This document shows positions 1 to 64,000 of a DNA stretch of 64,000 nucleotides, one piece after another; within the stretch, counting starts at the first letter, position 1; each line of letters begins with the position of its first letter. Under the pieces are notes generated by a model, which made no database searches, was not told where the DNA came from, and worked only from the letters and a program-made list of their open reading frames with translations. The position numbers were made by a program, and so were the translations under genes. The stretch is from positions 1,241,001 through 1,305,000 of the forward strand of contig CALZFC010000004.1 in assembly GCA_945643635.1 (NCBI GenBank), written 5' to 3'. This DNA comes from Allodiplogaster sudhausi. Lineage: Eukaryota > Nematoda > Chromadorea > Rhabditida > Diplogasteridae.

Positions 1-132
1 GCTTGTGCTGTACTTCACAACTATGGCCTTACGAAGGGATACTGTAGGATTGACCTTGGACCCCCACAACGAGGCATTCCACTTCCACCGCATTCCAACT
101 CCCCCCGTGATCACATTGTTAATTCTCTGTAA
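1..132 (+). CDS. PIF/Harbinger-type transposase, C-terminal fragment
   Basis: Frame 1 is open from the left edge to a TAA at 130-132 and gives about 43 residues. It begins ACAVLHNYGL, which matches the CAVLHN stretch near the end of DDE-type Harbinger nucleases (HARBI1-like, DDE_Tnp_4). This helix follows the last catalytic acid in that family. The rest of the tail is Pro-rich and unremarkable. The catalytic core would lie left of the window and cannot be seen. The tail-to-tail Myb/SANT-like gene on the other strand supports the call, because Harbinger elements carry exactly this pair. Alternatively it could be a domesticated HARBI1-like gene. Confidence 0.5.
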   Translation, partial: ACAVLHNYGLTKGYCRIDLGPPQRGIPLPPHSNSPRDHIVNSL

Positions 133-464
133 TGCCATTGCAGTTTTGGTTGTTATTTATCGTCTTAAAATATCTTCTTTTGTAAGGTATACTAAGTTAA
201 AAACGTGTTAAAAACAACTCTCACTTAACATAACAACCATAAAACCGTTAATTAACAGTTTAAAAAACATAATAACTTTTAACTCAACTGAAACTACTCT
301 GAACTACGGTAGATCTGTAACATAATAACATAATAACCGTTAAGTTCAAAAATAACTACTAAGCTTTGCAATAGCCATACAGTATATACTATGACCATAT
401 CTATATACTTTGGAATCTAAAAACTAATGACCTGCATTACTCTCCTAGTACCTGCATAACTCTC

Positions 465-2352
465 CTAGTACTGAGTTGAAATGGTCGAATGGGTGGAGGC
501 TAGAGTGTGGAAGATCGGGTTCGTCATCGGAGGTGGTGATTCTTGTTGCGGTGGGTAGTTGACGAACTGGCCAGACACGGGAGCAGCATGCTAAAAAAAA
601 AGAAGTAGAAAAACATGAAGAAAAATAAGTGAATTAATATTTACTTATAGAAGAAAACAAAATATAGTTCTAAACATAAATAAAACTACTAAATAAAAAT
701 TAAACTGTTAAATAAATACAAACTAACGGCCAAAGTTTCCATCCTTTCCATGGCCTTGTCCATAAAGAGAAGCATCTTCTGATTTACCTCCGATTGGAGG
801 CGATACGCCTTGGTCTTCTCCTTTAACCTCACATATATTTACTCTTGTCAGCTCTTATTATCACCAAAGTTAGAATGACCAACTCTAATCATCTCTAGAT
901 GCTCGAAGCGGAGCGTCTCCTGTGACACGACGGTTCTCCGAGCGCGACGTTTGGTGCGCTGCTCCGAGAAGACACGTACCTTAAATTAAAATTAAATTTT
1001 AGCTTGTTACCTTTATAAATGACTGAAACACAACCTCTTCATCTGATTGGCCTTCCAGGTCATAGTCACCGTCTTCGACCGAGGATGTATCCCCAGAGTC
1101 AGAGCAATTGCGCTTAATTATGAACAAATTAATGTAAGATAAAATTTGAAAGTGTACTAAGATAATATTTTCCCAAGCAATGTGTTGTATAGGGATACGG
1201 TATATAAGAAGGGAAGTAAATGTTAGATGGAAATGGATGGATACGGTAGATGACGGTATACGGTAGATGGGAGGAAAGTGGATATGGTAGCTTTTCGTTA
1301 TGGAAGGAAAAGGGAAAATAAATAATATGAAGAAGAAATAAAAGAAGAACAGAAGGCTAGACGAAGAATTTAAGGAAAAAAGAACATGGAATCGTATGAA
1401 AAAAGAACCTCTAGCGAAAATCGGTTCTTTTTGGCTTTCTTCATTGGCTTGCACTGCCCAGAAGAGCGCTTGCAAGTTGGATGAGGAAGAGTCGCGTAGT
1501 TCTCGCGTCTCTAATATTGCCATTTATCTTATTGTTAGTGAGCTAATAAATACTAAATATAATGACAAAAATGAATGGAACCCAATGAATATTGTAACAA
1601 ATAATGAATATTGTAACTATTGTTACAAATAACAAGTTACGATCGCAAGAAAAAAACCTCTTGCGAACATCCACTCATCATCCATGAGTTGTTGTTCTTC
1701 TGCGATCTGGGGCCGGCAGAGATGTCCTTGCGAGACGAAGGAGTCTCCTCGACCACATCCGCCTCTGGACTCCCGGAGAACTCACGCTTTATCTGAGCAA
1801 ATATAACTGCTCAAAGAACAAAAAGAGAAGCAAACAAAATTTGAAATAAGCTCATATCAAATGTTTAATCAGATTTATAAACATACTCTTCCGCTTTCAA
1901 GCGAGGGGATTCCCACTCCTTGAAACGTGGGCGATCGAGCAAGCATGTGGGAGAGCAGGAAGTCGCCACGACCGAGTTCTGTACTCAGCTCCTTCTCAAT
2001 TTGGCGATCAACGCCGCCGCCCGTGGCATTCAAATACCTCAAGCACCAATTCTCTTCGTGCAAAAATCATTCAATGAAATCAAACAAGAAATAAAAGTTA
2101 CTTGGTCCACTTTGCCTTGTTCTTCTTCAGCGACAACTTCCTGTATTTGTAGTTCTCTTTAATTGATTCCACATCCTTGACGATCTTGAAACGGAGCAGA
2201 AAGGCGTCCTGAATCCCCTTCCACTCGCGATTTCTTGCCTTGTTGGCGCCGGCGTTACGCAGCTCGTTACCGCTTTCCAGGACTTCGCGTGCATCGTAGA
2301 CCTTCTCTACGATGAAGTCCGACTCCTCACACGTGAAGCGAACTTTCTCCAT
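465..2352 (-). CDS. Myb/SANT-like DNA-binding protein, probable Harbinger partner ORF
   Basis: The first exon (about 2098-2352) starts MEKVRFTCEESDFIVEKV and continues to a W-K-G-I-Q-D-A-F stretch. This is the pattern of a Myb/SANT-like (MADF-related) domain of about 80 residues. Further exon-like open blocks follow on the same strand near 1875-2063, 1680-1800, 1480-1523, 1015-1090 and 880-980. A coiled-coil block at about 725-800 (KAYRLQSEVNQKMLLFMDK) and a Pro/Ser-rich last exon ending in TAG at 465-467 complete it. Exon joins in the middle are not resolved because phases did not all agree. In Harbinger elements the Myb-like protein brings the transposase to the nucleus and to the element ends. 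The neighbouring transposase tail fits that role. Confidence 0.45.
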
Positions 2353-3174
2353 GCCTAAACGATTAACAACCAATTACAACCACATCCCTAAATCATAAAT
2401 ACACATAAAAAAAATTTGGAGTGAAACGCAGATTTGAACATTTCTTGAAAACTGTATTTATGCGTTCCTGCAGAGTTGCAAATATTTTGTTATTCAGAGC
2501 AAGTCGGAACCTGAATTTCCGGACAACTGTCACACGTAGGCCATAGTGTGAAAGATTTTCAGCTCAACTGAGAGTTGCTCTCTCATTATTGCACGATCTC
2601 TCTCTCCTGTCAGCCGAGTTATTCTGTTCAGCTGAAAAACTACGTTCAGCCGAGACCTCGGAATATGGAGGGAGAGGCGAAAAGGGTGCATAGAGAGTGT
2701 GTGTTTTGATGAGAATTAGGCATTTTCAGCTCAGGTGTATTCCCCCGAGTTTTCACCCGAGAAAATGACAGTTTACTACGGCGGCTGATGAAAATAAATA
2801 TGTAAGTAAATGTTAAAGAAAATTGTCGCTTATTCATAAGCTCTATTCTGATATCGCCAGTCCATATTACTTATTTTCAAGATTTGAAAGAGATCAGACG
2901 CTAAAACATGAATAAGGTGCATTGAAGCAGTCTCAATGCTCACTTGTGGTGATAGACGATAACGAAATAATAGTTTTTATGGTTCTAAAGAATGTCAGTG
3001 TAAGAGTTCCATGACTTATTCGAAACATTATTTAAAACCAAGATAATGTTTTAAATGCGAAAACGATATGATGCTGCATCACAATTGAAGTCTTTATTCA
3101 AGTATAAAAAAGTAAAATACAACTATCGATTGAGGATTGTCTTGAGACCAATAGTCTTTATATGTGTATATGAT
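2353..3174. other. Non-coding stretch with a diverged repeat
   Basis: No gene is seen here. Positions about 2780-2900 resemble 10230-10360 (shared words such as attctgatatcgcca and tcaagatttgaaag). Positions about 2990-3170 resemble 11340-11500. These are therefore 3' flanks shared by the duplicated chemoreceptor genes. The right end of the Harbinger element should also lie near 2400-2600, but no terminal repeat can be assigned without the left end. Confidence 0.5.
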
Positions 3175-5531
3175 TTAATTACGCACCCCAGGCGCTTCTG
3201 ATGCGGGAAGAACAATAACAGAAAGCGATTTGGCCAAAGCCTGCTCACTTATCGCCTTCCTTTTTCGGTTTGGGTGAAGTGTCATCTCCTTGTGGACAGC
3301 GTTCCACGAGGCGGCAAGGGAAGCAAAATACTCCTCGGCTTCCCTAACGCAATCAACAACTTCGATTCTTCGGTGCAAGCTTCTGAAGTTGATTAATTTA
3401 ATATTGTTGTATAAACAATTATATTATACGATTATAAATGCCTTAATATGAATTACCAACCTTGACCGGAAAATATTTTGCAATAAATTACCCAATTACA
3501 CATGTTTAAAATTCCGAGCACTAATATACATACTTTGGGAAAAATGGAAAATTTTTATTTAAATTAATAATGTTTGAATTGCACACCGAATTTTGCGTAA
3601 GACTGAAGCGTATGACTCATGATGCCAACAGAGCAATGGGGGAATTGAAAGCTGAACGATGATTGATACCTAAAAAATTGTCAGAAGAATTACATACTAT
3701 ATATATATAATATAACGATAAAATATGCAGTGAAACAATGTTATAGATGGTTTAAATAGACCCGTAAACTCTTAATAATCACCTTCTGCACGAACCGTTC
3801 TGACGACGAGAAAGGTCGCGGGTTGCCGACGGCTGCAATCGTCAACAGAATACACGTAAGTGACGCCGAAGAGGAGGCGGCCAAGCAAATCGATAATTGA
3901 AACAGAAGAGTCCAGGACTACCTTGAATGTTATATGATTTAATTATTTCATTCCTGAAATTAATCTGCTTGAAAACTAAATATTAAAACTCTTTAAGAAT
4001 ATAATTATACAAACAAATATTAGAAGGGCCCGAAGTGCTTGTAAATTTTCGTTGACTTGATATCTGGTTGCCAATGAGATCATTCCTGATTTTACCACGG
4101 AACGCCAGTGCTTATTTCGTCTGCTCAGGCGAAAATTAGTCAGCCAGATTACAATTGATGTCTGTAAAGTGTTTCGCTCATTTTCGAATGCTTTAAAATT
4201 ATCGTCTTCGATAAACTTATCAAGAACTCACGCTGAAACATAGAGCCGATATTCCGAGAAGAATAAAAATTCCAATTTCGCTTTTGCCTAAGGCGGCTGA
4301 AATTGATAAAAGGATCATTTGATGCTTGAAATGTTAAACATCTCAAGAAAACATTTCCCATTTTGAATATCAATATTCTTTTGGCTTAAAAGATCCACAG
4401 AGCAGCGTTGCATTAACCACTGCTCCTGCCTTTTGACTACAGATATATAGGCTGGCTAAAAAGAAAAGAACTGTTCATTGTCAGACGTGTTAGAAGGAAT
4501 GTGTAGCCATCAGCTGCAGAAATCTAAATAATCTTAGATATACAACAAGGGTAATTTTAAAGATAACTTGGAAAATTAATTTCGTGCACTTTTCTTTAAA
4601 AAAAACCCGTCAAAATATTGTTGAGAAGATGAATAATGTTATATAGGAAATTATAACAGTTACTTCGAAATTACTCGAAAGTTTACCGCAAACAGGGTTG
4701 CCAGGAGCGCAATCCACAGTTTTCTTTGTCACTCGTAGCTTTCTGATAATAAAGTGGCGATAAAACGCTCGCCAACGATTGCGACCACCAGAAACGTCAC
4801 CGATATGAAGCAGGCGATGCCTAGCTGCCTAATTTGGATCAAATTAATAAACGCAGCTTTTCACACTTGTTTTAGAGAAAATATTTACGTTTTTAGCCAA
4901 TTGCATTTAAAAAAAGAACTAATTTACTCAAGAAGGACATGCGTGTCTCCAAGAGGATACTCGAGTGGGGGCGCGAGGGTGGAAGGCAACTGTTCAATCG
5001 CACTGATGATGTAGTCACTGATAAGTGCGCCAAAGAGAATGCTGCAGAGAAGTTTATTTTGAGCTACATTGCAGGTCCAGCAAGTCAAGCAAAAACTTAG
5101 TCTAATAAATATTGATTACTTATCCGTATTAGAAGACTTATCTCAAGATGCAGTCTTCTTTTCATCATTTAAACAAGGTCAAATAATCATATAGTTTTTT
5201 TCTAAATTAATTTTTTTAAGCGATAAAATCTTGCTTGAAATTCGGATAGAATCGTTTTGCTGCGAAGCAGTGCACCACAAGCAGAATTGCAAATGCAACA
5301 ATAATGGAGATCAACTGAAATGCTCATTAAATTTCTTTTTACACATTTTAGTGCTCTATGTACACATTCCATCAGGTTGAGGCTGTTAAAATACAGTTGT
5401 AGTAAACAAAGAATATATTTTTTTTTAAAGAAGCATATTCACGAAACAACCTGGCAGAGTATATAGATTGTGACTAGCCATGTCTCTGCTGGCGTGCAGC
5501 TCCATGTCTTGGTATGTTCATTTAGCATCAT
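3175..5531 (-). pseudogene. Nematode Sre/Sra-like chemoreceptor, copy B, nonsense-mutated
   Basis: This gene parallels the intact copy at 7515-10034 exon by exon. It starts with MMLNEHTKTW and then TM1, then FGALISDYIISAIEQLP, then VGERFIATLLSESYE. A later exon carries LATRYQVNENLQALRAL, and the last exon carries EEYFASLAASWN with a stop at 3175-3177. The reading frame is broken at 4729-4731: where the sister copy has YERRRKPW, this copy reads TAC GAG TGA, a CGA-to-TGA change. The lesion falls just after the third membrane segment, so a product would lack four of seven helices. The donor after the first TM exon is GC (AATTTCAA|GCAAGA), not GT. Recent loss is likely because all other exons are still open. 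Confidence 0.75.
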
Positions 5532-7514
5532 TTTCTTTTTAAATTTAATGCTTGTATTTCGTAAAATTATTTTTATCATATAATGAAAAATTTTCGTTAC
5601 ACCATAATCCACCGTCTCCTAGAATAGAATAAATGTATGTATTCAAGAAATCTGATTCGGTATGGGGAAGAATGCTAGTAGCCATCTATATGCCAACAAA
5701 ACGTGTAGCTGAAAAATGAGAGGCTTCGAGTGTGGCGTCGCATGACACCACGTGCGAGTGCCAACACGCATTGAATGGACGGAGAACATGTTGGGCTGCA
5801 GTTATGCAAGGAGAAAAGTAAGAACATAACAAGATATATCTATTCTCGTGGTGCAATGGAACATTTAATTTTCCCGGAGCTCTTCTAGTTGTAAACACAT
5901 ATTGCAGGGAATTGACATCATAAAGCATACATACATATATGTAGTATGAAATATATATACCGAATGAGACAGGAAAGAGAAATAAAATAGGAGCACATTT
6001 CTCATATTTCTTGAAATTCTGAAATTGGAACAAAATGTTGAAGGAAGCATAACACTCTGTATTCATGATACCAACTCTAGGGAAGGTATGACTGAAAAAG
6101 GTTGGATTCACTACCATACAAAATATCATAATTACACCAAAATGTTGTGACATAATTTGCAGCTCTCTTTCCTTGTAGCATTCATTCGTTTTTAGAATAA
6201 GCATCATTTTTGAATAAGCATTTGTCAATTTAGAAAATGTTCAGGAAGAAGAGAAGATAAATTAATTTAGAATGTTTAAAAACAGCCAAATGTTAGCTGG
6301 ATTAAATGAAATGAGAATAGCATGCGAAAGGTCACCGGCGGTTCTATGTTGCACAATGTTGCCAAGTATTTTAAACATTTTGGTTCATTGATAAAGCGAG
6401 CACATGCGCTAGAGAGTATAGCATTACGAATTATTATACTATTATACCATCTGCCTTTTTCAAACGCCACGTAACATACATATATATGTACATAAATTTC
6501 CGATTTTGTTTTGAAAGAAAAAGAAAGTTTTATTTTTTTTAATATTGCTAAATAATTCACGCTCTTACAATCACATAGATTAAGTAGTATAAGAAAAAAT
6601 GCCGTGATTGTGAATGCGCAACTCTCACTATTCCCTTCCCAAGGAGACGGAATTAAAAACTATGGGCACAAAGTGTCCACGACGCACTAGAACGTGAGAA
6701 TAAATATGTAACTGACTCAGAAGTTCAAAGCGTTGAAAACATTTATATACTAAATTTTCATTGTAGTTAAAATAGTAGTTTAGAAGCCAATCACGATGTC
6801 TTGAATGGATCGAAATTGTTCCGCAACGCCTGTGTGCCCGTGAAAATATCTCTTTCTCTCATTTTATTTAATCTCTCTCTATTTCTATAGCTATTTCTAA
6901 AAGTAAAGTACCAATTTTAGCTTGGGAGAAGAGTTTTAATTCTAGCAATCCAGTGTGACACACCTGCTCATTTGCATGAAGAGAGAGATAGAGAGAGAGA
7001 GAGACGGTACAAGTGTACACAAATGTTGTTTTTATATCCTGATAAAGTCTATTTCACTATTTGAATAAATTCCTTCTTTATTTCCATGGTTGAACACCGT
7101 TCGGAATAAAAAAAAACCATTACTCCATCATCATGCATAGATACATATGTGCGTGTATATAAACATACGTGTCAACCCTTTAATTTACGCTAAAAGAAAT
7201 TCTTACACTTATGATCTCTGAAATTGATTTCGCTGTCTGCTCCGGGATACATATAGTACATATGTATGTACATATGTGAAAAAGGTGCATTAATATTATT
7301 GCGCAGTGGCCATAAACCATTTATTCCTGCTCAGATAAGATTTATTTATCACTAGTTTGTCCTTTTCCTTAACTTCCGGAAGTTGTCTGGCATCATTATC
7401 AAGGTAAGTATTCACATTATGCGAAACTACTTATGTTGATAACGACCGCTTTCTCTAGAATAAACTCCTCACTTACACTTTACAGCTTGTAAGACAACGA
7501 AAACGTTCACTGCA
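5532..7514. other. Intergenic region between divergent chemoreceptor genes B and C
   Basis: AT-rich sequence between the 5' ends of copy B (-) and copy C (+), so it should hold both promoters. Positions 5580-5700 are still similar to 14050-14165 upstream of copy A. There are short GA tracts near 6980-7005 and a TACATATGTATGT-type palindromic microsatellite near 7250-7280. A splice-acceptor-like TTTACAG ends at 7487, just ahead of the copy C start, and could serve a 5' exon or a spliced leader. No coding signal was found. Confidence 0.5.
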
Positions 7515-10034
7515 ATGACATGCAAGTCGGCGGACACTTGGCCAATCGTTGGCTATATGCTCCTACAGGTAAAGTATTTACAAATGATCATTATTTAATT
7601 AAAAGGGATCCATCTAGATCAACAACGCCATTCCAATACATGCATGCCTTTAAAAGGGTTATGTAAAGTAAAAGTAGCGGTGAATCTAGTCAGAGAAATC
7701 TCGATTTCTGAAGAGACTTCAAATTTTAATATTGAAATCTTCAGATAGCAGCCATTGCAATCGCTTTTGCAACTCTATTTGCCGTACACTGCCGGGCTGC
7801 AAAAAGATTTCATCCAAATTTCAGGCGAGCATTAATCTTTTTTTAATTAAAAAAATTTGTTAATATTTAATTAAATGCAGTTTTACTAAAATGATAGGTA
7901 ATATGTACATACATAATCGATATGAGCACTCCTTTGTTTCAGCATTCTCTTTGGCGCCCTAATCTTCAGCTATATCCTCGCTGCCGCCATACAGACGCTT
8001 CCCTTTCTTGCTGCTCCGCTCGAGGATTCTTTTGGAGACATCGACGATGTCCTCGAGTAGGATATTTTTTTTATTATTTTTAAAGTTATATCTTTCTGTA
8101 TTTTAACTATAAGAAATGAGTTAACATAGTGAATAGATACCTTTTAAATTGTTTTTGTTTAAAGGAAGGCGACCACCGAAAAATTATGCAATATTTCAAA
8201 ATATTTCGGCCCTTCGGCATCTTCACGAAGCGGGTTTGTGCGACCTGCGAAATATCACGCGAGAATGAGAGCGAGGAATTACAGGGGCAGACGCGGCAAT
8301 TCGAACCAGCATTAAATATTTTTCGGTGATTGCCCTCCTTTAAGTGTGGGAGATATACCATATTTATTTTTTGAAATAATTAGTATGAAATTATTCAGGA
8401 ACTGGGCGCTCGCTGGCTATTTAACAGCGACCTTCCTGGCAGTGGCTGTCGTGGGCGAGCGACTGATAGCGACCGTTCTCTCTCACTCGTACGAGAGTCA
8501 GAGACGAAATTGGATTGCACTCGCGGCGCTGCCTCTTGCCGTCCGCTCACTCTCTCGCAAATTACAACTTAAAATTATCACGAAACTCTACCGTAGTCTA
8601 TATTAAATTTCCCTGTGTGAGGCAAAAAGGCTCGATTTAAAGAGCGGGGCTCTTTTAATTCTAAAATAAAAGAATTATAAAAATTTATAGCAAACTATTA
8701 GCATTCTCTTGAGAACAATTTGTGTATGTACATACATACTGCTCAATTTTAATATCTTCGAAAAATACCTTAAATCAATTAGTTTTCTTGTGCCATAATG
8801 AATCCGAATGCGTATAACTGCTTATTTAGTTGGCTTCCGCTGCAGGATACGCGTTAATTATTGCTCGTCAGTATGATTTTAAAAATAATTTTTCCGGCTG
8901 TTATTAAAAAATTTCATTCGTCCACTGAAATTTTCAAATTTGTAGCGCTGCTGGGAGAAAATGAAGTAGGCACCTGCATTCTTCTGGGAATCTCAACACT
9001 AAGTGGCAGTGTCAGTTTCCTTTTTTTATCATAAACACCAGGGAAACATTTTTCTCACCTGCGCGATTACATTGTTATAAAATCGCTTAGACTGCGGGAA
9101 TTTATTTAAAAAAAATATCCAAGACAAATTTTTTGAGTCTCTATGTAATCGTGCTAAAATTCCGCACCCATAAACGAGTGAATAGAATCCGTTATAAAAA
9201 CCTAATTTTTTTCTAAACAGTCCTCTGACGATTGTTGCAGACGTCAATTATAATTTGGCTGATCAACTTCCGACTCAACAAACGAAATAAGCAAAGGCGT
9301 TCCGTTAGCAGAGGCGGCATGATCTCAGTGACTGCCAGATATCAAGTCAACGAGAATTTGCGCGCAATTCGGGCTCTTCTTATCTTTGTTCGAATTTTAA
9401 ATAATTATTAGAAAACATTTTTGTTTATACAATGTTTTAAATTATACAAAAATCAATTTGGTAATTTTAGGTAGTTATGGATTCATCCGTTACAATGATT
9501 GATTTGATTGGCCGTCTCGTCTTCGGCATCTTTTACGTTTATTCTGTTGAAACTTGCAGTCAGCAAAAAGACGTGCAATTTCTCATCGTTAGAACGGTTC
9601 ATTAAAATTTAATTGTTTTTTGACCTATCTTATTTTGCGTCAGAAATTAAAGATTTCTTGTTACTTCTTCATTAATGTTCATATTGGAAACGATTGTCTA
9701 AATCATTGATCAAAGGCGATTTCAGCTCTCATTCATCGTTCAAATGTCAATTCCTACCGTACTCTGCCTCCATCACGAATCTTACGCTACAGTCTTTCGC
9801 AACATTCGGTAGTTTCCATTTCTGGACTTCTTTTGCTACAAAATAATTAAGCATTTAAAAATAAAACTAACATACCAAATCATATTCCGTAACAGTTCTC
9901 GCAGAAAAAGGGAAGAACTCGACGGAACCTTGAACCACGATGACTATTTTGCTTCCTTGGCCGCCTCCTGGAACTCAGTCTACAAGGAAAGCTCGAGGGC
10001 ATCGGAGAAAGGTAGTCGGAAGATGACGTCATGA
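7515..10034 (+). CDS. Nematode Sre/Sra-like 7TM chemoreceptor, copy C, intact
   Basis: Ten exons join in phase into 333 residues: 7515-7568, 7745-7824, 7943-8056, 8399-8540, 8830-8899, 8946-9010, 9241-9387, 9471-9587, 9726-9808, 9905-10034. The protein starts MTCKSADTW. A first helix ends in HCRAAKRFHPNFR, followed by a second in ILFGALIFSYILAA. The family motif VGERLIATVLSHSYE follows, then LASAAGYALIIARQ, a fifth helix, and ARYQVNENLRAIRAL in the last inner loop. Two more helices follow, with a tail holding DDYFASLAASWN. Such receptors are G-protein-coupled chemosensory receptors of sensory neurons. The length fits the family. The second intron has a GC donor (TTTCAG|GCGAGC), and intron 3 holds a MITE-like element. 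The start could lie further 5' in a missed exon. The exact subfamily (Sre, Sra, Srab or Srb) is not settled. Confidence 0.8.
8158..8343. mobile_element. MITE-like element family 1, copy 1
   Basis: About 186 bases bounded by TTTAAAGGAAGG...CACCGAAAAATTA on the left and its near inverted copy (TTTTTCGGTGATTGCCCTCC then TTTAA) on the right. It lies in an intron of chemoreceptor copy C. The interior shares long stretches with 62161-62359, including GCGGGTTTGTGCGACCTGCG. No coding capacity was seen. The TTTAA at both ends may include a TTAA or TA target duplication. Confidence 0.75.
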
Positions 10035-10069
10035 TAGGATGCTATCGTATTTTTTCTGTTTTCAATTGC

Positions 10070-11350
10070 CTATAATTCAAATAGTCTTAAAAAAGAGAGC
10101 AAAGCTCTTCCTTCTGCCTCCCAATTTTGCGACACTAATTGTAAGTTAAATGAATAAGAGACAGAGAGGTGAGAAATATATGCGATCCGGCGACAAGTTC
10201 TGAGTGTATTCTTCTCAAACTTTTGCCTCGCGATTTTTTTATGAAAATAAAAATGTAAGAAAATGTTATAGAAAAGCATTGCTCGTTCCTATTCTGATAT
10301 CGCCACTTCAAATTACTTATAATCAAGATTTGAAAGTGAACAGGCGCGTTTGCTGTCGACTAAACGATGATTATTAAAAAAAATTGTTCTGAAGTTGGTT
10401 AGTCAGAGGTCGCATTCCCCTGCACAGTTCTGATTTGTGTGCTTTTTCCCCTCGTCCCCCCCCTCTCCGAGTGCAAGATGATTACTGAAAAGTAAAAAAA
10501 AAACCAACTAAGATGCCGATTCATATTCCGAAACAGTTTTCGTAGAAAAAGTGAGGAACACGACTGCACTGTGGACCACGATGAATATTTTGCTTCGTTG
10601 GCCTCATCCTGGAACTCAGTATTCATGAAGAGCTCGAGGGAAACGGAGAACGCGATTCGGAAGACAACATCACGATTATATGTATATCTATTATAGAAGT
10701 AAAGCGTTAACCACCTACATATCTATCTAAATGTAGCGAATTATTATTTTTCCTTATTAATTTAATTAGCTTGAAAAGAGAGCACAATCCCAAGCACTTT
10801 TACCTATAAAGTGAGACGATAGGAATGATGCGAGTGAATACAAGGAACTGAGAAATATATGAAAAATATGTATATGAGATGTTCAGCATGAATTTTTCTT
10901 CAACTTTCTCCATATCGTGTTGGTTTTTATTATTATTATTAATTACAAATTAACAATAATTTGATGCAAGATTTGAAAACGAACAGGCGCTTTTGCGAAC
11001 GCCAAAATTATGATAATTAAAGTGTATTTATGTGTTTCTGATGCTTACTCAACGCGTGATTCAAAATTACATACCTAATACTATATACATACATATGTAT
11101 GCGAAAATAATATTCTGAACAAGGTGAGCGCGCTCTCCCTTGCAGTTCGGACTTGTGTTTTTTTCTCATCCGACTCTCCTAGTAGCTACCCTTATTTTGT
11201 CTCGTTCACAAGTCTGAAAAGATAACGAGGGATGATTTTAAAGGCAAATAAATAATGATCTGTTTAATGGATATTATAGAAAAAATAGCAGGCGTATGGA
11301 GATGAGAGCGAAGAAATACGTGTGCATGCATGCGATATTATAGGACAATG
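10070..11350. repeat. Tandemly repeated 3' flank of the chemoreceptor gene
   Basis: Blocks at about 10070-10370, 10760-11010 and 11100-11330 share ordered words: aaaagagagca, gagaaatatatg, the tcaagatttgaaa with gaacaggcgc pair, and the cttgtgt-ttttctc segment. The first two blocks each follow a copy of the receptor's last exon (9905-10034 and about 10520-10670). The repeat unit is therefore exon plus 3' flank. Similarity is patchy, so the duplications are not recent. Confidence 0.55.
10510..10675 (+). pseudogene. Orphan copy of the chemoreceptor last exon
   Basis: Reading + from an acceptor-like TTTTCGTAG gives a peptide with DHDEYFASLASSWNSVF, which closely matches DDYFASLAASWNSVY in the last exon of copy C at 9905-10034. 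The 20 or so bases ahead of the acceptor also match. No other receptor exon is seen between the two. This is a partial duplicate. It could in principle act as an alternative last exon for copy C, but the frame has no TGA at the matching place. Confidence 0.65.
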
Positions 11351-11538
11351 AATATTTCAAAGCTTTATTTAAAACCAAAATATTTTTTCGCGATAATAAT
11401 ATGATGCTGCTTCAAATTAAATTCTTCACTCCAGTAAAAAAAGTTAGCACGGACATTATAGGTGTAGAAATAAGATTTCATTACGTGCCGCTTCAGGCGG
11501 GAATAACAGTAAAAGAAGATATTTTGGCCAGCTCCTGC

Positions 11539-14007
11539 TCACATAACGCTTTCCTTTTTCGATATAGTTACGAGCTCTTTGTGGACAATGTTCCAGGAAG
11601 CAGCAAGTGAAGCAAAATATTCCTCGGCTTCCATAACACAGTCAATAGCTACCTCTCGCCGGTGCAGGCTGCTGAACATTGATTCATTTAATTATGTTTT
11701 TCATTAACAAATCTTATACTGAATGTGTGGTTTCACGCACGTGAATTTCCAACCTTACGTAAATGAACTAATTATTTAAGAATACAATTCCGAACAGTAA
11801 CACAAAGAAACACTCTTAGTCGCAGTATGAACAAAGTTGCATTTTCCTACCGAATGCTGCGTAGGACTGAAGTGTACGACTCGTGATGCCAGCAGAGCAA
11901 TGCTGGAATTAATAGTTGAACGATGATTGAAACCTGAAAACATCAACAGAGGATAATAGTCGATTTGTGTACATCTGAATGTAAATATATATTTGATCTA
12001 TGTCATGGAGCGTTTTCCTTGAGACGCCAACAAATGTTCTAGTTAATATAACTATAATAAATATAGTCAAACCAATGCTGGAGATATTTTAAAGGAGCAG
12101 TTCACTGAATAATTAATCATATGGTTTATTGAATGAGAAAGATCGCGGGTTTCTGATGACTGCAAGCGTCCGCGAAATTCACGTAAGAGACGTCGAACAG
12201 GAGGCGGCCAAGCAAATCGATTATTGAAACACAAGAATCCAGTACTACCTTGAATGTAATATCTTTAAGTTTCTTTTATTTATATAATTAATGTACCTAA
12301 TTAATAAAAATTTAAGAAACTCTTTAAGAATATACATTATTATACGAACAAATATGAGAAGGGCCCGAAGCGCTCGTAAATTCTCGTTGACTTGATATCT
12401 GGTCGCCAATGAGATCATTCCCGCTTTAGTCACAGAACTCCAGTGCTTATATTGTTTGCTCAGACGAAAATTAGTCAGCCAAATAAGAATAGATATCTGT
12501 AATTTCTTACTTTATTACATATTACTTAATAAAACAGAGTAGTAAAAATTGGACTAATAACTGTTGTAATTCCAAAATAGTCGCAATTTATTTTCATTCT
12601 GACAGTGAGTATTCACTATTTTTTTAATTTCCAAAGCAGATAATGAAACGGTTTTTTTTCACTGGCCTGCACAGCTCAATTTTTTGATTTCAAATAAAGT
12701 TATCAAGCTCTCACGCTGAAACATAGCGCCGATATTGCCAGAAGAATAAAATTTTCAACTTCGTTGTCACCTAGGGCAGCTGAAACTGGAAAAAATGATC
12801 ATTTCACCATTGAAAACGCTACAGGATTATATCTCATTGTCAGAAAGTATCTTATATTGTATATCAATATTTTTCCTGGAATAAAAAAATTCTCAAGGCA
12901 GTGGTGCATTTGGCTACAGATTTAGTGCCTGACTCAATAAAAAGAATAAAAAGAACTGTTCAGACGTGTTAGAAAGAATGCGTATCCAGCAGCGGCCGAA
13001 ATCTAAATAATCTTACGAATTAAACTATTATTGAAGATTGCCGGGATAATTAATTATGAAACTTTATTTTTTTAAACTATTATAATGAGAGAAGATGAAT
13101 AACGTCAGAAAGAAAATTATAATTATTTCGAAATTAATTGAGACTTCACCGCAAGCGGCGTTGCCACGAGCGCGATCCACGGTTTCCTTCGTCGCTCGTA
13201 CCTTTCTGATAATAAAGTGGCGACTAAACGTTCGCCCACGATTGCGACTACCAGAAACGTCACCGATGTAAAGCAGGCGTGGCCTAGCTGCCTAATTGGA
13301 CCATATAAATAAATGTACTATTCACAATTTCTTGAAAAATATTGCATTTACACAAATTAATTATTAAACAATTTAAAAGTAATAAATTGCATTTAGAATA
13401 TTTGCAAACTGCAGCTGAGGCTTCATTTGAGATTTTGAGTCTACGCAACAATTTTATAGGCTTATTTTATTGTTATATAATATAACTCATTTACTCGAGA
13501 AGGATTTTCGCGTCTCCAAGAGGATACTCGAGCAGTGATGCGAGGGTGGAAGGCAGCTGTTCAATCGCACCGATGACATAGTCAATGATAAGTGCGCCAA
13601 AGAGAATGCTGCAGAGATGTCTATACAATAATCGGCATTTCAGTGGTATCATGTCAAGAAAAATATTTATGCCCATTAAATGTTGATAATTTTTAATACC
13701 AATTGTAGATAAAAAGATGAAAGCCTTACCTAAAATTCGGATGAAACCGTTTTGCAGCCAGGCAGTGCACTATGAGCAGAACACCAAATGCGGCCATAAT
13801 TGCGATCAACTGAAATGCTTATTTATACGGAAATATATTTGCAAGAATGCAATCAAGCAGCGGCTATTAAAATAAATAAATTTGTAAACAAAGAATGAAA
13901 AAACTAATTCCAGAAATAACCTGGCAGAGCATACAGATTGTGATTAGCCATGTCTCTGCTGGTGTGCAGCGCCATGTGTTGGATTGTTCTTCTAGCATCG
14001 CTTTCAT
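11539..14007 (-). pseudogene. Nematode Sre/Sra-like chemoreceptor, copy A, splice donor lost
   Basis: The coding start is at 14007 (MKAMLEEQSNTW). Exons are 13921-14007, 13730-13809, 13495-13608, 13150-13291, one near 12965-13015, 12715-12784, 12350-12496 and 12126-12248, then two terminal exons near 11870-11930 and 11539-11672. It shows VGERLVATLLSERYERRR and LATRYQVNENLRALRAL intact. Copies B and C splice after FLV and FLI with donors GTCAGA and GTTAGA. Here the donor is replaced and the frame runs into a TAA at 12126-12128. The seventh helix and the tail exon (EEYFASLAASWN, stop 11539-11541) are still open but cannot be joined by a normal donor. It is a tandem duplicate of copy B. A truncated receptor remains possible. 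Confidence 0.7.
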
Positions 14008-15529
14008 TTTAAATATAATTTTGAGACTTGGTAAAATTATTTATTTCAATTAAAGATTTTCGCTACACCAAGATCCACCACCAGCTTTAAAAAAATAAAT
14101 GCTGGACGTTGAAAAATATATGGGAACGAATACAAGCAGCCGGTAGCCTACAATCAACGTGTACCTGAAAATGTATGGCTTACTATGGCTTACTGATTGT
14201 GAGGGGCGCCCCATAACATCACGAGAGACTGCCAAAACATAAAAATTGATGGATAACATTTCGGGCTTCGTAATGCTAGGAAAACATGGAGCATATCAGG
14301 TACATGCACATATGTACATATCTATTCTCGTGGCGCAGTGAAACACTTAATTATCACGTTCATAGCTCTTCTAGCTGAGAATTAATTTTGCAGGGCATTG
14401 ATATCATGATGAATACATACATATGTAAAACACATGTATGCCATATGAAAAGAATCGAGAATGGCAAAGAGGGACTTCAAAAGCACTCTTTCTCCCTTTC
14501 TTCAGTTATAGGTACGACTTCAATATGATCTTGGCAGGCAGGGGCCAAAAAGGCATTTCTTATAGCTTCTTTTATCAAAGGCGGCCAACCACACACCACT
14601 CGCCGTCGTCGTGTGGAGATTGAGCTGCTCCTGAACCGCGTTGTCGAAGAAAAACTTGCAACCTATTCCCACAAAATACCGTATTTCTTCCGCTCTGCCT
14701 GCAATTTCCAGTGAAATCATTCATAGAGGAGGAAGTTCAATTAGAGGAAATCGTGCGTGCGTAGCAAAATAAGAAGGCGTATCGATGCGAAAAAGATCGA
14801 TAATGGGAAAATTTTTTCAATATATTAAACTCGAGTGGACGGAAAAACTATATTTTTTCCAATGAACATGAGGACAAATCGAATTGGAAAAAATGAACTT
14901 TAAATATGCAATTATCTTTACAAAATAAAAGTTCATTTTGAGGCGTTATAGTATCCCAGTTTCATGTAAAAATGGATACCAGTTATGCCGCACGTTGTCT
15001 CTATTTCTATGACTCCCACCTTTCTAACTAATTTTCTCCGTTCCTCTCTCTTAAATTCTCTTTCTCTTCTTTCTATCTCTCTCGCTTGCTTTCTTCACCT
15101 ATCTCTATCTGTTTATGTCTCTTCAAAAAGCACTTTATTATTTTCATCAGCACAGCTCTGCTGATTGTCATTACGAGTGCAAAGCAAATAATTGTTGTTC
15201 GTCTGAATTTCTTCGATTTAACACACTCAACCAACTTCTCTCAACTTTGTCTTTCCCTCTTCTCCTCTGTTTAGCTGAACTCGCACCCATCACTGATACA
15301 CTTCTTTCTTCTACAATACATTTTCAAATGCTGGTTAAAGAATTCACACATTTATCAAATAAACAAATTCAAAAAAAAAATTCTAAAAAGAAAGCAACTC
15401 ACAAAACGTAGATAAAATTGGTTTAAAAAAATCAAAGCGAAAGGTTCAAATAAAAAAATCCCAGTGGAATAAGGATGCTGAAATACTGAAATGGTTATAG
15501 AACAGGTGAATGAATGTTCATAGTTCCGT
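14008..15529. other. Intergenic sequence
   Basis: Positions 14050-14165 match the 5' flank of copy B. The remainder is AT-rich with a CT-rich tract near 15035-15110 and no convincing exon apart from the weak open frame at 14520-14720, listed separately. Confidence 0.4.
14520..14720 (-). CDS. Hypothetical short protein or lone exon
   Basis: A 66-codon open frame starting MISLEIAGRAEEIRYF and containing VQEQLNLHTTTASGVWLAAF has coding-like composition compared with its surroundings. No family is recognised, and no partner exons with good splice sites were found. It lies between chemoreceptor copy A and the intronless ORF at 15.5-16.6 kb, both on the same strand. It may be a gene fragment. Confidence 0.2.
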   Translation of the reverse strand: MISLEIAGRAEEIRYFVGIGCKFFFDNAVQEQLNLHTTTASGVWLAAFDKRSYKKCLFGPCLPRSY

Positions 15530-16601
15530 TCAGAACGAATCATCAAACTCCTTGGCCTTCTTCGCTGCCACCTTATACGCACGAGCATAAGCGGGTTTGT
15601 GCAGCTGCGTCCGTTTCACCTTCGTGAGGCCGTCGAGGAATCCCTGAAGTTCGAGTGAAGCTTTTGGGTTGCCTTCCGGAGAGAGCGCGCCATCGAAGGA
15701 GAGTGAGAAGAGACGAGAGAAGCGACCGATACTCGAGGCAAGAGTGCCTGCGCAAAGCTCGGGAAGATGCAAACGAATCATCCCACATCCTTTTTCGTCC
15801 TTCTTCGAGAGCGCCGCACTTGTAAGCGTGATAGTAAGCGAGCAATTCGTCGTATTCACCAACAAGTAGAGTAGCGACGCTTTGGAAAGGCAGAATCTGT
15901 TCGATTTCCTCGATCATGTTCAGATGAGCTTGTCCAAAGAACTCAAAGTCCTCTGCAAACTGAGCGTAAAGCTCTGCATAGATGTCAGGTCTGTAGTGGA
16001 AGCGGTATACGGTCGCCCAGAGGATGACGGACTTGAGCTGATTGAAGCCGTGGCCGAATGTATTGAGCGTGTCGCGGCCAGGAGACGAGCAGCCGTAAGA
16101 GGACGAAGAGAAGTCTGGTTTCTTGGCAAGGAGCCTGAGCAGCGACATGAGCGTTGGGATGCGCGCCTCGCAGTTGCCGCCGCGGAAAAGCTCCTCAGCA
16201 ATCTCGTCCGTCACGCCGACCACAATCTTGCCAAGAGACTCTTTCAGGCACTCGGCATTTTGATTTGCAGAAAAATTACGAATCTTACTATCCAAATATC
16301 CATGGACTATATAACGCTCAGGAACGCAAGACAGTCCGAGCTTCTCTTTCATATCCTCGGGATTCAGCACGAATGGGCAGACTCCGCGAATGTTGTAGGC
16401 GCCCAGGAGTACGGCGCAGAATTCGCCGACGGGAATATCGCCTTTCAGCCTGAGGTCATGCTTGAGCATCGCAGTTGAGATGAGCGCGAGCACCGAATGA
16501 TATTTTGGATCCGAGATTTCATAGTGTGGGATATATAAGGGCGGGAGAAGTGCTTCGGCCTTTTCGATAGTGAACACTCCGTGGCTCGGACGCCAAGCCA
16601 T
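15530..16601 (-). CDS. Intronless ORF of unknown function with a frame change near its end
   Basis: One frame runs from ATG at 16601 to about 15573 (342 codons). It starts MAWRPSHGVFTIEKAEALLP and includes GVCPFVLNPEDMKEKLGL and VYRFHYRPDIYAELYAQF. From about 15865 a second frame on the same strand is also open to a stop at 15530 and looks at least as protein-like (LHLPELCAGTLASSIGRFSR). The two meet near an A5 run at 15791-15795, so a one-base shift, a sequencing error or a real mutation may link them. More open sequence in another frame precedes the ATG (FLFSTGASFHLTISQAPIP). The long unspliced frame is unlike every neighbour. A retrocopy or an endogenised virus nucleoprotein-like gene is possible, but I do not recognise the family with confidence. 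Confidence 0.45.
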
Positions 16602-16619
16602 TTCTTCTGTGCAGGAATG

Positions 16620-17605
16620 GGTGCCTGACTAATGGTAAGATGGAAGCTCGCTCCCGTTGAGAAGAGGAATCCTGCAGCGAGAGCAGCGTCATCAATTAAC
16701 AAATTCAAAAAAGGACAAAATAAAATGGTATGACTAAAAAGCACAACGTTTGCGAGAACTCTAATGGTAAGAGCATTCATGAAAAAAAGACGAAAGAAAC
16801 GGCCTGGTACACTTGCAGAATGCATTTGCAAATTATTCGGCTTCGCACCTTTTTCTATCGCTCTCTGCTTGCTCCGTTCTGTTTGTCTCTTTCTCTCTGT
16901 CATACTCTCTCTATCTCTCTCTCCCTATCTCTCTCTTTCTCTCTGTCTGGACGCATGTATGAATCTCTGCTGACCGTCAGTAAATTATTACTACGCTGCC
17001 CTCCGTAGCGGGGCATCTCCGAGGTCATGTCCGTGTGAAGAGAAGTACTCACATCAGTCAGCACCTGATTATGAACTGAATCTACAGCTTGAAATGATTT
17101 TTCAGTTAAATAATCAAGGCGGAGAACTTTTCTACCATTATTGTTCGTTATTAAGTTGTTGGTGAACCTTCAATCCAATATTCTCTCAAGAAGTCTTCAC
17201 GGTCAACAATGTCTCTCTCTCTCTCTCTTTTACCAATCCGTACCACTTTAACTCATTTCCACCTCGTTCGTTCGAATGTCCGTGCCAAATTATTAAGAAG
17301 TTTATCAAAGGCGTTTTTCAAAATATGTGTCTCGTTGACATTTTCAAACCAACTCGTATGATCTAGAAAATACTGTCGCCAAGCTCTTGTAATAAAATTA
17401 AATTAGAGAAGAGTGAGGATTGCAGGATAATTTGAATGTCTTATAATTCGAATAAATGAGCTATGAGTAAGGTTTTAAAAAATTTCAGAAAAAAGAGCAT
17501 TGAAAAATATTGTTTTGAAAAAATACCTATGTATGTATGTGATAGGCTAATATGAAATGAATGAATATAATATATGCGAAATTATGATATGTATGTACAT
17601 ATGAG
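16620..17605. other. Intergenic, with CT tracts
   Basis: A CT-rich run lies at about 16860-16955, with shorter ones near 17211-17230. The sequence just upstream of 16601 on the - strand holds GGGATATATAAGGGCGGG-like sequence inside the ORF start region, not a clear promoter. No exon was identified. Confidence 0.35.
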
Positions 17606-18716
17606 TCATGAAGAATCTCTGTCGAGTTCCTTCAGTGCGTTTTGAAATCGTCGAGCATAATCTTTCTCATGCGGCAGCTCGCACTTCTCTCGCCTCAGGT
17701 CATCCCTGAGGCCGCGCAGCTCGAGTTCGATGAAGAGGTAGCGGCCCTTGCTCTCTCTTCCAATCCTAGATTTAATATCTCTTCTCACTTTCATATTATC
17801 CCTCTCATTCTCAATGTCTGTCTATCATACAATTAGCATTACGATTCACCCAACGCAATGTGTTCGCATCGCAGAACGCGGCCCCGACGAGGACGCGATC
17901 GATCTCACAGTTCCTGTAAATGTATTTCGGAAGATGGGTTTTTTTTGAGAAAAATAAATTAACGAAAAAACTAAGATCTTTAAAAAATTAAAGAAAGTAT
18001 AATTATCACGATGAAAAAAACAACACGAGATTGTTTCTTATTAAATAATTATCCTTTATTCATTTTCTCACGGCCACTATGTAATGCAAAGAGCAGTTTA
18101 TTCTTACATACTCGTAAGTACACCATCCAGCTCGTGTTATGGTCGTGCTGTAATCTCTGTGTGTTATTCGCTTCGAATTAGACGAATCAATGGACGACAA
18201 TAATGACTTCCCACCAGGTAACCCTCGCGCTGTCGACGCCGTTCGAGTGGCTGCCGTCACCTGTTCAGGGCGAGCGTCTATGTCGAGGGCCGCGGGGCAT
18301 CTCCGGCTCAGTCCTCCTTAACTGGCGAGACGAGTTACGCTTGGCAACAGTTTCCACTACTGCACCCGCGACATCACGGTCAAGCTTCAGGCATGCGTAT
18401 GTGAGAGATCATTTATTTTTAATTGATGTTTTTAATTTAAAAATATAAATAAAAAAGACAATGCAATTAAATATGTTTGACGATGACGTCACTTTTTTTT
18501 CTTGGCCCATATTCAGTTATCGACCGTGCCTGCTGCAACGCGCGATTACTGTGCACGCGGATTCCTTTGTCTACATTGCGTAAGATGCTGATATTGGTCA
18601 CGACAAGCGCATCCTCAATGGACGCCCGCACAACGTCAAGCCAGCGAATTTCTCCGTGGAGTGCGCCGCACTTTATTGAGCGATTCGATTCGCTTTATCG
18701 ATGCTCCAATCAGTGA
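17606..18716. other. Coding-looking block with exons possible on both strands
   Basis: On the - strand, about 18530-18690 gives CGALHGEIRWLDVVRASIED and GIRVHSNRALQQ, in the style of a right-handed beta-helix repeat. About 17862-17918 gives CEIDRVLVGAAFCDANTLRW. About 17606-17755 gives GRYLFIELELRGLRDDLRRE, ending at a TGA at 17606-17608. On the + strand the splice signals are stronger: acceptor CACCTGTTCAG near 18277, donor GCATGC|GTATGTGAG near 18397, acceptor CCCATATTCAG near 18517, and donor ACATTGC|GTAAGA near 18568. The + strand also gives LGNSFHYCTRDITVKLQAC. I favour the - strand for codon use, but the question is open. Confidence 0.35.
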
Positions 18717-19646
18717 TTTTCGTCTAAATTTATTCCCATCCACACACTTCTTTCTAGTAGACATTATGAATTAAAGTGCTCATTTTGTTTTATGGATCTC
18801 TCTCTCTCTTTTTTTTTTTAAATATTCTATCTCGAATATTTTCTCCTTCGCCATCACTCTTGCGTGGTTTAAATAGCCCTTTTTGAATATTTCCTTTGCT
18901 AACATGATGGCCAGGAATATACAGGATCTTTTCTTCTGCTTTCGGCAGAAATAATTTCTGAAACTCCTCTGAAGACCATCTCCCTAACATCAGGAAACAA
19001 TATGCGTTTTTAGTCTCTCGTATGTTCTATTTTAATAGCTCATTGATTCCACTTTATCAGTTTAAGCTCTGCGAAAATGTTACAATCGGAATGTTTAGCT
19101 AAGAAGAGGCGAGGGAATCTGTAATCATGTGGTAAGGCAAGAAATAAGTAAGATTGAGAATGGGGACAAATGCGGACAAAGTGAAGTTGAGAAGCGATTC
19201 TATAGTTTACAGCGGGAAAGGTTCACTCGTTTCTTTTATAGGATAGCTATCCATGCATATATGTATATACAGCAGAAGAGTAGATCAAGAGCAAACTGTT
19301 TGTTCTCGTCATAAATAATAATTAGAGCGAAATACTGATAGTCATCAAAAAACAAACTAATCGTCATTGCTTTAAAAAAGAAAATTAAATACAACTTTGT
19401 TTAGTCCAACACATAAAAAGCAACTTTAAATGGAATGCAAATCAAAAGATCAATGAGGACAAGTAACTTTTGTTTGTTTCAAGAGCTCACCGAGACAATT
19501 CGCTTCAGGAATTAAGAGCTCAGGAATGTCGTTTAAACGTTTTGATGACAAGCGAATAGAAATGGACTACGAAAACATAATAACGGACTGCAAAGAAGAA
19601 AAGGCCGAAAGCGAATTATTGATGATTTTTCCAAATAAAGGATGAA
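18717..19646. other. Intergenic, AT-rich, with one weak open frame
   Basis: The only coding hint is a - strand frame at 18790-18990 starting MLGRWSSEEFQKLFLPKAEE. It is followed by low-complexity Lys-rich codons and has no recognised domain. The remainder looks non-coding and lies just downstream of the metallophosphoesterase stop codon. Confidence 0.3.
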
Positions 19647-19826
19647 TTAAAGGAAATCTTCCTTCGTTTTGCCCGCCGGCAGCGGGTAGTCGAAGATAAT
19701 CGGGTCGTACTCGGGAATCAACTGAAAATTTATAATTTGCTAAATACAGATTTATTTTATTTTGTTTTTTTTTATGATATAGGAAAATAGGCTTAGAGCG
19801 GGAGAAGCTGGGAGAGAGATGAGGGG

Positions 19827-19865
<39 letters not shown>

Positions 19866-22800
19866 AAGAAAGAGAGAAAAGCGAGGGAAAAAGAGAGAAA
19901 GTGAGAAGAAGAGAGAGAAAGAGAGAAGGAGAGGGAGATAGGACGAGAGCGAGAGAGAAGGAGAAAGAGAGAAATAGCCTCCGACCTTGTGATCTAGAAG
20001 CGACGCATTCACGAACGTCGTCGTCCCGTTCGTCGTTGCCCCGTGCATCTGGTGGATGTGGCCAAAGACGTGGTATCTAAAGAATTATCATTTTTCATTT
20101 AACATTAAATGCATTCATGAAAATATGTAAATATCTAAACGAAAATAATAATTAATGAAAATAAGAAAAATATGCATATATCTATGTTTAAGAAAACTTC
20201 TTATTCTTATTAAATTATTTTCTAACATAAGTTCATGCTTGTAGATTAATCGTTTTTTTGAAGAAGAATAATGCATTTAACACGGACACCCTATTTTCAA
20301 TGTGCATACTCTATTACACTCCAATTATGCATTGGTACTTAATATTTGATCTGACGCAAAGAACCGGTGCATTTATTGCTTGAAAGAATGATAAATTGCT
20401 AGACGAAAGGCAAATTTTGATTCGGCCTCGATATTTTTTCCGTTGAATATAATTATAATCAACAGAAGGAATAGTGTGCGTATGCATGCGAAAGTGCGTC
20501 ATAAGTGAGAGTCGTAAGATTAAAAAAACTTTATTCTTGAGCCAGTTTTTTTAGTGCGACTCTACCATACCGTGGCTTGACGCGCTTCTCGATGGTGTTG
20601 AGCAGCTCGGCACAGCCGGCCAGTACGCCGTCACACTTGTTCCACGCGTTGAAGTCACCGTGGCCTGGAGGGGACATGGAGTGGTGCTATCTCTTTCTAT
20701 CTCTCTTTCCATCTCTCTTTCTCTTCCTTTCTTTCTCTCCCTCTCAACTGAAGTGCAAGAAAGAGATGTGCATTAAAAGGGTATCTGCTTAAGAAGCAAA
20801 GAACGCATAGATTGCCGCCTACCGAGCGGCGGCGTGTGTGTGACGAGAATGTTGGTGTTGGCCGTGATCTGATTCCACTTGTGCAAGAGCTTCTGGCCGC
20901 GCGGCCTGTAGAAGGAGTAGCCAGGCATCGGATGCCATGGAGCGCCGTAGATCTTGATGCCGAAGAGCTGGAAGGAGAGAGATCATTCAGCGATTTGTGT
21001 ATTGATTTAAATGATTGGTGTATTGATTGTTTTTAGGGATTTTGCGTTGAAAACACCTGTTTTGTTGGGTTTTTTGCGCAAAGATATAATTTATTCGTTT
21101 TGTCGCTTTACACATCCGACACCAGCCATAAGAACGAAAGACAACAGTTCTCGGTTGCCAAACCTCGACTTGCCGATCGCACAAGTAGATGCAGTTGGAG
21201 AGCAGCTCGTAGGCCTTGTTGATGCCTAGCACGTTGAGTGCCGCCTGCTGCCGTTCTGTCATCTCCTCGCCGTCCTCGAAGCCGAGCTCGTGATTCCCAG
21301 CGATCACCACCTTGTACTTGTGCGGCAGCTTGCCTGAAGTATAGATTATTTTTAGAGATGAAAAATGAAGAAAGTCACTAATTCACACATATAATTTTTA
21401 CAATTATTGAATTTAATTTGAGAATTCCCATGTATAAATTGCAATGTACGTTTGCGGTTAATAAGTAAAAAAAAAGACTTCGCAGCTTTTCTTATTTAGG
21501 AATTACGATCAAAAGAAGAGGTCAGAAAGGCAGTGAGAGAGAGAGAATCAGCAAGAGAGAATCAGAGAAGGAGAGAATAAGAGAGACAGGAAATGCTGAG
21601 ATCAAGAATTATTTGATCTAACATTGAGAATCTTTATTAATCATGATCATGCCAATTGTGTGCTTTGTTGCCGTTTATGGATATTCAGGTGGTTTTGCGT
21701 TCTCGTCAAGTTATATATGTGTATTAGTGGGATGAAATATTCGATCAGTCTGGGAAGCGCGTCGCGATATCGATTTCAGAACATGTCTAACTACTCCATA
21801 CAACCGGCAGTTCTGTTTGATGGCTGCCTAATACACTTGTTATTATTGTCGTCCATTCTGTCTCTCTCCAGTCACGGTAAGCCAAAGAATTGGCGCGATG
21901 CCTCAGTGAGTTTCTGCTCTTCCGCTTTCTTGCTCTCTCTCTCTCTCTCTCTGTCTATTTTTCTCTTTGTATCTTTCTTTTTTCGCTTTCGCTCTCTCTC
22001 TCTATCTCGATTTATCTCTCTCTCTCGCTCTCTTTTTGAAGTGTTCTCGACACCACTCTTCGAGTGTTTGTTCGTCGGATCGTGAGTGTTACACTTTTGG
22101 AATTGAAAAAGATTGGCAATAATTTTGAAGATTTCAATTGAATGCCGCGTTCAAGAAGAGTGGCTCTCGAATGGCAAGTCCCTTCATTCCCATTGCATTC
22201 TCAAAGAGAGACATCGAGTGAACTGCTGTGAGAGAGAGCGATACAGAGTGAGAGAGTGAGATATGGAGAAAGAGGGAGATATATAGAGAGAGCGAGACGG
22301 AGAGAGAGAGAGTGGGAGAGAACGATAGAGAGAGGGAGAGAGAGAGAGAGGGAGAGAGAGAGAGAAAGAGTGGGAGAGAGCGAGAAAGTGCGATACAGAG
22401 TGAGGGAGAGAGAGAGAGTAAGAGGGAGAGAGAGAAAGAGGGAGAGAAGGAGAGAGAAAGAGGGAGAGAAGGAGAGAGAAAGAGAGAGAGAGAGAGAGTG
22501 AGTGAGAGAGAGAGAGAAAGGTACCAGGCATGCAATCAGGCCGACCGGACCGGTGCTGACCCACCGAACTCATGCACACCATTTGCAAGGACGCAGAAAC
22601 CACACATGTTGTAACTGAACAATCACTTCGTTCGGCGAACATGTCCGCCGATCTTTTAGTCGGCAAGCAGAGAAAGAAGAAGAGAGAGAGAAAGAGCTAT
22701 AGAGAAAATGAGTAAAAAGGAAACAGAGCATTCAGAATAGCGCCTGAATTGTAGAAAGGGAGCGAAAAGGCGCGGAGAAGAGACCTGACATGAGGGATAA

Positions 22801-23156
22801 CCAGGAAATGATGATAGCAAAATGAAACATAACCATGAGGACAAGAGGGATGTGTGCCGTGTCCAATTTTGTTGGGCGTTGTAAAGAAAAACCAATAACA
22901 AATCAATGTATAAATAATAAATTACAACCGAGAGGAGATTTTAATTTTTTAAATATCGTTTCAGAGCAGAAAAAAAGTAGAAAGAAACCGACCGATTTCG
23001 GCGTTAAATTTGATGACTTCACCGACGTCGCCGTAATTGGTGAAATCGCCAGCGTGGATGAGGATGTCTCCGTCGGGGATGAGGGAGAGCACCTGAGAGA
23101 GAGAGAGGGAGAGAGTGAGAAAGAGAGAGAGAGAGAGATGGAGGGAGAGAGAGAGT

Positions 23157-23206
<50 letters not shown>

Positions 23207-24031
23207 GAGAAAGAAATATCCAACTTCGTCCATCTTCTCATGCGTGTCCGAGATGCAGACGACGCGCACCTTTCTATCGGATATCGGGCTATCTAGTCTG
23301 AAAAAAAAAGAATTATAATAGCGACGACAAGTGAATCTCTACTCTTTCGTTCTCATTTACCCTTTTCTGTGCTTTCATACTCATTTCTACTCTTTCCTCG
23401 TATTTCTAGGTCACATGTTTTTGTTTTATGGAGAAAGGCGCGGAGAGATGAGAAATCTTCGCAAGAAATGGACGCGGAGGCAGGCCTTTTTTGAATTGAC
23501 ACGCAACGATGTTCGCAAAAGAAGCAGATGACAATGAAAGAGAGAGAGAGGAGATACAATCTTATGTACAAGAAATGTTGCGCATGCGTATTTGAAGAAA
23601 TCGAGGAACTCGAGAACGGAAAAAAGAAGAAAGCGACTATAATAAAAGGGAAATCTGACTGGTTAGTAGGCATAAAGTTTTTTTTCAATTTTGTTATTAT
23701 ATAATATTATAAATTTCCATATTTTCAGGCCCTATTCTCTTAAAGTCTCAATCTGTCGCTCTCCCATTGTCTCATTTTTTTGCTCTCATTCAATTTCAGC
23801 TACCTCTCTATGCTCATCCCCCCCCTTCCTCTAACCCACTCTCTCTCTCTCTCTTGCTCTCTTCCAACACACACTCTCTGTCTCTCTTTCTCTCTCTCTC
23901 TATCTATCTTTTTCTACTTGCCTTAGTGTCTTGGCTGGCTCGCAGACCCTTCCCTGTCGCTGATACTTCCTCCAGCAGTCGATCGGCTTGGCCGAGAGCG
24001 GATCAACGTGCACGATTGCTCCGCCGTCCAT
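19647..24031 (-). CDS. Metallophosphoesterase domain protein, MPPED1/MPPED2 type
   Basis: Eight coding exons join in phase: about 23922-24031, 23224-23295, 22975-23092, 21158-21333, 20820-20968, 20568-20665, 19978-20078 and 19647-19722. The protein starts MDGGAIVHVDPLSAKPIDCW. The metal-binding motifs occur in order: CISDTHEKMDE, AGDFTNYGD, VIAGNHELGFED, ILVTHTPPLGHGDFNAW and HVFGHIHQMHG. It ends AGKTKEDFL with TAA at 19647-19649. All five calcineurin-like motifs are intact, so a working two-metal phosphodiesterase or phosphatase is expected. Mammalian and worm relatives hydrolyse cyclic nucleotides weakly in vitro. The first intron has a GC donor (CTAAG|GCAAGT). Several introns are filled with GA/CT tracts. 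One runs directly into an acceptor (CTCTCTCTCAG) and so serves as its polypyrimidine tract. Confidence 0.9.
22215..22520. repeat. (GA)n-rich tract in a metallophosphoesterase intron
   Basis: Nearly pure GA with scattered GGA and CGA interruptions over about 300 bases. Opposite-polarity CT tracts lie at 21938-22035 in the same intron, so the transcript could fold back on itself. All six frames give Arg-Glu or Ser-Leu low-complexity peptides, which are not genes. Confidence 0.85.
23095..23216. repeat. (GA)n tract directly 5' of an acceptor (sense CT)
   Basis: In the sense of the metallophosphoesterase gene this is a CT run of about 120 bases. It ends CTCTCAG at the exon that encodes the AGDFTNYGD motif, so the microsatellite is part of the splice acceptor region. 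Confidence 0.8.
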
Positions 24032-24210
24032 GACTTCTGAATTCTTACTTCTGGTATTTATTATTTTTTTATATTAAAAAAATCCTACAACTTTAAAAAC
24101 AATTTATAATTTAATTAAATTAATTTACTTTAAACTGACAACAAGAGAGAGATAGAGAGAGATGGAGAGAGTGAGAAAGAGAGAGAGAAGGAGAGAAAGA
24201 GAGAGAGTGA

Positions 24211-24246
<36 letters not shown>

Positions 24247-24281
24247 AGAGGAGACGGAGTAGTGAGAGAGGAAAAAAGTAC

Positions 24282-24349
24282 CTTGGTCGAGGAATGCCGT
24301 AGAGTGACCCCGCCAGAGTCTTCACACAAGAGAGACTTGTTCTTTCAGA
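24282..24349 (-). other. Probable 5' untranslated exon of the metallophosphoesterase gene
   Basis: A strong donor (ACCAAG|GTACTT, - strand) ends an exon-like segment. The coding start is preceded five bases upstream by an acceptor (AATTCAG|AAGTCATG). The frame that would continue into the ATG contains a TGA here, so the exon is read as untranslated. The upstream limit is a guess. Confidence 0.35.
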
Positions 24350-25820
24350 TAAAGATTCCCCTCCTTCTCTACCGTTCGACGGTGATCTCTGGTGTTTACT
24401 CCGTGTTCCAACTGGGCTTAAATAATATGTCTTAATAATAACAAGTTGAAAAGTCAGAAATATCACCGACAATAACAAGGATTCAGCAAACAGTTACTGT
24501 TCATTGACGCACTATTACGTAGCAATAACAATATTTGTGAAATAACTACATTTTAAAATGGGGTGAGATCGCGGCGATCAAAATCATAAGAATTGTTTAT
24601 ATTTTAGAACTTCGATAATACAGAAATTAACGCAGAGAAAACTAGATTATTAAGTTGGCATTCTCCCATATATCTTAAATACATACATACATATGTACGT
24701 ATATATGTATGCAGCTTCTGGAATATGAAAAAAACCTATTCTACCATCTACAATCATGACTGATTATGAGTGGCAAAGATAAGGAGCAGAATCCATTCTA
24801 GGGGGGAGGAGAGAGAGAGATTCAGATAGAATGGGGGGGGGGAGGGAGAGATAAAGAGACATCGAGAGGGAGGAGGGGGGGGGTGGAGGAAAATGAAGAA
24901 TTGGATATAGAAATCTGAAGAGTAGCGGATCGATCGATAAAATCGCTAGATTCCGATGCTTGATAAGAGAAGGGAAGTCAACTGGCGGAAAACACTTGGA
25001 AGAATGAATGGGCTTTTACATCCTAATATGTACATGTAGACATTTCTCTCTTTCTCTATCTCACTCGCTCTCTCACTCTATCTCTCTTTCTCTCTCTCTC
25101 CATCTCACTGTCTATCTCTCTCTCTCTCCTTTGAATTCCCAACAAATGAGAGGAAAACTCGACTGGCTGAGAGGGTGAAAGCAGGCTTTTGCCAGCAACT
25201 CATCCACATCTCCGACTTCAATCTACAGGCTTACTCGAGAAGTTGGAAAAGAGGAAGAGAGAGAAAGAGAGCGAACAGTACAGAGAGAGAAATGGTGAGA
25301 GGGAGACAAAGAGAATGAGAGAGAGAGATAAATGGAAGGAGAGGGAGAGGGAGAGAGATACGACGAGAGACGCGAGAGGTGAGCGAGGGAAACAATGCAG
25401 AGAAAGTTGACGATACGAGGATAACTATTCGAATCGAGAGTTAAGATGAAGGCTGGAGAGAGAATTTTAAACTCTTAACAAGCAAGTAGACGGTGGCCAG
25501 AGAAGGAACAAAACAATGTGAAGATACTGGGTTTGAGATAATAATTGGAAAACAGATTAAGGACATGGAAATTAGCGCGTAACTGATATGGCGGTTTAAG
25601 AGAGTGAGATGGACAGGGAGAGAGAGAGAGAGAGTTAGAGAGAGAGAGAAAGGAGGGAACGAGATGACGAGACGGCGAGAGAATGATAACGAGGATTGAT
25701 GATGATATTAGGCAGTAATATGTTAAGCGGGTGGTTTACGTGCGGGGTTGCCTCGCGCATGAAGATCATGATGATGGCGGTCTATGTAATAGCGCCCTGG
25801 AAAGGAAGCGAGAAAACTGC

Positions 25821-25873
<53 letters not shown>

Positions 25874-27488
25874 AAAGAGTGGGAGAAAAGGATAGCACAG
25901 TGGGTAAGAACAAAAAACATAGAGTGAGAGAGAGAGAGCAAGAGAAAGAACATATGTATATGTATGTATGTATGGCAAACGAAAGATAAGAAGGGCTGGG
26001 ACGGGGAGCTAGGAAAGAAAGGTTGAACGGCAAATCGAGATTACAAGTAGGCGAGATATCGACGCGGCGAAATGTGATAAAATAAAGAGTGGGATAAAGA
26101 TGAGGAATCAGATAGTAAGTGAGACCGAGACGAGAAAGATAGAAAGAGAAAGAGAGAGAGCGAGCGAGCGAACGAGAGAGAGAGAGAAAGAGAGTGAGAG
26201 GAAGGGAGAGATGAAAGAGAATGGCAATGACTGTCATAGGTTCACCGGAACGGAGATGCATACATATGTATGTATGTCCAGCGTAAAGTATTAGAAAAAA
26301 TAATTTTAAACATCTCTACCCTTCAATATATAACTGACAGAAAATATGTATTTAATTAGTGTTACTAGAAAAATAATACGAAACAATAATTAAATATATG
26401 TATATAAAAAGAACCATTCTTTACATTTTATTTGGCAAACCTTTTGGCAGTGCGAGAGAGTATGCAAGGGAATAGCCAGCCTACTGGACATGGAGGCAAA
26501 AGAGAACAAAGCGACTGCTGTCTCTGTGCATAAGAAGTCGGCCAAGACCTTTGTTTTGTTCACACACAGACACGCGTAAACAAGATGGCCTCCTCTGTCG
26601 CGCAGAAATGTAAACAAGATCAAAAGAAAAGATGTGCTCAATGAGCAACAAAGTTTACAGTCGATTTTGCTTTTTGCTTTTTCTACTTAAAATAATCTTT
26701 TTTAATAATTAATAATTACGGAATTACGAGTGTTGTTATATTAAAAGTAGTTCATATTATTTCTCGCGCTGGTAAAGTAGTTTCTTGCGGGCTAACACGA
26801 AGAACATTGTTGTTATGAAGAGGCTGAGAGAAACAACCATGAGAGGGAAGGGAGCATATGAATTAGAGAAGAAATGGGTAGTGAATATGTAGGGAGAGGG
26901 AGAAGAGGAGAGCGAGAGAGAGAGAGATAAGGAGAGAGAAGGGGAGAAACAGAGAGAGAGAAAGAGAGAGAGAGAAAGAGAAAGAGAGAGATGAGTAAAA
27001 ATTGAGCAAGAGAGTGAGACTGCGTAAAGATGATGACGCCAGGAAAAGGAAGCAGAAAAAGATGCGCCTGAATGCATTCAAATGTGTCTTCCTCCCTCCA
27101 CTCATGATGGTGTGAGGTGCGGAGAAGTGGAGTGAGGAGATTGGAAAGAAGTGGACAGGTAGACAGGCAAGGCACCAGAGTCACTCTTGAGAGTTTGGGG
27201 AGGGGGAGGGGTGGAGGGGAATGGGGGGTTGGGGGGAATAGTTAGCTACAGATGTTGGTGAAGAGGGGAGGGAATAGGGACCGAAGTGGTCAGGCTTTTT
27301 TTGAGGGGTGACTATATCAATCCTACTATTTGGATGGTGATAAAAAAACCCGCATGTGCATAAAAAAGGTGGATGGAAAAAGCTAATCACAGCGTTAGTC
27401 AGTCTACAGTAGGAGGGCTGACAGTGGCTTTTACCTAACTAAAGCCACTAGGAGAGTGGCAGCTTAAAGAGAGCCATTTGCCTTTTTG
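24350..27488. other. Repeat-rich intergenic sequence
   Basis: GA tracts lie at about 25250-25400, 25610-25660, 25820-25900, 26130-26215 and 26890-26995, and G-rich runs near 24810-24890 and 27190-27235. CT tracts lie near 25045-25130. Apart from the candidate exon at 26451-26579, nothing here looks coding. Confidence 0.5.
26451..26579 (+). CDS. Candidate terminal exon, function unknown
   Basis: A good acceptor (CCTTTTGGCAG) is followed by an open frame, CERVCKGIASLLDMEAKENK and onward, to a TAA at 26577-26579. The composition differs from the surrounding GA repeats. No upstream partner exon was found and no family is recognised. Confidence 0.25.
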   Translation, partial: CERVCKGIASLLDMEAKENKATAVSVHKKSAKTFVLFTHRHA

Positions 27489-27754
27489 GCTTTTGCTTTA
27501 ATGATCACTCGAATATCACTTGACACTTTGCTCCGTTCTCACTTTCGAACAATCTCTCTATCTCTCTTTCACTCTCTCTCCTAATCTTATTGTTAGTCTT
27601 CCTCTTCCTCTTTCTCTCTCTTTCTCTCTCTCTCTCTCTGTGTCTCTCTCTCTTGCATATCCGCTTTGCCGCCCACTCGACATGGCTCTTCCAACCAAAG
27701 GCACTTTTATTATTGAGTGGCAGGAGAGAGAGAGAGGGAGAGAGGGAGAGGGAG

Positions 27755-27799
<45 letters not shown>

Positions 27800-27875
27800 G
27801 ACAGATAGGAGAGCCGGGGAGAGGGGAGAGGGAGACAAAGAGAGATAGAAAGAGATAGGACATATTGGAGAGACG

Positions 27876-27917
<42 letters not shown>

Positions 27918-28367
27918 AAGAGGGCAGCTGTTCACTGTGCAGGTACAGGGGATGACAACATCGCTCTTCTCAAGTGTGCTCAATATTTACGTTTAAGTCC
28001 GCTGAGAAATGCACCGGTACCGTTGTGAGTTTGAAGGTAAAGGCACAAGATTGATTTGGCAGAAAAGGACAATGCAACGCGATTTGTGCGCGGATTGCAA
28101 GGCTTTTGCTTTAATGATCACTCGAATATCACTTGACACTTTGCTCCGTTCTCACTTTCGAACAATCTCTCTATCTCTCTTTCACTCTCTCTCCTAATCT
28201 TATTGTTAGTCTTCCTCTTCCTCTTTCTCTCTCTTTCTCTCTCTCTCTCTCTGTGTCTCTCTCTCTTGCATATCCGCTTTGCCGCCCACTCGACATGGCT
28301 CTTCCAACCAAAGGCACTTTTATTATTGAGTGGCAGGAGAGAGAGAGAGGGAGAGAGGGAGAGGGAG

Positions 28368-28408
<41 letters not shown>

Positions 28409-28484
28409 GACAGATAGGAGAGCCGGGGAGAGGGGAGAGGGAGACAAAGAGAGATAGAAAGAGATAGGACATATTGGAGAGACG

Positions 28485-28526
<42 letters not shown>

Positions 28527-28710
28527 AAGAGGGCAGCTGTTCACTGTGCAGGTACAGGGGATGACAACATCGCTCTTCTCAAGTGTGCTCAATATTTACG
28601 TTTAAGTCCGCTGAGAAATGCACCGGTACCGTTGTGAGTTTGAAGGTAAAGGCACAAGATTGATTTGGCAGAAAAGGACAATGCAACGCGATTTGTGCGC
28701 GGATTGCAAG
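27489..28710. repeat. Direct tandem duplication of about 610 bases
   Basis: Copy 1 spans about 27489-28101 and copy 2 about 28102-28710. Both run from GCTTTTGCTTTAATGATCAC to GTGCGCGGATTGCAAG and are nearly identical, differing mainly in GA repeat length. A third partial copy of the last part (about 75 bases, ACATCGCTCTTCTCAAGTGT to ACCGTTGTGAG) lies at 29230-29304. The near identity implies a recent event or an assembly artefact. Confidence 0.9.
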
Positions 28711-28813
28711 CGGCAGAAGTTGAGATTGATCTCCTTAAAAAAAAGGAGAGGGAAGAGATTGAGCACTTGCGGCAGCTGATCAGCGAAATGCAAGATAGAT
28801 GGAGATTGGAGAG

Positions 28814-28867
<54 letters not shown>

Positions 28868-31256
28868 AGAGAGAATAGAGAAGAGAGAGAAGGAGAAGGA
28901 GAGAAAGAAAGAGAGGAAAGAGATAGAGAGATAGAGATCACAGAGGACAAAGAGAAGTACAAAGTGAAAGAGATATAGAGATTCAGTCATAGATGAGATA
29001 TAGAGAGCTGAGGAAAGAGAGAAGAGATGCTCAATGTGATAAGAGCCATGAGAGGCTTGGATGACTTTGAAAGATAGAGAGAGAAGAAAAGAGAGAACCG
29101 AAAAAAAAGTCACAAGTTCTGAATTGATAAGAATGCTCACTCAGAGAGTGCTTTGAGCGAAAGAATATCGAAGTATGCATCAAATGCGAATTTAACATAT
29201 TTCTACATACTTATAACGTCCGGAAAGCAAACAACATCGCTCTTCTCAAGTGTGCTCAATATTTACGTTTAAGTCCGCTGAGAAATGCACCGGTACCGTT
29301 GTGAGCAAAAAAAATACGTTTCTCTTCCTGTCTCATTTTCATTTTCGTATTATTATATTTAGTCAATTTGCTGCGCGCTTTAACATTTTTGGCTACATTT
29401 CCGTTCGTTAGGAAGAGCAGCGAAAATGTGCAAATTGAGGAAATCGAGATGGAGGAAAGCAAAGGAGTGAGTACAACCTTCGCGCTGACTCCATCCTCTG
29501 GCTTATCCGGCGAGGAGCGTGTGTATCCTTCTGAACTTTCTCTCTCTGATTCTCTCTCTCCCTCTCTCTCTCTCCCCCTTTCTCTCTCCCTCACTCTCTC
29601 TCCCTCTTCCTCTCCCCCTCTCTCTATCCCTCACTCTCTCTCCCTCTCTCTATCCCCCTCTCTCTCCCCCTCACTCTCTCTCGCTCTCCCTCTTGCTTGC
29701 CTTATGCGTCTCTGTCCCCTCTTCCTCACAAACCCCATGATCAGGCCCTACCAATTCGATATACGCCCAGTCATTTCCTCCTCAATTTCAAGCGCCTTCC
29801 TAGGCAATCGAATCGTCGGGATTTTCAACATGCCCTTCCAATTCTTTCTCTCCTCCTCTCTCTCTGTGTCTGTCTTTTTGTTTCTCTCTCTCTCTCTGTC
29901 TGTCTTTTTGTTTCTCTTTCTCTCTCACTCTCTCTCTCTCGCCGTTACTCGATCTCTCTCCATCAAATGTAAGTGGCTTGCAGGATTTGTGGCCTCATAT
30001 TGTTAGTTTAAGACGGTGCGTACAAGAGAATTAGATAGCACAATAAAATAAGAAATCTATATTAAAGAGTATCTTCAGCAGATTGAAGTCGAAAGGCAGT
30101 GACTTGCATTTGACGAGCTTCAATGGATCTCCAACGGAGGCAGAGAAAGTGTTTTGAGTTCTCTCTCTCTCTCTCAGTCTCTGTCTCTTTCTCTCTTTCT
30201 TAAACTCTTTCCTTCTGTATACGGAGAGCTATAAATTAATCCTAGTTTACAGTTTCGAGACAAATTCGGTTAAATTTCGAAAATAATATTCATCTGAAAT
30301 ATCCGGCTAGGTCTCCCGTCAAAATCGGTGAAACAAAAAAAAAACTACCACATCTACAACACAATGTGTATTGCGAAAAAAAAAATACAAAAAGTGAATT
30401 AAATAAAAATCTAAAGCAAACATTCAATTTTCTTTCTCTTTTGTTCTCACTTCATCGCACTCATCTCATTCTCGAATTATACAAAATAATAGTGAAAATA
30501 AATAAATAAAAATCTAATTCTCAGCTCATGAAGGGCATGCAATTATTTTCAAATACAGATCAAATATATTTTTTATGCACTCTCGGGGTGCGAAGACTTA
30601 TTCTTTGCGCTTGCCTATACGACATAAACACAACTATGCAAGTTGATAGGAAAAGAACACGTGAGCTACATGTGAAGTCGTCAGAACAGATTTTTGTTTT
30701 ATCGCCTCGCTTTGCAATTTCTGTGCAGATGTCTGAAGATGCACTGTTGTATATGTCATACGTCTCAAATCTCGCATTCACAATTTCTCACGCTCTCATT
30801 CTCTCTCTCTCCTCTCTCTACAGCTCTCTTTCTCTCTTTCACTCTCTCTCGCCCTCTCTGCTCGTTTCTCCACCTTGCGCAAAATTTCACTTTTTCTCTT
30901 TACCCGTCCTATTCACCTAGCGCATTTCAAACATGTTCCACAAAAGACGCAATTGATTCTGTAGCATCATGCCACTGTGCTCCTCGAGCACATTCAGCAT
31001 GCCATTAAAAAGATTTAAAAGTGTTCAGATCAAAGAACAAGATCATTTCTTCTGCTCAAACTTACTTACTAGCTTATTGTTAATAACACAATGTTTGATC
31101 AGATATATGCCATTTACAGTACAAATCACGGAATTACAACATTATTCAAAAAGAATTATCGGCATTTGAAAATCAGGTAGAGGAAATTATGGCAATTTCC
31201 ACTTTGTGGCATGATATGCACCAGTATGGTAATAAAAAAAATGAGCGCCGAGAGAA

Positions 31257-31293
<37 letters not shown>

Positions 31294-31346
31294 GAGGAAG
31301 AGAAAATGGAGGAGAAAGAGCGAGTATACGAGAGAAACAGGCAGAG

Positions 31347-31379
<33 letters not shown>

Positions 31380-31415
31380 AAGATAGAGAAGGAGAGAGAG
31401 AGAGGAAGAGATAGG

Positions 31416-31461
<46 letters not shown>

Positions 31462-32066
31462 GAGATAGGGCAAGAGTGAATGGAAACAAGGCCGGACCGG
31501 TTCAGCCGAGCCCATCTGGCAGGAGGCACTTCACAGTTGCCACATTCTTTCTCTCGTTTCTCTCGTTCTCTCCCAATCTCTACTACTTTCTCTCGCTCTC
31601 ACATGACGAAACCTTGTGGTTGAGTAATTGTCTGAAGTAGAGAGAGAGAGAGAGAGCGAGAGAAAGAGAGAGGGAGGGAGTGGAATAAGGAGAGAATCTT
31701 GAGGGAGCCCTTGTCTGATTCCCAGTCATACTCAATGAAGAGAGAAAGGGAAGATGACAAGAGTTCGAACGACAAAAGAGATTTATATACATATTTCTGC
31801 CGACTCCTATAACCAAATGGGAAGAAATTACAACGGAGTTGTTGCCACGTCTAATTCTTGTACGCAATTTCCTCATCTTAGACTCTGATCTATGTATACA
31901 CTCTCTCTCTCTCTCCCTGATTACTCTTTCTCTCTCTCTGTCTCATCACTTTCCCATAACTAAGCAAGTGTTCCACAGTATCTCCTGCAAATTTTATGTG
32001 GATTTGGAAGGTGACAAAGTTGTTTTCTGTTGCCGAGACGAGCGTCGAAAAATAAAGAAAAAGTAA
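28665..32066 (+). CDS. Possible coiled-coil protein gene, fragmentary
   Basis: An exon at about 28665-28820 encodes AEKDNATRFVRGLQAAEVEI and then EEIEHLRQLISEMQDRW, a clear heptad-type coiled coil, before dissolving into GA repeats. A second candidate at about 29416-29471 (ENVQIEEIEMEESKG) has a strong GTGAGT donor. A last candidate at about 31975-32066 (QVFHSISCKFYVDLEGDK) ends in TAA. The order and strand agree, but the intermediate exons and phases are not established. The 5' exon is cut by the tandem duplication: only copy 2 continues into the coiled coil. It could also be unrelated fragments. Confidence 0.25.
31255..31460. repeat. (GA)n tract
   Basis: A GA-rich low-complexity run of about 200 bases with ATAGAGAGA and GGAAGAG interruptions. 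It gives long spurious Ser-Leu and Arg-Glu open frames on both strands. Confidence 0.85.
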
Positions 32067-32256
32067 CACGATGACTCATCAACAACGAATGCATAAGGAA
32101 TTCATCAAGATATCACGATTCCAACAAAATATCGTAATTTAAAAAGTGGGCGTACACATATTTTATCTTCCATTGCTTTCAGCAGAAAGGAAATTTTTTT
32201 TTACTGCATTCTCAAAATTCATTGCCAATCTATGTACATACATACGATGGGTACTC

Positions 32257-32397
32257 TTTAAAGGGTACTGAAAATCACTCTTGAATTCGCGCTTTTGTGC
32301 TTGACACGAGGACGAAAGATCATCTGATTTAGAGAGACGCGACTTCAATGGTCAGGAAAATACGAATAGATTGCAGCTGAGTTTAGTGCTCCTTTAA
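32257..32397. mobile_element. MITE-like element family 2, copy 1
   Basis: About 141 bases starting TTTAAAGGGTACTGAAAATC and ending GTGCTCCTTTAA, imperfect inverted termini. The left part shares TTGAATTCGCGC followed by TTGTxCTxA with the element at 55396-55517. No coding capacity. Confidence 0.6.
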
Positions 32398-32649
32398 CTT
32401 GGCTTAATGACAGCCGACTTTTTAGTCACGATACGATGCACATTGTTGACGGTCTACAACATGCGCATAACTAGGCAGAGCCCTGTTCGGCTGCAGCGGC
32501 CATGTCAAGGTTGCTCTGTCCAACGGATAATTACTGCATATATTACTACTACAGTAAAAGTCAGAGCAAATGGTAAGATAATAATATGGAGAAGAAGGGG
32601 AAGAAGACCAAGTAGAAAGAGAAATGAACGAAGAACTAGATAGATAGCA

Positions 32650-32870
32650 GCAGGAGGACTGCCAGAAGTGGCCGTCAACACTGGAATGGCGCCAACAAAC
32701 AGCAGCTATAATATGTGCGCAAAACAAGTAGAGGACCTCCTATTTACTACTAATTTGGCCTTATCCCTTTACCATCTTCAGAAACAAGGGAAACCTCCGC
32801 CGCTTTTCGCCGCTGCTGCTGCAGCAGCAAACAATTTGTCGCAAAGTGTTACGAAGACTCACGTGAAATA
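32650..32870 (+). CDS. Candidate exon with an Ala run
   Basis: An open frame, LPEVAVNTGMAPTNSSYNMC, continues with EDLLFTTNLALSLYHLQKQG and an Ala7 run coded by mixed GCT/GCA codons, to a TAG at 32869-32871. The mixed codons suggest a selected protein tract, not a slipped repeat. No domain is recognised and no partner exon is certain. A further + strand open segment at about 33030-33130 (LKRRARIMPSLCGNEAEHEV) with a GTTAGC donor may or may not be related. Confidence 0.25.
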
Positions 32871-33299
32871 GCGAATATTTAGAGTTGACCCCCTCTTTTT
32901 CATGACGTAATGTTTATTTACAAAATTTCATGGTAAATTTGGTGCACTCAAAAAGCAAAGATAAATACGCATTACCATTTAAATGTTTAAGAAAAAAGCG
33001 TCCATCGACAGAACAGAAATTACAAGAGCTCATCATGGTCAGCTAAAGCGCCGTGCACGGATCATGCCATCATTATGCGGAAATGAGGCAGAACATGAAG
33101 TGCAGAGGGAGATACTATTTTGTGTAGACATAGAGAGGGTTAGCGGACGAGAATAAGAGAGAGAGAGAGAAGCAAAGAGACGGAGAAAATGGAGAGGTGA
33201 GGAAAACGTGGGGTGCGTGGTTTTAGGGCATAAATATCCTATACCCACAGGCGGATCAGCCAAATCCCTGTCGAAAGTGGATCAGACGACAACATGATG

Positions 33300-33599
33300 C
33301 ACAGTTGCAGATTCAGAAGTGAGCTGGTGGATGTTTCACTTTCCCTCTCTTACTCTCTCTCTCTTCCTTTATCTCTCTCACTCTCTTTTTCTTTATCTCT
33401 TATCTCTCTTTAACTCTTTCTCCTTGTTTCTTTATTCTCTCGCTCACTTTCCAATTTCTCCATGCCTCTGAAGTACTTCGAATATAATATTTAAAAGATA
33501 TATTTATCTTAGAAAGTTAGTGACATTAAACATTAACAAAACTCGTCTTTGTAGCGCAATTCATCCTACCATTCTTTCTCTTTATCTCACTTAAATCAG

Positions 33600-33638
<39 letters not shown>

Positions 33639-34315
33639 GTCTCACACTTCTGTCCGCGATCTATTTAAAATCACATCACTATGGCCATTAGCAAACATAC
33701 CAAACACCATGTGAGTGTTTGGACAAACAGACAACAAACGTGTACAAGGGCCATTATCATGGCGATTTCAGGGCCCATTAGACAAGAAGGGGCGACGAGA
33801 CCGCAGGTGAATGAGATCAATCAATTGTAAGTAAAAGTTCAATTTAAGTAAAAGTACGAATGTTTGTATGTACATAGATGACTAATAAAAAAAGAAGATG
33901 AATTTAATACTTTAAAAAATCAAACATCGTCAGACATGTCGGCATGCGATAAATGGCCAACACATGACTGATCTACTGTAGATGACAAGTGGATTTTTTT
34001 TCAGTTTGAAATGCCCATTTTGACACGAATGTACATATGTATGTATGTATACGGAGACATCTCTATGGCTGTTCTATGTCAACAACACATGACTGATCTG
34101 CCGTAAATGACATAAAATGGTAATGCAAAAATAAACGAGCACTGCATACGTAGATCATGCATTGAGAGAAAAAAATGAAATTAGAATGTTGTCTTGGGCG
34201 GATCGGGCCCGTTCTCTTCGTCGCTCTTCATGCCCAATGTGGAGGCAAACACAATCTATCTGCGGCATCTTGCCGACGCAGTACAACAGTCATCCACGGA
34301 CAAAATAGGCCCATT
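33300..34315. other. Non-coding sequence ahead of the CT array
   Basis: CT tracts near 33340-33450 and 33600-33640, then AT-rich DNA. The word AACACATGACTGATCT occurs twice (about 33959 and 34085), a small direct repeat. No exon was found. Confidence 0.4.
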
Positions 34316-36600
34316 TCTCTCTTTCTCTCTCACATTCCCTCTCTCTCTCTTTCTTGTTCTATCTCTCCTCCCTCCTCTCCTTCTATTTCTCTCTTTCTCT
34401 CTCACATTCCCTCTCTCTCTCTTTCTTGTTCTATCTCTCCTCCCTCCTCTCCTTCTATTTCTCTCTTTCTCTCTCACATTCCCTCTCTCTCTCTTTCTTG
34501 TTCTATCTCTCCTCCCTCCTCTTCTTCTATTTCTCTCTTTCTCTCTCACATTCGATCTCTCTCTCTCTTTCTTGTTCTATCTCTCCTCCCTCCTCTCCTT
34601 CTATTTCTCTCTTTCTCTCTCACATTCCCTCTCTCTCTCTTTCTTGTTCTATCTCTCCTCCCTCCTCTCCTTCTATTTCTCTCTTTCTCTCTCACATTCC
34701 CTCTCTCTCTCTTTCTTGTTCTATCTCTCCTCCCTCCTCTCCTTCTATTTCTCTCTTTCTCTCTCACATTCCCTCTCTCTCTCTTTCTTGTTCTATCTCT
34801 CCTCCCTCCTCTCCTTCTATTTCTCTCTTTCTCTCTCACATTCCCTCTCTCTCTCTTTCTTGTTCTATCTCTCCTCCCTCCTCTCCTTCTATTTCTCTCT
34901 TTCTCTCTCACATTCCCTCTCTCTCTCTTTCTTGTTCTATCTCTCCTCCCTCCTCTTCTTCTATTTCTCTCTTTCTCTCTCACATTCGATCTCTCTCTCT
35001 CTTTCTTGTTCTATCTCTCCTCCCTCCTCTCCTTCTATTTCTCTCTTTCTCTCTCACATTCCCTCTCTCTCTCTTTCTTGTTCTATCTCTCCTCCCTCCT
35101 CTCCTTCTATTTCTCTCTTTCTCTCTCACATTCCCTCTCTCTCTCTTTCTTGTTCTATCTCTCCTCCCTCCTCTCCTTCTATTTCTCTCTTTCTCTCTCA
35201 CATTCCCTCTCTCTCTCTTTCTTGTTCTATCTCTCCTCCCTCCTCTCCTTCTATTTCTCTCTTTCTCTCTCACATTCCCTCTCTCTCTCTTTCTTGTTCT
35301 ATCTCTCCTCCCTCCTCTCCTTCTATTTCTCTCTTTCTCTCTCACATTCCCTCTCTCTCTCTTTCTTGTTCTATCTCTCCTCCCTCCTCTTCTTCTATTT
35401 CTCTCTTTCTCTCTCACATTCGATCTCTCTCTCTCTTTCTTGTTCTATCTCTCCTCCCTCCTCTCCTTCTATTTCTCTCTTTCTCTCTCACATTCCCTCT
35501 CTCTCTCTTTCTTGTTCTATCTCTCCTCCCTCCTCTCCTTCTATTTCTCTCTTTCTCTCTCACATTCCCTCTCTCTCTCTTTCTTGTTCTATCTCTCCTC
35601 CCTCCTCTCCTTCTATTTCTCTCTTTCTCTCTCACATTCCCTCTCTCTCTCTTTCTTGTTCTATCTCTCCTCCCTCCTCTCCTTCTATTTCTCTCTTTCT
35701 CTCTCACATTCCCTCTCTCTCTCTTTCTTGTTCTATCTCTCCTCCCTCCTCTCCTTCTATTTCTCTCTTTCTCTCTCACATTCCCTCTCTCTCTCTTTCT
35801 TGTTCTATCTCTCCTCCCTCCTCTTCTTCTATTTCTCTCTTTCTCTCTCACATTCGATCTCTCTCTCTCTTTCTTGTTCTATCTCTCCTCCCTCCTCTCC
35901 TTCTATTTCTCTCTTTCTCTCTCACATTCCCTCTCTCTCTCTTTCTTGTTCTATCTCTCCTCCCTCCTCTCCTTCTATTTCTCTCTTTCTCTCTCACATT
36001 CCCTCTCTCTCTCTTTCTTGTTCTATCTCTCCTCCCTCCTCTCCTTCTATTTCTCTCTTTCTCTCTCACATTCCCTCTCTCTCTCTTTCTTGTTCTATCT
36101 CTCCTCCCTCCTCTCCTTCTATTTCTCTCTTTCTCTCTCACATTCCCTCTCTCTCTCTTTCTTGTTCTATCTCTCCTCCCTCCTCTCCTTCTATTTCTCT
36201 CTTTCTCTCTCACATTCCCTCTCTCTCTCTTTCTTGTTCTATCTCTCCTCCCTCCTCTTCTTCTATTTCTCTCTTTCTCTCTCACATTCCCTCTCTCTCT
36301 CTTTCTTGTTCTATCTCTCCTCCCTCCTCTCCTTCTATTTCTCTCTTTCTCTCTCACATTCCCTCTCTCTCTCTTTCTTGTTCTATCTCTCCTCCCTCCT
36401 CTCCTTCTATTTCTCTCTTTCTCTCTCACATTCCCTCTCTCTCTCTTTCTTGTTCTATCTCTCCTCCCTCCTCTCCTTCTATTTCTCTCTTTCTCTCTCA
36501 CATTCCCTCCCTCTCTCTTTCTTGTTCTATCTCTCCTCCCTCCTCTCCTTCTATTTCTCTCTTTCTCTCTCACATTCCCTCCCTCTCTCTTTCTCTCTTT
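34316..36600. repeat. Pyrimidine-only tandem array: 72-base unit in a 434-base higher-order repeat
   Basis: A 72-base unit (CACATTCCCTCTCTCTCTCT at its start, then TTCTTGTTCTATC and TCCTCCCTCC) is repeated about 31 times. A variant unit with CACATTCGAT recurs at 34547, 34981, 35415 and 35849, exactly 434 bases apart (five 72-base units plus one of 74). Each variant is preceded by a unit with CTCTTCTTC in place of CTCTCCTTC. The last block has the CTTCTTC change at the expected place (36283) but not CGAT. One strand is almost purine-free, so stop codons cannot form and three overlapping frames stay open for over 750 codons. Confidence 0.95.
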
Positions 36601-37300
36601 CTCTCTCCATGTCTGACGGTTCCTTTGAATCTTGTCCCTTTCTGGAACTAACAATTTCTCCTCTGTCCCTTATCTTGCCTCAAAATCTCGCCAGTTGGCC
36701 ACTTTCCCTCATCCTTTTCCGTCTGACTCTCTTCTGTCAGCAGCACTCTCTCGGCATGGCAACTGTTTTCCCTTCCAAAGGCCACGAGTTCCTACTACTT
36801 CCTCCTTCCTCCAAGAGATAACCAAGAGAAATAGAAGTACCGCGTGTCCATGCAGAGGTCATGTGCATAATATGCATATCTATTTATGTACTTCAGTCTT
36901 TATTTCTTTCTGTCATATATATGGTCATGTCCACGCGAAAATATGTACAAGTATAACATTACAAACCATCAATTCTTCGACAAAGAAGTCATCAATATAG
37001 TCAAGCAAATACTGTACGAAATATGCACCAGCATTATGAAGAGAACAAAAAGGAACAAGACGATATGGCAAAGGCAATTTTTAGGCAGTGAATCTTGAAA
37101 CAACAGACAAATATGCATACGAAAATGAATTTCTTTTCTCTTTTACTATTTTCTCTTTTTTAAACTAAATTAGCTACATATATATTCATGTGTTCTAGAC
37201 AAAAACATTTTTAAGAAGTTTTTTTCTCTCGTAATTTATCGTTATATCAAGCCGATCGATGGTGAGATTGGCCCTGAGACATTGCATTGTGCCGATTATC
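36601..37300. other. Intergenic, downstream of the Patched-like gene
   Basis: No exon is supported. The + strand open frames here are continuations of the CT-array frames into ordinary sequence. The region includes the 3' flank of the gene that ends at 37301. Confidence 0.4.
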
Positions 37301-40300
37301 TTATACAAATCTCGTAATGGACTCCTTGGAGAGATGCACGGGCGAGTAGGGCGTGGCGGCTGTCGCGGCAAGCGAATAGCAACCTCCGCCATCCCTGCGA
37401 ATCACGGCGCCCGCGCCCGCCACCGACGAGATCGACACGGCGTCCACCGAGAAACCGCGCCAGTTCACGGGCGGGCCGACTTCCGTCCACTTTCTGAAAG
37501 GAGCAAAGTATTAATTAATATTTAATAATTTAATTTTTAAAATAATCTCCATAAAATGCTTATTCAGTAGTATGCAGGTTATGATTATGGGGGATTTTTT
37601 TAAAAGAATGTTACATAATTAATTTTACCTTATTTTTTACAAACAACAAGAAAAGTAATATAAAAATATTTATGTATACCTTTGCGCTTTGGTCGCGGCC
37701 GCTTGGCTGTTGCAGCCGGCCGCTGCGGCAGCGGCAGCGAGCGCCGGAAGCGAAGCGCGACGCGTGAACGCTGAGAACTTCTTCTTCTTCTTGAACACGA
37801 ATCCTGCAAGGCAGAAAAGGGTGAGATAAATATATATACATGTAAGGAAGTATAAAATGCTATAAATACTTCTCTTTTTCTCAGGATTATTCTCTCACTC
37901 TCTTTATTGCTCTTCCCCTCTCTCACTCTGTCTATCTCTTTCTTTCTCCCGTACCTCACCTTTACCATGCCCTTTCTCTTCTCTACCCTTCCCTCCCTCC
38001 CCTCTCAATCCGCCCGAAAGCAGCCTGGATTAACCTTCTCGCCCAGATATCACCAACAGGCACGCTCGCGCCCTCGCTCTATGCAAATTAGGCGATTTGC
38101 ATCTTGAGTCTGATCTCCCTCTTCGCCTCCTCATTTTCCTGCATCGCTCGCATGCGCGAATTACTCTCCTTTCCCCCTACCTTGCAAAATATGACTGCCA
38201 GAGATTATTCTTGCTTAACTAATTCACTTTTTATCTCCTCAAGCAAAGTTCGTTATAACGTGCTGCTTCCCTCTTCCTTTGCAGAATGCAATAGATGCGT
38301 TTTCGAGAAAATGTGTGGCCTCAGCACCGTACTTGTGCATTCAAAGCCGCCCTGATCTCATCGTGAGAGGATATTGCCCTAGAGATTAGTTTACTGATTG
38401 CAAAACGCGCAATCAGTCAACTAATCCATCGAAAGCCTGGTGTGCACACTAGAAACTAGGAGATCATCTTTTCTCCTAGTTTCTAGTGTGCACCTGGTGG
38501 AGATGTAGGATGAAAGTTTTGAAATCTGATATCCGGGTTCGAAAGATCACCCTGCACACTTTGTCTGCACTAATTCTAATCTCACAAAAAATCCCTTTGT
38601 TCCTTTCATCTTCCATTTCTTTATTGGCTCTTTCTCGGCTGGCTTGGTCTTTCTGTCTCTCTCACTCTCTCTCTTTCATACACTCTTTCTTTCTCTCCTC
38701 TCTTTCACTCTCTCTTTCTCTCTTTCTCTCACTCTCACCATTAGCAATGTGGCAGTTCTGGCTGGACGACTTGCGTCCATAGAAGTCGACGATGAGCGCA
38801 GCATTGTGCAGCGAAGAGAGCGCGTCTGCCGTGAGATGCAGCCGACTTTCGGTGAGCCCAGCCGCTCCGCCGCCACTCCGACGCCAGCCTCCGCCACTGC
38901 GGCCACTGCCATCGCCGCGGCCAACCGTCCAGTACGAAGTGTGGAGAGGACCTTGAAATAGGAAATGTTAAAATTATTATTATTTTTTTCTGTCAATCTT
39001 AAACGTACATGCATGTGCAGCTATTACAGTAATTATAGTATCTAGCTTGGCGGGAGAAAAAAAAATTCAAAATCCGAACCAAAAATGCTGAGCATAGACG
39101 TGTAGAAGAAGACGACGGCGATGAGCGAAATGGCCGGAATGAAGAGCAGAAGTGGAACATCCTGCAGGAAGAGGAGAGATTAAGAGATGAAATAAAGTGC
39201 GCATACATAATTCTGCTTTCAATGAGTCAAACCAAGTGGAACATCCTGAGAGGCGAGATAAAGAATAATAAAGAACACTTATTTCTGTTCCAGTGAATCA
39301 ACAGAGGTGGAACATCCCGAGGAGAAGAGGAGAGATATAGAAACAAATAAAGTACACTTATTTTTTGTTCCATGAAGTAAGCATATCAAATGAAGACGAG
39401 GAGTGGCCAGAAGTCGGATTCAAAAGAAGGATTTTCACGCATCAGCAGAGAGAGAAAAAGAAAGCAGCTTATTTGGTTCATTTAAAGAGCGTTACAGCTA
39501 AAGATGTACTACGCACTTTGACCACTGAATCACAGAGCAAAAGTGTAACGGCCACATAATCACCAATAAATATCCCTTTGAGGCTACCATAAAAAGTAGA
39601 AATAAAGTAATAAGGGATAAGTTAAAAGTGTGAGAGTGATTCTTAAGAATTCCTACATAACGGAGAGCAATATGCGTAGATTAAAAGCGCAGAGAGGAAA
39701 AGTATGAAAGTGCTTACCGTTGAGAGTGAAAGGAAGGGCGCGGCAAAGGCGGCAGCTGCCGCAGCGGGCGCGGCCAGCGGAAGGAGTGCCGCGTCGAGGG
39801 CATCAAAGGACTTGGCCGGCTGCGCCCGCTTGCGAGAGGCGAGGAAGAAGGAGCCGAAGCGAATGGCCGAGTCGACCGGAAGGGCGACGGACAGAAGGAG
39901 AAGCCATGGAGCTAGCGTAGAGGAGAGCGAGCCGCGGAGAAGCTGAATAAAGCGTTTCACTTTTATTTGTATTTGCTTTTCACAAATAATTATATTAATA
40001 TTAAAAACTAGTACAAAACACATTTAAAAAATTATGTACATATATTTAAAAAAAATAGAAAAAAAATCACTGACCATAAAAGCAATAGTCGCCGAAAAGA
40101 CAAAGATGGCGGTCGCGAATGAGATCATGGCGAGAATAAAGTTTCTGGAAAGATGGAACTAAAGAAGAAGAAAAAATATCGAATTATTAATCATTTTTTG
40201 GTCAAAATAGTGGCAACAATTGTCAATTGCAAACTTAAAGTATAAAAGAACAAATAAGTGAATAATCAATGTTTACCTGCAGAAGAGGAGCAGAGCAGCG

Positions 40301-43300
40301 AGAGCGACGACCAGGCCGACCACGCACGTCCAGAGCAGCAGAGCAAGCTGAGCGCGGTCCTGAAAAGGAAGGAATAAAATGTCTTTCAATTAACGATTTA
40401 TTCCGCAATTTATGAGTAATTTAGATTTCTCTCTCACCTATGAAAATCATACAGTACTACATACATACATATTTTTAGAAAGTGTAAAATTGGAAATAAT
40501 CATGTTTGCACTTGTCATGTTCTTAGAATCTTATCCTCACTAATCATTTGCGTAAGTGTGCATGAACGTATTTTCATAGTTTGTTGCAACATCATAAATC
40601 TTCCTCTCTCTCCATTCGTCAGTGCTTGTGATTAGAAGCTGATAGCTGAGCTTGGAACAGTCGTCACAAATCTTTTTCTTTTTCATTCTCTCTCTCTCTC
40701 TCTATCCTTTTGCCTCACTTCCCTCTCTCAATGATGTTATTCCACTTCACATTATCCGATTAAATCTCATATCTGCGTGCGCGAAAGGCGCTTCTCTCGT
40801 TCCTCGCATGAAGAAGCTCGACCGCAACAAACAAGGTTCCTTTGCTCTCCTTATCTTATCACCTTCTCTCTCACCTTCACTTTCGTTCTCTCTCTCTGTC
40901 TCATTCTCTCTAACTCTCTCTATCTCTCTAACTCTCTCTCTCTGTCTCATTCTCTCTAACTCTCTCTATCTCTCTAACTCTCTCTCTCTTTCTATCTCTA
41001 ACCATTTTGTCGATTCCCGTCTTCTGCGCAAGCGAGCCATAGTCGACGACGCATGCAGTGACGAACGTCCTCAAAGAAGAAGACTTTGGCTATCACTCAT
41101 TCTTTCTCTGCTTCTCTGCCATAGTTTCTCTCTCTCTCTCTCTCTGTCTAGATAATCCTTACACCCTCTTCTCTTGCTCTCTTCGTCTCTTCTCTCTCAA
41201 CTCCTTCTCCCAGAATAGAGAAAGTGCGTCAAGAGTCAGAAATATATCGTGGAAAAGCTCGCAAGTAGAGCATGTGGTCCCTAATTGAAAGATGTTGACT
41301 TTTCGTGAATAGCAGACATTCGAGATGGGTCTTCATGGCTAAACTAGTCGGATACGTAAAAAGAAAAGGACGAAAGGTCGCGACTAGTCAGGAGGAGCTC
41401 TTAGGCAAAGGCCTTTTCCGGCAGATGGACATAAACACAAAAATATACACTTCTTGTTGACTTCGTATATTTCGAGAGCGAAAAGGTTAGAAAGCGGATT
41501 AGACAACTATATCTCTCTTTTTTGACGTCTATCCTCGTTCGACTGTTTTCATCTCGAATAAGTATCCAAATGCCGTATTGAAGCGAAAAAAGGCAAACAA
41601 GCATTCCATCTGACATTATATATTAATCTAATCGCAAACATATTTTTTTTCTTGGTTTTTTTTGGGAGCTATTGAAGGAGCTCTTGAAAAGGTGAGAGGG
41701 AAATATGAGACAGTTATGTGTATTTTTTTTTAGAAGTGTCCGATTCTACATAAGTCAAGGATCATTACTATGAAAAGCAGAGAATGTGGCTGACCAAATA
41801 ACAAAAGAGAGACAGAGAAATGAGACTGACCAGATAACAACGACGCCGAGTGCGAAGAGGACGGCGATGCAATGGCCGCCACGCGAGATGGCCACTCGGA
41901 TGGCGCGCGCGCCAAAGTGCACGACGTAGATGGTGGACTCGAAGAAGAGCGCGCGCAACTGCTGCCACAGGCCCCAGTCGCAGTTGGAAGTGGAAGTCGA
42001 TGACGTCATGTAGTGATGCGCCGGAGCCCATTCCTACATACATATAATTAAGCATATTTATGTATCTTTTTAAACATATTTTTATTCTCATTTTATTCAA
42101 TTTATATTATAATATTTTAATGTTTTTTACATTTTTTATTAAAAAATAAAACACCAGAAATAATACGGAAGATGTGGGAGCCACAGGGAAGTATGTAGTT
42201 AGTATGAAAAATAGCTTCATGGCTAATATCCAAAGCGCTCGCCCACCGTATTTTCTTTCACTTAAAACTCGATCTGACTTTGCGATAGAGATAAATGATA
42301 AGATTATAGCATAAAAAGTCCCATGCCGAAAGCGACATTCCTGAGATGTAATTATCTAATTTTTTTTTCTTCTTCTACTTCCTTTGCAAGTTCATAAGAA
42401 CTCTATTTAAAAAGAGATCAAATTAATCGCCCTCGAAATAGCGGGATAATTAGGAAGCCGTTGCTATCTATGGATATCGCTGCCAGGAAAGATCTGTAAT
42501 AGCCGTCCGGAAACGAAATTAGAACCCTTGCTTCATTGCAGGAAGTCTATAAGGAATTTGGAATTTTCAGAAAAAGTACATGCATATATTAATTAAGAAA
42601 TTTGAGATGTTATACGGTAGGAAATAAAATAAAAATGAAAATAATTAATAAAAAATATTTACTTATTTATTTCGCTTACCGCGCTTCTCCTTTGCCGGAG
42701 CACAAAGAGTGCGGGAAGAGCGAGAGAAGTCGCAGGGAGAAGAACGGCAGAGCAAAGAGCGACAGCCGAGGAGAGAAGGCGAAGAGAGCCGCCCGACGGT
42801 AAAGAATACAGACAGGCCTGGAGCGAGAGAGCGAGAGAGAGAGAGAGAGAGAGAAGAGAGAAGAGAGAGACAGAGACAGAGAGAGAGAGCGAGAGAGAGA
42901 GAGAGATTGTAGAAAGGAGTAAAAGTAAAAGTTTGAAAGACAGCGACTAAACAGAAAAATTAAGAAAGAAATGATCTACGGATCCAATAAAGTAATAAGG
43001 GCAGAGACTGAGTAGAGAGCAGAAGAGAGGAATGATCTCCGGAATCAGTAAAGTAATAAGGACAGAGAGTGCATCTAGAAGATGGAAATGATCTACGGAT
43101 CCTTGACCACCAGATCTGCAGAGATGTATGAGATGTCTGTCCAGGGAAGTGCGTAAAAGTACTAAACGGAAGAAAAATGAAGGATCACAGAACGAAAACA
43201 CAAGAAATATGCATATATGTATTATGACAGAAGAAGTCGTCTGTGTTTGTCTAGACACGCACTACGGATATCCGAGGCCGGAAGATTAATGTAAAGTGCG

Positions 43301-43376
43301 AATTGACTCTGGTGCCTGGAGCGAATTTAAAGGAAATAGATGAGCTATAGAGAGACATCGAGAGAGTGAAAGAAAC

Positions 43377-43407
<31 letters not shown>

Positions 43408-44685
43408 GTTAGAGACAAAGAGTATGGGAAAGAGAGAAAGAGTGAAAGAGTAAGAGATGTATGATACCAGTGAGATGAGAAGCTGCGCGAGGCAGGGCAG
43501 AAGAAGAAGCGGAACGCTGCGCTCGATAGAATTCTGAAGAAGTCGCGTGAGCGGCGCCTCCATCGTGCTCTTCCTTTAAGAAATTATAAAATTAGGAATT
43601 GATAATGCATAAGATTTATTTGATACACATACTTGGACTTCAATCAACTTGGTTAGACACATCTGCTTATATGAGCAAATAGTTCGGCATAGAACCACCT
43701 ATGCTCTTTTAAGTCGATTTTATTTTGTAAAATGGAATTTTAATTTTTTCTGCACATTTTTTTTGTGTGTAAAATTTTTAAAATAAATAAAGAAAATACC
43801 TCGATCGCTTCCAGCTTCTCCTAAGACAGAGCACATTCGAGAGGGCGGTCGTCATGACAGGCATGACGATAAAGGGAAGAAGAGAGAAAGAGAATGAAGA
43901 GGAGCAGAGAAGCAGAGTGAGCAGGAGAGAGTGCAGGAGGAGCACAGCGGCCGAGACGGCGACGGCGGCAGAGACGGAGAGGACGCCGGCGGCAAGCGAG
44001 GCGGCCGCCGACGGGATCAGGCAGTAGAGGACTGCAGGAGGAATTTGTATTTCTCAGAGGAGGAATTCGCATTCTTTCAGAGGAGGAATTTGTAATTTGA
44101 ATTATATCATTTTTTTTGTCACGTTGTGAAGAATAAACAAATATTTTAACAACTTCGATAGATGCTCACCGATTCCTTCAGTGCTCAAACGCGATTCTTT
44201 GTTGGTCGTGGTCGAAGTCGCATTTGGCGCCGTGTCAGGTTGTGGCTAGAATGAGGCGGCTAATTATAAGCAATCATTGGGTAGTTAGTATTTGGGAAAA
44301 GATTGTATTTGAGAAGAAAAAAAGAAAGTCGTCTAGGATGACTGACCGGCAGAAGCTGAAGTGTGATGGCGGCGGAGATGAGGAGAGCGGAGCCGACGAC
44401 ACATGCGACCAGGCAGCCGGCCGCGTGCGACAGCACAAAGGGCGCGAATCTGAAGAGAGAGAGTTACTGTAATCGGTATAGAGAGATTCAGTAATCTACC
44501 GAGAGATACTGTAGCAGGTATTTCAAAAGTTCGCATCAAAAGCATACAACATGTACAAGCCCTTTGTTATCAAATTTAACATTAAGAAATCGGCAAATAT
44601 GTATTTAGCACTTACGCATTCATATGTATACATATAAAACTCATAAAAAAATACAAACAAACCTTTTCGCGATGATTGCTTTCAT
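37301..44685 (-). CDS. Divergent Patched-type (RND superfamily) multi-pass membrane protein with very short loops
   Basis: Fourteen exons join: 44663-44685, 44347-44449, 44170-44245, 43800-44031, 43468-43573, 42680-42817, 41803 (or 41831)-42033, 40277-40359, 40075-40144, 39718-39942, 39080-39161, 38739-38951, 37680-37803 and 37301-37493. About 11 hydrophobic helices result. The middle resembles a sterol-sensing domain: LLPFIVMPVM, then NSIERSVPLLLLPCLAQLL and LALPALFVLRQRR. The second half resembles the Patched C-terminal half: LLLLSVALPVDSAIRF, then FIPAISLIAVVFFYTSML and SIFGP. Known relatives have about 250-300-residue loops after helices 1 and 7. Here the first is about 25 residues and the second is essentially absent. 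The TM4 acidic pair of Patched is replaced (VMPVMTT), while one Asp remains in the later helix. The cytosolic tail is Gly- and Lys-rich and ends KESITRFV. Family assignment is by eye. Confidence 0.55.
38384..38493. other. Two adjacent hairpins inside an intron
   Basis: The first hairpin pairs 38384-38401 (GATTAGTTTACTGATTGC) with 38409-38426, with one mismatch. The second pairs 38442-38463 (GTGCACACTAGAAACTAGG...) with 38472-38493, perfect over 22 bases with an 8-base loop. They lie in an intron of the Patched-like gene between its exons 12 and 13. They could be a small-RNA precursor or element remnants. Confidence 0.8.
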
Positions 44686-45596
44686 TTTGAAGTTGTATTC
44701 AGAAAGAGTGATGACTGGGATGGCCGAGAGAGAGAGAGAGGCAGAGAGAGAAAAAGAAGCTTTCCAAGAAGCTTTCCTCTCACCCGGTGGATTTCTAGCG
44801 CGCGCGGGTGCCCCCAAGCGAACTGATGCTACACACTGCTGCCTTTCCTCATCCTTATCCACCCTCGGGGCGCCGCCCATCTCATCCCATCCCGTCTCCG
44901 GGGCCACCCTCTAATCTTCTCTCTCTCTCCGTCTCTCTCTCTCTCTCTCTCTCTTTTTCCCTCTCACTCTCTCCTTCTTTCCAACTCACACACTCTCTCA
45001 TCCACCCCTCACTCTCTCTCCTTTATGAAAGTGTTTCCTAATATATCTTCGGGCGAAGCCTCTCTCCTTGGCATTCCTCTTCAAGATTAACAGCAGAGCC
45101 ATGCTTGTTGCCTTTCCGTTTTCCTTTTTGCTACCCATCCGGCGGCAGCCCGGATATATCCGTCCTGGTAGATACTATCCTCCCTCCCTTCCTCCCTCCC
45201 TCCGATATCCCCAATCCCGTCCTCCCATCCAATTCGATCTATCAGGCCACTCATTTGTACATCTTCAGACATTTCGAGAAAACGACCGGATACATCCCCC
45301 GGAAGTTAACATACATATATTCCTGGATTTTTTTTTCACGAGAATTGCAACATCGAGAAATGCGTACGATTCTTCAAATGTATTTATTCTCAGAAGAATA
45401 GAAAATTGACGGAACAGATTCCCGCTATATACAACGAACACAGTGAGATAATGGGCGAAGATTATCTATGTAGTATGTACATTCATACAAACGATAGACA
45501 AGAATTACAACAGGAAGTGAATGAAAGAAACATGTGAATGAGAGATGAAGAGAAAAAGAGGGAGAAATAGAGAGAGAGAGAAAGAGGGAGCGAGAA

Positions 45597-45627
<31 letters not shown>

Positions 45628-46171
45628 CAGAGGGTGAACATGACAGTGAGATCTAAACCCGAGTGTGCACATTCGTAAGCACTATCAATGTAACAAGCCA
45701 GAAAAGGGAGAAAAGTACAAGCGAAACAACGGGAGAAAAAGTGCATCTCATAAGAATGAATGGGTGGGGAAGCACAACGATGAGAGAGATAATATTGTAT
45801 TGTTCTTTCTTTGAACGCCTATGAAAGAGTGCATTACATAAGAGCCTCATATGAAAAAAAACGAAACGTTCCATGAAATACGAATAAAAAATGCGTAGGT
45901 GTTTTTTTTAAAAATTAATCGTCTGTTCATTCATTACTCCTAGTTAAACCACTTTGTTTCGCAAAAAAAAAAACATTTTTCAGCTATTTGAACTTTGGAG
46001 CTTTTCCATCGAAGAGTTTTTTTAGTGAAAGGATGCTGGTTCACTTCTGTTTTTTGCTCGATTATATGATACAAATACGGAATGAATGCACGCGCCTGAA
46101 AATGGCGATGGCTGGACAACACTCATGCATGAAAAAAGGAACGACTGGCAACGAATTTCTGCTTGCCTTTT
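44686..46171. other. Intergenic between the Patched-like and Gly-rich genes
   Basis: Both neighbours are on the - strand, so this holds the 3' end of the Gly-rich gene and the promoter of the Patched-like gene. CT tracts lie at 44910-45030 and a GA tract at 45550-45640. No exon is supported; the + strand frames here are low-complexity Ser-Leu. Confidence 0.4.
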
Positions 46172-49100
46172 CTACGTGGCCATCGACATAATTGCTGCGA
46201 CCCTTCGCGTTGCAGCAACCTCATCGTTACGGACATCGACTACCTCAACTTCTGAAAAGAGAAAAAAATTACAGTTTAATTACTGCTAGTCCTTTTAAAG
46301 CTAAGATGCTTTACCGTTTTCCAAGAGTAAAAAATTCTGCGCCTATTCAACTTTGACCGAGAAGGGCCTAAGTAGGCGGTGTGGGGCTGCAGACGACGAC
46401 TACTGGCAGTTAGTATATATGGTTGATGGACTTAAGCAGTTGCCTGCCACCCTACAGAATCACTTCCACATCTCGTCGTGCACTCCTCCAAATTAATCTG
46501 ATATCGCTAATTAAGCGATAAGCGCACGTTGCACATACTTTAATGGCGACTAAACCCGACTAATGATGTCTTCGTAGCATTTTACATAGGCAATTTACAG
46601 CATCACGTAAGTGAAGTAGCGGTAAGTGTTTTGACCGCAGACACGGGGGAGGACATACTTCCGCCCTCAGGCGAACCCAGACGCATGCTTTCAATTTCAC
46701 TTCCGTCGATTGGTAAACCTTCGAGCCCATTTAATAACTCTTCTCTTTTTACACGGAAGCATATGGAGGAAAAGGATTCAGGATGAGTTAACCTTAATTT
46801 GGGCGTACCTTTGCTTAACTTAACCTTAATTTAGCTTAATGGGAAAAGGACGCTGACCTCTCGCCGACGTCGTCGATCGGTCCATCTGGATGATGTCGCT
46901 CTTGGCGTCCGAGTTCGCTGCGGCGGCAGACGGCATCAGTGTTCCCGTCAGCATTACAGCCGTCGATGCGCCCGACGTCACGGGGTGGTCATCATACGGT
47001 AGCGAAGTGATACTCTGAAGAACATCAGAACTATCGGATTGGTGAGAGAGGATATGAGAGAAGGGAAGAGAGAGAAGAGGGATTCACTGTCAATATACAT
47101 ATAAAGTATACCCGGACGCGGAACGATTCAGGAGAACGAAATCATTGAAGTAAAAAGTAGGAAGATAGGAAAAAGTAAACGCGAACCCCATCATCGTAGT
47201 TCGGATCGCGGTCGATATACGGTGCGACCGTAACCGGTGGAGGAGGATGCTCCCTGTACATGGAGCCACGGCCAGACTCGACGATGACGCCCGGTGGAGG
47301 AGGAGGAGGGTGTTCGTGGTAGGAGCCACCGCTGACAATGATGCCCGGAGGAGGCGGAGGTGTTCCGCCGATGATTCCGCCGCCACCAATTCCACCTCCA
47401 GGATAGACGCCACCGCTCGGCTGAAAAGGAAATACGTTGAATACTAATCCGTAAAATACTAATTGTAAGATAATGGTGCAATTAATGAGGCATCATTACG
47501 TTTTAGGTTTGCCAGAAAAAAATTTTTTTTAAGTGTAAAAGATTTTTTTCTGACACCATTTCTGTCCTGGTGGTTTCTATATAAACGGAAGCTATTTTAT
47601 GACTGAGAAGCGAGAACTGTTGATTTTCGTCAGTCAGGCGGTTCCGTTACTAATGGGAAATAAAACAAAGATCACGATGTGTATGTAGATATCTCGTAGT
47701 TTATTTCACTACTTGCCATCTTCTTCGAAACATCTAGAGCTTTAGGCAAGCTTATCAGTTGCATGCTCATCGTTCGATTCGTCAGTTTAAGCCATCTGAA
47801 GCTGCGATCATCTTGCTGACATTCTTAGGTATCGAAATGGCGCCGAGAAAGCTACTATATCAATGAATGAATATTATGAAGAGAGCGTGGCAAATTCAAA
47901 TCTTCTTTTGTACTTTTTCATCTGCTGACTCATCATAAGTCTAAGCTTCTGACTTCTTTTTTCTTAATATGAACGCAGACGGCGAATTACTCATTTACCT
48001 ACATACATATATACATACATATGCACAACATCTACGCTCGCTCTCATCACAACTAATCTCAATGTCTTCGTAATCTGTTTCATCTGCCCGTAACCAATTC
48101 TCTTGATTCTTCAACTTACTCTAACCCTTCATTTTGAATAGCTCACACGATCACTTTTTTGGCATTCATTAGATTACACACCGGCTCTCTCTTTCTCTTT
48201 TGCTCTTTTTTATATTTCTATAATTTTGCGCATAATCTATTTCCTCCATTATTCAACTCTGTAAAATATCTGGAGAATGCTGCCAAGATGAATATCTGCT
48301 TTGAACCATCACATCAACAGAAAATGTGCATCATAAATAAGGCGTCATCATTTTGAGAGTTGATTATTTGCTCCACTCTAGATTATTTAATTTCTCTCAC
48401 TCTCTCATTCTCTAGCTCTCACTTATCACAAACGTCAGCGTGAACTTGCGAACATTTTCTTGTTTATCTGCTTATGAGAGCGCGTCTCGGATGTCATTCA
48501 GGTTCTCAGAACTATGAGAGAAGCATCCAAAATGTGTTTGTAAGCTTCAGTCCAGGTTAGGCGGATAAGCTGCGCAGCTTCAGTGTGAAAAGAATGCTTT
48601 TGACGCAAGACGAAGAGGGGAAAACATGAACACTCTTCTTCGCTTTTAAGCGCTCTCTTGAACACTAGAAGTGCGCAAGAATATGAAGAAAGATACACAT
48701 AACAACACCAGAACGACGCCATCATGAATATTCAGAGCTTCCATACGAAAATAAGCTTGACAAGAAATGCCAAGATCCTTTCCGACTCGTACACAACACA
48801 GATTATCCACCAAAGGAAGCGAAACATTTTCCCACAAACATCTCTGACTCTCGCTCTCACTCACTCTCTCTCTTCTCTCTCGCTGGATTTGCCTCCTCTC
48901 TCAAGCTAAATTAAGAGTGGTTCTTGGGGGGTCAGAGATTTACGAGGCGCTTTTTTTCTATCCCTCTCTTCATCATACAAGTCGAAAGGTAAAGGGCACA
49001 AAGTGGAGAAAGAAATCGAAAGCTTGGCTATGTCTCTCTTTTCTCTCTCCCTCTTTCTTTTCTAATCTTGGCCACGCACTCGTTTTGGAATTGTGTGTCT

Positions 49101-51506
49101 GGTTATTTGAGGATTTGGCAAAGATGAGGAAAGAAAGAGATGCGCTCATAATTTGCAGACATATGCAACTTATTAATATCTCAACAGATTCAATTTGGAA
49201 TGCTGAGATTGCATACACGTGCCATGTATGTACATATTTTCTGTTGGCTATTTTTCAAAAGTTCTGCCTAAACCATGTTCCGTTAATTGACTAATACATA
49301 CACACTCCACTTAAACGCGCAAAACGAAAGTGTGATTGTCATTGATTAACATTTAAAGGACTGTGATTACCGAAAAATTATGAGATTTCAAATTGCCGCA
49401 GCCCTTATGCGCGCGAGCTATTTTCAATTATCAGTATGTGCGTCCTGCAAAATAGCGCAAGAACGAGAGAGTATGTACTCCCAGGGTGAAAGCTAGAATT
49501 CAGATCGCATTTTTTCCAATGATCTCCTGTAAATGCACCACGTTGCTTCTAGTATTGCACTATTATTAGCTGAATATATATATTTATATGTATATCGCTC
49601 CCGCGCTCTCTATCGCATCAGCTGAAGTTGCCGCTCATTTCTACTAACTCTAAAACACAAAACCACCTGTTCATTCATTGAATGGAATCTATTTCACTGA
49701 TCTCTTTCGCATTGACGCACATTTATTTGAACATTGTTTTGACAATACGTTATAGCAAGGAAATCATTAATTAAAAGTTTTAAAATATTAAAATAAATAG
49801 AACAATAAAAATGAGTATTTGAAGAAAAAAATAAAATAGAAAAAAGTAGTCCTAATTAGACTGACGATATAGCCAATGTCGCGAAGCACGCCTCCCTCAC
49901 GTACATAATCAGAACCACCGCCACCGACAATGACGTCATCGCCAGTCTGATAGCCTCGCGCGGAAGCGGCGACGTAGCGAGGCCCTTCAGAGACGACAAG
50001 AGGAGAACGCGAGTACCCTCCACTCGGCATGTACGCTCCGTACTCGCCGCCCTCAAGGCAAAACAGAATTTTTGTCTTCTGTCAAAACAGAATGTCATTT
50101 TAAATTTTATTTTTAATTACTTAAATTCTTATGAAAATTCTCACAATGAGCGCGAACATAAATAAGAAGAAAATAATCATGAGTGGAAAATGAATGCGTC
50201 AAAGAAGTCATTAGGCATTATCTCGTGCTTGTTTGGAGAAAAACAATGGGAGTCATGGGTGGCTGCATTGTATGTGTGTACTCACGTACATACATAGATA
50301 TATTAAAAAGAACCTTGACAGCGTAGCTGCTGCCTCCTCCTCCTCCTCCTCCAAACAGACTTCTCGCATATCCGCCGCCGCTCAGATACATGCCATACTC
50401 GCCAGCACGGCCGGCAGCGCCAACGTATCCGCCGCCGGCGTCCGTTTGATAGGCGCCCGCGCCAGGGCCAGCGTAGCTTCCGCCGCCGCCGACAACAACT
50501 GAACCGCCGCCACCGCCTGCGAACGGACTGCGTGCATAGCCACCTCCCGGCAGGTACATGCCATATTCGCCGCCGCTAGAGTATGACGATACAGAGGAGC
50601 TAGCATAGGAGGCCCCAGCACCAGCGTACGAGCCCCCACCAGAGCTTGCATAGGAGGCCCCCGCGCCAGCGTACGAGCCCCCGCCAGCCGTCCGATAGCC
50701 AGCCGCGTCCCGCAGCGCCGACGCGACAGCCTTACGGTAGATGGCGCGGTAAAGAGCGCTCTCATAGCCATCAGGTCGCGCGTAGCCGCCGGGGCCTCCA
50801 CCAGTAGGGAGCGAGTAACTGCCGCCACCGATAATCGGTGCGGGACCACCGATGATCGGGCCGGGACCACCGATAATCGGGCCGGGACCACCGATGATTG
50901 CTCCGGGAGGAATTATTGGCGGCGGTGGCCCGCCGACATACGAACCCGGCCCACCGATTATCGTATCGGGCACACCGAAAGATGGAGGAGGGGCGTAGGA
51001 GCCGCCAGGAACGGCGTAACTTCCTCCACGGCCTCCGGGACCGGCGTAGGAGCCACTCCCGATATACGAGCTTCCTCCGCCGACAGGGTACCTGAATTCA
51101 ACCTTACTTAATTTAAAAAAATATATATTATTAACTCGAAAATATCTTCATTTTCTTTTAAAAAAATATTGTAATTGTTCAATAGTACTCGAAATTTCTT
51201 TTCAAAATATCCATTGGTTTTTTGTTATTATCGAACAGCATGTCGCTTTACTAATAATCCTAATTTGATAAAATTATATCAAATTAGCAGCTTTTTTTTT
51301 TTAGAAATAAAGAACAATACTTGGAAGTTTCTGTTATAGATTTAAAGAATGTATTTTCGAATAGGAATTTATAAACAAAATCTATATTTTAAAAAAAATC
51401 GTTACCCGCCGCCACCGCCGACATACGAGCCAAAACCACCGCCACCGCCTGCATTAGCCGAGGCAATCAGTAGCGAAAGCAGAGAGGGCAGCAACCGCCA
51501 CTTCAT
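46172..51506 (-). CDS. Secreted Gly/Tyr/Pro-rich repeat protein
   Basis: The start is at 51506 with a good signal peptide (MKWRLLPSLLSLLIASANA). Exons are about 51406-51506, 50311-51087, 49866-50090 (acceptor uncertain), 47190-47420, 46862-47012 and 46172-46244, ending AAIMSMAT with TAG at 46172-46174. Tandem motifs are GGGSYAGAGASYASS, EYGMYLPGGGYARSPF and IIGGPGP. A Pro-rich exon (HEHPPPPPPGVIVESGRGSM) follows, then a soluble Ser/Asp-rich tail. One conserved patch without Gly (ESALYRAIYRKAVASALRD) sits among the repeats. Phases agree at most joins. The start context TTCTCAG|AATG suggests trans-splicing to a leader. Such proteins are often cuticle, eggshell or Gly-rich secreted peptides; the function is unknown here. 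Confidence 0.7.
49352..49473. mobile_element. MITE-like element family 1, decayed copy
   Basis: TTTAAAGGACTGTGATTACC followed by GAAAAATTATGAGATTTCAAATTG-like sequence matches the left half of the copy at 62161-62359. The right terminus is missing. It sits in an intron of the Gly-rich gene. Confidence 0.55.
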
Positions 51507-53371
51507 TCTGAGAACTTAGAGGTAAACAATTGTTAATTTTTCAGTTAAACACAACAATTAATACAAATTAGGTGAAATATTACTATTTAGCAATCCATAA
51601 CAGAAGTTTAACTACCTTGAATATACTTTATTATTTAAAATTAGTCAAGTGATACAATGATAAGTCATTCACAAAGTCGCCCCCGCACTTCTATAGAAGG
51701 AAAGGACTACTACGAAATGCGTCCAAGACTGTCCACGCTTAATTTCTTGCCCCGCTACAGCTCCTCCCTTACTTTTCCCTTTCGGCACGTGAATTCTTGC
51801 TCTAAATCTCTTCCCTGTTCACTTTCACTATCTCTTACCTTCTCTCTCACTTTATCTCGCCGTACAGTAAGAAAAATTCAGTGGCAACTTTGCCGAACAC
51901 TTTTAACTGCAGCTTTTTTCGCAGCAGTAGAAAGTGAAATGACAAGCCATCGAAAGTTTGAATACTCGATTAGGGAAGAGAGGATGATAAAGAGTGTGGA
52001 ATACGAGAGAGACAGAGAAGGGAAAGCTCTGTAAGAGTTTTTCTTCTTCCCCGCAAGCTTGACAGGCAAGCGAAGTAAGATTAGGCCTAGGGGAGATGCG
52101 CAAGTTGAAAACTCTCAGAAATTGGCGAGTGGGCAGTTTTGGCGACTAAGCCTAATGGAAAGCCTAACGAGTTTGAAGCTTCACGATGGTTTCGCCCTGA
52201 GAACAAGACACGAACATTCCAATGGTTACAAATTATAATTTTATCACGATTGATAGGTACATACATGATAATGAAACATGTTATAACAACACGGCGACAT
52301 GGTGAAGAAAGGTGAGTTCTAACAATAATTGAATTGGTAACAGAGAGACGAACGAAGGCAGAGCAAATCTGTCAGCAGATGAAGGGGACAAGGTGGTCAA
52401 GCCGACCTGGTCAGGAGAGGGTTCGTAAGGGCTAGCCGGTTTATCACCCCCTTCCCCCTCCATCTCTGTCTATCTTTCCTCTCTCTCTCTCTCTCTCACT
52501 CTCTCTCTCTCTCTCTCTTTCTCTGCACTTTCTTTCACCTATGGCATAATCAGGTTAATTGGCAAAGGTCAAGGTGATCAGACCGGCTTTCTTGCCCAGC
52601 TATTTCATAAATCATTTTGGAAAATTTCCTTAATGGTTGCCGTTTTTGGGAGAAGCCGTTACGTCATTTAGATAAATAACAATACGAGTAGAGTTACATA
52701 TGTACGTGTGTCCCCTAAAGATCTAATTCTCCAACCCCCCCCCCCCTCGGTATTCTGCTCTTGTTCTATGTCGTCCCAAGTCCGCATACCACATGATGGC
52801 AAGGAAGCAGGAGAGCTTCATTAGCTATGTTGAATTTATGCTCTCAATCACGATCTTTTCTTCTATATTTTCTTTGACAATCTGAAGAATGCAGTTTTAT
52901 TGGATGAGCAATGACTGTTTCACTGGAACTTTCTCTAGAGTATGGCGCATAAATCATTTACAATTGATGCCAAGTTAAAACGGTGGTTTAACGTTCCCTC
53001 GGGAGTATATTAGAAACATAGTTCGTTTTGACACGCTCTACCGAACAAAGGTGATGGTCCTAATTTAGAATAAATACTTTTCTTATAAGAATCCCTGAAA
53101 TGTTCTTTGGCGTTTCTTGTGGGGAACAATGGTGTCTTGCTTGCATGATTAGCGTCTTCTTTTTCCATTTCCTATGCTGTGTCTCAAACCGTTTCTGACG
53201 GTTGAAGAGACGAGAAGAGAATGTAGTCGTGTCGAGCTTCGCGCCATTTAGCTGCTGCTTCTTATTCTTCTTCCATTTGCCAAGACTCTTCTAATCTTTT
53301 GAACCGTCTCATTCTTCTCCTCTCTGCCACTCTTGGCCTTCCATGCCCTCTTTTTGTCTCTCTTCTCTCCG

Positions 53372-53406
<35 letters not shown>

Positions 53407-54144
53407 TCTCTCCTCTCTTCCTCTATCTTGCTCCCTTTCTCTGTCTCTCTCTCTTACCTTCTCTTGTCCCTCTCTTTTGCTTTTCTCTCAAGCTTCTCAA
53501 ATACGGAAGAATCATCCAAAGGAAGCAAGCAACGGTCGCGCCCTCCGTGGCTTTTTGTGAAGCGCGCGTTTCAAGAGGCGTTCGAGAGGAGGGCAGCAGA
53601 GAAAGGGAGTGGAAAACATGATCGGGAAGAGAGAGAGAGAGAGAAAGGGAGAGAGAAGAGAGAGGAAGATGAGAGACATAGAGAGGAGAGAGATTGAAAG
53701 AAAGATAAACTGAGAGAAGACGAGCAAGACAGTGAGAGAATGAAAGGCAGAGAGAAAGAGAAAGAGAAAGAAAGAGAATACAGACGAACAAACAGACAAA
53801 AACCTTCCAGATCATGCTCGTTTTCCACGGACGCTTCTTCCTCCATTCGCAGGATGTCCAGGCTAATCTAGTCTTTCCCAGAGTGAGATGATCTCTCTTA
53901 TCATTTTGCTGCCCTCTTGATCGCCCTCTCGCGCACTTTTCGATGGCTTCTCTCTATCTCTCGCTCTCTCTCGCGCTCTCTCTCTCATTCTCTCTCTCGC
54001 TCTTTCTCTCTGTCGCTCTCTCTCTCTCGCTCTCTCTCTTTCTCCCTCTCTCTCAATCTCTCTCTGTTTCGCTGCCCGATGGCCTCCGGATCCGCCCTCC
54101 GCCCCCATGGCGTTGCATGCGCGGGAGCGAGAGCGAAAGAGAGG

Positions 54145-54178
<34 letters not shown>

Positions 54179-54339
54179 ACGAGTCAGCCTCTTTCTCCGT
54201 ATATTTAGCGAGCTCCGAGTGGCGACAAGAGACACACTCGGTTTCTCTTCCTTCGACTTCTTCCTCTTCTTCTTGGAGCCATACACACTCGTCCAAGTCG
54301 GATCATAGCTATCTTTTCACTTGGCATCAAAACTTCAAA
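51507..54339. other. Intergenic between divergent Gly-rich and WAP-Kunitz genes
   Basis: It should hold both promoters. CT tracts lie at 52470-52525, 53365-53410 and 53950-54065 and GA tracts at 53625-53780 and 54130-54175. Open frames here are Ser-Leu or Arg-Glu low complexity. No supported exon was found. Confidence 0.4.
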
Positions 54340-56887
54340 ATGCCCAGCGTCTTCCTGCTACTCGTGCTGCTTAATGTGGTGTGTTCTTGTGGATGTTACG
54401 GGTTGAATTGATACGGTTTTTGAATGTCACGGATTTCGGTTACAGATTTGATTGGATCATTACTTATAAGTTTCAAATTCATTATTTTTAAGACTTGATT
54501 GGATCATATATTACATATAAGCCTCAAAGGAAGCTTCAGAATCATTTTTTCTCTCCTTTGATTGCGCATATTAAGTTTCTTATACTTTCTAAAGCGCCTG
54601 TAGTCATGCTTTTTTAAAGATCAACAAATAGTGAAACTCAACAGTTGATAATAATTTGTAAAAAAAATCACTAGAGAATAATAATTAGTAAAAATCACCA
54701 GATGACATCATCCTCTGCGGTGAGCAGCAGTCCGCGCGGTCGCCACCGCCTTGATCTCTGCCACTACTACGCCGTACTCGGTAAGCTCGCCGACCACCCA
54801 GAGTGCGCTCGGGCCATCGGAGGACCTACCGGAGGTGGAGGAGGAGGAGGAGGAGATGAGGGAGAGGGCGACGAGGAGAAAACCACCACCCCCGCGCCAC
54901 CCAAGAAGAAGGCTATCCCGCTCTGTAGCAGGTCAGAGGATGGCGGGCTGAAGATGGGCAGATTGAGGTTACTATACACTGAACAGCCCGAGGTAGCTTG
55001 ATTCATTCTTTTTTTCTCTTACTTTTTTGTCATGCTGAGTAGGCATGCTCGTTGCTCACTGCAGAAAGAATAGCTATGTCAAGCGCCTTTTAGAAAGCAG
55101 CATTTTGCTTTCCTAGTCGCTGCAAATGTCCACAGACTTACATTCATTTAATAACTTTTCTATAGTTTTTCTTTCATAAAAAGAATATTAATATCAAAGA
55201 AAGAAAGAGAATCGATAAAAGGAAGAGTCTTGCAAAAGGACGCGATCTAAAAACTAGAAAAAAAGAGTATGTTTTTCAGCGCTGTCGCACTGACGCAATG
55301 CTCGGCCGACTCGGTCGCTTGCCCCGACTCGGGCCAGGTGTGCATGCAGACCGACGGCAACAAGTGCTGCCAAGAGGCGACCACAGGTACCCCCTTTTAA
55401 AGGACGCCAAACTCACAATTGAATTCGCGCCTGTTGTCCTGAGAATGTGTGCAATTTAGAGATACGTCGACACTAAAATTGCGCAAATAGACTTCCGTTG
55501 GGTTGCGTGCTCCTTAAACGTTGAGCTTAACCAGCGAATCATTTGAACAGCCTACGAACGGTAAAAAAATTGAGAATAGAAAAAAATAATTTACATGCTA
55601 AAAATACAGAACTATTATAATGAAATAATTCTTTTTTTTTAAGTTAAAATAAAAATACAACTCTCAAGGCATTCCCGTCTCGACGATCAACGCCAAGGTC
55701 GGCTCTTGCCCGCGTCCGCTCGGCATTCACGTTCTTCAGGTTCTTTTTAATCAGAGTAGCCGACGACTACTCCGAACCCCCCAACGAAAACAAGAAACAG
55801 ATTTTTTTATCTTATTATTGTTTACTAATCCTATAATATAAGCCAACCAAGTGGTTTTCATCACCAATCAGACGATATTATGGCTAATGAACCCAAGATA
55901 AACTGGTACTGGCATCGTCTCTAATACACTTATTTACGAGGGTTTATAGATTGCGAATTTGATCGATTATCAATCGATAATTGTATAGCGTTGATCTATC
56001 TGCACAAATGAGCGAGCTCTTGCCATGTTGAGGACCACACGCTCGGCTGCTGGTTCGACGCTGGCTGCCCGGGCATTCAAAAGTGCTGCCTCGAGCCGAA
56101 TCCCGTGACGCACTCCTCCACGAGGATCTGCAGAGATCCCGTCGGCATCGCTAGTTAGTCGTCTCTCTCACTATCTATCGTTCACTCTCACCCACTCACT
56201 CTCTCTCTCTCTCTTTCGTTCTCTCGTTGTCTCTATGTCTCTCCTTCTCCCTCTCATTCTTTCTCTTTCATTCTTTTTCTCTTTCTCTCTCTTTCATTTT
56301 CATAATCTATCTATCTCTCTCTCCCTCTCAGATTCCGGCGCCTCCATCTGCACGCTCCCCCTTGCGGTCGGCTCTTGCACCGCGCCCTCTCAACGCTTCT
56401 ACTACGACTCAGCGACCGGCCGCTGCAACCCGTTCACGTACTCCGGCTGCGGCGGCAACGCTAACAACTTCCAGTCACTCGCCTCCTGCCAGTCCACGTG
56501 CGGCACTGTTGGTGCGAATTTCGATTACTTCGTGTGTGCACACAAAGACACAAAAGAACTATGGGCACGCATATATTTATTTTATGAGCATAATCCCACG
56601 AATAAACGCTTACGATGGACTCACGCAACTAATATGCTTTGAATCGAGTGATATTTTAGGAAAAATGCAATAATAATAATGATATTAACAATAATCAATA
56701 TTCTCTCTTACATTCAGGTGTCCGCGGAACGCCCGCCTGCCCGTCGGACGCGAATGTCGGCCTGAACTGCCTGTACGAGCACGCGGACGCATGTTCGGCT
56801 GACTCAGACTGCCTGGGCAGAGAGCACAACGTACAGCCATCATGCTGCATGACGGCCTGCGGATACAAGATATGCTATCAGTACTAG
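54340..56887 (+). CDS. Secreted WAP-Kunitz-WAP protein, protease-inhibitor type
   Basis: Six exons join in phase into 229 residues: 54340-54380, 55280-55386, 55669-55739, 56033-56153, 56332-56511, 56718-56887. A signal peptide (MPSVFLLLVLLNVVAVALT) is followed by a short Cys module (CSADSVACPDSGQVC...KCC). A WAP domain (VGSCPRPLG...LGCWFDAGCPGIQKCC) comes next. A canonical Kunitz domain follows with Cys spacing C-8-C-15-C-7-C-12-C-3-C and the FTYSGCGGNANNF signature. A second WAP-like module (CSADSDCLG...SCCMTACGYKIC) ends the protein, with TAG at 56885-56887. Such proteins act outside the cell on serine proteases or in matrix and cuticle remodelling. The residue at the Kunitz P1 site (GSCTA) is Thr, not Lys or Arg, so trypsin is an unlikely target. 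CT tracts form the polypyrimidine region ahead of the Kunitz exon. Confidence 0.85.
54700..55001. other. GC-rich coding-like block inside intron 1 of the WAP-Kunitz gene
   Basis: The + frame from 54702 gives LDLCHYYAVLGKLADHPECA, then a Gly8 run and TTTPAPPKKK. The - frame is Pro/Ser-rich. Including it in the WAP-Kunitz mRNA would break the phase, while skipping it gives a clean signal peptide to Cys-module join. It could be an alternative first exon, a gene fragment, or unused sequence. Confidence 0.3.
55396..55517. mobile_element. MITE-like element family 2, copy 2
   Basis: About 122 bases starting TTTAAAGGACGCCAAACTCAC and ending GCGTGCTCCTTAA. It shares the TTGAATTCGCGC core with 32257-32397 and lies in intron 2 of the WAP-Kunitz gene, ten bases after the donor. 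Confidence 0.6.
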
Positions 56888-58078
56888 GCAGAGAGAGAGA
56901 GAAATAGAGAGAGAAAGAGAGAGAAAGAGAGAGAAAGAGAGAGAGAGGAGGTGGAAAGTAGGGAGAGAGAGAAAAGAGAGAGAGACGTGAGAGAGAGAGA
57001 GTGATGAGGTAAAACGGACGGCATGAAGAGTGAAAGAGTTAGGCCGAGTTACAGCTAGAGTACACTCTGCACATTATTTTATATTTTACAAAGTTTTAGG
57101 AATTGTTTTTTTTTGTTATTGTTCCTAATATAATTATTATTTATTTTCATTTATTCACAATTTTAGTTTACACTGATCTAGTGAGCATTCTTGATCTGTA
57201 CTATCTGTAATTGTCACATGTAAGCGAACACTTTCTATGTGCATTTCCAGAGATTTGACGGGTTTGCGCAATTTGTATGTTTCTTTTTTTAAACTTAAGG
57301 TTCTGAATTAATGAATGAATTTTCTGATCATCTGTTTTGTCGACAACGCAAGACGCTCAAAACGCCTATACAGATTCCTTATCCATTCTGGCTGTCTCTC
57401 ACTCTTTCTCGCTATCGCTCTCTCTTTCCCTCTCTCTCTCTCTCTTTTCTTTCTTTCTCAACCTCTCTCTCCCCCGCTTGATCTCCATCCGTGGCGCTTC
57501 CTAATCATTTGCAAGGCTCTTTTCTCGTTGTTTGCTTTGCGCCACATTTTTCCGCTTCCAGATCTGTTTCCTCTTGAGGGAGACTGGTCATGAGGAAAGG
57601 TATCATGCACAAGCTTGGGCTCTAATCTCGTTCTCTGCTTCTCTCTCTCTCTCGCCCTCTCGCTCACCCTCTCTCTTTGTCTCTCTCTCTCTCTATCTCT
57701 CTCTCTCTGCATTCCCTTCTTGACTCCAACCGTGACTCACTTTCTCTCGTGCGCTGCCCTCCCGATCCTGACCAGTCACTTCATCTTCTTTTTCCTTTCT
57801 CCGTCCGTTCGGTGGTCAGCAGGGAGCATTCAATGTTTGTTTTGGGTGTGATCGGAGAACGAGAGAGAGAGAGAGAGAAAGAAAGAGAGAACGAGAAAAA
57901 GAAAGAGAAAGAGGAACGAGAGAGAGAGAGAGAGAGAGAGAAATAAAGAGAGAACGAGAGAGAGAGAGAGAGATAGCGAAATCGCTAACGCTGGCCCCTT
58001 AGGCCTGAATAAACAAATATCATACATCGCATGATAGAGAGAGAGAGAGAGCGGCAAACTGCCTATCTCTCCCTCCCT

Positions 58079-58126
<48 letters not shown>

Positions 58127-58834
58127 TTCTCCTTCGCTTCCCCTCTCAGTGTCTATACTATTTATCTGTCTCTCTCTCTCACACACTCTCCCGCAAGTGT
58201 CACCCTTGCAAGATCACGGAAGAAGGAAAACAAGACCTCATGTTTCAGAACGTTGCAAAACAGCTCAAATGACGGGCTGCTAACCCGAGTTCATATACAC
58301 AGATACAAATCGAAAGGAAAGGAATAATGCAAGCTCAGAGATTAGGAGATAACGGCGAAAATCTCATCAGGCTATGATCAATTTTACGTGGAGCTACGAA
58401 TCTGGAGGGAAAACAAGGAAACACAGCAATTTGATAGTTACAAAAAAAGAAGTGGGGGGGGGGAATGCACATTCATTGCTCATAAATGCGTTGCTAGTGA
58501 AGAGCTTACGGCAACCACACGGACCATAATAATGTGAATAAGGCAAAGAGGAAGAGAGATTCGCCGAGTGGAAAGACCCGCCTGACACGAGTAAAGTATG
58601 CATGAAAATGAGAGAAAAGAAACGAGAGAAAAAACGAGAAATATAACGGATGTTTTTGAATTCATCCTTGAAGAATATTGTATATTTCTCCTGTGCGGAG
58701 CAATCATCAAATACTCCGATGCACATCGAAGAATTGTAAAGCGAAAGAATCAGAAAATGTGCGTTGTAGTGCGGAACAAGAATGTGCCGTGGATGAAGGT
58801 TTGATATTCCTGCAAAGAGTTGACTATTAACAAG
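56888..58834. other. Intergenic, dominated by GA/CT tracts
   Basis: A GA tract lies at 56888-57000 just after the WAP-Kunitz stop. CT tracts lie at 57410-57470 and 57635-57715. A GA block at 57860-58055 is followed at once by a CT block at 58060-58185. No exon is supported. The genes on either side converge. Confidence 0.5.
57860..58185. repeat. Facing (GA)n and (CT)n tracts, foldback
   Basis: About 195 bases of GA-rich sequence (57860-58055, interrupted around 57975-58035) face about 120 bases of CT-rich sequence (58065-58185) across a short unique spacer. Either strand can fold into a long imperfect hairpin. Confidence 0.75.
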
Positions 58835-61800
58835 TTACCGATCGCTTCGATTACTGTAATATTTCTGCACGGCGTTCTTATCCTTCGCATTATAAATAAG
58901 TAATAAACGAAATAGGAACCATGTGACATTCACTGAGCGAGTCGCCCGTTCGAAGAGGAGTGATGGTGGTGATGGAGAGGGGGCGGCTGGAGTTGATGAC
59001 TCGGCTGCGTGCCCACCACCTGTCTGCTGTCGATGTGCGGCGTTCCATGCAGCGACGGCAGCGACGAGTTCAGATGCTCCGCGAGGTTCTTGCAATTTTA
59101 TTTTTTCAAAGATTAATTTTTAATAGTCATTAAACCTTTTTCACGTCTTGGTTACCATTTTCATAGGAAATGCGGAAAAAAGTAGCTAAGGAAATCGTAT
59201 TTTTAAAAAAATTAACAGGGCCTAGTTGAAAAGGATAAGCGCGAGAAAGCGGAAAAATAAACCTGCGTCTGGCAGAAACAGTCCTCGCTCGTGTCGTTTA
59301 GTGGCAAAAGTGTATGCGGACACTGGAAGAACGCTTGCATCCCTGCAGAAACATTTAGAGATACATATATATATATACATATTCCATAAATTCAGATTCA
59401 ATCCGCATCCAGCGTAGTTATTCTAGACTCGCTCTACAAATTCGCGTGATACCCCAGAAAACCACCATACATAATGTATTTGCTCTTATGTTGTTATAAT
59501 TTAAAAAAATTAGTTTTACATTGTGTGGGAAGAAGAACAAAGAGGGTGAATAAGTCTTAATAAATAAATAATATTAAGTTTAAAATGATGTTTACTTGCC
59601 TCCTTCGGCCTTCGCAGCTAGCTCACAGTTCAGCTCACGAGTGCACTTCTCACAGCCGAGCAGTTTTCTGCAAGAGCAATTAATACGTTCTTATTTCTTT
59701 CGCGATATCTCAATATCTTTCTCTCCTCACTCTCTTTGCCGTCTCCTGAGCCGTGTTATCTCTCCTCTCTTGAGTGATTACTCTCTCCTCACCTCTAGAC
59801 ATATTGCTATTTTTCTCCAAGTCATTTCCCTCACCTCTCTTTTCTAGACAAAATAGTTTAATTGTACTTATTTTGCTGCCGATATGTCTCCACCGTACAA
59901 AAAAGGACCTGCACGGAAAGGCATGGACCCGCACGGTGCCCTGCTCCTTGGTACGGCCGCAACGCGGACATCGTTCGAGTTCGACCGTGAAGTGGTCGAG
60001 TCGGTGGATCGTCTCGAAAACGGAGGCGGCCTTCAAGAATCCTTTCTTACTTTTATACATATTAATAAATAAGTATCCGTAAAAATAACAGAAATTATGA
60101 ACGCCTTGAATAGACAACAACATTAAAGATCATTGCATGCATTTCATAAGAACGAAAGCACAGTTATGTATGTATGGCAATACTGGCAATATAAGACTGT
60201 TAAAAAATTTGCAGTTGAAAACATTTTATAAAGCACATAAAAAAATGGACGAATGGTCTTTTTTCGTAAGTAATTGACCAAAAGTGTTTACAAGTAATAA
60301 ATAGAACACGGGTGTAACCTTGTCGTAGCAGCTTCTGAGCTTGGCCGCGACCAAGTCGGCAAAGACGCGTTCGGAGAGCATCTGGCGATGCTGTTCGAGA
60401 GTGGCGAGTGGGAGACGAGCGACGGGCGCGAGGCACGCGCCGCCTTAGGATTACATGATTCATTCGGAATATACTATGCACAATTTTGAACGGTGTACGA
60501 ACAAACAAATAAAAATAAATATTGACCAAAATTACTATTTTACACATTCTTTTAAAACTAAATATAGACAAATAGAATGTATATACATAAATGTTAAATG
60601 ACATCTAAATAATATCTACAAATGTATATGTATGACTCGTAGATCCTCCTAACCATAAGTTAGTGCAGGCCGCGCAGCTCCATTTATAGCACTATTTACT
60701 GTCTAAACCACGAATGAAAAGTCAATGAATATTTTCCGGCATTTATTCTTATTTTATAATTTTTTCCTGTTTCACGTAATAATCATTTTAAAGATTTTTT
60801 TGCGTATTATTTGTTGAAAAAATTCATTTAACATTCCAATTTTTATTTCCTTTGTATGGAAAATTATAATTTATAATATTCCTTTCTTGTACAAGACACT
60901 GTTGTGTATTCCTGGAATTTATTGAAGTAATTATTTCATATATTGGCAATTTTTTATCGTTGTTTAAATAACTGTATATTAAAAAAAAGGACGCTTACGC
61001 GCTGGTGGAGCGAAGCCATGCTGCAGACACCAGTTGAGCCAGCACAACGCAAGCATCGGTTGTCGAGAGGAGACCTTGAAAATTAAAGTTCATAAAGCTG
61101 TCAAATGTAAAACTCATCCAAAAGTCTTATTTTTCAACCAGTTTATATATCTATTTAATTTATTTTTCAGTTAAAGAGTAGTTTCAGCTAGTTTTTTATG
61201 AGTGCTTCACTAAAATCGAAGGAATCGGTTTGAATTATCCTGAATGTTGTTGCAGCGTCTCTCTAAATAACAGGCTCTCTCGCCGTGTATCTGGCAAAAA
61301 AGGCTCGATATCAAGAGCGAGCTTTATGCTCCTTTGAAGAAGGAGCATATTTGGCTAACATTCTCAATGATGTACTTGTTGCAGCGAAGCTCGAGCGTCT
61401 TTGACTCGAAACGTCTGCTCAGCCGCATGCAAGTCTCGAGTGTGTCGTCTGAAGATACATAAATAATGTTTAAAATAATATTTGGAGAATATACACATTC
61501 ATTTTTGAAGCCTAAAATGTAGAATTGGCATGCCAGAAAAAAACTTTTTAAAAAATCACAAAAAAATCTTTGCCCATTTCACATTTGTTTTCAAAATATA
61601 TATTTTAAAAAAAATACACAATAAAATATGTATTTAAAAATTTAAGCTAACCTCCAATATCTCGCAACGCCGGGAATGGAATTGTGCTCTCGATGAACCA
61701 CTTGAACTGAAAAGAAAGAGCCACTTTTTTCTATTTGTGTTGCGCAGCTAGATAAATAGGAATTTCTTTAGCCAGCAATGAAGCCCGCAAAGGCTCTTGT

Positions 61801-63473
61801 AATCTTAGCATTCAGCGTTGGAAAAATCTAGAAAACGAAATTAGCTAATTGTAAGTAGAACACAGCAAGTAACATGAAAGATATGCAGATTCATGTACAG
61901 AGATATGAAAGTTTTAAAAGTTAATAAGAAAAGAAAATTAACAAATAGTAAAAAGTAAATGAATAAATAAATTAGTGAAAGTCTAGTGGACCTGCGTGAC
62001 GGGCGACGGACACGCCATGCCCGAGACGGCGACGGTGAACTCGGCCGCCGATCGTCTGTCCGTGTGCAGCAGATTGCGGAAGTAGTCGGAGGCGTGCGAG
62101 ATTTGATGGCGGCACACGAGGAAGCGGGCGTTCTGTTTTTCAAAGTTACTCCATTATTTTTTTAAAGGAGGGAGATCACCGAAAAATTATGTGATATTTC
62201 AAATTGTCGCGGCCCTTCTCACTCTCATTCGCGTGCTATTCTCGTGCAGCGGGTTTGTGCGACCTGCGAAATAGCATTAGAGAATGAGAGTGAGGAATCA
62301 CAGAGCAGGCGCGGCAATTCGAACCTGCATTAATTTTTTCGGTGATTGCCCTCCTTTAATTTGATTTAATAATGTTTAAAAACGCTCTTTAAAAACGGTT
62401 TATACTCTGCAAATTTATTGGGAAGTAAAATTGCACGAGTAGAACGTCGAATGCCAACGAAATAATTTTAATACTTTAATGTAGTAAACTCTTTAGGTCC
62501 ACCATACCTGAACGATGATGCCTGCGGTGCAGCCCTCCTGATGGCACTGCGAAGTGAGGTAATCAAAGGTGTGCGATATGTTCCTCTTCTTTACTGGAGA
62601 CTTTGAGCTGATAAAAGTTCGGAATTTATGGACATTTTATTTCTTTTGAACATTTTACATTTTAAATATAACGTTTTAACTTATTGTCTAATGGAAAGCG
62701 AAATCAAACTGACCGGTGCTTCTGCTTCGAATGGTCGCTATTTGGAGTGTGCCCTTTTCTCGGAGATTCGCTTCGTCCGCGAAAGCTGAGAAAAAAATGT
62801 AGTATAGAATATTCATTTATACATAGTATATATTAATCGTAAGTATACAATTCAAAGAGAGAAAGAGAGACAGAGAGAGAGAGCCAGAGATAAAGAAAAA
62901 GAGAGAAGGAGAGAGAAAGAGAGGGAGAGAGCGAGTGAGAGAGAGAATGAGAGTTCAGATAAATCATACTAACAAGACAGCGTCGTGGTCATCATCGAAA
63001 AGCCGCGACGCGTCTCTCTGTTCGTTCTCCGCGAGCATCTGTTCTGGTGTCGGCGCCATGGCGCCCGACCCCCCGCTGCCGCCGCGGTTCAGATAGAAGC
63101 CAGAGCCGAGTCCACCGCCCCCGCCGCCAGAGTCCTCCTTCTCCGTATGCCACGATCTTATGCCAAGCGAGTCCTGGAAAACAAATGGAAGTTTTCCTGT
63201 TTTCTAGTTTTTTTTAAAAATATTATTCATTTTACTTTTATTTGCTATTTAACAATTACAACAATTTAAAAATATACATATAAATACTTTCTCCCTAAAA
63301 TTAAGAATACTAACATCCGAGTGGTATGCATTATTAGCGCCGTTGTTATGGTAGCTCTGGCGAGACGAATTACTGCGGCCGGGCAGAGGAGAGGGAAGTG
63401 CAGGAGGCACGGGCAGAAAGGCAGAAGACGGAGGAGGCGGAGGCTGCTGCTGGCCTTTTTCAGATGGCTCGAA
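58835..63473 (-). CDS. BTB/BACK domain protein with a Cys-pair (zinc-binding-like) tail, 5'-partial
   Basis: Thirteen exons are read: 63315-63473, 62974-63173, 62714-62785, 62508-62607, 61992-62132, 61652-61706, 61360-61448, 60999-61074, 60319-60443, 59909-60045, 59600-59667, and a last one ending at 58835 or, in another frame, 58930. No start codon is seen in the first exon, so more exons lie beyond the right edge. The N-terminal part is Pro/Gln/Gly-rich. The BTB fold is covered by ISHTFDYLTSQCHQEG, NARFLVCRHQISHASDYFRN and FTVAVSGMACPSP. The BACK-like helices follow (CMRLSRRFESKTLELRCNKY). The later part has ERCPRCGRTKEQG and GCEKCTRELNCEL. BTB domains dimerise or recruit Cullin-3 or repressors; which applies here is unknown. 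One intron has a GC donor (GAAGGAG|GCAAGT) and one holds a MITE-like element. Confidence 0.75.
62161..62359. mobile_element. MITE-like element family 1, copy 2
   Basis: About 199 bases with terminal inverted repeats TTTAAAGGAGGGAGATCACC and TTAAAGGAGGGCAATCACC (as read inward from each end), each continuing GAAAAA. The interior contains GCGGGTTTGTGCGACCTGCG and GGCAATTCGAACCTGC. It sits in an intron of the BTB gene. Confidence 0.8.
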
Positions 63474-64000
63474 CTGCAAGTTTTTTGACTTTGATATGTG
63501 GACGTTGAATTTGGTTAGTGGTTATCTAAGTTAATTTAATTATCATCTCGATTTCAAAATTTGCGTTTAAAAAAGGGTATATTTTTCAAATGCATTTTTA
63601 GATGTGTCAAACATACGTACATATATATTAATGTTTTAATAAGTTAGGGCAATAATTAACGTGTCACCCACGATATGAAATATAATATTCAAATTAAAAG
63701 AAACTCAGAAGTGGAATCATTTCTAAGTTCTATAAGAAACATATCATCTAATACGATGACAACTAATTGTAAGAAAACTTGTTTTTCTGTATAGGCAAAA
63801 TATTTGGCCCTGAATTTAGAACATTCTACATTCCTGACGGTAGGAAAAATTGCCTAAAGGCTGATTTCTCTATTTTTATATTGCCAGGAATGGTAAATAG
63901 TAGAATATCTATTCTAAATTCCGGTAAAAAAAAAATTCGCAAATACTGAAAAAAACATTCTTCTACTTGACATTGTTGTATATTCATACAGATAAGCGAC
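63474..64000. other. AT-rich sequence, probably an intron of the BTB gene
   Basis: The first visible BTB exon has an acceptor at 63474-63475 and no start codon, so this stretch should be intronic or 5' sequence. No further exon was seen before the edge. Confidence 0.45.

What the first reader, a model, noticed from the sequence alone, without database searches (positions are those of the whole stretch)
37301..44685. Patched-type membrane protein stripped of its extracellular loops
Seen: an in-phase, mostly hydrophobic 14-exon protein. Known: Patched and related RND proteins carry two large extracellular loops after helices 1 and 7 that bind or conduct sterol, and an acidic pair in TM4 needed for transport. 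Here the first loop is about 25 residues, the second is essentially missing, and the acidic pair position reads MTT, while the later helix keeps Asp (ALPVDSAIRF). Inference: a membrane-core-only relative, perhaps a regulator or sterol sensor that no longer transports.
Basis: partly seen in the sequence, partly recalled or inferred. Interest (0 to 1): 0.8.

Follow-up and report, generated by a model that had tools for sequence, protein, structure and literature searches.

The report
Loop-poor, Patched-like nematode membrane protein
A nematode gene encodes a many-helix membrane protein laid out like the membrane core of Patched-type lipid transporters but almost without their two big outside domains; two copies in the same genome show that selection preserves it, although descent from Patched is only weakly supported.

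Summary
The gene is real. On the minus strand, 44685 to 37301, it has 15 exons (not 14) and 645 codons. The 14-exon chain breaks frame once; a missed 67-base exon (41069-41003) repairs it. An independent gene finder recovers the chain at 368.5 bits, against 18.6 on the other strand and at most 12.0 in 20 nulls. A 12-helix segmentation gives a 1+5, 1+5 layout with connectors of 25 and 18 residues; seven crude Patched-related models of the same genome have 128-233 after helix 7. Helix 4 has no acidic residue; Asp391 in helix 10 is the only one in the 12 predicted helices. Homology to Patched/RND is weak: no Patched or SSD profile hit, no database homologue; with hhalign each half beats shuffles only against its own half-profile, but several controls come close. 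Most likely it is a diverged, non-pumping RND-type core with a conserved tail. Loss of the helix-4 motif alone is ordinary among worm PTR proteins; loss of both ectodomains is unusual. I do not file it as Patched.

The parts
44663..44685 (-). Exon 1: ATG start, MKAIIAK(R)
   Evidence: ATG kept in C16 copy, indels upstream of it
44347..44449 (-). Exon 2: helix 1 with preceding RFAPFVLSH segment
44170..44245 (-). Exon 3: most of the first connector (residues 42-66, 25 aa, sequon N50-A-T)
43800..44031 (-). Exon 4: helices 2-4; T128-T129 (43852-43847, counted by hand) near the place of the Patched acidic pair
43468..43573 (-). Exon 5: linker after helix 4 and helix 5
42680..42817 (-). Exon 6: helix 6, ending FVLRQRRSA
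41831..42033 (-). Exon 7: central linker and most of helix 7
41003..41069 (-).
   Evidence: 67/67 identical in second copy
40277..40359 (-). Exon 9: helix 8
40075..40144 (-). Exon 10: helix 9
39718..39942 (-). Exon 11: helices 10-11; Asp391 codon at 39873-39871 (counted by hand), Arg395 four residues on
39080..39161 (-). Exon 12: helix 12, ending SIFG|P
38739..38951 (-). Exon 13: C-terminal, presumably cytoplasmic tail, Gly/Ser-rich part
37680..37803 (-). Exon 14: tail with FKKKKKF basic cluster and Ala run
37301..37493 (-). Exon 15: end of tail, TAA stop at 37303-37301

Best explanation
A protein-coding nematode gene under purifying selection makes a 645-residue protein with about 12 membrane helices and a 175-residue tail, presumably cytoplasmic (gene and selection shown; helix count and topology predicted). 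The helices probably descend from the RND/Patched-related fold (1+5, 1+5 duplication; inferred, weakly supported), with both ectodomains reduced to about 25 and 18 residues. It most likely does not pump. Helix 4 has no acidic residue, the single Asp of helix 10 lies one turn from Arg395 and could be neutralised by it, and there is no ectodomain to receive or pass on a lipid (all inferred). The most likely role is a membrane-embedded sensor or scaffold: helices respond to membrane lipid or to a partner, perhaps a full-length PTR protein, and the conserved tail passes this to the cytoplasm (speculative).
For: Gene: coherent 15-exon chain, independent recovery, second copy with 15 of 15 exon lengths equal, its 14 introns GT-AG, dN/dS 0.082 overall and 0.036 in the tail. 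Layout: segmentation into 12 helices gives linkers 25, 2, 7, 27, 14, 60, 18, 2, 11, 15, 3, with 23 Lys/Arg in predicted inside segments against 7 in outside ones, tail not counted. Family signal: C half 16.6 bits against the TM8-12 profile (13 of 1000 block-shuffles reach it), N half 10.8 against the SSD profile (21 of 1000); hhalign matched pairs reached by 12 of 300 and 1 of 300 shuffles, crossed pairs by 111 and 233 of 300; the unguided C-half alignment places VD391 on the VD of the TM10 profile with two single-residue gaps. NPC1 block-shuffle z 2.5, 0.95% of 2000. Whole LacY scores 3.0 and 4.8. D391 is the only acidic residue in the 12 segments.
Against: No Patched, SSD or RND hit in Pfam and none in NCBIfam. 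Scores far below members left out of the profile (30.5-201.6 bits in 20 tests). PTCH1 block-shuffle z 0.87. Own halves z 0.08, though NPC1's own halves give only 0.71 and PTCH1's 3.0. Reversed N half scores 11.4 against the SSD profile, above the real 10.8; the C half also 11.4; reversed full length 13.3 against 17.6. Decoys come close: reversed LacY 10.3 and 11.5, LacY windows (18, forward and reversed) up to 10.5 and 9.1. Single shuffles reached 21.7 and 15.0 bits. Helix number was chosen from the gain curve; a 13th segment still adds 10.3 after 15.1 for the 12th. No expression data.
Confidence: 0.52

Rival explanations
1. An unrelated nematode polytopic membrane protein (about 12 helices, rich in Ala, Leu, Ser) whose spacing and one VD motif resemble RND by chance.
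For: No Pfam or NCBIfam family for the full model, no homologue, profile scores close to those of reversed, shuffled and LacY decoys, own halves dissimilar.
Against: Both matched half-profiles beat shuffles that keep helix positions and composition; with hhalign crossed ones do not; VD391 falls in register.
Confidence: 0.37
2. An ordinary PTR-type transporter whose long loop exons were missed because they are small, divergent or lie outside the modelled region.
Against: Of the 14 introns, a further single phase-keeping exon with acceptable sites appears in two only: best 9.9 in intron 5 (between helices 5 and 6, not a loop-bearing place) and -9.0 in intron 6; the finder, which allows any number of exons, adds none; the second copy keeps the same 15. 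The N-terminal side is less sure than the middle.
Confidence: 0.06
3. A decaying pseudogene of a Patched-related gene.
For: Loss of ectodomains and of the TM4 motif.
Against: dN/dS 0.082; no exon length change while the intron alignments carry 120 gaps; 17 amino-acid changes against a random mean of 61.
Confidence: 0.02

Closest known systems
Patched-related (PTR) proteins of nematodes, RND superfamily
   Same: Predicted helices in 1+5, 1+5 order, long basic linker after helix 4, Asp in helix 10; a missing TM4 GxxxD/E motif is common in C. elegans PTRs (PMC3078328, passages)
   Different: Connectors of 25 and 18 residues; seven crude PTR models of the same genome have 128-233 between helices 7 and 8; no Patched profile match; conserved 175-residue tail
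Patched (PTCH1) and NPC1
   Same: By eye: SV..V[DE] in helix 10, FGP-like end of helix 12, order of helices
   Different: PTCH1 has 315 and 256 residues between helices 1-2 and 7-8 and GVGVDD in TM4
SCAP and other sterol-sensing-domain regulators (recalled)
   Same: A membrane domain that senses sterol and signals through a cytoplasmic part, the mode of action proposed here
   Different: SCAP has a five-helix SSD, luminal loops and WD repeats (recalled); no SSD Pfam hit here
DAF-6/PTR-7 of C. elegans
   Same: Works without a TM4 motif and with a dispensable TM10 motif (PMC3078328, passages)
   Different: A PTR-family protein; its loop lengths were not examined here

Membership tests
Patched / Patched-related (PF02460, PF12349) | Match to family profile above the curated cut-off | tested here: not met
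   No such hit for seven exon reads at E<=1, for halves and joined protein at E<=10 or for the 645-aa model at E<=10; a PTCH1 control hits both. PF02460 lists 105 places in the genome (150 of 158 candidates scored), none on contig C4
Patched / Patched-related (PF02460, PF12349) | Two large extracellular domains after helices 1 and 7 | tested here: not met
   25 and 18 residues; own-genome PTR models 128-233 after helix 7
Patched / Patched-related (PF02460, PF12349) | GxxxD(D) in TM4 | tested here: not met
   MPVMTTALSN, no acidic residue in helix 4; but absent from many worm PTRs too (PMC3078328)
RND superfamily | 12 helices as duplicated 1+5 | tested here: inconclusive
   Segmentation into 12 gives RND-like linkers, but 12 was chosen, a 13th is not excluded and the halves do not align with each other
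RND superfamily | Acidic residue in TM10 | tested here: met
   D391, kept in both copies, aligned to VD of the profile
RND superfamily | Sequence homology by profile | tested here: inconclusive
   weak excess over shuffles, half-specific with hhalign but not with hmmsearch; 10.8-17.6 bits against 30.5-201.6 for left-out members and up to 11.5 for LacY decoys
RND superfamily | RND fold | not testable with these tools
   Structure prediction takes only proteins that DNA gives letter for letter; a spliced protein was not submitted
Major facilitator (12 helices, few loops) | Match to MFS family profiles | tested here: not met
   No Pfam hit of any kind at E<=10 for the full model

The most novel reading that the evidence does not exclude
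A selected, ectodomain-less RND core: a Patched-lineage protein that has given up both lipid-handling domains and the proton relay and now works as a 12-helix membrane sensor or partner of full-length PTR proteins, signalling through its conserved tail.
Probability: 0.28. Interest if true: 0.75.

Novelty: new variant of a known kind. Interest (0 to 1): 0.5.

Why it matters
How Patched-type proteins work (pump, sensor or scaffold) is debated, and the ectodomains are central to the pump models. A natural, selected protein that kept the membrane core without ectodomains would show that the core has a function of its own and give a minimal system to test sterol sensing. Nematodes carry many PTR proteins whose roles are unclear, several without the transport motif.

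Tried and rejected
Rejected gene models: the plain 14-exon joining (frame break); a 5' extension to an ATG at 44880 (several gaps between the copies upstream of 44685); a longer exon 6 running into a CT repeat. I considered that helix 1 might really be helix 2, with helix 1 and its loop upstream; the finder, run up to 46800, adds no upstream exon, and another reading frame on the same strand ends at 46826.

Led nowhere: Pfam (one search gave only sub-cut-off DUF2852 at E 0.04 and DUF6343 at 0.12; only DUF5684 at 2.1; nothing), NCBIfam, PDB by sequence (two esterase chains at E 1.3), protein database (7998 candidates, none at E<=10; the query lacked exon 8, and low-complexity words may have crowded the candidate list), hhalign against vertebrate PTCH1 alone (its positive control failed too), Rfam. 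Literature. Of what they listed (nothing; 12 of 46), no title or abstract start describes a loop-less or ectodomain-less RND protein; beyond listings I saw only passages of PMC3078328.

Not settled: whether the C16 copy is an allele, a homoeologue or a segmental duplicate.

Rows dropped: of 20 own-genome Patched-related stretches modelled, 12 gave TM8-12 seeds and 8 gave SSD seeds; L009, L011, L013, L014, L019 and L026 were used in neither profile; several seeds were hand-joined to skip mispredicted inserts or missing exons. Seven models with both ends recognisable were measured.

After checking, odds were lowered slightly (best explanation 0.55 to 0.52, novel case 0.30 to 0.28, unrelated-protein rival raised from 0.33 to 0.37) because the LacY window and reversed-LacY scores had been left out.

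Full report
What is there. The gene lies on the minus strand. Joining the obvious exons gives coherent reading frames across every intron but one: exon 7 leaves in phase 2 while the next exon is read from phase 0. Scoring the single exons that join these frames gives one clear winner, 41069-41003, 67 bases, encoding TFVTACVVDYGSLAQKTGIDKM; the runner-up uses the same acceptor. With it, 15 exons make 1938 coding bases and 645 residues. A further single phase-keeping exon with acceptable sites turns up in two of the 14 introns only, the better scoring 9.9.

Is it more than chance. A separate dynamic-programming gene finder, using codons of other genes in the window and splice weights set from recalled nematode consensus, recovers the same 15 exons at 368.5 bits; it differs only in running exons 1 and 6 further upstream. 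The opposite strand gives 18.6, and 20 Markov versions of the region give at most 12.0.

A second copy and selection. It is a nematode by its neighbouring metallophosphoesterase: best named hit Pristionchus mayeri, 81% (approximate because the query was hand-joined). It carries another copy of the gene on contig C16, 2784504-2777268. All 15 exons have the same lengths, its 14 introns begin GT and end AG, exon 8 is identical, and the protein is again 645 residues. The copies are collinear over the 10 kb held, except that the 72-base satellite next door is much shorter there, so the copy is an allele, homoeologue or segmental duplicate. There are 89 substitutions and 17 amino-acid changes; random placement of the same substitutions gives a mean of 61 changes and a minimum of 49 in 500 trials, and 459 of the 500 create a premature stop. 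dS is 0.151, dN 0.0125 and dN/dS 0.082: 0.092 in helices, 0.112 in connectors, 0.036 in the tail. Introns are 92.1% identical over aligned bases with 120 gaps. The gene has been under purifying selection, and the short connectors are part of what is kept.

Anatomy. A hydropathy segmentation with 12 helices, a number chosen from the gain curve, places them at 17-41, 67-87, 90-110, 118-137, 165-183, 198-220, 281-302, 321-343, 346-369, 381-402, 418-440 and 444-469; a 13th would still add something, so the number is not sharp. The first connector is 25 residues with one sequon (N50), the second 18. The longest linkers follow helices 4 and 6, hold 8 and 7 Lys/Arg, and fit a cytoplasmic side. Helix 4 reads LLPFIVMPVMTTALSNVLCL. 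Asp391 in helix 10 is the only acidic residue in the 12 segments; Arg395 lies one turn on. The tail from 471 to 645 carries a poly-Lys cluster and is the most constrained part.

Is it Patched or RND. By formal membership tests, no. There is no Patched or SSD match, while PTCH1 as a control matches both, and none of the 105 PF02460 places listed for this genome falls on contig C4. Pairwise alignment with helix-preserving shuffles gives z 0.87 to PTCH1 and 2.5 to NPC1, where PTCH1 against NPC1 gives 3.7 to 18.2 by segment. I then built two profiles, TM8-12 (14 sequences) and SSD (10), from crude PTR models of the same genome plus PTCH1 and NPC1. The C half scores 16.6 against TM8-12 (13 of 1000 shuffles reach it) and the N half 10.8 against SSD (21 of 1000). 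With hhalign the matched pairs are reached by 12 of 300 and 1 of 300 shuffles, the crossed pairs by 111 and 233 of 300, and the C-half HMMER alignment has only two one-residue gaps and puts VD391 on the VD of the profile.

Results against. With hmmsearch the SSD profile scores the C half (11.4) and the reversed N half (11.4) as well as the N half, and reversed full length gets 13.3 against 17.6. Family members left out of the profiles score 30.5-201.6 in 20 tests; whole LacY scores 3.0 and 4.8, but reversed LacY 10.3 and 11.5 and LacY windows up to 10.5 and 9.1. I read this as weak support for common descent, at about 0.58, and not as proof.

What is ordinary and what is not. [quoted passage not shown] elegans have the motif in both TM4 and TM10, and DAF-6 works without it in TM4 (PMC3078328, passages). 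The shrinkage of both ectodomains is unusual: seven crude PTR models of this genome have 128-233 residues between helices 7 and 8, PTCH1 has 256 there and 315 between helices 1 and 2, NPC1 (recalled sequence) 242. Eight literature searches listed no title or abstract start that describes such a protein; the listings were partly capped and the library lacks most subscription journals.

Mechanism proposed. Without ectodomains, without the helix-4 acid and with the helix-10 Asp next to an Arg, directional lipid pumping is unlikely. A membrane-embedded sensor or scaffold that acts through its conserved tail, perhaps together with full-length PTR proteins, is the most likely role. Gene structure and selection are shown; topology is predicted; ancestry is weakly supported; function is inference.

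Noticed in passing
34313-36594: A 72-base CT-rich minisatellite, 31.6 copies, with a 434-base higher-order period, lies about 700 bases downstream of the stop codon; the C16 copy lacks most of it.
   Followed up: partly
38442-38493: A perfect hairpin of 22-base arms (GTGCACACTAGAAACTAGGAGA) in intron 13, not found in the C16 copy: possibly a small recent insertion.
   Followed up: partly
46826-47400 and 50218-51147, minus strand: Gly/Pro-rich reading frames upstream on the same strand; could be cuticle or eggshell structural proteins.
   Followed up: no
19900-23300, minus strand: MPPED-type metallophosphoesterase (UPF0046/C25E10.12 family), about 81% identical to a Pristionchus mayeri protein.
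   Followed up: partly
56109-56642, plus strand: A Kunitz inhibitor domain (Pfam E 3e-20).
   Followed up: no
39160-39350: Imperfect GGATGTTCCAC repeats at and before the acceptor of exon 12: the exon start seems to have been duplicated into the intron (seen in the sequence).
   Followed up: no
15573-16628, minus strand: A 351-residue open frame that looks coding but matches no Pfam family at E<=0.1.
   Followed up: no
2098-2373, minus strand: A Myb/SANT-like DNA-binding domain (PF13873, E 1.9e-05, above its cut-off).
   Followed up: no
G000, whole genome: Several Patched-family hits come in pairs on different contigs with near-equal scores (e.g. C347/C20, C56/C127; the C347 and C20 models are nearly identical), as in an assembly that keeps both haplotypes or homoeologues.
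   Followed up: no
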